DNA from: Pseudofrankia coriaricola
GTDB taxonomy: Bacteria > Actinomycetota > Actinomycetes > Frankiales > Frankiaceae
NCBI RefSeq assembly: GCF_001854805.1
Contig: NZ_MBLO01000251.1
Coordinates: 1-44,515 of the forward strand
Direction: 5' to 3'
DNA length: 44,515 nt
The notes under the pieces are model-generated. The model ran no database searches, was not told the DNA's origin, and saw only the letters and a program-made list of their open reading frames with translations. Within the stretch, counting starts at the first letter, position 1; every line of letters starts with the position of its first letter. Both the position numbers and the translations under genes were made by a program. Positions 1-44,515 of the stretch are shown here, one piece after another.

Positions 1-1985
1 GCGCCCACCGTGGCAGTGGGCGGGATCGCGGCGGGCCCGGCCGTGGTGGCGGTCCCACCAACGGCGTCAGTCCCCGCGGCGGCGGCGGTACCGGTGGGCC
101 CAGCGGCGTCAGCAGCCCCCGCGACGGCCGCAGCCCCGGCGGCGGTGGGGGTCGCGGCGGTGGCCGACTGGCTCGGCACGTCGGGGCTGGCCCCGGCCGT
201 CGGCTCGGCGGCGGGGGCGGCAGGGGCGCCCGCCGCCCCACCCGCCAACGCGGCGGTCCGCGCGGCCTTCGACGCGGCAGCGGTCGCGTCCGGCGGAGTG
301 CCCACTTCCAGCGCCGACGGCGAGGTGACCGCCGGCGAGGTGCCCGTCGCCGGCACCGGCAGTTGGGTGCCCTGGGTCTCGGCGGCGTCGCGGCGGCCGC
401 GTGCGAGGCGGCGCCGGATCCGCACCCGGGCGCGCGCGGTCCGGACGAACGACAGCCAGTCCTCGCTGGGCCCGGCGTGCGGCAGGTTCGACGTGAGGAT
501 CTCGACGACGTCGCCGTTGCGCAGCCGGGTGTGCAGCGGCACCAGCCGGCCGTTCACCCGGGCGCCGATAGCCCGGTGGCCGATGTCGGTGTGCACCGCG
601 TAGGCCACGTCCACGGGCGACGACCGGGCCGGCAGCGCGATCGCCTTCCCCTTGGGGGTGAACGCGAGCACCTCGTCGGCGTCCAGGTCGCTCGACAGCG
701 ACTCGAGGAACTCCCCCGGGTCCTTCGCCTCGTCCTGCCAGTCGAGGAGGCTGTGCAGCCAGGCCAGCCCCTCCAGCCGGGCGCCGTCCGCGCCGGCGCC
801 GACGGGGCGGGCGACGATGCCGGTCTCGGCGAGGACGTGCATCTGCCGGGTACGGATCTGGATGTCGACCGCCCGGCCGGTCGCGTCGGTGACCGTCGTG
901 TGCAGCGACTGGTACATGTTGAACTTCGGCGTGGCGACGAAGTCGCGCAGCCGGCCCGGAACCGGCCGCCACAGCCCGTGGATCACCCCGAGCGCGGCGT
1001 AGCAGTCGCGGACGTCCTCGACGAGCACCAGCACCCGGACGATGTCGTAGAAGTCCCGGGGCGGGCGGCCGCGCTCCTGGGCGCGCTTGTGGATCGAGAA
1101 CAGGTGGCTGGTGCGCACGGACACCTCACCGACGATCTTCGCCTCGCCGAGGCCGGAGCGCAGCCGGCTGACGACGGCAGTGAGCTGCCCGCCCTCCCGC
1201 TCGGCCGCGACGAAGTCGTCGACGAGCACCTTCGTGCGCCGGTGCCCGTCCGGGTCGAGCACCTCGAACGCCCGGTCCTCCAGCTCGCGCTTGATCACAC
1301 TGACGCCGAGCCGGTGCGCGAGCGGGGCGAGGATCTCCAGCGTGACGCGGGAGATCTTGGCCTGTTTCGGCGGCGACATGAAGCCCAGCGTCCGCATGTT
1401 GTGCAGCCGGTCGGCGATCTTGATCAGCAGGACGCGGTAGTCCCTGGCCAGCGCCACGATCAGCTTGCGCAACGTCTCGGCCTCGGCCGCTTCGCCGAAG
1501 CGCATCTTGTCCAGCTTGGTGACCCCGTCGACGAGGTTGGCCACCTCGCTGTCGAACTCCTCGGTAAGCAGCTCCAGGGTCGCCCTGGTGTCCTCGACGG
1601 TGTCGTGGAGCAGGGAGGCGACCAGGGTCGTCGTGTCCACGCCGAGGTCGGCGAGGATCTCGGCGACGGCCAGCGGGTGAATGATGTACGGGTCTCCGCT
1701 GCGGCGCATCTGGCCGCGGTGGTAGAGCTCGGCGGCCTCGTACGCGCGCACGATCGCGCCGATCTCGGCCTTGGGATGGAAGTCGCGATGCGCTTCCACG
1801 ATGCCGCGCAGCTCCGGCGGGATCTGCCCACCGCGGCCGGCGGCCACCCGGCGGGCCAGGTGCGCGAGCCGGTGGCTGGCCTGGCGGGCGGCCAGCAGCG
1901 GGCGCGCGTCGTCGCCGAACGGTGTCGCCACACCCGGCGACAGACTTCCCCCGGCCGGCAGTGCCGCCCGCGCCCCAGCGTCCAT
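1..1985 (-). CDS. RelA/SpoT-family protein, second tandem copy, synthetase degenerate (partial)
   Basis: Reading leftward from an ATG at 1985 the frame stays open to the window edge (at least 661 residues), so the C-terminus is not visible. An N-terminal HD hydrolase domain retains H127-D128 and E131-D132. A RelA/SpoT synthetase fold follows (about residues 250-400), then a TGS domain (about 430-500). From about residue 530 the protein is Ala/Thr/Pro-rich low complexity. The synthetase half lacks conserved residues. The Lys of the R-x-K motif is Ser (S293). The Arg of the YD-x-x-x-I-R stretch is Leu (L319). The Glu of the E-x-Q-I-R-T motif is Asp (D374). The start is preceded by GGAGGG and lies 30 bp after the stop of the first rel gene, so the two are probably co-transcribed. 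Seen: tandem paralogue and substitutions. Inferred: mainly a (p)ppGpp hydrolase. Family assignment is secure. Confidence 0.9.
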   Translation of the reverse strand, partial: MDAGARAALPAGGSLSPGVATPFGDDARPLLAARQASHRLAHLARRVAAGRGGQIPPELRGIVEAHRDFHPKAEIGAIVRAYEAAELYHRGQMRRSGDPYIIHPLAVAEILADLGVDTTTLVASLLHDTVEDTRATLELLTEEFDSEVANLVDGVTKLDKMRFGEAAEAETLRKLIVALARDYRVLLIKIADRLHNMRTLGFMSPPKQAKISRVTLEILAPLAHRLGVSVIKRELEDRAFEVLDPDGHRRTKVLVDDFVAAEREGGQLTAVVSRLRSGLGEAKIVGEVSVRTSHLFSIHKRAQERGRPPRDFYDIVRVLVLVEDVRDCYAALGVIHGLWRPVPGRLRDFVATPKFNMYQSLHTTVTDATGRAVDIQIRTRQMHVLAETGIVARPVGAGADGARLEGLAWLHSLLDWQDEAKDPGEFLESLSSDLDADEVLAFTPKGKAIALPARSSPVDVAYAVHTDIGHRAIGARVNGRLVPLHTRLRNGDVVEILTSNLPHAGPSEDWLSFVRTARARVRIRRRLARGRRDAAETQGTQLPVPATGTSPAVTSPSALEVGTPPDATAAASKAARTAALAGGAAGAPAAPAAEPTAGASPDVPSQSATAATPTAAGAAAVAGAADAAGPTGTAAAAGTDAVGGTATTAGPAAIPPTATVG

Positions 1986-2015
1986 CCCCCCGCCCTCCTC
2001 TGCGGCGCCGCAGGC

Positions 2016-4733
2016 CTACGCCTGTACGCCAGATGTGACCCGGAAACAGTCGTAGACGCCCTCGATCCGGCGCACCGCGGCGAGCACCTGTCCCAGGTGC
2101 TTCGCGTCCCCCATCTCGAAGGTGAACCGGCTGATCGCCACGTTCTCACGGTTCGTGGTGACCGACGCCGACAGGATGTTGACGTGATGGTGCGACAGCA
2201 CCCTGGTGACGTCGGAGAGCAGCTTCGCGCGGTCCATCGCCTCCACCTGTATCACCACCAGGAAGACCGAGCCGCTAGATGGGGCCCATTCGACAGCCAC
2301 CCGCCGGTCCGCCGCCGGGCTCGCCGGGTCGCCGACGTTGGCGCAGTCGGTCCGGTGCACCGACACACCGCGCCCCCGGGTGACCAGGCCGGTGATCTCG
2401 TCGCCCGGCATCGGGGTGCAGCACCGGGCGAGCTTCACCCAGATGTCGGACGCCCCGGAGACCAGCACCCCCGGGTCGCCGGGGGAGCGGCGCAGCGGGC
2501 GGATCGGCAGCGCGGTGTCGGCGACGTCCTCCTCGGTCGCCTCCGGGCTGCCCATCGCGGTAAGCAGCCGGTTCACCACAGCCTGCGCGCTGATGTTGTT
2601 CTCACCGACCGCCGCGTAGAGCGCGCTCACGTCGGCGTAACGCAGGTCCTTGGCCAGGCTGAGCAGGCCCTCGCCGGTCATCAGCCTGGTCAGTGGCAGG
2701 TTGTGGCGGCGCAGCGACCTGGCGATCGCGTCGCGGCCCGCGACCACCGCGTCCTCACGACGCTCACGCGCGTGCCACTGGCGGATCTTGGAACGGGCCC
2801 GCGACGAGCGGACGAACGTCAGCCAGTCCTCGCTGGGCCCGGCGCCCTGCGCCCGGGAGGTGAAGACCTCGACGGTGTCGCCGTTGTCGAGCTCGGTGTC
2901 CAGCGTGACGATCCGGCCGTTGATCCGCGCGCCGACGCACTGGTTGCCGACGTCGGTGTGGACCGCGTAGGCGAAGTCGATCGGGGTGGAGCCGGCCGGC
3001 AGCGGGATGACGTCACCCTTCGGGGTGAACACGAAGACCTCGTCTGCCGGCGCCTCGAAGCGAAGGCTGTCGAGGAACTCGCCGGGGTCGGCGGACTCGC
3101 GCTGCCAGTCGAGAATCTGGCGCAGCCAGCTGGCCAGGTCCGGGTCGTCGCCGCGGCGGCGGCTCCTGGCCAGGTCCGGCTCGTCGCCACCGCGGCGGCG
3201 GCTGGCGGCCCGGCCCTCCTCCTTGTACTTCCAGTGCGCCGCGATGCCGTACTCGGCCCGGTTGTGCATCCCGTGCGTACGGATCTGCAGCTCGACAGGC
3301 TTGCCCTCCGGGCCGATCACCGTCGTGTGCAGCGACTGGTACATGTTGTACTTCGGCATCGCGATGTAGTCCTTGAACCGGCCCGGGATCGGCTTCCAGT
3401 TCGCGTGGACGGTGCCGAGTGCGGCGTAGCAGTCGCGAACCGAGTCGACGAGCACCCGGATGCCGACCAGGTCGTAGATGTCGTCGAAGGACCGGCCGCG
3501 CACGACCATCTTCTGGTAGATCGAGTAGTAGTGCTTGGGCCGGCCGACGACCACCGAGGGGATCCCCGCCTCCGACAGGTAGGACTGCACCCCCGCGGTG
3601 ACGTCGGCGAGGTAGACGTCCCGGCTGGGCGCACGGTCGGCGACCAGTCGGACGATCTCGTCGTAACGCTTCGGGTACAGGGCGGCGAAGGAGAGGTCCT
3701 CCAGCTCCCACTTCAGGGAGTTCATCCCGAGCCGGTGCGCGAGCGGCGCGTAGACCTCCAGCGTCTGGCGGGCCTTGCGCTCCTGCCGGTGCTCGGGCAG
3801 GAACCGCAGCGTGCGCATGTTGTGCAGCCGGTCGGAGAGCTTGACGACGAGGGCCCGCGGGTCGCGTGCCATCGCGATCACCATCCGGCGGATCATCTCC
3901 GCCTGCGCCATCTCGCCGGCGTTGACCTTCTGCAGCCGGCTGACCGCGTCGACGATCAGCGCGACCTGGTCGCCGAACTGCTCCCGGATCGCGTCGCCGG
4001 TGAGGGTCGTCTCCTCGAGGGTGTCGTGCAGCAGCGCGGCGCACAGCGTCGGGACGTCCATGCCCAGGTCCGCGAGGATGCTCGCGACCGCGATCGGGTG
4101 GGTGATGTAGGGATGGCCGGAGGCGCGCACCTGCCCGGCATGCGCCGCGTCGGCCACCTGGAAGGCCAGCTGGACCGGCCCGATGTCCGCCTTCGGGTGG
4201 TTGGTGAGCAGGCCGCGCAGCACCGGGTCCAGCGCGGACGGCGGGGTCTCGCGATGCGGGGACAGGCGTGAGAGCCGGCTGCGCAGCCGCCGCGGCAGGG
4301 GCGGCGACTCGTGGCCCAGCCGGGGCTGCACCGGGGCACCGTCCTCTGGCAGCTCGTCCGGCACCGGGCCGCCGGCCAGGACACCCCCGCCGACCGCCAC
4401 GACCGACGCGCCTGAAGCGGGGCCACCGTTACCGCTGGCAGCGTTACCGCTGGCAGCGCTGCCAGCAGCGCCACCGCCGGCGCCAGCCGGGCCGGAGGCC
4501 GCGGCGGAGCCGGTGGCCGGGACGCCGTTCCTGGCGGCCTCGGTCTCCGTGGCGGGCCGGTCGGCCTCCGCCGGCGAAGCGGCAGCGCCCGCCTCTTCGC
4601 CGGCCGCACGCACGCCGCCGCTCTGGGCCCCGGTTCTGGGCAGCCCACGGCGCCGCTCCGGCGACGGGCCCGTCGTGGGCCCGAGCGCCGGGAGCTGTCC
4701 GCCGCCGGTTATCACCGGGATTGCGTCGGGCAC
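2016..4733 (-). CDS. relA: Bifunctional-type (p)ppGpp synthetase/hydrolase Rel
   Basis: Stringent-response enzyme of 905 residues: ATP pyrophosphate transfer to GDP/GTP, and hydrolysis of the product. The first 165 residues are Ala/Gly-rich and unlike the family. The HD domain follows (YITHP, H236-D237), then the synthetase with [33 protein letters not shown] and VELQIRT all intact. After these come TGS, a zinc-finger/RIS region ([15 protein letters not shown]) and a C-terminal ACT domain. In the hydrolase motif HDTLEET the usual Asp of the Glu-Asp pair is Glu (E241). A linker between synthetase and TGS holds a tandem duplication reading [11 protein letters not shown] then [10 protein letters not shown]. 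The neighbours apt, secF, secD and yajC match the mycobacterial rel locus. The exact start is uncertain because of the low-complexity N-terminus. Confidence 0.96.
3130..3203 (-). repeat. In-frame tandem duplication inside rel linker
   Basis: Two adjacent units of about 36-38 bp (3130-3165 and 3166-3203), each containing CTGGCCAGGTCCGG on the plus strand, encode two near-identical acidic/basic peptides in the linker between the synthetase and TGS domains of Rel. The reading frame is kept, so this is probably a neutral length variant. Confidence 0.8.
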
Positions 4734-4913
4734 TGGGCCGCTCCTGCCGGAAAGTCTGACTTCGAGACTAACGCTGGGTTAGCCGCGGGCCTTCCGCAAC
4801 CCAACCAAGCCGACGCTGAAGCCCCGAGGTCGTGCCCTGATGACGATCGAGCGGGCAGGTCGGGCAGGGCCCCGCGCGGCGGCGGATGCCCTCGCCCGGC
4901 GGGAGCCAGGGAC

Positions 4914-5510
4914 CTAGATTGCCAGGAGGGTGGTTACTTCCAGTGACGGGATCTGGCGCCGGCCGGCCAGGAACGTGAGCTCCATGAGCACGGCGAGGCC
5001 GAGCACCTCGGCACCGCTGTGGCGCAGCAGGTTGGCGGCCGCGGCGGCCGTGCCGCCGGTGGCGAGGACGTCGTCGATGATGAGCACCCGGTCGCCGGCG
5101 CCGACGGCGTCGGCGTGCATCTCCAGGACGGCCGTGCCGTACTCCAGCGCGTACGACTCGGTGACCGTGGGGCCGGGCAGCTTGCCCTGCTTGCGGATCG
5201 GGACGATCCCCGCGCCGATCCGGTCGGCGACCGGCGCCGCCAGCAGGAAGCCGCGGGCCTCGATGCCGGCGACCACGGTCGCGCCAAGCCGCCTGGCCGT
5301 GCCGGCGAGCGCGTCGAGCACCGCCCCGAAGGCGGCCGGGGTCGCCAGCAGTGGAGTGATGTCCTTGAACACCACGCCCGGCTGGGGGAAGTCCTGGACA
5401 TCGCGCACATGGGCGCGCAGCGCCGCCGCGGCCTCCTCGAGGCCTGCGTCGGCCGCCGCGGCCGACTCGGGCGCCACGCGACCCGTGGAGGGAGTCTCGA
5501 TGCTCGTCAT
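4914..5510 (-). CDS. apt: Adenine phosphoribosyltransferase
   Basis: Purine salvage enzyme converting adenine and PRPP to AMP and pyrophosphate in the cytoplasm; 198 residues, slightly longer than usual because of an Ala-rich N-terminus. Family signatures are visible: FPQPGVVFKDITPLL near the start, IEARGFLLAAPVA, and the PRPP-binding loop VLIIDDVLATGGTAAAA. The ATG is preceded by AGGAAGG at good spacing. It lies 9 bp after the secF stop, so it probably sits in the yajC-secD-secF-apt-rel transcription unit. This order is the same in mycobacteria, where apt separates secF from rel. Confidence 0.96.
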   Translation of the reverse strand: MTSIETPSTGRVAPESAAAADAGLEEAAAALRAHVRDVQDFPQPGVVFKDITPLLATPAAFGAVLDALAGTARRLGATVVAGIEARGFLLAAPVADRIGAGIVPIRKQGKLPGPTVTESYALEYGTAVLEMHADAVGAGDRVLIIDDVLATGGTAAAAANLLRHSGAEVLGLAVLMELTFLAGRRQIPSLEVTTLLAI

Positions 5511-5519
5511 GGCGCCTTC

Positions 5520-6731
5520 CTACCGCCGCCGCTTCCCGCCGGGGCGTCCGCCCCCGCGGCGCGGCGCGGCGCGTCCGCGCCCGGCCGGCTGCCCAGGGCG
5601 GGCGCCCGGCCGGCGCGGCACCCCCGCCGAGGCCGGTTCCCGTTCCTCACCGACGTCGGCCACGCCGGCGTCCACCTCGCCGGCCGCCCCAGCCAGGCGC
5701 GGGACGCGCGGTGCCGTGCCCGTGCTCCTGCCCGGCGCCGTGGCGTCGGCCGCCGCGCCCGTGCGCGCGGCGCTCGCCCGCGCCCGCAGCACCCGCGCCT
5801 GCAGGGCCTGGACCGCGGGCTCACGCTGCTTGAAGTCCACCAGCAGCGGGGAGGCGAGGAACAGCGACGAGTAGGTGCCCGAGGCGATACCGACGAACTG
5901 GGCGAGCGCGAGGTCCTGCAGCGTGCCGGCACCGAGCAGGCCTGCGCCGACGAACAGCAGCGAGCCGACCGGGATCAGCGCGATGAACGAGGTGTTCAGC
6001 GAGCGGATCAGGGTCTCGTTGAGCGAGTCGTTGGTCGCCTCGGCGTAGGTACGCCGGCTGGACGTCGCGATCCCCGCGGTGTTCTCCCGTATGCGGTCGA
6101 AGACGACAACCGTGTCGTACAGGGAGAAACCGAGGATGGCCAGCAGCGCGATGATCGTGGACGGCGTCACCTCGAACCCGACGAGCGAGTAGATGCCGAG
6201 CGTGACCACAAGGTCGTGGATCAGCGCCACCATCGCGGCGGCCGCCATCTTCCACTCGAACCGGAACGTCAGGTAGGCCATCACCAGCACGAGGAAGATC
6301 ACAAGACCCTCGATGGCCTTGTTCGTGATGGTGGATCCCCAGGAGGCGCCGACCGTCGACACCGCGATGTCGGTGTCCTTCGCCCCGAAGTCCTCCGTCA
6401 CCTGCTTGGTGACCGCGTCGGTCTGGGCGTCGGTGAGCACCGGGGTCTGGACCCGCAGCTGCTTGCTGGTCTCCAGCTGCTGGATGACCGCGTCGTTCGG
6501 GTTCACCCCGGCCGAGCTCAGCGTGCCGCGGGCGTCCTCGACCGAGTGGCCGTTCGCCGGGAACTGGAAGACGGCGCCGCCAGAGAAGTCGATGCCCAGC
6601 GAGAAGCCGCGCACGATCATGCTGATGATGCAGATCGCCAGCAGGATGCCCGAGAACAGATACCAGATCTTGCGCCGGCCGATGAAGTCGAACCAGAACT
6701 CGCCGCGGTAGAACCGGGTGATCGCCGACAT
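5520..6731 (-). CDS. secF: Protein translocase subunit SecF
   Basis: Membrane subunit that acts with SecD and YajC to use the proton gradient in late steps of Sec-dependent export. From the chosen ATG at 6731 it is 403 residues. It has a first membrane helix (WYLFSGILLAICIISMIV), the periplasmic motif GFSLGIDFSGG, then five helices including LALLAILGFSLYDTVVVFDRIREN-type sequence. The C-terminal 90 residues are Ala/Arg/Pro-rich and basic, which is longer than most SecF. The start is preceded by GGGAGTCC and lies one base after the secD stop, implying translational coupling. An upstream ATG in frame at 6767 lies inside secD and is less likely. Confidence 0.96.
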   Translation of the reverse strand: MSAITRFYRGEFWFDFIGRRKIWYLFSGILLAICIISMIVRGFSLGIDFSGGAVFQFPANGHSVEDARGTLSSAGVNPNDAVIQQLETSKQLRVQTPVLTDAQTDAVTKQVTEDFGAKDTDIAVSTVGASWGSTITNKAIEGLVIFLVLVMAYLTFRFEWKMAAAAMVALIHDLVVTLGIYSLVGFEVTPSTIIALLAILGFSLYDTVVVFDRIRENTAGIATSSRRTYAEATNDSLNETLIRSLNTSFIALIPVGSLLFVGAGLLGAGTLQDLALAQFVGIASGTYSSLFLASPLLVDFKQREPAVQALQARVLRARASAARTGAAADATAPGRSTGTAPRVPRLAGAAGEVDAGVADVGEEREPASAGVPRRPGARPGQPAGRGRAAPRRGGGRPGGKRRR

Positions 6732-6732
6732 C

Positions 6733-8610
6733 TCAGGACTCCCGCTTCTGTCCGGGTCTGGCGGCACGCGCCCCCGGCCGTTGGCCGGGCGGCACCCCGG
6801 CTGGCGCTCCCTGGGGCGTGGTGTTGCCGGCTGGCGCCCCGGCGGCCGGTACGGCGCCGACCCGGCGCGAGAGCCGCGGCCGCTCCGCGCCGTCGGGGGC
6901 CGCGCGTTTCGACGAGCTGAGGCCCGACCACTTCGGCGAGGTGAACAGCCTGCGGCGGACCAGCAGGGTCACCAGCGGCCTGGTGAAGACGAACACGATG
7001 ACCACGTCGGACAGCGTCGAGAGCCCCAGGGTGAAGGCGAAGCCGCGTACCGACCCGATGGAGACGATGTAGAGCACGGCGGCGGCGAGGAACGAGACCG
7101 TGTCCGCCGACAGGATCGTGCGCCGCGCGGCCGGCCAGGCGCGCTCGACCGCCGCCCGCGTGGTCCGGCCCTGGGCGACCTCGTCCTTGATGCGTTCGAA
7201 GTAGACGACGAAGGAGTCCGCCGTCACGCCGACCGAGAGGATCAGGCCGGCGATGCCGGCGAGCGTGAGCGTGAACCCGATCGCCTCGCCGAGCAGCGTC
7301 ACCGCGGCGTAGATCAGCACGCCGCTGACCGCGAGCGAGCTGATCACGACGATGCCGAGCAGCCGGTAGTAGAAGAACGAGTAGAGGATGACCAGTCCGA
7401 GGCCGATCCCAAGCGCCAGCAGGCCGCCCTTGAGCTCGTGACGACCGAGTGTCGGTGAGATCGACTCCGCCTGCGACTTCTCGAACGCCAGCGGCAGCGC
7501 GCCGTACTTCAGCACGTTGGCCAGGTCCTCGGCGTCGGACTGGGTGAACGTGCCGGAGATCTGGGCCGAGCCGGGGATGCGCTCGTTGGTCGTCGGCGCC
7601 GACTGGACGACGCCGTCAAGCACGATCGCCACCTGCTTGCCGCGGGTTTCCTCGGTCAGCTTGGTGAACTTGTTCTGGCCCGAGCCGGTGAAGTCGACGT
7701 TGACGACCCACTCACCGGTCGAGACGTTGGTCGTGCCGCCGCTCGACAGCAGGCCCGCCGACGCGGTCTTCACGTCGGTGCCGATCACCTTCGCCGGCTT
7801 GAGCAGGTACTTCACGACGCCGTCCCGGTCGCACGCGGCGGTCCAGTCCCCGGGCGCGTCGGTGGCGGCGCCGGAGGCGCGCAGCTCCGCCGGGGCGCAG
7901 GTCAGCGCGTCGTACTTCTTCTGGACGGCGGCGGGCGGCGTGTTGGGGTCGGCCGCCGCGCTGGCGCTCGCCGACGGCGCCGGTGTCGCGGACGGGGTGG
8001 CGGCGGCGTTCGCGGATGGTGTCGCGGTGGGCGTGGGTGGCGTGGTCGCGGTGGGCGACGAGGCGGCGGCGGGGCTCGCGGATGACGTCGGCGACGCGGA
8101 GGCGCCGGCGGTCGGCTGCCCGCTCGCCGGGGCCAGCGTGGAGCCCGCCGACGGCGACGCCGAGGCGGAGGCGGTCGCGCCGGCGGTCGGGGTGGCCGTC
8201 GGGCTGGGCGCGGGTGCCGCGGCACCGGAGGTGAAGACCTCGCGGAACCGGAGCTCGGCGGTCTGGCCTACGAGGTTGACGACGTCGGAGCGGCCGCGGC
8301 CGGGCACCGAGATCTCGATCTGGTTGCCACTGCGCTTGACCTCGGACTCGGCGACACCGAGGCCGTCGACTCGCTGGCGGATGATGTCGATCGCCTTGTC
8401 GACGGCGCCGCTGTTGACCTTCTGGCCCGCCTGCGTCGACTTCGGCGTGAGAATGACGCTCGTCCCGCCCTGCAGGTCCAGGCCGAGGCGGGGCGTGAGC
8501 GTCCCGGTCAGGGCCATGATCCCGTACAGCACCGCGAGCACACCGGCGAGAAGACCCAGCCGGAGCCAGAACGGCCGTGTCTCGCGCGACCGCGTCGACC
8601 GACGTGCCAA
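6733..8610 (-). CDS. secD: Protein translocase subunit SecD
   Basis: Partner of SecF in the Sec export machinery; 625 residues. Visible features: an N-terminal membrane helix, the family motif RLGLDLQGGTSVIL, the P1 periplasmic domain, and five C-terminal helices with SVGVTADSFVVYFERIKDE. Between about residues 135 and 235 there is a long Ala/Thr/Pro/Ser-rich insertion in the periplasmic region, typical of high-GC actinobacteria. The start appears to be TTG at 8610, preceded by AAGGGA at 7-base spacing; no better ATG or GTG is near. yajC lies upstream and secF begins immediately downstream. Confidence 0.96.
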   Translation of the reverse strand: MARRSTRSRETRPFWLRLGLLAGVLAVLYGIMALTGTLTPRLGLDLQGGTSVILTPKSTQAGQKVNSGAVDKAIDIIRQRVDGLGVAESEVKRSGNQIEISVPGRGRSDVVNLVGQTAELRFREVFTSGAAAPAPSPTATPTAGATASASASPSAGSTLAPASGQPTAGASASPTSSASPAAASSPTATTPPTPTATPSANAAATPSATPAPSASASAAADPNTPPAAVQKKYDALTCAPAELRASGAATDAPGDWTAACDRDGVVKYLLKPAKVIGTDVKTASAGLLSSGGTTNVSTGEWVVNVDFTGSGQNKFTKLTEETRGKQVAIVLDGVVQSAPTTNERIPGSAQISGTFTQSDAEDLANVLKYGALPLAFEKSQAESISPTLGRHELKGGLLALGIGLGLVILYSFFYYRLLGIVVISSLAVSGVLIYAAVTLLGEAIGFTLTLAGIAGLILSVGVTADSFVVYFERIKDEVAQGRTTRAAVERAWPAARRTILSADTVSFLAAAVLYIVSIGSVRGFAFTLGLSTLSDVVIVFVFTRPLVTLLVRRRLFTSPKWSGLSSSKRAAPDGAERPRLSRRVGAVPAAGAPAGNTTPQGAPAGVPPGQRPGARAARPGQKRES

Positions 8611-8743
8611 CGGATTTCCCTTCTGCCCGCCGGGTCAATGATGATCCCGGCCGGAGCCAAACGTATCCGACGGGCGACGGGATGAGGACGTTAGCCGCCC
8701 AGCCCGCGCCCGATGCGTCGTTCTTCTTACGACACGGGGACGC

Positions 8744-9235
8744 CTACAGTTCCTTCCTCGGCGACTTGCCCGCGTCGCCGGGCGCGGGGCGCTCCTCGCT
8801 CGTCGGCTCGCCCGACGGCGCGGACGCCTCGTCCGTGGGCGTTCCGGCCGGCGAGGCGTCGGCGCTCGGCGCCTCGTCATCCGGCGTCTGGGCCGTGTCC
8901 TCGTCGGCACCGGTCGTCGGCGTGCTCACGATCCGGCCGATCGCGCCCCGGCTGAACCGGCACACGACATCCGGCGCGATCTCCAGGAGCACGTCCTGGC
9001 CGTCGACCTCGACGACCGTCCCGTAGAGCCCGCCGCGGGTAATGATGAGGCTGCCCGGGCCGAGCTTCGACTGCTCCTGCTGGTTCGCCCGCGATCGCCG
9101 GCGTTGGATGGTGAAGAAGTACACCCCAACCAGAATGATCAGAATCGGCAGCAGCCAGCTGCCGGCTCCGCCACCGCCCTTGTCGTCGGCTGCGATGTCG
9201 CCGGCCGCGATCGCGGCGGTTGCCATTACGTGCAC
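8744..9235 (-). CDS. yajC: Preprotein translocase accessory protein YajC
   Basis: Small single-pass membrane protein associated with SecDF. It has 163 residues: a short N-terminus, one helix (WLLPILIILVGVYFFTI), then a basic stretch and the conserved SLIITRGGLYGTVVEVDG region. The last 55 residues are an acidic Asp/Glu/Ala/Pro tail. A GTG at 9235 is preferred because AGGAGG lies 8 bases upstream; an ATG three codons later would be poorly spaced. It is the first gene of the yajC-secD-secF group, 188 bp after ruvB. Confidence 0.93.
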   Translation of the reverse strand: MHVMATAAIAAGDIAADDKGGGGAGSWLLPILIILVGVYFFTIQRRRSRANQQEQSKLGPGSLIITRGGLYGTVVEVDGQDVLLEIAPDVVCRFSRGAIGRIVSTPTTGADEDTAQTPDDEAPSADASPAGTPTDEASAPSGEPTSEERPAPGDAGKSPRKEL

Positions 9236-9423
9236 GTCCTGCTCCTCCTAGGTGTCGCGGCGATCGTACGGCTGTCGCGGGGCGGAGCGCGGAGCGCCCG
9301 GCCCGGCGGCGGCCTTTCGGGGCGAGACGCTGGAGGCGCTCGCCCCGCGTCGGGCGGCCAGCGGCCAGGGCGCCAGGGCGGTGGAGGGAACGCCGTGGTT
9401 GATGGTTGGGCCGGTGGGATGAC

Positions 9424-10524
9424 TCAGTTGGTGTCGGCCTCGGTCGCGAACCCGGGTTCGAACAGCGGGGCGGGAATGGTCTGGGAGCGTCCCAGTGGGT
9501 CGGCCGGAGGGTCGTAGCCGAGGTGGGTGAAGGCGGCCGGGGTGGCGACGCGGCCGCGGGCTGTCCTGGCGAGCAGGCCGGCGCGCAGCAGGAACGGCTC
9601 GGCCACGTCCTCCACCGTGTCCGGCTCCTCACCCACGGACACCGCGAGCGTGGTAAGCCCGACGGGGCCGCCGCCGAACCGCTTCACCAGCGCGGTGAGC
9701 ACCGCCCGGTCGAGCCGGTCGAGCCCGAGCGGGTCGACGTCGTACACCCGCAACGCCGCCCTCGCGACCTCCAGAGTGATGATCCCGTCGACGCGCACCT
9801 CGGCGTAGTCGCGGACCCGGCGCAGCAACCGGTTGGCGATCCGGGGGGTGCCGCGGGAACGCCCAGCCACTTCGACCGCCCCTTCCGGCCGGAGTTCCAC
9901 CCCGAGCAGCCGGGCAGAGCGGGTGAGCACGGCGGTCAGTTCGTCGGTGTCGTAGAAGTCGAGGTGGGCGGTGAACCCGAAGCGGTCGCGCAGCGGCCCG
10001 GTCAGCAGGCCCGCCCGAGTGGTGGCCCCGACCAGGGTGAACGGGGCGACGTCGAGCGGGATCGCGGTCGCGCCGGGGCCCTTGCCGAGCACCACGTCGA
10101 CGCGGAAGTCCTCCATCGCGGAGTAAAGGAGCTCCTCGGCCGGGCGGGCGATCCGGTGGATCTCGTCGATGAAGAGCACCTCGCCGGGCGCGAGCGCGGT
10201 GAGGACGGCGACCAGGTCACCGGCCCGCTCTATCGCCGGGCCGCTGGTGAGCCGCAGCGGTACCGCCATCTCCTGCGCGATGATCATCGCGAGGCTGGTC
10301 TTGCCGAGGCCGGGCGGCCCGGAGAACAGCACGTGGTCCGGCGGGCGCCCCCGGCCGCGCGCGCCAGCCAGCATGATCGACAGCTGTTCCCGCGCCTTGC
10401 GCTGCCCGACGAACTCCGCCAGCGTCCTCGGCCGCAGCCCCGCCTCGAACGCGCGCTCCTCGGCGTCGGCAGCGGCCGTGACGAGCCCTTCCTCGCCTCC
10501 CATGCCCCCCACTGTCCCGTCCAC
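9424..10524 (-). CDS. ruvB: Holliday junction branch migration ATPase RuvB
   Basis: AAA+ motor that drives branch migration of Holliday junctions with RuvA; about 366 residues. Walker [11 protein letters not shown], Walker B LFIDEIHR, sensor 1 GATTRAG and the arginine-finger region GPLRDRFGF are all present. A C-terminal winged helix follows ([21 protein letters not shown]). The start is uncertain: GTG at 10524 or ATG at 10503 both lack an ideal ribosome binding site. It is separated from ruvA by 85 bp containing a perfect 18 bp hairpin, whereas ruvA and ruvC overlap. Confidence 0.97.
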
Positions 10525-10534
10525 TCCCTACCGC

Positions 10535-10573
10535 CCGGCTACCGGGTCCGCGTCACGCGGACCCGGTAGCCGG
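10535..10573. repeat. Perfect 18 bp inverted repeat between ruvA and ruvB
   Basis: CCGGCTACCGGGTCCGCG (10535-10552) is followed by a TCA loop and its exact reverse complement (10556-10573). It lies wholly in the ruvA-ruvB gap. There is no T-run after it on the minus strand, so it is not a canonical intrinsic terminator. It could attenuate transcription or act as an mRNA processing or stability element between ruvA and ruvB. The structure is certain; the role is not. Confidence 0.85.
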
Positions 10574-10609
10574 CCCCTACGCGCGCGATGATGGTCCACG
10601 AGGAGCCGC

Positions 10610-11230
10610 CTACCGCGGCCGCAGGACGGCGAGCGCGGAGCGCAGCAGGGCGGAGACGTCGCCCTCGGCGCCGTCGCCCGTCGCCTCCACGGCGTCCGCC
10701 GCCTCGCGGGTCGAGTACCCGAGGCCGACCAGCGCATCCGTCACCTGCTCGGCCGCGGTCCGCGGCGTGGGCATGATCCGTCCCGAGGCGCTGGCGCCGA
10801 GGCCGGCGCGCGGCGTCGCGCCACCCGCCGGCGGGCCGAGCTTGCCCTTGAGATCCAGCACGATCCGCTGGGCGCCCTTGCGGCCGATGCCAGGCACCTT
10901 CGTCAGCACCGCCAGGTCCTCCTCGGCGACGGCGCGGCGCACGTCGTCCGGCGCCAGCACCCCGAGGACGGCCTGCGCGAGCTTCGGGCCGACTCCGCCG
11001 GCGGCCTGCAGAATCTCGAACACCTCCCGCTCGTCCGCGTCCGCGAACCCGTACAGCGTCAGCTCGGTCTCGCGGACCACCAGCGTGGTCGCGAGCCGCG
11101 CCGGCTCGCCGGCCGCGAGCCCGGCCAGCGTCGCCGGGGTGCACTGCACCAGGAGCCCCACCCCGCCGACCTCGACCACGGCCGCGGTCGGCGACACCGA
11201 CAGCACCGTGCCGGCGACCGACGCGATCAC
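10610..11230 (-). CDS. ruvA: Holliday junction DNA-binding protein RuvA
   Basis: Tetrameric junction-binding partner of RuvB; 206 residues, a normal length. It has an N-terminal OB-fold ([20 protein letters not shown]), then helix-hairpin-helix motifs including [11 protein letters not shown] and [16 protein letters not shown], and a C-terminal domain III ([15 protein letters not shown]). The GTG at 11230 overlaps the ruvC stop by four bases (GTGA), so the two are translationally coupled. Confidence 0.96.
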
Positions 11231-11787
11231 GCCGGTCCCCCGGCCGGCCGCGGCGCGGCGCCGGCTCGGGCGGCGTTCACGCCGGCCGCCGCGGCACGCA
11301 CCCGGGCGAGCGCGGGCCCGCGCCAGACATGGCACAGCGCGAGCGCGAGCGCGTCGGCGGCGTCCGCCGGCCTGGGCGGCGCCGCGAGGTCGAGCAGCTT
11401 CGTGATCATGAAGGTCACCTGGCTCTTGTCCGCCCGGCCGCTGCCGGTGACGGCGGCCTTGACCTCGCTCGGGGTGTACAGGGCGACCGGCAGGCCGCGC
11501 CGCGCCGCGAGCACGATCGCGACCGCGCCGACCTGCGCGGTGCCCATCACAGTGCGCACGTTGGCCTGGCTGAACACCCGCTCCACCGCGACCGCGTCCG
11601 GGCGGTGCCGGTCCAGCCAGGACTCGATCTCCAGCGAGATGTCCCGGAGCCGGATCGCCACGTCCTCATCGGCCGGCGTCCGGGCGACCCCCACATCCAC
11701 AAGCGTCGCCCGCCGCCCCGCACCCCCACCGTCCACAACCCCAAGCCCACACCTCGTCAGCCCCGGATCGACGCCCAGCACCCGCAC
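11227..11787 (-). CDS. ruvC: Holliday junction resolvase RuvC
   Basis: Endonuclease that cuts Holliday junctions in the RuvABC resolvasome; 186 residues from a GTG at 11787. Acidic catalytic residues are visible in VLGVDPG (first Asp), VAVERVF (Glu), and the C-terminal [13 protein letters not shown] segment. GGAGG lies 8 bases before the GTG. The open frame continues upstream, but only into a palindromic intergenic repeat, so longer versions are not credible. First gene of ruvC-ruvA-ruvB, with a LexA-like box 43 bp upstream. Confidence 0.96.
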
Positions 11788-11830
11788 GCGCCAAACCTCC
11801 ACCAGGACAGGAGCCCGATCGCCAGGACAG

Positions 11831-11844
11831 CGAACGCCTGTTCG
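11831..11844. promoter_or_regulatory. LexA/SOS box upstream of ruvC
   Basis: CGAACGCCTGTTCG is a perfect palindrome apart from its four-base centre. It matches the core of the Gram-positive/actinobacterial LexA box (TCGAAC-N4-GTTCGA), differing only at the two outermost bases. It lies 43 bp upstream of the ruvC start, where a repressor would block the promoter. This fits the known damage-inducible control of ruv genes. Binding itself is inferred. Confidence 0.75.
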
Positions 11845-11899
11845 GATCCTAGGCGCCCGACGCATCCGGACATCGCCGACACGCGGAAGCTGTGTCTCT

Positions 11900-12404
11900 G
11901 GTTCGCTCCGTGCGGGCACGGCGCTACGGCCCCTTACTCGCTTCGCTCCCAAGGGACCTCCGCGCCGTGTCCTCCTCCGCGAACGTGCGCTACGGCGACC
12001 TCGCTGCGGCCCCCCTACGTCGCTTCGCTCGTAGGAGGGCCTCCGCGAGGTGCGCCTCCGCGCCCAGCGCGGTTGCGTCCCGTCGCACGTCACCAAGCCA
12101 AAGCCGCACACCGGGCGGGGCCACGTCGCTTCGCTCGTGGTCGTGCCTCCGGGGAAGTCCCTACGAGCGAAGCGAAGTGGGGCGCCGCGTGGGTGCCGCT
12201 TCGGACTGGTGACGTTCAAGTGCGACGCATCCACGCTGGCGCGGAGGCGTGCCTCCGCGGAGGCCCGGCCACGAGCGAAGCGACGTGGTTGGGCCGCAGC
12301 GGAGGTCGCCGGAGCGCACGTGAGCGCAGGAGGACGGCGCGCGGAGGTCCCTTGGGAGCGAAGCGAGTAAGGGGCCGGAGCGCGCCGCCCGGACGGAGCG
12401 AACC
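11900..12404. repeat. R1 large palindromic element, copy a
   Basis: An approximately 505 bp imperfect palindrome: arms 11900-12112 and 12192-12404 run inward from GGTTCGCTCCG to a spacer of about 80 bp. Within it are six short hairpins with the core TCGCTTCGCTC (or its complement) and different stems. They are CCCTT/AAGGG (11931-11955), CCTAC/GTAGG (12014-12035), CCACG/CGTGG (12121-12140 and 12269-12288), CCCTT/AAGGG (12349-12373) and an imperfect one at 12160-12180. Most are followed or preceded by CCTCCGCG or its complement. It fills the gap between ruvC and the yebC-like gene. Arg-rich open frames cross it on both strands and are probably not genes. Homology with copy b extends to about 12425. 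Confidence 0.88.
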
Positions 12405-12477
12405 AGCAAACAACCTTCTGCCCCGACCCCGCCCGACACTGGTCAAGGCTTTCTCCAGTCAACCCCGCCCCCGCTAC

Positions 12478-13233
12478 CTAACCCGCGACGAGCTCCATGA
12501 CCTCGTCGGAGATGTCGGCGTTGAACCAGACGGACTGGACGTCGTCGAGGTCCTCAAGGGCATCGACGATCTTGAGCACCTTGCGGGCGGGCTCGGCCTC
12601 CAGCGGCACGCTGACGCTCGGGAGCCAGGAGATCTCGGCGGAGTCCACCGTCAGGCCCGCGTCCGTCGCCGCGACCCGCACCGTGTGCAGGTCGGTGGCC
12701 TCGGCGACCACCTCGAAGGCCTCACCGAGATCGTTGACCTCGTCGGCGCCGGCGTCGAGGACCGCCAGCAGCACGTCGTCCTCGGTCAGCCCCGCGGTCT
12801 TGGTGACCAGCACGACGCCCTTGCGGTTGAACAGGTAGGCGACCGAACCCGGGTCGGCGATCGTGCCGCCGTTGCGGGTGACGGCCACCCGGACGTCGGA
12901 GGCGGCACGGTTGCGGTTGTCGGTGAGGCACTCGACCATCACCGCGACCCCGCTCGGGCCGTACGCCTCGTAGGTGATCGACTCGTAGGTCACGCCGCCA
13001 GCCAGCTCGCCGGAGCCGCGTTTGACCGCGCGCTCGATGTTGTCGTTCGGCACCGACTGCGACTTCGCCTTCGCGATCGCGTCGGCGAGGGTGGGGTTAC
13101 CGGCCGGGTCTCCGCCGCCGGTCTTCGCGGCCACCTCGATCGTCTTGATCAGCTTGGCGAACAGCTTGCCACGACGGGCGTCGATGACCGCCTTCTTGTG
13201 CTTCGTGGTCGCCCACTTGGAGTGACCGCTCAT
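12478..13233 (-). CDS. YebC/PmpR-family protein
   Basis: A 251-residue cytoplasmic protein of the YebC/PmpR/TACO1 family. The diagnostic N-terminus [20 protein letters not shown] is present, followed by [36 protein letters not shown] and the C-terminal acidic [16 protein letters not shown] motif. Members have been described as DNA-binding regulators and, more recently, as translation factors that relieve ribosome stalling, so the role here is left open. Its position between ruvC and pdxT matches mycobacteria. The ATG is preceded by GGGGCAGGC. Confidence 0.95.
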
Positions 13234-13679
13234 GCCTGCCCCTCTGTTGACCCAACGCCTCCAGCGACGCGACGATGCAGCACGGTCGCGCCTCCTTCGG
13301 CCAGTCCGTCGGCCCGGCCGTTCCCGGCACGGGAAACTTCATGATCGCACAAGGCTGGTGGGTGCGCGAGAATGGCGGAGCCTCGCGCACCTGAGGCCAA
13401 GTTCTGGCTGTCAGGCCGGGCGGGCACCAATGCCGGCCGGCCGGGTGAACGTAGTGTTTCCTCCTACCATCTTTGCAACGACCTCGGGTCGCCCAGCCCC
13501 TCGGGTCGAGCGAAGCTCGACGACCGGGAACGGCCCGCGGAGCGCCGTCGCCGGCGTCCTGGGAGCCGGCCGGGGCGCCTCACCCACCGCGGGCTGGGTG
13601 AAACCGTGCCGGCCGCCCGCCATCCCGCGGGCCACGACGGGCCACCGCGGGCCAGGGGACGGCCCAGCGCCGGGCGCCG
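13234..13679. other. Gene-free gap between yebC-like gene and pdxT
   Basis: About 446 bp upstream of the yebC-like gene. No convincing frame was found. A small hairpin GTCGAGC-GAA-GCTCGAC occurs near 13504-13522. The first 130 bp presumably hold the promoter of the yebC-like gene, but no clear -35/-10 pair could be assigned. Confidence 0.5.
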
Positions 13680-14285
13680 TCAGCCCCGCGCGGGCCGGCG
13701 GGCCACCAGGTCGACGAACAGCTCGTGCATCCGAATGTCCCCCGTCAGCTCCGGGTGGAACGACGTCGCCAGCAGGTGGCCCTGCCGGACCGCCACAGGG
13801 TGTTCCCCGACTCTGGCGAGGATCGTCACCCCATCTCCGGCCTTCTCCACCCATGGCGCGCGGATGAACACGGCGTGCAGCGGCGGGCCGGTCAGGCCCT
13901 CGACCTCCAGGTCGGCCTCGAACGAGTCGACCTGCCGGCCGAAGGCGTTGCGCCGCACGACGACGTCGAGCCCGCCGATCAGCGGCTGGTCCGGGCGGCC
14001 GTCGAGCACGTCCTGAGCGAGCAGGATCATCCCGGCGCATGAGCCGTACACCGGCAGGCCGTCGCCGACCGCGGCGCGCAGCGGCTCGAGCAGCCCGAAG
14101 ATCCGCAGCAGCCGCCCGATCGCCGTCGACTCCCCGCCCGGCAGGACGAGCCCGTCGACGGCGGCGAGCTCCTCGGGCCGGCGCACCTCGACCGCCTCCG
14201 CCCCGGCCGCCGCCAGCGCCCGGGCATGCTCCCGCACGTCCCCCTGCAGCGCCAGCACCCCGATGCGGGCATTGGTCGAAGTCAC
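13680..14285 (-). CDS. pdxT: Pyridoxal 5'-phosphate synthase glutaminase subunit PdxT
   Basis: Glutaminase that supplies ammonia to PdxS for de novo pyridoxal phosphate synthesis; 201 residues, a normal length. Class I-type glutamine amidotransferase features are visible: [13 protein letters not shown] at the start, the LVLPGGEST oxyanion region, catalytic Cys in [10 protein letters not shown], and the His-Glu pair in SFHPEL. It follows pdxS on the same strand, but the 172 bp gap between them carries an R3-type structured repeat. Confidence 0.96.
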
Positions 14286-14298
14286 GTCCGCCTCTCTG

Positions 14299-14425
14299 GC
14301 CGCGCGAAGCGCGGCATCGGGAGGCCCGGGGCCCCGGACCCCCCGAGGATCCGCGGCAGCGGATCTCCGGGGGAGGTGTCCCCCCGGGTCGACATCGCGG
14401 GCACTGGGGAAGCTGCCCGAAGGGC
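14299..14425. repeat. R3-like structured repeat, diverged copy in pdxS-pdxT gap
   Basis: Resembles the blocks next to the tRNA-Val genes: a GCCGCGC-GAA-GCGCGGC hairpin (14299-14315), then runs of G and C able to pair, then GACATCGCGG, then a region ending GCTGCCCGAAGGGCAGCGA with a GCTGCCC-GAA-GGGCAGC hairpin. The order of parts is the same as at 23741-23880, but the sequence is much more diverged. It lies between two genes expected to be co-transcribed. Confidence 0.6.
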
Positions 14426-14457
14426 AGCGAACAGGGGTGTCCGCCTCGCCGCCGAGC

Positions 14458-15402
14458 TCACCACCCGCGGTCGGCGTAGCGGGCCGCCGCGGGCAGCTCG
14501 CCCACGTTGATGCCGACCATGGCCTCGCCGAGACCGCGGGAGACCTTGGCGATCACACCGGGGTCGTTGTACATCGTCGTCGCCTCGACGATCGCCCGCG
14601 CCCGCTTGGCCGGGTCGCCGGACTTGAAGATGCCGGAGCCGACGAACACGCCGTCGGCGCCGAGCTGCATCATCAGTGCCGCGTCCGCCGGGGTGGCGAT
14701 GCCGCCGGCTGTGAACAGCACGACCGGCAGCTTGCCGAGCCGGGCCACCTCCGCGACCAGGTCATGCGGCGCGCGCAGCTCCTTGGCGGCGGCGTAGAGC
14801 TCGTCCGCGGGCAGCGTCGACAGCCGGGCGATCTCCCCGCGGATCGTGCGCATGTGCACGACGGCGTTGGACACCTCGCCGGTGCCCGCCTCGCCCTTCG
14901 AGCGGATCATCGCGGCGCCCTCGGAGATCCGCCGCAACGCCTCGCCCAGGTTCGTCGCGCCGCAGACGAACGGGACCGTGAACGCCCACTTGTCGATGTG
15001 GTGGTGCGGGTCGGCCGGGGTGAGCACCTCGGACTCGTCGACGTAGTCGACGCCCAGAGCCTGCAGCACCTGCGCCTCGACGAAGTGCCCGATCCGGGCC
15101 TTCGCCATGACCGGGATGGAGACGGCCTCGACGATCCCCTGGATCATGTCAGGATCGCTCATCCGGGCGACGCCGCCCTGGGCGCGGATGTCGGCGGGGA
15201 CCCGCTCGAGCGCCATCACGGCGACGGCCCCGGCGTCCTCGGCGATCTTGGCCTGCTCAGGTGTGACCACGTCCATGATCACACCACCCTTGAGCATCTC
15301 GGCCATGCCGCGCTTCACGGGCATGGTGCCGGCCTGCCTCGCCGGCCCGGCGGGCGCGGGGACTCCGGCGGGCGTTCCAGCTGGCGTAGCTCCGGCAGGC
15401 AT
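14458..15402 (-). CDS. pdxS: Pyridoxal 5'-phosphate synthase lyase subunit PdxS
   Basis: TIM-barrel enzyme that builds pyridoxal phosphate from ribose 5-phosphate, glyceraldehyde 3-phosphate and ammonia from PdxT. It has 314 residues from the ATG at 15402. The region from [18 protein letters not shown] onward is strongly family-like: [16 protein letters not shown], the catalytic lysine region [14 protein letters not shown], and [21 protein letters not shown] 20-residue Ala/Pro/Gly-rich extension precedes the conserved start. An ATG at 15453 is also in frame; neither has a strong ribosome binding site. Confidence 0.96.
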
Positions 15403-15774
15403 GGCGATCCGTCTCTCTCGGGTGTCCTCGTCACGGTCAGGTGCTCCGGTCATGTCCCGCGCCGGTCGGCCCTCGGCCGTGGCGGCCGCGTGCCTCCTGT
15501 CGTCCCGACGGACCACAGAACCCGCGCGTCGGGGCCGGACAGGGCAGGCATTGGAAGGCGGTTCGGGGCTTTGCCCCAGCCCTCGGCCGGCCTTCCCGAC
15601 CGGCCTCAGGTGATCCCCGGCCGGCCGCCACGGCCAGCCCTCACCGCGCCCCGGGCGGACATACCACCACCATGGTACGGCCGGACGCCGCACCCGACCC
15701 TCATCACGACACGTCCCGCTGATCACTCCCGGCGGCTGGCGCCCCCGGCCACTCCGCCGCTCCGGCCACCACCG
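15403..15774. other. Gene-free gap upstream of pdxS
   Basis: About 370 bp. No supported gene. A GGGGC-TTT-GCCCC hairpin occurs near 15567-15580, similar to a sub-motif of the R3 blocks. The part nearest 15402 should contain the pdxS promoter, which could not be defined by eye. Confidence 0.45.
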
Positions 15775-16356
15775 CTATATGGCTCCGCCCGGAACCACCC
15801 GGGTCGGGCGCCCAATGCCCGGCGGCGGGGCGCCCAGCGGCCCGCCCCGCGCCGGCAGGGCGTCGTCGATCTCGAAGTAGGCCGGCAGCGGGCGCCGGCT
15901 GCCCAGGCGCGTCATCCGCACCAGGCGCCGGCCACGCAGCGCCCGCAGGTCGCGCACCGCGTCGTTGTGCAGCTGGCGGGCAAGCGCCACCCGGGCCGCC
16001 GCCGAGTCGACGGCGTGCAGTAGCTCAGGGGCACCCTGGCCGGCGCTGCCCACCTCGGGCGCGCGCAGCGCACGGCTGAGCTCGTTCTCCGTGTCCTCGA
16101 CGCCGTTGTCCAGCGACGCGCCGGCCCGCAGCGCCGCATGCCCGGCCAGCGCCTGCTCGGCCGCCGCTGCCAGCGAGACGAGCCCGCGGCTTTCGGCCAG
16201 TGCGACCGCCGCCTGGGCGCGGGCGGCGAGCTGGGCGACCAGCCCGGCCCGGGCCGCGTCCACCCGGACGCCGAGCCGGTCGAGGCGACGGGCGATCCAG
16301 GTGAGGTAGGTCGCGATCGCCACCACGACGGCGACCACGGCCACGACGACTGTCAT
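15775..16356 (-). CDS. LemA-like single-pass membrane protein, function unknown
   Basis: 193 residues. The first 20 residues form a membrane helix (VVVAVVAVVVAIATYLTWIA). A long Ala-rich, largely helical region follows with coiled-coil character, containing the segment VALARQLHNDAVRDLRALR. The C-terminus holds PLPAYFEIDD and a Pro/Gly-rich tail. The membrane anchor plus the N-D-A-V helix and YFEIDD-like end resemble LemA-type proteins and a conserved actinobacterial protein encoded near pimA. No catalytic motif is visible. It lies 78 bp downstream of pimA, beyond a hairpin, so it may have its own promoter. Confidence 0.75.
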   Translation of the reverse strand: MTVVVAVVAVVVAIATYLTWIARRLDRLGVRVDAARAGLVAQLAARAQAAVALAESRGLVSLAAAAEQALAGHAALRAGASLDNGVEDTENELSRALRAPEVGSAGQGAPELLHAVDSAAARVALARQLHNDAVRDLRALRGRRLVRMTRLGSRRPLPAYFEIDDALPARGGPLGAPPPGIGRPTRVVPGGAI

Positions 16357-16413
16357 TCCGGGCAGCGTAGACGACCAGGCGACCGCCCGGCCCGGGACGT
16401 CCCAAGCATCACA

Positions 16414-16436
16414 GAACCTTCCGCCCAGGAAGGTTC
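16414..16436. terminator. Hairpin at the end of pimA
   Basis: GAACCTTCC, a five-base loop and GGAAGGTTC form a perfect 9 bp stem overlapping the pimA stop codon. On the minus strand it is followed by TGTGATGCTTG rather than a T-run, as is common for high-GC terminators. It probably ends the pgsA-acyltransferase-pimA transcript. Confidence 0.6.
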
Positions 16437-17574
16437 AGGCGTCCGCGGCGGAGGCCAGGGAGACGGGGTCTGCGCCGGCGGTGACCATGCGGTAGATGTC
16501 GACGATCGACTCGACGATCACCGGCCAGTCGTAGCCGGCGACGAGGGCCCGGCCGCGCCGGGCGAGCGCGGCGCGCGCCGCGTCGTCGCCGAGCAGGTCG
16601 GCGAGCCCCGCGGCGAGCTGGGCCGGCTCGCCGACGCCGAACAGCCGCCCCGCCCTGCCGTCGTCCAGCACCCGGCGGAACGCGTCGAGGTCGCTGGCCA
16701 TGACGGGGGTTCCCGCCGCCATCGCCTCCAGCAGCACGATGCCGAAGCTCTCCTGGCCGGTGTTCGGCGCGCAGTACACGTCGGCGGAGGCGAACACCCG
16801 GGCCTTGTCCTCCCCCGGCACGAGGCCGACGAGGTCCACCCGGTCACGCAGCGGTGGGTCGAGCCGGGATCGCACCGCCGCCACGTCACCCGGGCCGGCG
16901 ACAAGCAGGCGCACGCCCGGCACCCGGCGGGCGAGTTCCGGGAGCGCGGCGAGCAGTACGTCCAGCCCCTTGCGGGGCTCGTCGATGCGCCCGAGGAAGC
17001 ACACGGTGTGCCGCGGCGGCTCGTAGCCGGGCAGCGGGCGGGCGTCCGCGAACGCGGCGACGCGCACCCCGTTCGGGATCAGTACCGCGCTGGTGCCGAG
17101 ATGCTCGACGATCGTGCGCCTGGCCGCCTCGGAGACGGCGATCCGGGCTCGCAGTTTCTCCAGCGATGGCTGGAGGGCGCCCTGGGCGGCGGTGAGGATC
17201 TTCGAACGCGGGTTGGCCGTGTGGAAGGTGCCGATGATCGGGCCGTCGGCGAGCATGCAGGCGAGCAGGCCGACGCTCGGAGCGGTCGGCTCGTGGACGT
17301 GCAGCACGTCGAAGTCGTGCTCACGCAGCCAGCGGCGCACCCGCGTCGCCGAGACCGGGCCCATCAGCACCCGGGACACCGAGCCGTTGTACGGCACCGG
17401 CAGCGCACGGCCGGCGTCGACGGCGTAGGGCGGCAGCGCGTCCGCGTCGTCGACCGGAGTGATCACCGACACCTCGTGCCCGGCCGCGATCAGCGTCTCC
17501 GCCAGGTCCCGGACGTGGACCTGCACCCCGCCCGGGACGTCCCAGGTGTAAGGACAGGCCAGCCCGACCCTCAC
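16435..17574 (-). CDS. pimA: Phosphatidyl-myo-inositol alpha-mannosyltransferase PimA
   Basis: GT-B (family GT4) glycosyltransferase that adds the first mannose from GDP-mannose to phosphatidylinositol on the inner face of the membrane; 379 residues. It starts MRVGLACPYTWDVPGGVQVH with the glycine-rich acceptor loop. It carries HVHEPTAPS, the donor-side FLGRIDEPRKGLDVLL and LVAGPGD, and the E-x7-E motif ESFGIVLLEAMAAGTPVMAS. Its start overlaps the end of the acyltransferase gene by four bases (ATGA). Gene order pgsA-acyltransferase-pimA is that of mycobacteria, which supports PimA over other GT4 enzymes. Confidence 0.94.
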   Translation of the reverse strand: MRVGLACPYTWDVPGGVQVHVRDLAETLIAAGHEVSVITPVDDADALPPYAVDAGRALPVPYNGSVSRVLMGPVSATRVRRWLREHDFDVLHVHEPTAPSVGLLACMLADGPIIGTFHTANPRSKILTAAQGALQPSLEKLRARIAVSEAARRTIVEHLGTSAVLIPNGVRVAAFADARPLPGYEPPRHTVCFLGRIDEPRKGLDVLLAALPELARRVPGVRLLVAGPGDVAAVRSRLDPPLRDRVDLVGLVPGEDKARVFASADVYCAPNTGQESFGIVLLEAMAAGTPVMASDLDAFRRVLDDGRAGRLFGVGEPAQLAAGLADLLGDDAARAALARRGRALVAGYDWPVIVESIVDIYRMVTAGADPVSLASAADA

Positions 17575-18545
17575 CGCTCTCCCGGCCCCGACGGGCCGCC
17601 GTTCCCGCCGGCCTCGACGTCACCGTTCCCACCGGCCGCGCCACCGGGCGCCGCCTGGCCGGCGGCCCGCTCCGGCGCCGCCCCGTCCGGCTCGTCCAGC
17701 CAGACACGCTGCAGCATGTGCCAGTCGGCCGGGTGCTCGACGATGACCGCCGCGAACGCGTCGGCCATTTCCTGGGTCATCGTCGCCACGTCGGTGTGCT
17801 CGACGGGCGGGAAGATCCGCCCGCGCCACGCCTTTCCCTCGAACCAGAGCGTGGTCGGCAGCAACGCGGCGCCGGTGCGCAGCGCGAGCGCCGCCGGCCC
17901 CGCCGCCATCCGCGCCGACGCGCCGAAGAAGTCCACGGGCACACCGCGCGCGGACAGGTCCCGGTCGGCCAGCAGGCAGAGGCAGCCGCCGGCCAGGAGC
18001 CGCTCGATGAGCAGCGCCGACGGCGGCTCGGCGCCGCCGGTGAGCGGGATGACCTCCATCCCGAGCGACTCGCGGAACGCGACGAACCGGTCGAACAGCG
18101 ACTCGGGCTTCAGCCGCTCGGCGACGGTGGTGAAGGGCACGCCGGTGCCCGCGAGCCAGGCGCCGGCCTGCTCCCAGTTCCCCATGTGCGGCAGCGCCAG
18201 GATCATGCCCTTGCCGGCGGCGTACGCGTCGCGCAGGTAGTGCTCGTCGTGGATGAACATGTCCCCGATGTAGCGCTCGGGCGGCATGTCCTGGAGCCGG
18301 AAGACCTCGAGCCAGTAGCGCGCGTACGAGCGCATTGCGGCCTTCGTCAGTGCGTCGAGGTCGGTGCCGTCGGGCACGGCGTGCGCAAGGTTCGACCGCA
18401 GCCGCCGCACTCCCTTGCCACCGCGGCGGGTAGCCCAGTCGGCCCCGGCGGCGAAACCGCGCGCGGCGAGCCGCTCGGGCAGCGCGCGCACGACCCGCCA
18501 GCCCACGGCATAGGTGAGGTCGGTGAACCGTCCGGAGGAGGGCAC
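17571..18545 (-). CDS. Phosphatidylinositol mannoside acyltransferase (PatA-like)
   Basis: 324-residue member of the LpxL/HtrB acyltransferase superfamily. In mycobacteria the equivalent enzyme acylates the mannose of PIM1/PIM2. The catalytic His-x4-Glu is visible in ALPHMGNWEQAG. Other conserved segments are IPLTGGAEPPSALLIERLLAGG and LADRDLSARGVPVDFFG. The C-terminal 35 residues are Gly/Ala-rich. It lies between pgsA (18 bp upstream) and pimA (4 bp overlap), consistent with one operon for PIM synthesis. Confidence 0.93.
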   Translation of the reverse strand: MPSSGRFTDLTYAVGWRVVRALPERLAARGFAAGADWATRRGGKGVRRLRSNLAHAVPDGTDLDALTKAAMRSYARYWLEVFRLQDMPPERYIGDMFIHDEHYLRDAYAAGKGMILALPHMGNWEQAGAWLAGTGVPFTTVAERLKPESLFDRFVAFRESLGMEVIPLTGGAEPPSALLIERLLAGGCLCLLADRDLSARGVPVDFFGASARMAAGPAALALRTGAALLPTTLWFEGKAWRGRIFPPVEHTDVATMTQEMADAFAAVIVEHPADWHMLQRVWLDEPDGAAPERAAGQAAPGGAAGGNGDVEAGGNGGPSGPGER

Positions 18546-18562
18546 GGGACGCGGCCCCCGGT

Positions 18563-19384
18563 TCAGCCGGCCGAGGTGACCGGACCGGCCGCCTCGACAC
18601 CGACGACCGCGCCGACCACGGCCCTCTGGCCCACCGGGCCGGCGGCCCGATCAGCCGAAGCCCCGTAAGCGGGCGCCCCGTTGGCCGCCGCCCCGTTGGC
18701 CGAGGGCTGGTCAGCCGAAGGCTCGCCAGCCGGCAGGGCGTCGGCGCCCGCGGCCTCCGGCGACGCGGCACCCGCGCCGCCGGAACGCTGGAACTGCCGG
18801 TACACGTGCCAGATCCGCTGGATGACCGTGATGACGGTCGCCGCGGCGAGCACCCACAGCGCGATCGGCAGCAGGTACGGCACACCGAGGCCATAGAGGC
18901 CAGAGGCGACGAGCAGGACAAGCAGCCGCTCGCCGCGCTCGGCGAGGCCGACGTTGCAGGTGAAACCGAGGCTTTCCGCCCGCGCCTTGACGTAGGACGT
19001 GACGGCGGCCGCGACCAGGCTGATCAGCGCCGCCCCGGCCAGCGGCAACGAGTCGCCGTCGCCCGCGTACCAGATCACCAGGGAGCCGAAGACCGCGCCG
19101 TCGCCCAGCCGGTCGGAGGTGGAGTCGAGGAAGGCGCCCCACTTCGACGAGATCCCGCGAGCCCGAGCGATCGCGCCGTCGATGAGATCCGAGAAGACGA
19201 ACAGCGTGATCACGATGGTGCCGAGGAAGAACACGCCCCGGGTAAAGAAGCCGAGCGCGCCGCCGACCACTCCGACCGTGCCGATGATCGTCACCAGGTC
19301 CGGGGAGAGCGACGTCCTGGCCGCCCATCGGCTGAACGGCTCCAGCAGCCGGTTGATCTGCGGCCGCGCCTTGCTAGCGAGCAT
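18563..19384 (-). CDS. pgsA: Phosphatidylinositol phosphate synthase PgsA (CDP-alcohol phosphatidyltransferase)
   Basis: Membrane enzyme joining CDP-diacylglycerol to inositol phosphate, the first step towards phosphatidylinositol and PIMs. About 273 residues from the ATG at 19384; a GTG at 19429 is also in frame, and neither has a clear ribosome binding site. The CDP-alcohol transferase signature D-x2-D-G-x2-A-R-x8-G-x3-D-x3-D is complete in DLIDGAIARARGISSKWGAF followed by LDSTSDR. Several membrane helices surround it. The last 70 residues are an Ala/Pro-rich tail absent from mycobacterial PgsA. The start lies about 55 bp from the edge of an R1 palindrome. Confidence 0.93.
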   Translation of the reverse strand: MLASKARPQINRLLEPFSRWAARTSLSPDLVTIIGTVGVVGGALGFFTRGVFFLGTIVITLFVFSDLIDGAIARARGISSKWGAFLDSTSDRLGDGAVFGSLVIWYAGDGDSLPLAGAALISLVAAAVTSYVKARAESLGFTCNVGLAERGERLLVLLVASGLYGLGVPYLLPIALWVLAAATVITVIQRIWHVYRQFQRSGGAGAASPEAAGADALPAGEPSADQPSANGAAANGAPAYGASADRAAGPVGQRAVVGAVVGVEAAGPVTSAG

Positions 19385-19438
19385 GTCCGTCCCGTCGTGT
19401 CCGGCGCGGTGTTCTTCGCGCGGGTTCACTGTATTGCT

Positions 19439-20000
19439 GGTTCGCTCCGTCCGGGCACGGCGCTACGGCCCCTTCCTTGCTTCGCTGCGGAAGGGACCTC
19501 CGCGCCGCGGGGTTCCTGCCGGATCGACGGAGCCTGCGGAGTCGATCTGGGAGGTCCGCCTCCTCCGCTCACGGGCGCTCCGGCGACCTCGCTGCGGCCC
19601 GCCTACATCGCTGCGCTCGTAGGCGGGCCTCCGCGAGGCGCGCCTCCGCGCCCAGCACGGTCACCCGCCGATGGAGCGTCACGGACCGGGCCAGGGGGGT
19701 GGTGTCGGAAGCACTTCGCTGCGCTCGTGCGGTGGGTTTCGCGTCCGAGCGGTGGCTTCCGCAGGGATCTAGCTTCGGGTCAGGCCCGGTCTTGGATTGG
19801 TGATGTTGCGGCGGCACGCAACCGGGCTGGCGCGGAGGCGCGCCTGCGCGGAGGCCCGGCCCACGAGCGAAGCGACGTGGGTTGGGCCGCAGCGCAGGTC
19901 GCCGGAGCGCACGTGAGCGGAGGAGGACACGGCGCGGAGTGGTCGTCCGAGCCGCCAGGCGAGGACGGCCACGGAGCGCCGTGCCCGGACGGAGCGAACC
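19439..20000. repeat. R1 large palindromic element, copy b, interrupted by R2
   Basis: Second copy of the palindrome seen at 11900-12404, again starting GGTTCGCTCCGTCCGGGC and ending with its complement. Hairpins around the conserved core: CCTTCC/GGAAGG (19471-19494), GCCTAC/GTAGGC (19601-19624), GCAC/GTGC (19711-19730) and CCCACG/CGTGGG (19860-19881). The left arm carries an extra stretch at about 19509-19558 relative to copy a. Just outside the right end both copies continue with similar ACAACCTTC sequence. It lies between pgsA and the EF-G2 gene, and no real gene is inside. Confidence 0.87.
19509..19558. repeat. R2 palindrome inserted in R1 copy b
   Basis: Copy a of R1 reads GACCTCCGCGCCGTG directly into CCTCCTCCGC. 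Copy b has about 48 extra bases at this point, beginning GGTTCCTGCCGGATCGAC and ending GTCGATCTGGGAGGTCC. These can fold into a hairpin (CCGGATCGAC against GTCGATCTGG). The same sequence occurs at 30421-30575 and elsewhere, so this looks like a small palindromic element that entered R1. Confidence 0.75.
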
Positions 20001-20086
20001 ATGACAACCTTCCCGCCCGGCCCCAGGCTTGTCCCAGAGCGAACCACCGGACTTGTGCTTTAGGTCACATGAGCGCAGGCTGGGCG

Positions 20087-20120
20087 GCGACGTCAGCAAC
20101 CGGGCGACGTCAGCGAACCG
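20087..20120. promoter_or_regulatory. Tandem 17 bp direct repeat upstream of the EF-G2 gene
   Basis: GCGACGTCAGCAACCGG (20087-20103) is followed immediately by GCGACGTCAGCGAACCG (20104-20120). Each contains the palindrome GACGTC. They lie about 210 bp upstream of the EF-G2 start, so they could be operator half-sites or part of a leader. No promoter could be placed with confidence. Confidence 0.35.
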
Positions 20121-20328
20121 ACCGAGCGCGGAGGCCGAAGGAGGCACGAACGAGCATGATCTTCCTGTCGGCGTGCGGCGGCCTCCACTGTCTGGATCCC
20201 AGGCCCCCAGAACGTCGGGCCAGGGCGCGGAAGGGCCGCATGGCGCGTGATCACGGCGTGGCCGCGGGTCCGGAGGCCCCGGAGCCGGAGACGTAGGGGC
20301 GCTCGGCAGGACCCGAACGGAGGCCGAG

Positions 20329-22446
20329 ATGCCGTCTGCCGCGGCTAATGTCCGCAACGTCGTCCTCGTGGGTCACACCGGCGCGGGAAAGACCGCGCTG
20401 GTCGAGGACCTGCTCACCGTGACCGGCGCCGCGAGCGCCGGGCAGAGCCGCGAGCAGGCCCGCCACGGGGACGGCGAGCACCGTTCGACCCGCGGGATCA
20501 GCCTCACGCTGTCCGCGTTGCGCCATCGAAACATGACGATCAACCTGCTGGACACCCCCGGCTACCCGGACTTCGTCGGCGAGCTGCGCGCCGGGCTGCG
20601 CGCCGCCGACGCCGCGCTGTTCATCGTCAGCGCGGTCGACGGCATCGACGGCGCCACCAGGGCGCTGTGGGCCGAGTGCTCGGACGTGAACATGCCACGC
20701 GCCGTCGTCGTCACCCGCCTCGACCATCCCAGGGCCGACTTCACCGCCGCCGTCGCCGCCTGCCAGGACGCCTTCGGCACCGGCGTCCTGCCCGTCTTCC
20801 TGCCCGACGGCGCCGCCCAGGGCGGTGACGAGGCCCGCCTGGTCGGGCTGCTCACCGGCCGCGTCGTCGAGTACGGCCGCGGAGGCCGGCACGAGGTCGA
20901 CGAGCCCGCCGGGCTCGACGGCACCTTCGAGGCGGCCCGGGGCGCGCTGATCGAGGGCATCATCGCCGAGAGCGAGGACGAGGGCCTGCTCGACCGCTAC
21001 CTCGGCGGTGAGGAGCTCGACCCCAAGATGCTGCTCGACGACGCCGAGACCGCCATCGCGCACGGCTCCTTCCACCCCGTGCTCCCGTTCGCGCGCGCCA
21101 CGAACGGTGCCGGCCCGCCCGTCGGCTCGGTCGAGCTGCTCGACATGATGGTCGACGCGTTCCCCTCCCCCGCCGAACACCCGATGCCGCCGCTCACCCG
21201 CTGCGACGGGTCGGACTGCCCACGGATCTCCGCCGACCCGGACGGTCCGCTGCTCGCCGAGGTCGTACGCACCACCACCGACCCCTACGTCGGGCGGATG
21301 TCGGTCGTGCGGGTCTTCTCCGGCACGCTGCGCCCCGACGCCACGGTGCACGTATCAGGCCACGGGCGCGCCGCCGCCGGCCACCCCGACCACGACGTCG
21401 ACGAGAAGATCGGCGGGCTGTCGCTGCCCGAGGGCACCGCGCTGCACCCCGTCGACGCCTGCCCGGCCGGCGGCATCTGCGTGGTGACGAAGCTCGGCAC
21501 CGCCGAGACCGGTGACACCCTCTCCGACCGGGACGACCCACGCCTGCTCGCGCCGTGGGCGATGCCGGAGCCGTTGCTGCCGATCGCGATCGACCCGCGC
21601 ACCAAGTCCGATGAGGACAAGCTGCCGGGGGCGCTCGCGCGCCTGGCCGCCGAGGACCCGACGGTGACCGTGCGGACGGACACCGAGACCGGGCAGCTGC
21701 TGCTGTGGTGCATAGGCGAGGCGCACGCCGACGTGCTGCTCGACCGGCTCGCGAGCCGGTACAGCGTCGACGTCGACCGCGGCGAGCCGCGGATCGCGCT
21801 GCGCGAGACCCTGCGCGGCGCGGCACACGGCCTCGGCCGGCACGTCAAGCAGTCCGGCGGGCACGGCCAGTACGCGATCTGCCAGATCGAGGTGGAGCCC
21901 CTCCCCGCTGGCTCGGGCCTCCAGTTCATCGACAAGATCGTCGGTGGCGCGGTCCCCCGCTCGTTCATCCCGTCCGTGGAGAAGGGCATCGCCGCCCAGA
22001 TGGCCAAGGGTGTCGCCACCGGCTGCCCGATGGTCGACATCCGGGTCCGCCTCGTCGACGGCAAGGCCCACAGCGTCGACTCGTCCGACATGGCGTTCCA
22101 GATCGCCGGCGGCCTCGCCCTGCGCGACGCCGCCGCGAAGGCCGGGGTGGCGCTGCTCGAGCCGATCCTGGAGGTCTCCGTCCTCGTGCCCGACGAGCAC
22201 GTGGGCGCGGTCATGGGTGACCTCTCGGGCCGCCGCGGCCGCGTGATCGGGATGGAGCCCCTGGGCGCGGGCGACGTCGGTCGCACCGTCATCAGGGCGG
22301 AGGTCCCCGAGCTGGAGATGATCCGCTACGCCATCGAGCTGCGTTCCCTTACCCAGGGCACCGGCACCTTCACCCGCTCCCCGGCTCGCTACGAGCCCAT
22401 GCCCGACCATGTGGCATCCACGATGATCCGCGACCGCGCCAGCTGA
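20329..22446 (+). CDS. Elongation factor G-like protein EF-G2
   Basis: Translation-factor GTPase paralogue of 705 residues. The P-loop GHTGAGKT and the EF-G domains II-V are present (for example HVKQSGGHGQYAICQIEVEP in domain IV and RGRVIGMEPLG in domain V). Two GTPase motifs deviate. The switch II His of EF-G is Tyr (DTPGYPDF, Y79). The NKxD guanine-specificity motif reads T129-R-L-D. Both are in line with the actinobacterial EF-G2 family, reported not to replace EF-G in translation. GGAGG lies 6 bases before the ATG. The gene sits alone on the plus strand, splitting a cluster (HIT, pgsA, acyltransferase, pimA) that is contiguous in mycobacteria. True function unknown. Confidence 0.92.
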   Translation: MPSAAANVRNVVLVGHTGAGKTALVEDLLTVTGAASAGQSREQARHGDGEHRSTRGISLTLSALRHRNMTINLLDTPGYPDFVGELRAGLRAADAALFIVSAVDGIDGATRALWAECSDVNMPRAVVVTRLDHPRADFTAAVAACQDAFGTGVLPVFLPDGAAQGGDEARLVGLLTGRVVEYGRGGRHEVDEPAGLDGTFEAARGALIEGIIAESEDEGLLDRYLGGEELDPKMLLDDAETAIAHGSFHPVLPFARATNGAGPPVGSVELLDMMVDAFPSPAEHPMPPLTRCDGSDCPRISADPDGPLLAEVVRTTTDPYVGRMSVVRVFSGTLRPDATVHVSGHGRAAAGHPDHDVDEKIGGLSLPEGTALHPVDACPAGGICVVTKLGTAETGDTLSDRDDPRLLAPWAMPEPLLPIAIDPRTKSDEDKLPGALARLAAEDPTVTVRTDTETGQLLLWCIGEAHADVLLDRLASRYSVDVDRGEPRIALRETLRGAAHGLGRHVKQSGGHGQYAICQIEVEPLPAGSGLQFIDKIVGGAVPRSFIPSVEKGIAAQMAKGVATGCPMVDIRVRLVDGKAHSVDSSDMAFQIAGGLALRDAAAKAGVALLEPILEVSVLVPDEHVGAVMGDLSGRRGRVIGMEPLGAGDVGRTVIRAEVPELEMIRYAIELRSLTQGTGTFTRSPARYEPMPDHVASTMIRDRAS

Positions 22447-22491
22447 CCTTCTGCCCCGGTCGAGGCGCCCCCGCCTCGACCGGGCAGAAGG
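22447..22491. terminator. Strong bidirectional terminator hairpin
   Basis: CCTTCTGCCCC plus GGTCGAGGCG, a loop of C residues, then CGCCTCGACC plus GGGCAGAAGG form a 20 bp stem with a single bulged C. It starts right after the EF-G2 stop and lies 17 bp before the end of the convergent HIT gene, so it can serve both transcripts. Confidence 0.88.
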
Positions 22492-22507
22492 CGGACTCGT
22501 ACCGCTG

Positions 22508-23086
22508 TCAGCCCTCGCCGGCGGTCTTCTCCCAGGCGTCGGCGATCAGCGCCCTGGTCTCGCCCAGCAGCGCGGGCAGCACCCTGGTGCCCCCGATCAC
22601 CGGCATGAAGTTCGTGTCCCCGCCCCAGCGCGGCACCACGTGCTGGTGCACATGCGCCGCGATCCCCGCGCCGGCGACCGACCCGAGGTTCATCCCGGTG
22701 TTGAACCCGTGTGCCCCGCTGGCCAGCCGCAGCGCGCGCAGCGCCCGCTGCATGAAGAACGCCATCTCGGTCGTCTCGTCCGGCGTGAGGTCGGCGTAGT
22801 CGGCCACGTGCCGGTACGGGACCACCATCAGATGCCCCGCGTTGTACGGGTAGAGGTTGAGCACCGCATAGACCACCGCGCCACGGGCTACCACGAGCCC
22901 GTCCTGGTCGGTCATCGCCGGAATCAGGCAGAACGGGCACCCGTCGCTGTCCGACCGCCCCTCGCCTTTGATGTAGGCCATCCGATGCGGTGTGTACAGC
23001 CGCCGGAATGCGTCCGGCATCCCGACGCCCGCCTGCTCGTCCAGCCAGATCCCGCTCGGCGTCGAGCCGTCCGCCACCCCGCTCAA
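22508..23086 (-). CDS. HIT-family nucleotide phosphorylase/hydrolase (Ap4A phosphorylase-like)
   Basis: 192-residue histidine triad protein. The HIT motif H-x-H-x-H appears in HVHQHVVPRWGGD, and the zinc-type segment CPFCLIPAM lies near residue 50. LYPYNAGHLMVVPYRHVADY is the conserved substrate-binding strand. The mycobacterial homologue next to pgsA (Rv2613c) is a diadenosine tetraphosphate phosphorylase, so the same reaction is likely. A TTG at 23086 is the best-spaced start (GAGG 7 bases upstream); a GTG at 23077 is possible. Confidence 0.92.
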   Translation of the reverse strand: MSGVADGSTPSGIWLDEQAGVGMPDAFRRLYTPHRMAYIKGEGRSDSDGCPFCLIPAMTDQDGLVVARGAVVYAVLNLYPYNAGHLMVVPYRHVADYADLTPDETTEMAFFMQRALRALRLASGAHGFNTGMNLGSVAGAGIAAHVHQHVVPRWGGDTNFMPVIGGTRVLPALLGETRALIADAWEKTAGEG

Positions 23087-23685
23087 CCGCCTACCTCACA
23101 TCCCTGCCATCCCGCACCGCGCCCCCGACCGTACCAGCCCCACTGGCACCGCCAGCCCCACCCGAATCCCGCCTACCTGCCCGCCGGGCAGCCAGTCGCG
23201 CGCCCCGACGACTCCGCGGCACCGCTACCCGGATCCGCCACCGGCCGTCCCACTGCCCATCCAGGCCAAGCCCCATACCCGCCGGCAGCCCGCCCCAACC
23301 AGGGTGACGCCCGGCCTGCCGCCGTCCCGCCCAGGGTGACCCGCCCCCCTCTCCCGCCCAGACCGGGGCATAGCCCTAGTCGATCAGTGGCCACCAACTC
23401 GGCCACCGTTCAGACTCGGACCGACACCCGACCCGAGGAGACTCATGACCCCCGGCCGCCCAAGCGCGACCAAGTCCCCGAGCAAACGGGAAGCCGAAGC
23501 AATCCCACCCCTGATTCCGTCCAAAGCCCCGCGACCCGACACACCCATACATCGCCGCACAAGACCAGAACCTCGTCGCGACGCCCCCCTCCAGCACCGC
23601 ACAAGACCGGATGCCCACGGCGACGCATCCCAACATGGCCCCGCAAGTCCGGAAGTCATGATGACGCACCAAGCACTGCCGTACC
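23087..23685. other. C-rich gap between HIT gene and R3 repeat
   Basis: About 600 bp with marked strand asymmetry (C and A far exceed G and T on the plus strand). Frames on both strands are Pro/Arg-rich and look non-coding. One short plus-strand frame at 23445 has a GAGGAG before its ATG but runs through the R3 block, so it is not accepted. A similar C/A-rich stretch precedes the second R3 copy at 25140-25460. Confidence 0.5.
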
Positions 23686-23888
23686 AAGCCGGCAGCCCAT
23701 CGCGCCGCACCCGAAACAACGCCACGCAAGAAACGAGAAAGGCCGCAACGCGCGAAGCGCGAGCGGCCGGGGGTGTCGGGGGGCAAAGCCCCCTGACCCC
23801 GGGGGTTCCAGGGGGTCGCCCCCCTGGGTAGACATCGCGGCCGGTGGCGAAGCCGCCCAAAGGCGGCGAGCAGCCGAATCCCGGCTCG
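23686..23888 (-). repeat. R3 repeat, copy 1, 3' of tRNA-Val(CAC)
   Basis: A 203 bp block directly after the tRNA on the minus strand, about 97% identical to 25465-25666. It contains a GC-rich pairing GGGGGCTTTGCCCCC, a GGCGGC-type hairpin (CGCCGCC with GGCGG), and a terminator-like hairpin. It is a structured trailer shared by both tRNA-Val genes. Confidence 0.9.
23727..23768 (-). terminator. Intrinsic terminator after tRNA-Val(CAC)
   Basis: On the minus strand GGCCGCTCGCGC-TTCG-type loop sequence closes with GCGGCC (23741-23768) and is followed by TTTCTCGTTTCTT (23727-23740). This is the best terminator candidate for the tRNA transcript, about 120 bp past the tRNA. Confidence 0.7.
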
Positions 23889-23960
23889 TGGGCGTACGTG
23901 GTTTCGAACCACGGACCTCTGCCGTGTGAAGGCAGCGCTCTACCCCTGAGCTATACGCCC
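23889..23960 (-). tRNA. tRNA-Val (anticodon CAC)
   Basis: 72 nt cloverleaf: acceptor GGGCGTA/TACGCCC, D-arm AGCTCAGGGGTAGAGC, anticodon stem CTGCC/GGCAG with loop TTCACAC (anticodon CAC), and T-arm CGTGG-TTCGAAA-CCACG. Discriminator A; the CCA end is not encoded. The gene stands alone, about 1.7 kb from the other three tRNAs. Confidence 0.96.
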
Positions 23961-24484
23961 GCTAGTCGCAGCCGAACTCGATCTCTGGCCGGATGGTCGA
24001 GTAGTCCCTGACCGATCATCTCGTCGATCAACCACTCCACCGACCAGTCCCTCGATCGACTGACTGTGGGACTCAGCTTACACAACCCGATGGGAGGGAT
24101 GAAACGGCGTGCCGCATGGGCTCCGCGTGGGTCGAGCCTCGCGTCAGGGGCATGTCCGTCCCATGTCTGACTGATGTTCGGTCACTGGGGCTCCTGTGGG
24201 CGTTGGTCGGCACTCGCCGTGGTTGAGGACCGCGCCGCGGGGAACGATGTCGGGGCACGGCCACGGCAGTGGGGTCCGTGTCCGGGAGGTTCCCGGTGGG
24301 GTCGCAACGAGGACCGACGTCGCCTCCCGGTGGCTCGGACCGACGCCGGCCCCCCGCAACGGGGACCTGACGGATGTGGGCGCCTCTCCCAGAGACTCGC
24401 GACGCGGATCTTTGGGGATCCAGGGCTCCCCGGACGGGCAACTCGCCCGAACCGTCGTAACAGATGTTGTCTTGGCATAACCTT
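23961..24484. other. Gap upstream of tRNA-Val(CAC) and ssgB-like gene
   Basis: About 520 bp separating two divergent genes. It should contain the tRNA promoter on the minus strand (a weak extended -10, TGTGTAAGCT, lies near 24072-24085) and the start of the ssgB-like control region. No gene was supported. Confidence 0.4.
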
Positions 24485-24511
24485 GTTTCCTACGAGACGC
24501 AGAGTGGGAAC
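24485..24511 (+). promoter_or_regulatory. Candidate SigB/SigH-type promoter of the ssgB-like gene
   Basis: GTTTCC (24485-24490) and GGGAAC (24506-24511), 15 bases apart, resemble the GTTT/GGGTAT pattern of stress-type sigma factors of the SigB/SigH/SigF group. The start codon lies about 55 bp downstream. ssgB of Streptomyces coelicolor is reported to use SigH, which makes the match worth noting. The -10 match is imperfect. Confidence 0.45.
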
Positions 24512-24565
24512 TATCTCGTTACACGGGTGCTCGCCCGCACCACCGCACCGCTGAGAGGCCGCCCG

Positions 24566-24997
24566 ATGACTATTCGTCACGATTCGATCACCGCAGAACT
24601 CGCCCTCCGGCTCGTCGTGCCAGGGGGTGCCCCGGTCCCAGTCGCCGCGACGGTCCGGTATGAGCCCGACGACCCATATGCGGTCAGCATCGGGTTCCGC
24701 ACCGGAGCGGACGAGGTCGTCGAGTGGACCTTCGCCCGGCAGCTCCTGAGCGACGGCGTCCGTCGCCCGGCCGGTGACGGGGACGTCCAGGTCTGGCCCG
24801 CGGCGCAGTCGGGCGGCAGGATCGTCTGCCTGTCGCTGTCGAGCCCGTCAGGGCACGCCCTGTTCGAGATGCCCCGCTCAGAGGTGCTGGCGTTCCTACG
24901 CCGCACCTACGCGGCCGTCCCTCTCGGCAGTGAGAGCGACGTGATCGACCTCGACGCCGAGCTGGCTCTCCTCATCTGGGGTGGCCCCGACCGGTGA
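24566..24997 (+). CDS. ssgB: SsgA-like sporulation/cell-division regulator (SsgB-like)
   Basis: 143-residue protein of the SsgA-like family, restricted to morphologically complex actinobacteria. SsgB recruits FtsZ to sporulation septa. Conserved segments are LALRLVVPGGAPVPV, YEPDDPYAVSIGFRTGADE, VEWTFARQLLSDGVRRPAG, GDVQVWPA and the C-terminal IDLDAELALLIW. The ATG at 24566 is preceded by GAGAGG at 7 bases. In-frame sequence upstream does not resemble the family. It stands alone on the plus strand with its own terminator. Assignment to SsgB rather than another SsgA-like paralogue rests on overall similarity and is less certain. Confidence 0.88.
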   Translation: MTIRHDSITAELALRLVVPGGAPVPVAATVRYEPDDPYAVSIGFRTGADEVVEWTFARQLLSDGVRRPAGDGDVQVWPAAQSGGRIVCLSLSSPSGHALFEMPRSEVLAFLRRTYAAVPLGSESDVIDLDAELALLIWGGPDR

Positions 24998-25077
24998 TGC
25001 GCCCGGGTCGGGCGCCGCCAGGGCCCGACCCGCGAATTCCGGTGCGGGCACCGTCCGGCGAACGACATATCGCCAGG

Positions 25078-25112
25078 CCCGTCCGGTGGGCCCCCCACCG
25101 GACGGGTTTTTT
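25078..25112 (+). terminator. Rho-independent terminator of the ssgB-like gene
   Basis: CCCGTCCGGTGGG (25078-25090), a CCC loop, CCCACCGGACGGG (25094-25106) and then TTTTTT. A perfect 13 bp stem with a T-run, 80 bp after the stop codon. Confidence 0.95.
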
Positions 25113-25464
25113 CGCCCCGCAATCCGGTTGGGCACCACACCGCCGACATGGCGCCACGGCCCAGGCCGCGACCGACGCCGCCGGCTGCTCTCACGATCAC
25201 CCAGGCCAGACGTCCCGCTCCGGCGTCATCCGGCCGACCCACCACTTCCGGGGTACCGCATCGCCTACGCAGGCAAGCTCATCGAAGCGCCACCAAGTGC
25301 CCCAGGCCGACAGCCCTCCGCCGCCAAGCCAACCACCCGCGGCCCCACCAGCCCACCACGACAAACCCACCCCGGCCGGCAAGATCGGCAGCCCATCGCA
25401 AATCGCCCAAACACGACCACGCAGAGCCGGCACCTCATCGGGACACACCAAGCGCGGCCATACA
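25113..25464. other. C/A-rich gap before second R3 copy
   Basis: About 350 bp of C/A-rich plus strand similar in composition to 23087-23685. The last 25 bp (25440-25464) are related to 23662-23685, so the duplicated segment is slightly longer than the near-identical core. No gene seen. Confidence 0.45.
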
Positions 25465-25666
25465 AAGCCGGCAGCCCATCGCGCCGCACCCGAAACAACG
25501 CCACGCAAGAAACGAGAAAGGCCGCAACACGCGAAGCGCGAGCGGCCGGGGGTGTCGGGGGGCAAAGCCCCCTGACCCGGGGGTTCCAGGGGGTCGCCCC
25601 CTTGGGCAGACATCGCGGCCGGTGGCGAAGCCGCCAAAAGGCGGCGAGCAGCCGAATCCCGGCTCG
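25465..25666 (-). repeat. R3 repeat, copy 2, 3' of tRNA-Val(GAC)
   Basis: A 202 bp block differing from copy 1 at only about five or six positions and one indel. It has the same internal hairpins and the same terminator-like element (GGCCGC...GCGGCC at 25520-25547, followed on the minus strand by TTTCTCGTTTCTTG). It ends exactly at the tRNA 3' end. Confidence 0.9.
25506..25547 (-). terminator. Intrinsic terminator of the Gly-Cys-Val tRNA cluster
   Basis: Same structure as the one at 23727-23768: a GGCCGC/GCGGCC stem with an inner CGCG-CTT-CGCG element, followed on the minus strand by a T-rich tract. It lies about 120 bp beyond tRNA-Val(GAC), the last tRNA of the three-gene cluster. Confidence 0.7.
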
Positions 25667-25738
25667 TGGGCGATACTGGGATTGAACCAGTGGCCTCTAC
25701 CGTGTCAAGGTAGCGCTCTCCCACTGAGCTAATCGCCC
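25667..25738 (-). tRNA. tRNA-Val (anticodon GAC)
   Basis: 72 nt: acceptor GGGCGAT/ATCGCCC, D-arm AGCTCAGTGGGAGAGC, anticodon stem CTACC/GGTAG with loop TTGACAC (anticodon GAC), T-arm ACTGG-TTCAATC-CCAGT. No encoded CCA. Last gene of a Gly-Cys-Val cluster on the minus strand, an arrangement common in actinobacteria. Confidence 0.96.
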
Positions 25739-25767
25739 GAAAGGGTTTTTACACCCGTGTAAGTGCG

Positions 25768-25839
25768 AGGCGGAGGCGGGAATCGAACCCGCGTACAGGG
25801 CTTTGCAGGCCCTTGCCTAAGCCACTCGGCCACTCCGCC
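25768..25839 (-). tRNA. tRNA-Cys (anticodon GCA)
   Basis: 72 nt: acceptor GGCGGAG/CTCCGCC, anticodon stem AGGGC/GCCCT with loop CTGCAAA (anticodon GCA), T-arm CGGG-TTCGATT-CCCG. 29 bp from tRNA-Val(GAC). Confidence 0.96.
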
Positions 25840-25884
25840 GGAGGAGGCCTTGACGGGCTTGACCTCGTGACCTCGCTACTTCCG

Positions 25885-25957
25885 AGCGGACGACGGGATT
25901 CGAACCCGCGACCCTCACCTTGGCAAGGTGATGCTCTACCAACTGAGCCACGTCCGC
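25885..25957 (-). tRNA. tRNA-Gly (anticodon GCC)
   Basis: 73 nt: acceptor GCGGACG/CGTCCGC, D-arm GGCTCAGTTGGTAGAGC, anticodon stem TCACC/GGTGA with loop TTGCCAA (anticodon GCC), T-arm CGGG-TTCGAAT-CCCG. First gene of the cluster. A GTGACA lies about 30 bp upstream but no well-spaced -10 could be assigned. Confidence 0.96.
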
Positions 25958-26427
25958 GTGCGTTGCCTACTGTACAGGACCGAGATCCTGTCACCATGAC
26001 CGTGTCTCACGACTCGATCACTAACCGGTAGGTTCGCCGCCCTCCGGAGTCTAGCAGAAGGCCCAGGTTGCCCCGGTTTGCCTCCCTTTGCCGCTCCCCA
26101 TCGGGTGCAAGGTGAACTCTAGCGGACGGCGGGGCCGATCGTCGAACAGCGCGCAAGCGTCGTCCAGATGTTGCGCGATACCCCGCGCCATCGGTCTGTC
26201 GTGGGCACCCGAGTGAGGCATCTTGCCCGCTCGGAGCGCCACGCCCGGCCGGTCTCCGCCCACGCGCAAGGCTCGGCCGCCCAGCCCCCATCGTCATCAT
26301 CACCACCCACCCGAGCCTCAGCACCCCGGCTGCCGCCACTCCGCGGCACCATCGGGTGGTGGCGTCCCGCGGCGCGCACGGTTTGGCTGCCACCAGTCGC
26401 GCCGACGCCCTCGAGACCCAGGCTCCA
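25958..26427. other. Gap upstream of the tRNA cluster
   Basis: About 470 bp. The end nearest 25957 must hold the tRNA promoter on the minus strand. Frames in the rest are Arg/Ala-rich without a family match or ribosome binding site. No gene supported. Confidence 0.4.
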
Positions 26428-26635
26428 CGCCTCAGGTCCCCGCCGCGCCGTCCTCTGTCGGCGAGTTGTGGCGGCTCAGCCCGCCTATGGACGTGCGCAT
26501 CCGACACAGTCCGCGCGCATCCGACACAGTCCGCATCGCGTCGTCCGACCTGTGTTGGATGCGCACGCCTATGGGCGGGCTGAAGCGACACAGCTCGACC
26601 GTCCGGCGGAGCCCGGCGGAACGGTGCCTGAGGCA
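26428..26635. repeat. Long inverted repeat with internal tandem units
   Basis: Arms 26463-26510 and 26549-26596 are inverted copies (about 80-85% identical). Both contain GTGCGCATCC and the sequence CAGCCCGCC followed by TATGGACG-type sequence. Weaker inverted similarity extends the arms to about 26428 and 26635 (GCCTCAGG at both outer ends). The left arm end is duplicated: GCGCATCCGACACAGTCC occurs twice in tandem (about 26495-26533). It could form a long RNA hairpin, or be a remnant of a mobile palindrome. No gene overlaps it. Confidence 0.75.
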
Positions 26636-26797
26636 CCGCCGTCGCGAGCCCAGCGGGACAGCCGAGGCCCCTCGCGATAGGCCCCCAGCGGCCGTGTCAG
26701 CCGCATACAAGCAGTCACTCTAAGGGATCGACACTGGTAGCGGACCTCGCCCCGACCGTCCGAGAATGACCGGCCGGATGTCGCGCTCCTCAGGCGT

Positions 26798-27943
26798 TCA
26801 GCTCGCGGGTGCGGTGAGGTAGCGGGCGATGCCGGTGGCGATGCCGTCGGCGGCGCGCTGGCGCCAGGCGGGGTCGCTGACGCGCGCCGCGTCAGCCGGG
26901 TTGCGCATGTTGGCGCACTCGACGAAGACCTTGGGAACCGTCGACAGGTTCAGGCCGCCCAGATCGGACCGGTCGACGATGCCCTGGTGGGTGGGGAGGT
27001 AGTTGGCTGGTGCCTCACCGGTCGAGGACGCGAAGGCGTCGCGCAGCTGGGTCGCCAGCCGCCCGGAGGCGACCACGATGCCGGCGTTCACGCTGTCGGG
27101 CGCGCGGTCCGGTGCGATGACGTGGAACCCGAAGCCGTCCGCTGGGCCGCCGTCGGCGTGGATGGAGACGGCGGCGTCGGCGTGCGCGTCGGCGCTGGCC
27201 CGGGCACGCGCGTCGACGCACGGGCCGACGCCGGTGTCATTGTTCCTAGTCAGCACGACGGTGGCGCCGCGGTCGCGCAGCAGCTGGGCCGTCCGGTTCG
27301 CCACGTCCCAGGTGAATGCGTGCTCCGGGTAGCCGGCGTCGGTGCTCGCGCCGACGGTGTCGCACTCCTTCAGGAAGCCGCCGGCGTCGACCTTGCGGTC
27401 GATCTGCGCCGGCGCCGCGCCGTTGCCACCGTCATGCCCCGGGTCGAGCACGACCACCCGCCCGCGCAGGTCGTCCTCCGGCGGCACCGCGCCGGGGGCC
27501 GCGGAGCTGGGAACCACCGGGCTGGGGACCGCCGTCGCCGACGGGACCCCGCCCGGCACCGCCGAGGCGGGCGCGTCGCCAGCCCCGCTCGCGCCGGCCG
27601 CTCCGTCCACGGCGGCGTGCCCCGCAGACGGGGCCCCACCGGCCGCGCCGCCCGCCAGCACGGCCACCAGTACCGCCAGGAGCAGCACCACGGCCGCCGT
27701 CAGCGCCAGCATGGGCCGCGGTACCCCCCTGCCGGCGGCGAGCGGCGACCGTCCCGCGAGCACGTAACTCCGCTCGCTCTGCCGGGACGGCCCTTTCCGG
27801 CGCCCCCCGACCGCCTGCCGCGGTCGCGGCCGCGGCGCCGCGCGGCCACCGGTCGGGCGGCGGCCACCAGTCGGGCGCCCGCCGCCCGCGGGCGGCGGGC
27901 GGCTCCCGGACGGGGAAGGATCAGCCGGTGGTGACAAAGTCAA
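26798..27943 (-). CDS. N-acetylmuramoyl-L-alanine amidase (Amidase_3), membrane-anchored
   Basis: 381-residue peptidoglycan hydrolase. The first 75 residues are Pro/Arg/Gly-rich and cytoplasmic. One membrane helix follows (MLALTAAVVLLLAVLVAVLA), then an Ala/Ser/Pro linker and the zinc amidase domain (about residues 155-378). Metal and catalytic residues appear in VVVLDPGHDGG (His), YPEHAFTWDVA (Glu), AVSIHADGG (His) and VFVECANMRN (Glu). The start is read as TTG at 27943, with GAGGAG just upstream. It overlaps the end of the DUF3097 gene by 23 bp, suggesting coupling. Confidence 0.9.
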   Translation of the reverse strand: MTLSPPADPSPSGSRPPPAGGGRPTGGRRPTGGRAAPRPRPRQAVGGRRKGPSRQSERSYVLAGRSPLAAGRGVPRPMLALTAAVVLLLAVLVAVLAGGAAGGAPSAGHAAVDGAAGASGAGDAPASAVPGGVPSATAVPSPVVPSSAAPGAVPPEDDLRGRVVVLDPGHDGGNGAAPAQIDRKVDAGGFLKECDTVGASTDAGYPEHAFTWDVANRTAQLLRDRGATVVLTRNNDTGVGPCVDARARASADAHADAAVSIHADGGPADGFGFHVIAPDRAPDSVNAGIVVASGRLATQLRDAFASSTGEAPANYLPTHQGIVDRSDLGGLNLSTVPKVFVECANMRNPADAARVSDPAWRQRAADGIATGIARYLTAPAS

Positions 27944-28733
27944 TGAGCTCCTCGACCGCGCGTAGCAGACCCACCTCGAGGTCGCTGTAGCTGTCCACGG
28001 ACGCCAGCACGCGCCGCCACATCTCGGCGGGTTCGCGCACGCCGAGCGCGCGACACACGCCTTCCTTCCACGGCTGCCCGCGTGGCACCTCGGGCCAGGC
28101 CTGGATGCCGACGGAGGCGGGCTTCACCGCCTGCCAGATGTCAACGTAGGGATGGCCCGTCACCAGGATGTGCTCGCCTGTGACGGACGCGGCGATCCGG
28201 CTCTCCTTGGAGCCGGCGACCAGGTGGTCGACGAGCACCCCCAGCCGGCGCCCGGCGCCCGGCCGGAACGCCGCCACGATCGCCGGCAGCTCGTCCACTC
28301 CGTCGAGGGGTTCCACGACGACGCCCTCGACCCTCAGGTCGTCGCCCCAGACCCGCTCGACGAGCGCCGCGTCGTGCAGGCCCTCGACGTAGATCCGGCC
28401 GGCCCTGGCGACCCGCGCCGGCGCGTTCGGCACCGCGACCGAGCCGGACGCGGTCCGCCCGGGACCCGCGGGCGCGGCCCGCCGCGGCCGGACCAGAGTC
28501 ACCCGCCGGCCCTCCAACAGGAACGCCCCGTCTTCCAGTGGGAAGAGGCGGCGGACGCCGAACCGGTCCTCCAATGTGACCCCGGTGGCGTCCAAGCCGA
28601 CGACGGCGCCGCAGAAACCACTCCCCGCGTCCTCGACGACGAGGTCCGGCTCCGCCTCGACAACGGGTATGGCTGCCGGCGCCTTCTTCGCGGAAGGGGC
28701 CAGTACATCCCGGCCATAGTCGCGGCTACGCAT
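27921..28733 (-). CDS. DUF3097-family protein
   Basis: 270 residues from MRSRDYGRDVLAP at 28733. It matches the actinobacterial DUF3097 family, for which I know no established function. Conserved segments are IYVEGLHDAALVERVWGDDLR, LGVLVDHLVAGSKESRIA and the C-terminal DLEVGLLRAVEELIDFV. The I-Y-V-E-G-x-H-D-A-x-L-V-E stretch followed by L-V-D-H resembles a Toprim-like fold; this is inference. It is divergent from pncA and upstream of the amidase. Confidence 0.88.
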   Translation of the reverse strand: MRSRDYGRDVLAPSAKKAPAAIPVVEAEPDLVVEDAGSGFCGAVVGLDATGVTLEDRFGVRRLFPLEDGAFLLEGRRVTLVRPRRAAPAGPGRTASGSVAVPNAPARVARAGRIYVEGLHDAALVERVWGDDLRVEGVVVEPLDGVDELPAIVAAFRPGAGRRLGVLVDHLVAGSKESRIAASVTGEHILVTGHPYVDIWQAVKPASVGIQAWPEVPRGQPWKEGVCRALGVREPAEMWRRVLASVDSYSDLEVGLLRAVEELIDFVTTG

Positions 28734-28805
28734 ACCCGACACCCTAGGATCACAGCACGAGTGACCCCACGCGGGCACACCGGGCGGCACGGGAGGAACA
28801 CGCCG

Positions 28806-29423
28806 ATGACGACGTATGGCCCTGGGGTCGCGTTGATCGTCGTCGACCTGCAGAACGACTTCGCGACGAGGGAAGGCAGCCTGTACGTCCGTGGCGGCGA
28901 GGAGATCGTCGACGCGGTGAATGCGCAGGTGGAGAGGGCGACCGCGGCCGGTTCACCCGTTTTCTGGACGCAGGACTGGCACCCTGAGGTCACGCCGCAT
29001 TTCGTGACGTCCGGGGGCGTCTGGCCGCCGCACTGCGTGGCCGGGACGGCCGGCGCCGAGTTCCACACCGGTACCCGTGTCACCGGCGAGGTGATCCGCA
29101 AGGGTGTCGACGGTGCCGACGGCTACTCGGGGTTCTCGGTGCGCGACCCCAGGTCGGGCGAGCGGACGTCGACCGTGCTTGGTGACCGGCTCGTGGCGGC
29201 CGGCTGCGGCCAGGTGGTGGTCGTCGGTCTCGCCGGCGACTACTGCGTCAAGGAAACAGCCCTGGACGCCAGGCGTCTCGGGCTGGACGTCGTCGTCCCG
29301 CTCGAGCTCACCCGCTTCGTCAACCTTCAGCCAGGCGACGACGAACGCGCCGTCGCCGAACTGCGCGCCGCGGGCGTCCAGGTGGACACTCCCCCGCTGG
29401 CCAGGTCAGACGTCATCTCTTAG
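28806..29423 (+). CDS. pncA: Nicotinamidase (isochorismatase-fold hydrolase)
   Basis: Hydrolyses nicotinamide to nicotinate for NAD salvage; 205 residues. The Asp-Lys-Cys catalytic triad is visible: DLQNDF near the start, the Lys in VIRKGVDGADGYSGF, and the Cys in LAGDYCVKETALDA. Metal ligands lie in TQDWHPEVTPHF. GGAGGA stands 8 bases before the ATG at 28806. Longer in-frame starts lie inside the divergent DUF3097 gene and are not real. Confidence 0.94.
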   Translation: MTTYGPGVALIVVDLQNDFATREGSLYVRGGEEIVDAVNAQVERATAAGSPVFWTQDWHPEVTPHFVTSGGVWPPHCVAGTAGAEFHTGTRVTGEVIRKGVDGADGYSGFSVRDPRSGERTSTVLGDRLVAAGCGQVVVVGLAGDYCVKETALDARRLGLDVVVPLELTRFVNLQPGDDERAVAELRAAGVQVDTPPLARSDVIS

Positions 29424-29459
29424 GCCGGGCGCGGGTCCCGGGCCGGGGGCGCGGACCTC

Positions 29460-29480
29460 CCCGATCGGCTTCACCGATCG
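29460..29480. terminator. Hairpin between pncA and DUF4193 gene
   Basis: CCGATCGG-CTTCA-CCGATCGG forms an 8 bp stem between convergent genes. It may terminate pncA. It is preceded by GGACCTCC, as in the R2 repeats, so it may be a shortened R2 copy. Confidence 0.45.
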
Positions 29481-29558
29481 GCATGGACCTCGGAGCCCCG
29501 GCGACCGGGCCTGCGCGGTATGGATGTGCGGTTTCCGTGTCTTGCGGGCGGATGGTCG

Positions 29559-29852
29559 TTATGCGGCGCAGTCCCGGCAGATCATGCGACGAGCATCTAC
29601 CAGCTGGCTGCGATGGTGAACCAGGTAGCAGCTGGTGCAGGTGAACTCGTCAGCCTGGCGAGGCAGCACCCGCAGGTTCAGCTCCTCGCCGGACAGGTCA
29701 GCTCCGGGCAGGTCGAGCTCGGTCTCGAACGGGTCGACTTCATCACCGAGGTCGGCCGCCGCGTCCGCCCGCCGCGCCTTGAGGGCCTCCAGACTCTGCT
29801 CGGGGGCATCCTCGAGATCCGTGGTACGGGGGGTGTCGTAGTCGGTGGCCAC
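29559..29852 (-). CDS. DUF4193 small zinc-ribbon-like protein
   Basis: 97 residues beginning (GTG)ATDYDTPRTTDLEDAPEQ. It is acidic in the first 60 residues (GDEVDPFETELDLPGADLSG). A C-terminal pair of Cys-x2-Cys motifs, CTSCYLVHH and CRDCA, suggests a zinc ribbon. It matches the widely conserved actinobacterial DUF4193 family; the role is unknown. GGGAGA precedes the GTG at 29852 by 7-8 bases. Confidence 0.9.
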   Translation of the reverse strand: MATDYDTPRTTDLEDAPEQSLEALKARRADAAADLGDEVDPFETELDLPGADLSGEELNLRVLPRQADEFTCTSCYLVHHRSQLVDARRMICRDCAA

Positions 29853-30420
29853 TTGATTTCTCCCAGATGGTCGGGGTCCCTGCGAAACCGGCGAGGCCGA
29901 TTTCGGAGGTCGCGCTCCTCGTGCCCAACCCACAACGCACGACTGTCTGGCAATGTGCCCAGGCTGTGCCCAGGACTTTCCTGTGGCCTTCGCCACACGA
30001 TACGACCGGGTCACCGCGCAGCGTGGTCGTGCCGGCCCATGGCCGCGCCGCCGCCCCGCGCTCGATGGCCCGTCGGTATCGGCTGAACCTACGCCAGCCC
30101 GAAGCCCGACCAGGGCAAGCTGACGTCGTTCTGGCGAGCAATGTACGCAACCCAGCCACCGATGGTGACGCCGCACCGGCCCAGCCGGAGCCAAGTGGCC
30201 GCGATGTCGTCCCGCCAACCAACGCACGCACCGCACCCGCCGACGCCGCAGCAACCTGGCAAGGCACCAGCCGGCCACGAAATCGTCCGGCGGACAACGC
30301 GCCCACCCCAGCCACCGCCGGTGACGGCGCATCGGCGCAGCGCCAACCCAACCACGTCGTGAACCCGAATCCAGCCCCACCACCGCCATAGGCCAGGGCC
30401 CAGAACCACGCAGGGAGCAG
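29853..30420. other. Low-complexity gap with degenerate repeats
   Basis: About 570 bp upstream of the DUF4193 gene. It holds two roughly 41 bp related units (30150-30190 and 30303-30343) around the phrase CCAGCCACCG, 153 bp apart. Long frames cross it on both strands but are Trp/Arg/Cys- or Pro/Ala-rich and lack family features, so no gene is called. The DUF4193 promoter should lie near 29853-29950. Confidence 0.45.
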
Positions 30421-30575
30421 GGTTCCTGCCGGATCGCGAAGCGATCTGGGAGGTCAGGCTCAGCGCCCGCGGACCTCCCAGATCGGCTACGCAAGCTCCC
30501 GGACCTCCCAGATCGACTCCGCAAGCTCCGTCGATCCGGCAGGAACCCCGGATCCGGCAGGGACCCCGGGCGGGC
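30421..30575. repeat. R2 palindrome cluster downstream of DUF3145 gene
   Basis: Several R2 copies in both orientations: a compact one at 30421-30455 (CCGGATCGC-GAA-GCGATCTGG), a half copy at 30470-30500, a full copy at 30501-30548 (GGACCTCCCAGATCGACTCC to GATCCGGCAGGAACC), and a further half copy to about 30570. Each full unit is a hairpin with arms based on GATCG and CGATC. Confidence 0.8.
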
Positions 30576-30599
30576 GGCGCGTCCAGCGCCCGCCGCCCC
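30568..30599 (-). terminator. GC-rich hairpin after DUF3145 gene
   Basis: GGGCGGCGC, a short loop and GCGCCCGCC form an imperfect stem immediately after the DUF3145 stop codon on the minus strand. There is no T-run, so confidence is moderate. Confidence 0.45.
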
Positions 30600-31136
30600 T
30601 TAGCCCGTGCGGCGCAGCCAGGTCACCGGGGCTCCATGGCCGCCGCGGCGCAGCGGCTCGAGCACGTCGTCCCAGTCGGTGCCGAGCAGCCGGTGCAGCC
30701 CGCGGGCGAGGGTGTCGCGGCCCTCGCCCCGCTCCAGCAGGGCACGCAGCGCGGCCTCTCCGATGACGACGTCGCCATTGGCGGCGATGCCGACCCGGTG
30801 CAGGCCGAGGTCGGGGGTGTAGGAGTAGCGCTCCGCGTCACAGCCGGGCGACGGGCCCTCGACGACCTCGAAGGAGACGTGGCCGAGGCGGCGCAGCCGG
30901 GTCGCGAGCCGGCCAGCGGTGGCGGGGGCGCCCCGCCACTCCAGCCCGGCGTAGAGGTTGCCCGGCCGGGCAGGCTGCGGCGACCAGGTGAGTGACACCG
31001 TCGCCGACAGTGCGCCGGACACGGCGAACTCCAGGTGTGGGCACAGCGCCGGCGGGCAGGCGAGCACCGACAACATGCCCGGCACCACGTTCGACGCCGA
31101 GCTGGATGACAGCCCATGGGCTGACGACATGACCAC
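30600..31136 (-). CDS. DUF3145-family protein
   Basis: About 178 residues; matches the actinobacterial DUF3145 family through ALCPHLEFAVSGALSATVSL, LYAGLEWRGAPATAGRLATR, SYTPDLGLHRVGIAANGDVV and the C-terminal WDDVLEPLRRGG. Function unknown; no catalytic motif is recognised. A GTG at 31136 has GGAGG at 6 bases; the ATG two codons later is possible. It is divergent from glgX. Confidence 0.9.
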   Translation of the reverse strand: MVMSSAHGLSSSSASNVVPGMLSVLACPPALCPHLEFAVSGALSATVSLTWSPQPARPGNLYAGLEWRGAPATAGRLATRLRRLGHVSFEVVEGPSPGCDAERYSYTPDLGLHRVGIAANGDVVIGEAALRALLERGEGRDTLARGLHRLLGTDWDDVLEPLRRGGHGAPVTWLRRTG

Positions 31137-31554
31137 GGAGTACCTCCGTCGACGAGGAACGCCTTCCCCTTGCGTCTCGTCAGTGGTGGCCTGTTCCGTG
31201 TACTGGACGATCGTGCCATGTCGTGGGGGTTGCGGACCACCGGTTTCGCCACCCAAACGAGTTATCTCACCCGCAATCCGGGTGACAGTCCAGCCGAGGT
31301 GTCGTCGAGGTCTCCGGCGCGTGTCTGGTCCGTGCCGCCGCGCACCAGCCCGTGCCGGGTCGGGCTCGGCCCGCTTCCGCCGCGGACGGCCCCGTGAGCC
31401 ACGACACGCTGGTCCTCGTTCGGCGCCACACGGTTCCCCCACCGGGCGATCCCGTTCGCCCAGCGTGCCGCATGCGCTCCTCCGTCCACGGAACACCAGG
31501 CGCGCGCACGGGCACCGGACCCATGAGGGGGTAGATTCCGTAGGCTTCGCGGGT
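31137..31554. other. Divergent intergenic region DUF3145 / glgX
   Basis: About 420 bp that must contain both promoters. Open frames extend upstream from glgX through it, but their sequence is Arg/Pro-rich and unrelated to GlgX. No repeat, terminator or defined promoter was recognised. Confidence 0.4.
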
Positions 31555-33738
31555 ATGTCGCAGGTCTGGCCTGGCCACCCCTATCCCCTGGGCGCCACAT
31601 ATGACGGGTCCGGCACCAACTTCGCGATCTTCTCCGAAGTGGCGGAGCGGGTCGAGCTGTGCCTGTTCGACGAGGCGGGCACCGAGCGGCGCGTCGAGCT
31701 GCATGAGAAGGACGCCTTCGTCTGGCACGGCTACCTGCCCGGAGTCGGCCCGGGCCAGCGCTACGGCTACCGGGTCCACGGCCCGCACGACCCGGCCCAC
31801 GGCGTGCGCTGCAACCCGAGCAAGCTGCTGCTCGATCCGTACGCCAAGGCCGTCGACGGTGAGATCGACTGGGACCAGGCGTGCTTCGGCTACACCTTCG
31901 GCGACCCGGACAGCCTCAACACCGCGGACTCGGCGCCGCACGTGATGAAGTCGGTGGTGATCAGCCCGTTCTTCGACTGGAACGGCGACCGGCCGCCGCG
32001 CACCCCGTACGAGAAGACGGTCATCTACGAGGCGCACGTCCGCGGCCTGACCATGCGCCACCCCGACCTGCCCGACGGCTACCGCGGCACCTATGCCGGC
32101 GTCGCCCACCCGCTCATGATCGAGCACTACCAGAAGCTCGGCGTCACCGCCGTCGAGCTCATGCCGGTACACCAGTTCGTACACGACGAGCACCTGGTAC
32201 GCCAGGGCCTGCGCAACTACTGGGGCTACAACTCGATCGCCTTCCTCGCCCCGCACAACGCCTACTCCGCCTCCGGCGGCCTCGGCCAGCAGGTCCAGGA
32301 GTTCAAGGGCATGGTCAGGGACCTGCACAACGCCGGGATCGAGGTGATCCTCGACGTCGTCTACAACCACACCGCGGAGGGCAACCACCTGGGCCCGATA
32401 CTCTGCTTCCGCGGCATCGACAACGGGGCCTACTACCGGCTCATGGAGGACGACCCGCGGTATTACATGGACTACACCGGCACCGGCAACACGATGCACG
32501 TCCGCCACCCGCACGTGCTCCAGCTGATCATGGACTCGTTGCGTTACTGGGCGACGGAGATGCACGTCGACGGTTTCCGGTTCGACCTGGCCGCGACGCT
32601 CGCCCGCGAGTTCTACGACGTGGACCGCCTGTCGAGCTTCTTCGACCTGGTGCAGCAGGACCCGGTCGTCTCCCAGGTGAAGCTGATCGCCGAGCCGTGG
32701 GACGTCGGTGAGGGCGGCTACCAGGTCGGCAACTTCCCCCCGCTGTGGACCGAGTGGAACGGCAAGTACCGCGACACCGTCCGCGACTTCTGGCGCGGTG
32801 CCGACCACGGCATCGCCGAGTTCGCCTCCCGGCTGACCGGCTCCAGCGACCTCTACCAGTTCAACGGCCGCCGCCCGATCGCGTCGATCAACTTCGTCAC
32901 CGCGCACGACGGCTTCACGCTCGCCGACCTGGTCTCATACAACGGCAAGCACAACGAGGCGAACGGCGAGGAGAACCGGGACGGCTCCGACGACAACCGG
33001 TCATGGAACTGCGGGGTCGAGGGGCCGACGGACGACGCGGCGGTGCTCGCGCTGCGCGGGGCGCAGGCCCGTAACCTGCTCACAACGCTGTTCCTGTCCC
33101 AGGGGGTGCCAATGCTCGTCGCCGGTGACGAGCTGGGCCGTACCCAGGGCGGCAACAACAACGGCTACTGCCAGGACAACGAGACGAGCTGGGTGGACTG
33201 GTCGCTGGCCACCCAGAACGCCGACCTGGAGCGGTTCACCGCCGCGGTGTCGCGGCTGCGCCGTGAACACCCCGTGTTCCGCCGCCGCCGGTTCTTCCAC
33301 GGCGCCCCGATCCGGGGAACGGGCGACGGCGAGTACGAGGACGGCGCTCCCCCGAAGGACGACGGTGTCCCCCTGAAGGACATCGTGTGGCTGCGCCCGG
33401 ACGGCGGCGAGATGTCCGACCACGACTGGGAGTCCGGCACGGCGCAGTCGCTGGCGGTGTTCCTCAATGGCCGCGGCATCCCCGACCCGGACGAACGCGG
33501 CGAGCCGGTCGTCGACACCTCGTTCCTGATGTTCTTCAACACCCACCACGAGACGGTCAGTTTCCAGGCGCCGCCGGCGGAGCTCGGGGCCAGCTGGGAG
33601 ATCGTCGTCGACACCCGCGCCGCCGCCGAGCCCCCTGACGGCGACACCCGGGCGAACGCCGGGCCCCACCTGGTCAAGGCCGGCGACGCAATACCCCTCG
33701 ACGCCCGCTCGACCCTGGTCCTGCGCCGTGCCGACTAA
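31555..33738 (+). CDS. glgX: Glycogen debranching enzyme GlgX/TreX
   Basis: GH13 isoamylase-type enzyme that removes alpha-1,6 branches from glycogen; 727 residues from ATG 31555. An N-terminal CBM48-like domain (GATYDGSGTNFAIFSEVAE) is followed by the (beta/alpha)8 barrel. Catalytic sites: nucleophile Asp in VDGFRFDLAATL, acid Glu in LIAEPWDVGEGGYQVG, and Asp in NFVTAHDGFTL. Region I reads VILDVVYNHTAEGN. With treY and treZ downstream it forms the TreX-TreY-TreZ route, in which debranched linear glucans become trehalose. Confidence 0.95.
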   Translation: MSQVWPGHPYPLGATYDGSGTNFAIFSEVAERVELCLFDEAGTERRVELHEKDAFVWHGYLPGVGPGQRYGYRVHGPHDPAHGVRCNPSKLLLDPYAKAVDGEIDWDQACFGYTFGDPDSLNTADSAPHVMKSVVISPFFDWNGDRPPRTPYEKTVIYEAHVRGLTMRHPDLPDGYRGTYAGVAHPLMIEHYQKLGVTAVELMPVHQFVHDEHLVRQGLRNYWGYNSIAFLAPHNAYSASGGLGQQVQEFKGMVRDLHNAGIEVILDVVYNHTAEGNHLGPILCFRGIDNGAYYRLMEDDPRYYMDYTGTGNTMHVRHPHVLQLIMDSLRYWATEMHVDGFRFDLAATLAREFYDVDRLSSFFDLVQQDPVVSQVKLIAEPWDVGEGGYQVGNFPPLWTEWNGKYRDTVRDFWRGADHGIAEFASRLTGSSDLYQFNGRRPIASINFVTAHDGFTLADLVSYNGKHNEANGEENRDGSDDNRSWNCGVEGPTDDAAVLALRGAQARNLLTTLFLSQGVPMLVAGDELGRTQGGNNNGYCQDNETSWVDWSLATQNADLERFTAAVSRLRREHPVFRRRRFFHGAPIRGTGDGEYEDGAPPKDDGVPLKDIVWLRPDGGEMSDHDWESGTAQSLAVFLNGRGIPDPDERGEPVVDTSFLMFFNTHHETVSFQAPPAELGASWEIVVDTRAAAEPPDGDTRANAGPHLVKAGDAIPLDARSTLVLRRAD

Positions 33739-34055
33739 GCCCCCCCACCGATTCGCCCGAGGCACGCGGTCGGTCATGTGCTGCCTTGCGGGGGTCGGTG
33801 TGGCGAATCGCAGACCTCCCCGATCGCTAACCTCCCAGCAGACCTCCCAGATCGGCTCCGCCAATCCGGCGGGGACCCCGGGCTCCGCCGATCCGGCAGG
33901 GACCCTGTCGCCGATCGGGCAGGATCCCCGGGGACCCCGGCCAACTCGAGCCCATACCGATCGGCGTTGGCGCAGGCGCTTTCACGGCTCGCTCCACCTT
34001 GCTCGGGTCCGGGTCGTTGGACCGACCGCCGGTGGGGGGCGGATGGGGGGTCTCG
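33739..34055. repeat. R2 repeats in glgX-treY gap
   Basis: About 317 bp. From 33812 to 33950 several R2 pieces occur: GACCTCCCCGATCG, GACCTCCCAGATCGGCTCCG, ATCCGGCGGGGACCCC, GATCCGGCAGGGACCC. They form imperfect hairpins. The treY ribosome binding site (GGGGGG before ATG 34056) lies at the end. The separate spacing suggests treY may have its own promoter, which was not located. Confidence 0.7.
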
Positions 34056-36602
34056 ATGAATGACGGCCCGATGGGCGACGAGCGCACCCGGGTCGTGCCG
34101 ACGTCGACCTACCGGCTCCAGCTGCACCTGGAGTTCAACTTCACCGACGCCGCGGTGATCGTGCCGTACCTGGCGGCGCTCGGCGTCTCGCACCTGTACC
34201 TGTCGCCGGTCCTTGAGGCCGCGCCCGGCTCGATGCACGGCTACGACATCGTCGAGCACGGCCGGATCAGCCCGGAGCTCGGCGGCGTCGGCGGGCTGCG
34301 CCGGCTCACCGCCGCCTGCCGGCGGGCGGGGCTGGGCCTCGTCGTCGACGTGGTGCCCAATCACATGGCCATCCCGACCCCACAGACCGCGAACCCCGTC
34401 TGGTGGTCGGTGCTGCGCGAGGGCCCCGACTCCCCCTACGCCGGCTGGTTCGACATCGACTGGGCGTCGACGGACAACCCGGGCAAGGTGCTGATGCCGC
34501 TGCTCGGCCAGCCGTTGCACGACTGCCTCGAGGCCGACGAGATCACCCTGGTCAGGACCGTCGACGCGGCGGAGACCGGCGCCGGGGACCTCGCCGGGTT
34601 CGGCGACGCGGGCGCCGACGATGACGCCGCCGACGGCGACGACTGGGTGATCACCTACTACGACCACGTCCTCCCGGTCGCGCCCGGCACCGCCGACCCG
34701 GACGACCTGGCCGGCACGCTCGACGCCCAGTACTACCGGCTGTGCTGGTGGCGCACCGCCGGCACCGAGCTCAACTACCGGCGGTTCTTCGACATCACCA
34801 CGCTCCCGGCACTGCGCCAGGAGGACCCCGACGTCTTCGCCGCCACCCACCGCCTCCTCATCGACCTGGTCCGCGCCGGCACCGTCGAGGGGTTGCGCAT
34901 CGACCACCCCGACGGCCTCGCCGACCCGGAGGAGTACCTGCGCCGGCTCTCGGACGCGACCGGCGGGGTGTGGACGGTCGTCGAGAAGATCCTCGAGGGC
35001 GACGAGTCACTGCCCGAGGCGTGGGCCTGCGACGGCACCACCGGCTACGAGGCCCTGAACAGGATCACCCGGCTCTTCCTCGACCCGCATGCCGCCCGCC
35101 CGCTGGCCGCGCTCTACGCCGAGGTCTCCGGCGAGGCGCCCGACTGGGCGCACACCGCGCACCAGGCCAAGCTGGACGTGCTGGACAACGTGCTGCGCCC
35201 CGAGCTGGACCGGCTGACGGCGCTCGCGCTCACCGAGGCCCGCCGGGACCGCGCCGACCTGACCCGCACCGGCCTGCGCGAGGCGCTGCGCGAGGTGCTC
35301 GCCGGCTTCGGCGTCTACCGGGCCTACCTCCGCCCCGACGGCACGCCGTCGCTGGAGGCCCGCTCGCACGTCGTCCGGGCCTGCGAGGAGGCCCGCCGCA
35401 GGCTCCCGCGCCGCGCCACCGAGATCGACCTGATCGAGGACCTGGCGCTCGGCGGCCCGGCGGAGTTCGTCGTCCGCTTCCAGCAGACCTGCGGCCCGGT
35501 GATGGCCAAGGGTGTCGAGGACACCGCGTTCTACCGGTTCGGCCAAGTGGTCGCGCTCAACGAGGTAGGTGGTGACCCGGGTGCCTACCCGGCCTTCCCG
35601 CCCGGCCATCCGCGCAGCGCCGTCCACGAGTTCCACGAGGCCAACGTCACGACGGCGCGGACCTGGCCGCTGACGATGACGACGCTGTCCACCCACGACA
35701 CCAAACGCTCTGAGGACGTCCGAGCGCGCCTCGCGGTCCTCTCGGAGGACCCGCGCGGCTGGGCGGACGTGGTCCGCCAGCTCGGCCGGCTCGGCTACCG
35801 GCACACCGACGCCGAGCGCGGCTGGCCGGACCCGGTCACCGTCTACCACCTGATCCAGACCCTGGTCGGCGCATGGCCGATCTCCGCGGAGCGGGTCCGC
35901 GAGTACATGCTCAAGGCGGTCCGCGAGGCCAAGGTGCACACCTCGTGGAGCGACCAGGACCCCTCGTACGAGAACGCGCTCACCACCTACGTCGACGCGG
36001 CCCTCGAGGACCCGGACTTCGTCGCCGCGCTGGAGAACTACGTCTCCACGATCGTCGAGCTCGGCCGGCAGAACTCGCTGGCGGCCCGGCTGCTGCAGCT
36101 CACCGCGCCCGGCGTCCCGGACGTCTACCAGGGCCAGGAGCTGTGGGACCACTCGCTGGTCGACCCGGACAACCGTCGGCCGGTGAACTTCGGGGAGCGC
36201 ACCAAGTTGCTCGGCGAGCTCGGCACCGACCCGGTGCCGCGGCGCCCGCCGTCGCTCGACGACACCGGCGCCGCCAAGCTCCTGGTGGTTTCCCGGGCGC
36301 TGCGGGTGCGCCGCGAGCACCCCGAGTGGTTCGGGCCGGGGTCGTCCTACCGGCCCCTGTGGGCGTCGGGCTCGGCGGCCGAGCACCTGGTGGCGTTCAC
36401 GAGGGCCGAGTCCGTGGTGACCGTGGTGCCCCGGCTGGTGCTGGGCCTACGCCGCGGCGGCGGCTGGCGCGACACCACGCTCACCCTGCCCGACGGCCGC
36501 TGGCTCGACGTCCTCACCGGCCGCCGCCACGACGGTGGTACCGCCTACGTCCTGCGCCTACTGCGCGACTTCCCCGTCACCATGCTCATCCGCGTCCCCT
36601 GA
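34056..36602 (+). CDS. treY: Maltooligosyl trehalose synthase TreY
   Basis: GH13 enzyme that isomerises the reducing-end alpha-1,4 bond of maltooligosaccharides to alpha,alpha-1,1; 848 residues. Visible motifs: VPTSTYRLQLHLEFNFTDA at the N-terminus, VVDVVPNHMA (region I), nucleophile Asp in GLRIDHPDGLADP, the Glu in TVVEKILEGDE, and the third acid in LSTHDTKRSEDVRARL. The C-terminal LTAPGVPDVYQGQELWD is characteristic. An in-frame start at 33999 lies in repeat sequence, so ATG 34056 is used. Its product is the substrate of TreZ. Confidence 0.95.
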   Translation: MNDGPMGDERTRVVPTSTYRLQLHLEFNFTDAAVIVPYLAALGVSHLYLSPVLEAAPGSMHGYDIVEHGRISPELGGVGGLRRLTAACRRAGLGLVVDVVPNHMAIPTPQTANPVWWSVLREGPDSPYAGWFDIDWASTDNPGKVLMPLLGQPLHDCLEADEITLVRTVDAAETGAGDLAGFGDAGADDDAADGDDWVITYYDHVLPVAPGTADPDDLAGTLDAQYYRLCWWRTAGTELNYRRFFDITTLPALRQEDPDVFAATHRLLIDLVRAGTVEGLRIDHPDGLADPEEYLRRLSDATGGVWTVVEKILEGDESLPEAWACDGTTGYEALNRITRLFLDPHAARPLAALYAEVSGEAPDWAHTAHQAKLDVLDNVLRPELDRLTALALTEARRDRADLTRTGLREALREVLAGFGVYRAYLRPDGTPSLEARSHVVRACEEARRRLPRRATEIDLIEDLALGGPAEFVVRFQQTCGPVMAKGVEDTAFYRFGQVVALNEVGGDPGAYPAFPPGHPRSAVHEFHEANVTTARTWPLTMTTLSTHDTKRSEDVRARLAVLSEDPRGWADVVRQLGRLGYRHTDAERGWPDPVTVYHLIQTLVGAWPISAERVREYMLKAVREAKVHTSWSDQDPSYENALTTYVDAALEDPDFVAALENYVSTIVELGRQNSLAARLLQLTAPGVPDVYQGQELWDHSLVDPDNRRPVNFGERTKLLGELGTDPVPRRPPSLDDTGAAKLLVVSRALRVRREHPEWFGPGSSYRPLWASGSAAEHLVAFTRAESVVTVVPRLVLGLRRGGGWRDTTLTLPDGRWLDVLTGRRHDGGTAYVLRLLRDFPVTMLIRVP

Positions 36603-36655
36603 GCCGATCCCAGCCCCGGCCCTCTGCCGCTGCTGGAGGCCACCAGGCCCAAGAC

Positions 36656-36699
36656 CAGTCAGACGCCACCCGCCACCGCCGACGCACCGCGTCTGACTG
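36656..36699. repeat. 11 bp stem hairpin between treY and treZ
   Basis: CAGTCAGACGC (36656-36666) pairs exactly with GCGTCTGACTG (36689-36699) over a 22-base loop, 54 bp after the treY stop. There is no T-run. It may be a partial terminator or an operator dyad for treZ. Confidence 0.6.
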
Positions 36700-36881
36700 A
36701 CCTCCGGCGGGCCTGCCCTCGCCTGGGCGATGTTGGTGGGAGGTCACCCACCGCCCGCACGACGACCACGAGGCTGTGTTCCGCGACCAGCGACTCCTGA
36801 CGGTCGTCGCCCACCGAGGCGGCGCACGGCAAAGTCGTGGCGTTCGGCGTTCGGCGTTTAGCGGGTGGGGGTTCGGGCGGT

Positions 36882-38810
36882 ATGACAGAGGCGATGAGCA
36901 CTTTTCGGGTCTGGGCACCCCTCGCGAAGTCCGTCGCCGTCGTCACCGCCGAGCCCGGCGGCCCGCCCAAGGCCGGCGGCCCCGACGGGCCGGACGAGGC
37001 CGGTGCCGCCGGGTCCGCGGCGGACCTGGTCACCGACCTGGCGCCGGCCGCCGGTGGCTGGTGGACGGCCGAGGTGCCGGGCGCCGGGCACGGCACCGAC
37101 TATGCGTTCCGGCTAGACGGCGCGGACGAGGAGCTGCCCGACCCACGGTCGGCGTGGCAACCGTACGGGGTGCACGGACGCTCCCGGGTCGTCGACCACG
37201 GCCGGTTCGCCTGCACGGACCACGGCTGGCGGGGCGTGCCGCTCGCCGGAAGCGTGCTCTACGAGTTGCACGTCGGCACGTTCACCCCGGAGGGGACCTT
37301 CGACGCCGCCATCGGCCGGCTCGACCACCTCGTCGACCTCGGCGTCGACGCCGTCGAGCTACTGCCGGTGAACGCCTTTCCCGGCCGGCACGGCTGGGGC
37401 TACGACGGCGTCGGCCTCTTCGCCGTCCACGACCCGTACGGCGGCCCAGATGGACTCAGGCGGTTCGTCGACGCCGCCCACGCCCGCGGCCTCGGCGTGG
37501 TCATGGACGTCGTCTACAACCATCTCGGACCCGACGGGAACTACCTCGGACGGTTCGGCCCCTACTTCACCGACCGGTACGCCACCCCGTGGGGCGCGGC
37601 GGTCAACCTCGACGACTCCGACTCCGACGAGGTACGGGCCTTCATCCTCGACAACGCGCTCGCCTGGCTGCGGGACTACCACTGCGACGGGCTGCGGGTG
37701 GACGCGGTGCACGCGCTGCGCGACAGCCGGGCGATGCACATCCTCGAGGAGCTCTCGACGGCCGTCCGCCGCCTCGGCGCGCACCAGCGACGGCCGCTGT
37801 TCCTCATCGCCGAGTCCGATCTCAACGACCCGCGGATGATCACCTCGCTCGAGGCCGGCGGCCACGGGATGGACGGGCAGTGGGCCGACGACGTCCACCA
37901 CGCCCTGTGGACGGCGCTGTCCGGCGAGCGGCAGGGCTACTACCGCGACTTCGGCTCGCTCGCGACGCTCGCGAAGGCCTTCGAGGGCGGATTCGTGCAT
38001 GACGGGACGTACTCGACGTTCCGCGGCCGCGCCCACGGGCGGAAGATCCCGTCGTCGGTGCCGGCGTCCCGGCTCGTCACCTTCCTGCAGGACCACGATC
38101 AGGTCGGCAACCGCGCCACCGGCGACCGGGCAGCCGCGACGCTGTCCGACGGTCTGCTGCGGGTCGGCGCCGCGCTGCTGCTGGCCGGGCCGTTCACGCC
38201 GATGCTGTTCATGGGCGAGGAGTGGGGCGCGACCACCCCGTGGGCCTACTTCACCGACCATGAGGCGGACTGGCTCGCCCAGGCGGTCCGCGACGGCCGG
38301 CGGGCCGAGTTCGCCACACATGGCTGGAACCCGGACGATGTGCCCGACCCGCAGGACGAGGCCACGTTCACCGGGTCGAAGCTGGACTGGTCACAGCCGG
38401 CCGCCGAGCCGCACCGAAGCCTCCTCGACTGGCACCGGCGCCTGATCGGGCTGCGCCGCGCGGTCGAGGACCTCGCCGACCCGTCCTGGGACGGCGTGCG
38501 CTGCGCCTACGACGAGCAGGCCCGGTGGTTCGTGCTGTACCGAGGCGGCCCGCCGGCCGAGGTCGCAGTGGTGTGCAACCTGTCGGGGACGCGGCAGTCG
38601 ATCCCCGTCGACCCGACGGATCCGGCCGGCGACGACACGGACCTGCCAGGGCCGGGCGGAGTGGTGCTCGACGTGCTGGCGGCGTCGACCCCCGGATTCG
38701 TCTACCAACCGGACAGCGTCGAGACCGACGGCGAGTCGGTGGTGATCGCCCGGCTGCTGCCGCGCCACCTCGGGGAGCACCGCCCGGCATCGGGCGGGCC
38801 ACCGGCCTAG
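36882..38810 (+). CDS. treZ: Malto-oligosyltrehalose trehalohydrolase TreZ
   Basis: GH13 hydrolase that releases trehalose from the TreY product; about 642 residues from ATG 36882 (a second ATG at 36894 is equally plausible). An N-terminal CBM48-like domain starts TFRVWAPLAKSVAVV, with a short Gly/Ala/Pro insertion after it. Barrel motifs: VVMDVVYNHLGPDGNYL (region I), nucleophile Asp in GLRVDAVHALRD, Glu in LIAESDLNDPR, Asp in FLQDHDQVGNR, and MLFMGEEWGATTPWAYFTDH. It lies 279 bp after treY. Confidence 0.95.
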   Translation: MTEAMSTFRVWAPLAKSVAVVTAEPGGPPKAGGPDGPDEAGAAGSAADLVTDLAPAAGGWWTAEVPGAGHGTDYAFRLDGADEELPDPRSAWQPYGVHGRSRVVDHGRFACTDHGWRGVPLAGSVLYELHVGTFTPEGTFDAAIGRLDHLVDLGVDAVELLPVNAFPGRHGWGYDGVGLFAVHDPYGGPDGLRRFVDAAHARGLGVVMDVVYNHLGPDGNYLGRFGPYFTDRYATPWGAAVNLDDSDSDEVRAFILDNALAWLRDYHCDGLRVDAVHALRDSRAMHILEELSTAVRRLGAHQRRPLFLIAESDLNDPRMITSLEAGGHGMDGQWADDVHHALWTALSGERQGYYRDFGSLATLAKAFEGGFVHDGTYSTFRGRAHGRKIPSSVPASRLVTFLQDHDQVGNRATGDRAAATLSDGLLRVGAALLLAGPFTPMLFMGEEWGATTPWAYFTDHEADWLAQAVRDGRRAEFATHGWNPDDVPDPQDEATFTGSKLDWSQPAAEPHRSLLDWHRRLIGLRRAVEDLADPSWDGVRCAYDEQARWFVLYRGGPPAEVAVVCNLSGTRQSIPVDPTDPAGDDTDLPGPGGVVLDVLAASTPGFVYQPDSVETDGESVVIARLLPRHLGEHRPASGGPPA

Positions 38811-38844
38811 CACCCCGCGGCCTGGTACTCCGCCGCGGCTGGAT

Positions 38845-38875
38845 GCCAGGCGACGGCCCGCCATCGTCGCCTGGC
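38845..38875. terminator. Bidirectional hairpin after treZ
   Basis: GCCAGGCGACG, a nine-base loop and CGTCGCCTGGC form a perfect 11 bp stem. It lies 34 bp after the treZ stop and 7 bp before the end of the convergent small membrane peptide gene, so it can serve both. Confidence 0.7.
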
Positions 38876-38882
38876 CCTCGGC

Positions 38883-39002
38883 CTAGCGTTCGCGGGTGGT
38901 CTCCTGGGGGCTCTCGGCGCGGCGGAGCACGAAGTACAGCAGCCCGAGCAGGCCCAGCGCGAACAGCAGGACCACTACCAGCAGAATCACGTACGTCGCC
39001 AT
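38883..39002 (-). CDS. 39-residue single-pass membrane peptide
   Basis: Too short for usual gene callers. From ATG 39002 it reads MATYVILLVVVLLFALGLLG, continues LLYFVLRR, and ends with a polar tail RAESPQETTRER. That is one membrane helix with positive residues just after it, as in many small actinobacterial membrane proteins. Codon use has G/C at most third positions, as in neighbouring genes. The ribosome binding site is weak (AGGG), so expression is not assured. It is convergent with treZ and followed by a hairpin. Function unknown. Confidence 0.6.
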   Translation of the reverse strand: MATYVILLVVVLLFALGLLGLLYFVLRRAESPQETTRER

Positions 39003-39327
39003 GGCCCTATCGTCGCCGCCCCGCCCGCCGTCGGAAAATCCGCCCCGCCCCGCCGATCCGGCGGGGGCCCTGTCACCGGTCCGCCAGGCCGGCCGGCCGG
39101 ACCGCCGGAAAGTCCACGGCCCGCTCGGTGACCATCGTCAGACGTGCCCAGCCGGCACCGCTCCCACCCCTCCAAGCGCGAAAGATCCCGGCCGGAGAGG
39201 CGCGGCCACGCTCCGCCAGCCACGCTCCGCCAGCCGCCAGCTGACATCCCGTCAGTGATCCTGGGGACAACGGCCGCCGGACGTGCGAAGGAAGATCATT
39301 TTCGCACGCCCTTTGGCCCTCTAGCCG
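39003..39327. other. Gap with a partial R2 repeat
   Basis: About 325 bp upstream of the small membrane peptide. A partial R2 motif (CCGATCCGGCGGGGGCCCTG) lies at about 39052-39072. No gene was supported. Confidence 0.45.
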
Positions 39328-39876
39328 CTAGCTGGTGCCCACGCCCTGCCAGACGGCCTCCGCGCCGGCGTGGCCAATCCGGATCACCTCGACGACCGTC
39401 ACCACGGCGAGAGCCAGCACGATCACGGAGACGACGAGCGCCACAACGCGCATCCTGGAGCCGGTCGCCGTCGCCGCACGAGCTCCCGTCCCGGGAGCCG
39501 GTGTCGACCAGGCGGTGGGGCGCCAGCCGTCGGCCCACAGCAGCAGGACCGCGGCCACGAACAGCGCGGCCACCCACGGCAGCAGCTGCTCGCCGAGGTC
39601 CGCATGCCGGTTGATCAGCGGGTTGTCGACCCCCAGCCGGTCGCGCAGCTTGTCTCCGGTCGCCGTCGTGATCGGGACCAGGATGAGCGCGACGGCCGCG
39701 CCGAGCGTGGGCAGAGGCCCGAGGGTGCGCCGCAGCCGCGGCCACAGCGCGGAGAGCGCCAACAATGCCGCCGCCAGCGGTATCAGCACGACCGTGGCGT
39801 GGACAATCAGGGCATGGGTGGGAAGCCCGGACACAGTATCGGGCAACGCGGCCTCCGGCGTGGGCTGAGCGGACAT
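39328..39876 (-). CDS. DUF2231-family membrane protein
   Basis: 182 residues with four predicted membrane helices. The N-terminal family motif GLPTHALIVHATVVLIPLAA is followed by helices around LPTLGAAVALILVPITTATG, LLPWVAALFVAAVLLLW and VVALVVSVIVLALAVVTVVE. The conserved His of the LPxHxxxVH motif and HADLGEQ are present. The family has no established role in actinobacteria. A GC-rich hairpin (39894-39919) lies just upstream. Confidence 0.85.
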   Translation of the reverse strand: MSAQPTPEAALPDTVSGLPTHALIVHATVVLIPLAAALLALSALWPRLRRTLGPLPTLGAAVALILVPITTATGDKLRDRLGVDNPLINRHADLGEQLLPWVAALFVAAVLLLWADGWRPTAWSTPAPGTGARAATATGSRMRVVALVVSVIVLALAVVTVVEVIRIGHAGAEAVWQGVGTS

Positions 39877-39893
39877 GAGGGGTAGCGGACCAT

Positions 39894-39919
39894 CCGCCGC
39901 GGCACGCAGGCCGCGGCGG
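39894..39919. terminator. 10 bp GC-rich hairpin upstream of DUF2231 gene
   Basis: CCGCCGCGGC-ACGCAG-GCCGCGGCGG. It lies between the SPFH gene and the DUF2231 gene on the same strand. It could end the NfeD-SPFH transcript, although it is about 170 bp past that stop. Confidence 0.45.
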
Positions 39920-40092
39920 AGATCGCCTTAGACCCTGCCGACGTCGCCTGAAGATGTCCTGAGAAACCCCGCCGCCTTAGCAGCCTGCTTACTACTTGCC
40001 TGGTGCCAGCCGGTCCAGGCGCACCGACGGGACCGCGCGATGCGCCCGCCGGCTTGCCGCCCGCCGCCGGCCGGCGCGACCAGCCTTCGGCG

Positions 40093-41130
40093 CTACGGGG
40101 TGGGAAGGCCCTCCGGTCCGGAGGCGGAGGCCGGCGGCTTGGCGAGGCGGCCACCGGGCCGCGGGGTGGCGTCCGGGTCGCCGTCGCCGGCCGAAGGCAA
40201 CCCGGCCGGCGGCCGCGTCGAGGCCGGACTCGCGGGCGGAGCCGCTGCCGACGGCCTGCCGAGCAGGCCGTTCAGCTCGCCGAGGCCGTTGCCGAGCGCG
40301 GTGGTCAGCTCGCTGGGGACGATCCACAGCTTGCTCGCCTGCCCTTGGGCGATCTCCGGGAGGGTCTGCAGGTATTTGTAGGCGAGCAGTTTCTGGTCCG
40401 CGTCACCCGCGTGGATGGCGGCGAACACGGTCGCGATCGCCTTCGCCTCGCCGTCGGCGCGCAGGATCTGCGCCTGCTGGTCGCCCTCGGCTCGCAGGAT
40501 CGCCGCCTGCTTCTCGCCCTCGGCGCGCAGGATCTCGCTCTGCCGGATGCCCTCGGCGCCGAGGATCGCGGCGCGGCGGTCCCGCTCGGCGCGCATCTGC
40601 TTCTCCATCGCCTCCTGCACGGAGCGCGGGGGCTCTATGGCCTTGATCTCCACACGGTTGACCCGGATGCCCCACTTACCGGTCGCCTCGTCGAGCACGC
40701 CGCGCAGCGCGGTGTTGATCTGATCCCGCGAGGTGAGCGCGGCCTCCAGGTGCAGGCCGCCGATGACGTTGCGCAGTGTGGTGACGGTGAGCTGTTCGAT
40801 CGCCTGGATGAAGTTGGCGATCTCATAGGTGGCCGCGCGCGGGTCGGTGACCTGGAAATACAGGACCGTGTCGATGCCGACGACCAGGTTGTCCTCGGTG
40901 ATCACCGGCTGGGGTGGGAAGGCCACGACCTGCTCGCGCAGGTCGATGCGCTCTCGGATCCGGTCGATGAACGGCAGCACCAGCGCGAGCCCCGGCACGA
41001 GGGTGCGGTTGTAACGGCCGAGCCGCTCGACGACCATCGCGCGGGCCTGCGGGACGATCTTGATCGTCCGGACGACGAAGATCAGCGCGACGAACGCCAA
41101 GACGACCGCCGCGATCAGTCCACCGGTCAT
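40093..41130 (-). CDS. SPFH/Band 7 (stomatin-like) membrane protein
   Basis: 345 residues: one N-terminal membrane helix (LIAAVVLAFVALIFVVRTI), the SPFH domain (IVPQARAMVVERLGRYNRTL, TLRNVIGGLHLEAALTSRD), then a long helix with repeated ILRAEG-type units (AEGIRQSEILRAEGEKQAAI) predicted to form a coiled coil. The C-terminus is Ala/Pro-rich. Such proteins scaffold membrane microdomains and quality control. Its start overlaps the NfeD gene by 4 bp, and the pairing of SPFH and NfeD is a recurrent conserved operon. Confidence 0.93.
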   Translation of the reverse strand: MTGGLIAAVVLAFVALIFVVRTIKIVPQARAMVVERLGRYNRTLVPGLALVLPFIDRIRERIDLREQVVAFPPQPVITEDNLVVGIDTVLYFQVTDPRAATYEIANFIQAIEQLTVTTLRNVIGGLHLEAALTSRDQINTALRGVLDEATGKWGIRVNRVEIKAIEPPRSVQEAMEKQMRAERDRRAAILGAEGIRQSEILRAEGEKQAAILRAEGDQQAQILRADGEAKAIATVFAAIHAGDADQKLLAYKYLQTLPEIAQGQASKLWIVPSELTTALGNGLGELNGLLGRPSAAAPPASPASTRPPAGLPSAGDGDPDATPRPGGRLAKPPASASGPEGLPTP

Positions 41131-41594
41131 GCCAATTCCCCTCGTGGAGCCTCCGGCCCCGGGATTTCCTCCTGGTGGACGACGGCCGTCGCCCCGTCGA
41201 TACGCAGCACCCGCACCCGGCTACCGGCGGCGAGCACGGCGTCCTCCGGGTAGGCCCGCGCCGACCAGACCTCGCCCCTGATCTTCACCCGGCCGTCGTC
41301 ACGGTCGACCCGCTCGAGGACGACGCCCTCGACGCCGATCAGCGCATCCGTGCCGGTGGTGGTGAGCGGGGTGTTCATGAGGTGGCGGCGGGCGATCGGG
41401 CGCAGCCCGAAGGTCAGGCCGCCGGACGCGACCACGAACACCACGACCTGCCAGGCCGTGTCGCCGCCGAGGAGCGCCACCAGCGCGGAGACGAGCGCCG
41501 CGCCCGCCAACATGAGCAGGAAGAGACCGCCGGTGAGCAGCTCACCGACCGCGAGCGCCCCCGCCACCACGAACCAGACAACCTCTGCCGGCAC
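41127..41594 (-). CDS. NfeD-family membrane protein
   Basis: 155 residues from the GTG at 41594. Membrane helices (VVWFVVAGALAVGELLTGGL and following) are followed by a C-terminal OB-fold NfeD domain (LIGVEGVVLERVDRDDGRVK, GEVWSARAYPEDAVLAAGSR). This is the short form without a serine protease domain. It partners the SPFH protein encoded immediately downstream (ATGA overlap). A TTG start 14 codons upstream is possible, but the helix begins right after the GTG. Confidence 0.88.
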   Translation of the reverse strand: MPAEVVWFVVAGALAVGELLTGGLFLLMLAGAALVSALVALLGGDTAWQVVVFVVASGGLTFGLRPIARRHLMNTPLTTTGTDALIGVEGVVLERVDRDDGRVKIRGEVWSARAYPEDAVLAAGSRVRVLRIDGATAVVHQEEIPGPEAPRGELA

Positions 41595-41889
41595 GACTTC
41601 ATCGTAGGCCCGGTCATGCGTCGGATGACGCCTCAATGTCGGCCGCCGGACAAACGGGAATCAGGCCGTTCGACCGTCGCGAAAGACCCCCACGCGGACA
41701 TCGCGGGTCGGGTTGCCCCCGGGCCCGAGCGTGGCTTCAACCCGCGCAGGCCGGCTGGCGGACCGGGTTGGGTACCGTTGATGACAGCCTCTCACCGCCG
41801 ACCCGGCAGGGACCCTGTCGCCGATCCGGCGGGGAACCGGGCGCGGATGTCCGACCGCCCGCCAGCAACCCATTCCCGACAAAGGAACC
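41595..41889. other. Divergent gap NfeD / pheA with a partial R2 motif
   Basis: About 295 bp. Part of an R2 repeat (CCGACCCGGCAGGGACCCTG, then CCGATCCGGCGGGGAACC) lies at 41798-41840. GACATCGCGGGTCGGG at 41697-41712 recalls a phrase in R3. Promoters for both neighbours should be here but were not resolved. Confidence 0.45.
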
Positions 41890-41910
41890 GTGACCACACC
41901 GTGTCCGTGA
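41890..41910 (+). promoter_or_regulatory. Six-codon leader frame coupled to pheA
   Basis: AAAGGA is spaced five bases from a GTG at 41890 that opens a six-codon frame (M-T-T-P-C-P). Its TGA stop overlaps the pheA ATG by one base (TGATG). pheA itself lacks a well-placed ribosome binding site, so initiation at the leader and re-initiation at pheA is plausible. The leader contains no Phe codon, so classical attenuation is unlikely. Confidence 0.45.
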
Positions 41911-42794
41911 TGACATCCCGGCAGCGCATCGCCTACCAGGGCGAGCCTGGAGCGAACTCCCATCTCGCCTGTCGGAACGTCTATCCGGACTTCGACGCGG
42001 TGCCGTTCCAGACCTTCGAGGAGTGCTTCGCCTCGATCGAGGACGGCACGGTGGAGCTGGCGATGATCCCGGTGGAGAACTCCACCGCGGGCCGGGTCGC
42101 CGACATCCACCACCTGCTTCCGCAGGCGACGGCCCACATCATCGGCGAGTACTTCCTGCCGGTGAACCACCAGCTCATGGCGCTGCCGGGCGCGACGCTC
42201 GACGGCCTGAAGACCGTGCACAGCCATCCGCAGGCGCTGGCCCAGTGCCGGGAGGCGCTGCGGGGGCTCGGCCTGCGGGCCGTGCCGGACGCGGACACGG
42301 CCGGGGCCGCGCGCGAGCTCGCCCAGTCCGGCGACCTCACCAGGGCGGCGATCGCCTCCGGGATGGCCGCCGAGGTCTACGGGCTGACGATCCTGCGCGC
42401 CGACCTGGAGGACGAGGACCACAACACCACCCGGTTCCTCATCTTCTCCGGCGAGAACCTCCGGGCCGCCGCCGGCGTGCACGAGCTGGTGACGACGTTC
42501 TTCTTCGAGGTGAAGAACCGGCCGGCCGCGCTCTACAAGGCGCTCGGCGGCTTCGCCACCAACGGCGTCAACATGACGAAGCTGGAGAGCTTCATGGTGA
42601 GCGGCAACTTCGTCGCCACCCAGTTCCTCGCCGACATCGAGGGCAGCCCGGAGGAGCCGGCCGTCGCGCGAGCGTTCGAGGAGCTGGCCTTCTTCGCCGA
42701 CTACCGCATCCTCGGCGTCTACCGCGCCAGCCGGTACCGCGAGCGCATCGCCGGGAGCACCGCCGCCAGCCGGCCCCGCGACGCCGCCGGCTGA
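41910..42794 (+). CDS. pheA: Prephenate dehydratase
   Basis: Converts prephenate to phenylpyruvate in phenylalanine synthesis; 294 residues, monofunctional. Catalytic domain: RIAYQGEPGANSHLAC, MIPVENSTAGRVADIHHLL and the conserved Thr-Arg-Phe in DHNTTRFLIFSG. The regulatory ACT domain with the Phe-binding ESFM motif (NGVNMTKLESFMVSG) follows. The start is ATG 41910 or GTG 41901. No chorismate mutase domain is fused. Confidence 0.95.
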   Translation: MTSRQRIAYQGEPGANSHLACRNVYPDFDAVPFQTFEECFASIEDGTVELAMIPVENSTAGRVADIHHLLPQATAHIIGEYFLPVNHQLMALPGATLDGLKTVHSHPQALAQCREALRGLGLRAVPDADTAGAARELAQSGDLTRAAIASGMAAEVYGLTILRADLEDEDHNTTRFLIFSGENLRAAAGVHELVTTFFFEVKNRPAALYKALGGFATNGVNMTKLESFMVSGNFVATQFLADIEGSPEEPAVARAFEELAFFADYRILGVYRASRYRERIAGSTAASRPRDAAG

Positions 42795-42872
42795 CCCGTC
42801 CAGGAAGGGCCGCCGTCATGAGCCCCCGCACACACGGCACATCGGCCGGGGCCGAACGCTAGGGTCGGGCCG

Positions 42873-43655
42873 ATGCGCCGCCTGCTGCCCCTGCCCGAAC
42901 CCGGCTCGCCGGCCCGGCCCGGGCCGGGCGACCCCGGCCTGGCCCAGGACGACCTGGATGCCGCCTACGCCGTGCCCGCGCTCCTCCCGGGCACCGCCCA
43001 CGTCCGCGCGAACTTCGTCGCGTCGGCGGACGGTGCGGCCGAGGTGAGCGGCCGCTCGGGCGCCCTCGGCGGGCCGGCGGACCGGTGGGTGTTCCGCACG
43101 CTGCGCTGGCTCGCCGACGTCGTGGTCGTCGGGGCGGGCACCGCTCGGACCGAGGACTACGGCCCCGCCATCGTTCCGCCCGAGCGACGGGAGGCGCGGG
43201 TCGCGGCCGGGCTCGCGCCCGTCCCACCGATCGCGGTGATCAGCGGGTCGATGGAGCTCGACCCGACGGCGCGCCTGTTCGACGCCGAGGTCCGGCCGCT
43301 CCTGCTCACTCGGGCGAGCGCGCCGGCGGACCGGGTGGCGGCGCTGCGCGAGGTCGCCGACGTCGTCGTCTGCGGCGACGAGCGGGTGGAGCTGAAGGCG
43401 GCCCTGGCCGAGCTGGTCGCGCGCGGCCTGCCGCGGGTGCTCACGGAGGGCGGCCCGTTGCTGCATGCCCAGCTGGCCGGCGCCGGGCTGCTCGACGAGC
43501 TGTGCCTGACGGTCGCGCCGCTGCTCGGCGGGCCGGGGCACCTGGGCATCGTCGCCGGGCTCCCCTGGCCGTCGGCACGGGCGATGGAACTGGCGCATCT
43601 CCTCGAGGAGGACGGCACGCTGTTCCTCCGCTACCGGCTCACCCGCGAACAGTAA
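42873..43655 (+). CDS. RibD C-terminal (pyrimidine reductase) family protein
   Basis: 260-residue NADPH-dependent reductase of the RibD-C/dihydrofolate reductase-like fold. Conserved pieces: VRANFVASADGAAEVSGRSG (substrate strand), VVVVGAGTARTEDYGP and VLTEGGPLLHAQLAGAGLLDEL. There is no deaminase domain. Without riboflavin genes nearby the substrate is uncertain; stand-alone proteins of this kind are common in actinobacteria. The start at 42873 follows GGGTCGGGCC, a weak ribosome binding site. Confidence 0.88.
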   Translation: MRRLLPLPEPGSPARPGPGDPGLAQDDLDAAYAVPALLPGTAHVRANFVASADGAAEVSGRSGALGGPADRWVFRTLRWLADVVVVGAGTARTEDYGPAIVPPERREARVAAGLAPVPPIAVISGSMELDPTARLFDAEVRPLLLTRASAPADRVAALREVADVVVCGDERVELKAALAELVARGLPRVLTEGGPLLHAQLAGAGLLDELCLTVAPLLGGPGHLGIVAGLPWPSARAMELAHLLEEDGTLFLRYRLTREQ

Positions 43656-43810
43656 CGGGTCGCTACCCCACGTCATATCCACAGGTCAGCGGCCGTCCAC
43701 AGCCAGCGGTCGACCTCTTCCGAGCGCGTCGCGGTCTGGCTAGCGTGCCAGCCAGTCCCGGGCGATGCGCGGGCACCGGGTCGGCGATCGTTGGCGAAGG
43801 GCGGTGGACC

Positions 43811-44200
43811 GTGGCGGGCACGTCGGTCTACGCGAGTGGTGCGGGCAGCGCGGGCCGTCGTGGCGGCCCCGCGGCGCTGCCACCAGCCGGGCTGGTAGCC
43901 AACGAGCGGCGCGGCACGCTGCTGGCCGCGACCGCGGCGCTCCGCATGGTGGACGCCGAGACAGCGACGGCGTTCGACCAGGTCACCACGGTGTTCGATG
44001 GCGGCGCGTGGGAGGGCCGGGCGGCGACGGCGTGGGGTACTGAGCTCTCCCGGGTGCGCGCCGTGACCGCGGAGGCGCTCGCCGGGGCGGCGCTGGACTG
44101 TGCCGGAGCGGCGAGGGCCGAGCCGGAGTGGGTGGCGCCGGACGACCCGCGGGCGATCCCTGCGGTGCCGGTTCCGGGCGTCCCGCCCGGCGGGCGGTGA
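43811..44200 (+). CDS. Small helical protein of unknown function (WXG-like?)
   Basis: 129 residues from a GTG at 43811. The first 35 residues are Gly/Ala-rich. The middle (RGTLLAATAALRMVDAETAT and FDGGAWEGRAATAWGTELSR) is predicted to be two helices joined by a Gly-containing turn with Trp residues. This recalls WXG100-type secreted proteins but lacks the exact motif. The C-terminus is Pro-rich. It is followed after 6 bp by a second unknown helical protein in the same direction, so the two are probably one operon. Confidence 0.7.
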   Translation: MAGTSVYASGAGSAGRRGGPAALPPAGLVANERRGTLLAATAALRMVDAETATAFDQVTTVFDGGAWEGRAATAWGTELSRVRAVTAEALAGAALDCAGAARAEPEWVAPDDPRAIPAVPVPGVPPGGR

Positions 44201-44206
44201 TCGGCC

Positions 44207-44515
44207 GTGCCCGGTCCCCGCGAACGCGTCATGCTGGACACAGCCCTCACCAGGACGCTCGTCGAGCGGCTGAAGGCGCTGCGTGACGTGCTGTGGCGGT
44301 ATGCGCGGGTGGTCGCGGCGCTGCTCGCCCCGCTCGGCCGGCCCGGCGACCCCGCGGCGGAGCTGCGGCGCGCCGCCGTATGGGCCGACGATGCGCAGCG
44401 AATGCTGACCCGCCGGCTCGCGCTGGTACAGGCCGCGGACGGGGCACACCGCGCCGTGACGCTCGACGGCCCTGTGGCGGCGGGCGGCACGGCGAGCGGC
44501 GGGAGGGTCATGCTG
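44207..44515 (+). CDS. Helical protein of unknown function (partial, runs off the right edge)
   Basis: Open from GTG 44207 (or ATG 44231) to the window end, at least 103 codons. Visible sequence is rich in Leu, Ala and Arg and strongly helical (TLVERLKALRDVLWRYARVV, AAELRRAAVWADDAQRMLTR). It starts 6 bp after the preceding small gene. Coding is supported by codon bias and close spacing. The family is not recognised, and the rest of the gene is outside the window. Confidence 0.65.
   Translation, partial: MPGPRERVMLDTALTRTLVERLKALRDVLWRYARVVAALLAPLGRPGDPAAELRRAAVWADDAQRMLTRRLALVQAADGAHRAVTLDGPVAAGGTASGGRVML

Follow-up and report, generated by a model that had tools for sequence, protein, structure and literature searches.

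Modular, hairpin-rich elements dispersed in Pseudofrankia genomes are probably small mobile DNA elements

Introduction

Two large, hairpin-rich palindromes lie between genes in the window analysed here, a 44,515-nucleotide stretch of the Pseudofrankia coriaricola genome, and raise the question of whether they are structured non-coding RNAs, chromosome-organising sites or non-autonomous mobile elements. These three roles had been offered by a sequence-only reading of the window, which placed the palindromes at 11900-12404 and 19439-20000 and described stems that differ yet remain paired around a fixed core. Pseudofrankia is a genus of soil actinobacteria belonging to Frankia cluster 4. Our analysis indicates that both palindromes belong to a family of small DNA elements dispersed in this genus, and that these elements are probably mobile.

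Results

Both palindromes were confirmed, each bounded by GGTTCGCTCCG/CGGAGCGAACC, and the differing stems are present (Table 1). The ends match as described, but the elements reach about 10 nt past GGTTCG into a variable tail, and both copies carry an extra outer module at the right. Core hairpins likewise exist, although not about ten per copy: exact cores number six in copy 1 and three in copy 2, which also contains additional hairpins that are degenerate or replaced. Complementarity between the outer arms reaches 84% over 120 nt in copy 1. In copy 2 it is 82% for the outermost 51 nt and 97% for a 31-nt pair further in. As RNA, the two copies fold with z-scores of -26 and -18. The core TCGCTKCGCTC occurs nine times in the window vs. 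0.18 expected, with all nine inside the two elements, and 335 times in the genome vs. 153 for a reversed control pattern. Scanned against Rfam 15 at gathering score, the window yielded four tRNAs alone and the element no match; copy 1 had three matches at E <= 1, all far below their own gathering scores, and the window scan placed no group II intron match inside the element.

Table 1 Coordinates of the two element copies, their modules and the neighbouring genes in the window.
Feature	Position	Strand	Basis or detail
Copy 1, two-armed A-B-B-b-a	11890..12404		Between yebC and ruvC; includes left tail CTGTGTCTCT (11890-11899)
Head module A, copy 1 left arm	11900..12001	+	nhmmer map, covariance-model match; core hairpin 11938-11948
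Module B, copy 1	12017..12095	+	nhmmer map; core 12020-12030
Second, partial module B, copy 1	12123..12188	+	nhmmer map; core 12126-12136
Module b, copy 1 right arm	12207..12286	-	nhmmer map; core 12273-12283
Head module a, copy 1 right arm	12303..12404	-	nhmmer map, covariance-model match; core 12356-12366
Outer module E (AGCAAACAACCTTCTGCCCCGACCCC...), copy 1	12405..12450 (outer limit approximate)	-	By eye, flank comparison
ruvC-holding open frame, neighbour	11227..11892	-	Pfam PF02075; RuvC domain at residues 38-188
yebC, neighbour	12478..13233	-	Pfam PF01709, PF20772
Copy 2, two-armed A-B-b-a	19429..20000		Includes left tail CTGTATTGCT (19429-19438)
Head module A, copy 2	19439..19589	+	nhmmer map; hairpin-1 core altered, about 50 nt inserted
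Module B, copy 2	19605..19682	+	nhmmer map; core 19608-19618, GCA-loop variant TCGCTGCGCTC
Module b, copy 2	19798..19878	-	nhmmer map; core 19865-19875
Head module a, copy 2	19896..20000	-	Hairpin 1 with alternative loop GAGCCGCCAGGCGA
Outer module E, copy 2	20001..20045	-	By eye; ends in another GAGCGAACC
CDP-alcohol phosphatidyltransferase, neighbour	18563..19384	-	Pfam PF01066
Elongation-factor-G-like GTPase, neighbour	20329..22446	+	Pfam PF00009, PF03764 and others

The element is built from a head module A of about 102 nt, which ends in GGTTCGCTCCG, and modules B of about 81 nt. Its basic unit is an arm, i.e., head A with its terminal GGTTCGCTCCG and a tail of about 10 nt, followed usually by one to four B modules, and the nhmmer module map resolves two forms, one-armed A-B(n) and two-armed head-to-head A-B(n)-b(m)-a. 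Among 68 mapped elements, from stretches picked by cores and copy-1 matches, 35 have two heads and both inverted ends and 30 are one-armed; a head match reaches the model's outer end in 67, and the inner end is variable. Because these 30 are one-armed and paired arms are slightly less alike than random ones (identity 0.863 vs. 0.889; 32 pairs, 995 of 1000 random samples at least as high), arms of repeat modules are a better description of the object than a single 500-bp palindrome. The lower identity of paired arms also led us to reject arm-to-arm gene conversion as the maker of the palindrome. Shortened copies exist, down to bare inverted ends, and flank comparison by eye showed that many two-armed copies have an outer module E on one side. 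Outward from the head runs an A-rich tail, variable in sequence over its roughly 10 nt, beyond which lies GC-rich background; in 129 distinct non-E tails, A occupies positions 1, 3, 4, 5, 7 and 9 in 127, 59, 64, 97, 85 and 75 cases, and G occupies position 10 in 95. On the bottom strand the commonest hairpin tip is GA-GC-GAA-GC-GA, the loop letters are GAA or, less often, GCA, and loop swaps mostly preserve the GA...GA frame.

A covariance-model search returned at least 114 head-module matches in the source genome (G000), with 66 in G005, 12 in G001, 40 in G004, 67 in G006, 24 in G002 and 16 in G003. The same search found none in an eighth Pseudofrankia genome (G007) and none in 27 genomes from other Frankiaceae genera. 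Coverage beyond the Frankiaceae comprised 23 genomes of other classes, searched with one core-pair pattern, GTDB contigs, searched with one 29-base pattern, and plasmids, phages and viral contigs, which held no element match; from these comparisons the family so far appears restricted to Pseudofrankia. Within contigs the copies are spread out, e.g., from 38 kb to 7.4 Mb on contig C1 of G006. Among open-licence PMC papers retrieved on Frankia, Pseudofrankia or actinobacterial REP/MITE elements, no title or abstract opening describes such a family; one of these papers, PMC4447401, has a supplementary table of palindromic repeats for four Frankia strains.

The proposal of compensatory change around a fixed core was borne out genome-wide. 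Summed covariation reached 1784 vs. a maximum of 76 in 100 tree-based simulations; the scored structure had been predicted by RNAalifold from that very alignment, which favours it. Pairing was lost when stem partners were shuffled between copies. Seven of the top ten column pairs are predicted base pairs; single pairs with E < 0.05 number only 3 of 18,528, and the strength lies in the structure-wide sum. Each arm has two nested hairpins in which these structure-preserving changes fall, and a single genome carries several classes of stem allele. The RNA fold was lower on the bottom strand in 152 of 153 halves. Compared with shuffles, this preference was -17.2 vs. -8.0 kcal/mol (60 of the 153 halves); about half of it is due to base composition, and an absolute strand preference was withdrawn.

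Some orthologous sites carry the element in one genome and lack it in another. At the copy 2 site it is missing in all seven congeners, i.e., filled in one of eight genomes, with about 130 bp replaced there and not cleanly split. At the copy 1 site, G000 has a two-armed element and P. asymbiotica (G005) a one-armed one, and the other six genomes lack an exact core or end. Manual reading of 18 further readable sites in P. asymbiotica gave 6 without an element, 5 with one, 3 minimal palindromes and 4 remnants, a count biased to absence since it omits 14 loci whose P. asymbiotica counterparts had been selected because they carry elements; 19 readable sites in G006, also read manually, comprised 5 without, 12 with and 2 remnants. 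At one locus (L126/L085), about 515 bp that include an element in G000 are missing in P. asymbiotica, where the gap is about 20-30 bp. Junctions were too diverged or replaced for a target-site duplication to be shown. Relatives also contain remnants and minimal palindromes, evidence of frequent loss, so part of the presence/absence pattern is deletion.

Orthologous-site A modules were 0.904 identical vs. 0.884 for random pairs (n = 23; 93 of 2000 random samples were as high), and some sites look vertically inherited. One of the 23 pairs sets an arm against a neighbouring element and does not belong in the set. The first nine pairs alone gave no excess (0.879 vs. 0.883), and the complete turnover of orthologous copies read from them was weakened by the extension to 23.

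By our own ORF calls, 64 elements with both neighbours stand between 23 convergent, 34 tandem and 7 divergent gene pairs. A manual count put 29 of 100 A ends no more than 12 bp behind a gene stop, and the element sometimes supplies the stop codon itself. One-armed copies with A at the left have 13 '--' and 8 '++' neighbour orientations. Four genes lying between arms were scanned and all were ordinary (phosphorylase, hydrolase, peptidase M24, DUF4097); no autonomous copy or transposase sharing the element ends was seen among them. A REP/RAYT system was excluded because no Y1 transposase (Y1_Tnp, PF01797) occurs in any of the seven element-bearing genomes; its sole match lay in G007, the genome in which the element search came up empty.

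Discussion

Of the three roles offered, the non-autonomous mobile element fits best, and we consider it rather likely that the family is a genus-restricted, BOX/MITE-like element of this kind, inserting between genes with hairpins that act as a single strand. Besides loss, presence/absence would then reflect insertion. An arm would act as a folded single strand, presumably the bottom strand as ssDNA or RNA, and an enzyme supplied in trans would recognise the hairpins and the CGAACC-plus-tail end and insert the element. Stem pairing would be kept by selection on that recognition and not on host function, and inserts would persist where harm is small, between convergent or tandem genes and often directly behind stop codons.

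An unlikely rival explanation is a SINE-like retroposon in which the bottom-strand arm is the RNA, with a 3' end of CGAACC plus the A-rich tail, copied in trans by a group II intron reverse transcriptase, and with B-module number varying at the 5' side. The variable A-rich tail and the near-constant head beside a varying inner end are in keeping with it, as is the presence of RVT_1 in all seven element-bearing genomes and its absence from the one without, although one negative case carries no statistical weight and the G007 assembly is small and split into 850 contigs. The genus does have group II introns outside the element, and group II intron RNA accompanies five of the eight RT loci examined; no significant A or B match was found in those eight (best E 0.19), and the 35 two-headed elements would present two '3' ends' outward. 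The wider picture is of a SINE-like parasite whose ssDNA or RNA arm bears nested sheared-GA/GNA hairpins and a 3' tail rich in A. An unrelated enzyme, e.g., a group II intron reverse transcriptase, would insert it in trans, commonly leaving head-to-head pairs, and its own tail would serve as a replacement stop codon for the gene in front of it; this picture we likewise regard as doubtful. A host-useful RNA, in which intergenic hairpins serve as terminators, processing sites or stabilisers of mRNA 3' ends and are kept by selection on transcripts, seems improbable too. The strong covariation and moderate strand preference would suit it, and so would, as raw counts, the many ends behind stop codons and the copies between convergent genes; yet one-armed copies lack a clear gene orientation, presence at the same genes differs between species, manual reading found no U-run after the ends, and no Rfam family matches at gathering score. 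The structured-RNA role first offered keeps some standing, and the mobile element fits better.

Templated quasi-palindrome correction is a known process in replication, and it could keep hairpins paired with no selection at all, making the covariation a mutational by-product. The elements are hairpin-rich and shorten easily, as the minimal palindromes show; however, correction should also act between the long arms, yet the arms within an element resemble each other less than random arms do, and it leaves unpredicted both the strand preference beyond composition and the loop swaps within the GA...GA frame. We give this explanation little credence. Least probable is a chromosome-organising or replication-related DNA hairpin site like the Streptomyces telomere palindromes. 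The bottom-strand loop letters are the same and copies are many, but these are internal and differ between species, and visual inspection of one-armed copies in G006 gave no sign of a strand bias relative to dnaA; that part of the sequence-only reading has no support.

In this probably mobile element, structural constraint on the hairpin units can be measured, which makes the recognition of mobile hairpins directly testable. The family explains part of the intergenic variation in Pseudofrankia and offers ready markers for strains, and it may be an example of trans-mobilisation that needs no dedicated transposase. REP, BIME and REPIN elements, associated with RAYT transposases, are repetitive extragenic palindromes with units that stand single or in inverted pairs. 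The Pseudofrankia elements resemble them as extragenic palindromes of single or inversely paired hairpin units, few of which lie between divergent genes, but their units are much longer and modular, and the seven element-bearing genomes lack Y1_Tnp. Hairpin arrays with GNA loops recall Streptomyces telomere palindromes, which, according to PMC4513846, have GCA loops with sheared G-A closing pairs and are bound by Tap in single-stranded form; copies in Pseudofrankia are instead dispersed and internal, away from replicon ends, and vary in position between species. Like MITEs they are short (below about 1 kb), non-coding and strongly folded, have inverted terminal repeats (both ends in 35 of 68 elements) and differ in presence between relatives. 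MITEs are described as AT-rich in PMC3049150, whereas the Pseudofrankia element is GC-rich, one-armed copies are common and no parent transposon was seen. The BOX element (boxA-boxB(n)-boxC) of Streptococcus pneumoniae is likewise a modular interspersed repeat with constant outer modules, a variable number of inner ones and strong RNA secondary structure, and PMC3049150 judges it to be a mobile, non-autonomous parasite. This likeness is one of organisation; the Pseudofrankia element differs in that it is GC-rich, no IS resident in the genome was seen to share its ends, the two-armed head-to-head form is commonest and each arm has its own covarying nested hairpins. The family is new, of a familiar kind, and unusual in its architecture.

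Module anatomy and spread

The two palindromes of the window, whose positions in the sequence-only reading were confirmed on the sequence, are copies of a dispersed hairpin repeat that is best read as a non-autonomous mobile element. The sequence-only reading had counted about ten cores per copy; exact cores (TCGCTKCGCTC, a hairpin tip with one variable place) number six in copy 1 and three in copy 2, and all nine in the window lie inside the palindromes (0.18 expected). Both palindromes fold far more strongly than shuffled sequences.

Coordinates of the copies and of neighbouring or related features
Feature	Sequence	Position	Detail
Copy 1	window	11890-12404	between yebC and ruvC
Copy 2	window	19429-20000	by EF-G-like GTPase gene
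tRNA genes	window	23889-25957	four, minus strand
Diverged A-like unit	L161, genome stretch	3080-3251	tandem pair (CTTCGCTCCGTCCGCAACGA...); possibly another subfamily
Element-poor region	G006:C1, congener	~2.9-6.4 Mb	3.5 Mb; 0 blastn matches
Model match in that region	G006:C1	4.607 Mb	the one among the matches listed
dnaA	G006:C1	1.41 Mb	

Copy 1, used as blastn query, gave 164 matches in its own genome (G000; 11.2 Mb, 280 contigs; same genus as G004 and P. asymbiotica, G005), the palindrome being counted on both strands. Two module profiles were built from 60 stretches around cores or matches in this genome, a subset of its copies. Module A (102 nt, beginning GGTTCGCTCCG) contains hairpin 1, and module B (81 nt, repeat period ~105-108 nt) contains hairpin 2 and a tail; an A followed by B modules makes an arm. 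Mapping these stretches together with the window gave 68 elements: 35 two-armed (head-to-head), 30 one-armed and three of other form. The one-armed set includes at least one copy, L115, that abuts a contig end. A is outermost, a few rearranged copies excepted, and a repeat run usually holds one to four B modules. The covariance model of A matched 114 times in G000, 66 in G005 and 12, 24, 16, 40 and 67 times in the congeners G001, G002, G003, G004 and G006, with no match in the congener G007 or in 27 genomes from six other genera of Frankiaceae. A 29-base pattern retrieved 41 stretches from GTDB genomes, in Frankia/Pseudofrankia records only, and a search of plasmids, phages and viral contigs returned none. 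Loci in G001, G002 and G006 (L043, L050, L054, L056, L063) carry a related second subfamily, TCGCTTCGCTCCGGTCGGGACCTCCGG...CTTCGCTCCG with a GCCAGTCAGG stretch.

Outward of CGAACC, the bottom-strand outer end of A, a variable A-rich stretch of ~10 nt, its last base a G, precedes background sequence; read inward, this stretch often provides TGA or TAA. With genes called by our own codon-usage caller, A ended at most 12 bp behind a gene's stop in 29 of 100 cases counted by eye; by raw count, few copies (7 of 64) lie between divergent genes. The left ends of L119, L121, L124, L135, L137, L144 and L158 show partial ends stacked before the full one (e.g., GGTTCGCTGTATTTCTGGTTCGCTCCG), as if by insertion into, or copying beside, older ends.

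Paired stems, tips and strand preference

Stems vary and remain paired. Among the 145 heads whose core is exact, hairpin 1 has the stem CCCTT/AAGGG (80), CCCGT/ACGGG (51), CCCTC/GAGGG (7), CTCGT/ACGAG (3) or CCCCT/AGGGG (1), and three are mismatched. The best-stem score of 228 core-bearing B modules averaged 6.74, against 3.58 (sd 0.12) with partners shuffled between copies. Across 46 aligned arms, 98.9% of cells paired (slid partners, 32-43%) and both sides had changed in 18 pairs, a number reached in 0 of 500 shuffles. Summed covariation over 54 predicted pairs in 144 arms was 1784, compared with a mean of 1 and maximum of 76 when 100 alignments were simulated along the tree inferred for these arms, and 174-513 for slid partners. 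The score is biased towards the predicted structure because RNAalifold derived that structure from the same alignment. Predicted pairs make up seven of the top ten among 18,528 column pairs; only three column pairs are individually significant (E<0.05), all of them predicted.

The commonest bottom-strand tip is GA-GC-GAA-GC-GA, which we take to form putative tandem sheared G-A pairs and GNA triloops. Some copies have it swapped for GA-GCC-GCCA-GGC-GA or a longer hairpin, GA...GA being kept; a variant, CA-GC-GAA-GC-AA, loses it (e.g., the left arm of copy 2). The variable core place is T in 165, G in one and C in one of 210 A matches (43 without exact core), and T in 208, G in 19 and C in one of 267 B matches (39 without).

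The bottom strand folded better in 152 of 153 arms, with RNA and with DNA parameters alike, and its dinucleotide-shuffle z was lower in 54 of 60. Since dinucleotide-preserving shuffles reproduce about half of the bottom-top difference (-8.0 vs. -17.2 kcal/mol), a strand preference remains but is moderate. It does not separate action as RNA from action as single-stranded DNA.

Turnover at orthologous sites

Upstream of the EF-G-like gene the element occurs in G000 only; within the ~960 bp compared, no exact core or end was found in any of the seven congeners, and ~130 bp of G005/G006 sequence is missing from G000. Between yebC and ruvC the element is two-armed in G000 and one-armed in G005; the six remaining congeners lack any exact core or end. 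Twenty further sites were compared in G005 and G006 and read by eye. The 18 usable in G005 comprised five with the element, six without, three minimal palindromes and four remnants, absence being over-represented because 14 loci with element-bearing G005 counterparts, already fetched, were left out; the 19 in G006 comprised 12 with it, five without and two remnants. From the left-out loci, L126 against L085 shows a clean absence of ~515 bp. A strict pattern, which misses the minimal palindromes in L179, L183 and L184, found one in G000, two in G005 and one in G002. Head identity was barely higher at orthologous sites than at random (0.904 vs. 0.884; n=23, one mispaired row included), which means that site ages are mixed, some sites being old and others turned over.

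Proposed mobilization and relation to known repeats

In the mechanism we propose, the arm would fold as a single strand, to be recognised by an enzyme supplied in trans. Y1 transposases are absent from all seven element-bearing genomes. Reverse transcriptases occur in all seven and were not found in the eighth, a single negative genome; group II intron RNA was detected in five of eight reverse transcriptase loci fetched, and the eight yielded no significant match to element modules. The distribution and the introns are suggestive at most of a reverse transcriptase as mobiliser. Several reverse transcriptases at these loci (L236-L243, G000 and congeners) lie inside group II introns, and G002 gave six matches of identical score and a 448-aa frame.

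With Streptomyces telomere hairpins, as described in PMC4513846, the element shares a likeness in loop letters only. In how it works, the element is like BOX elements and MITEs as described in PMC3049150, a likeness that falls short of established membership.
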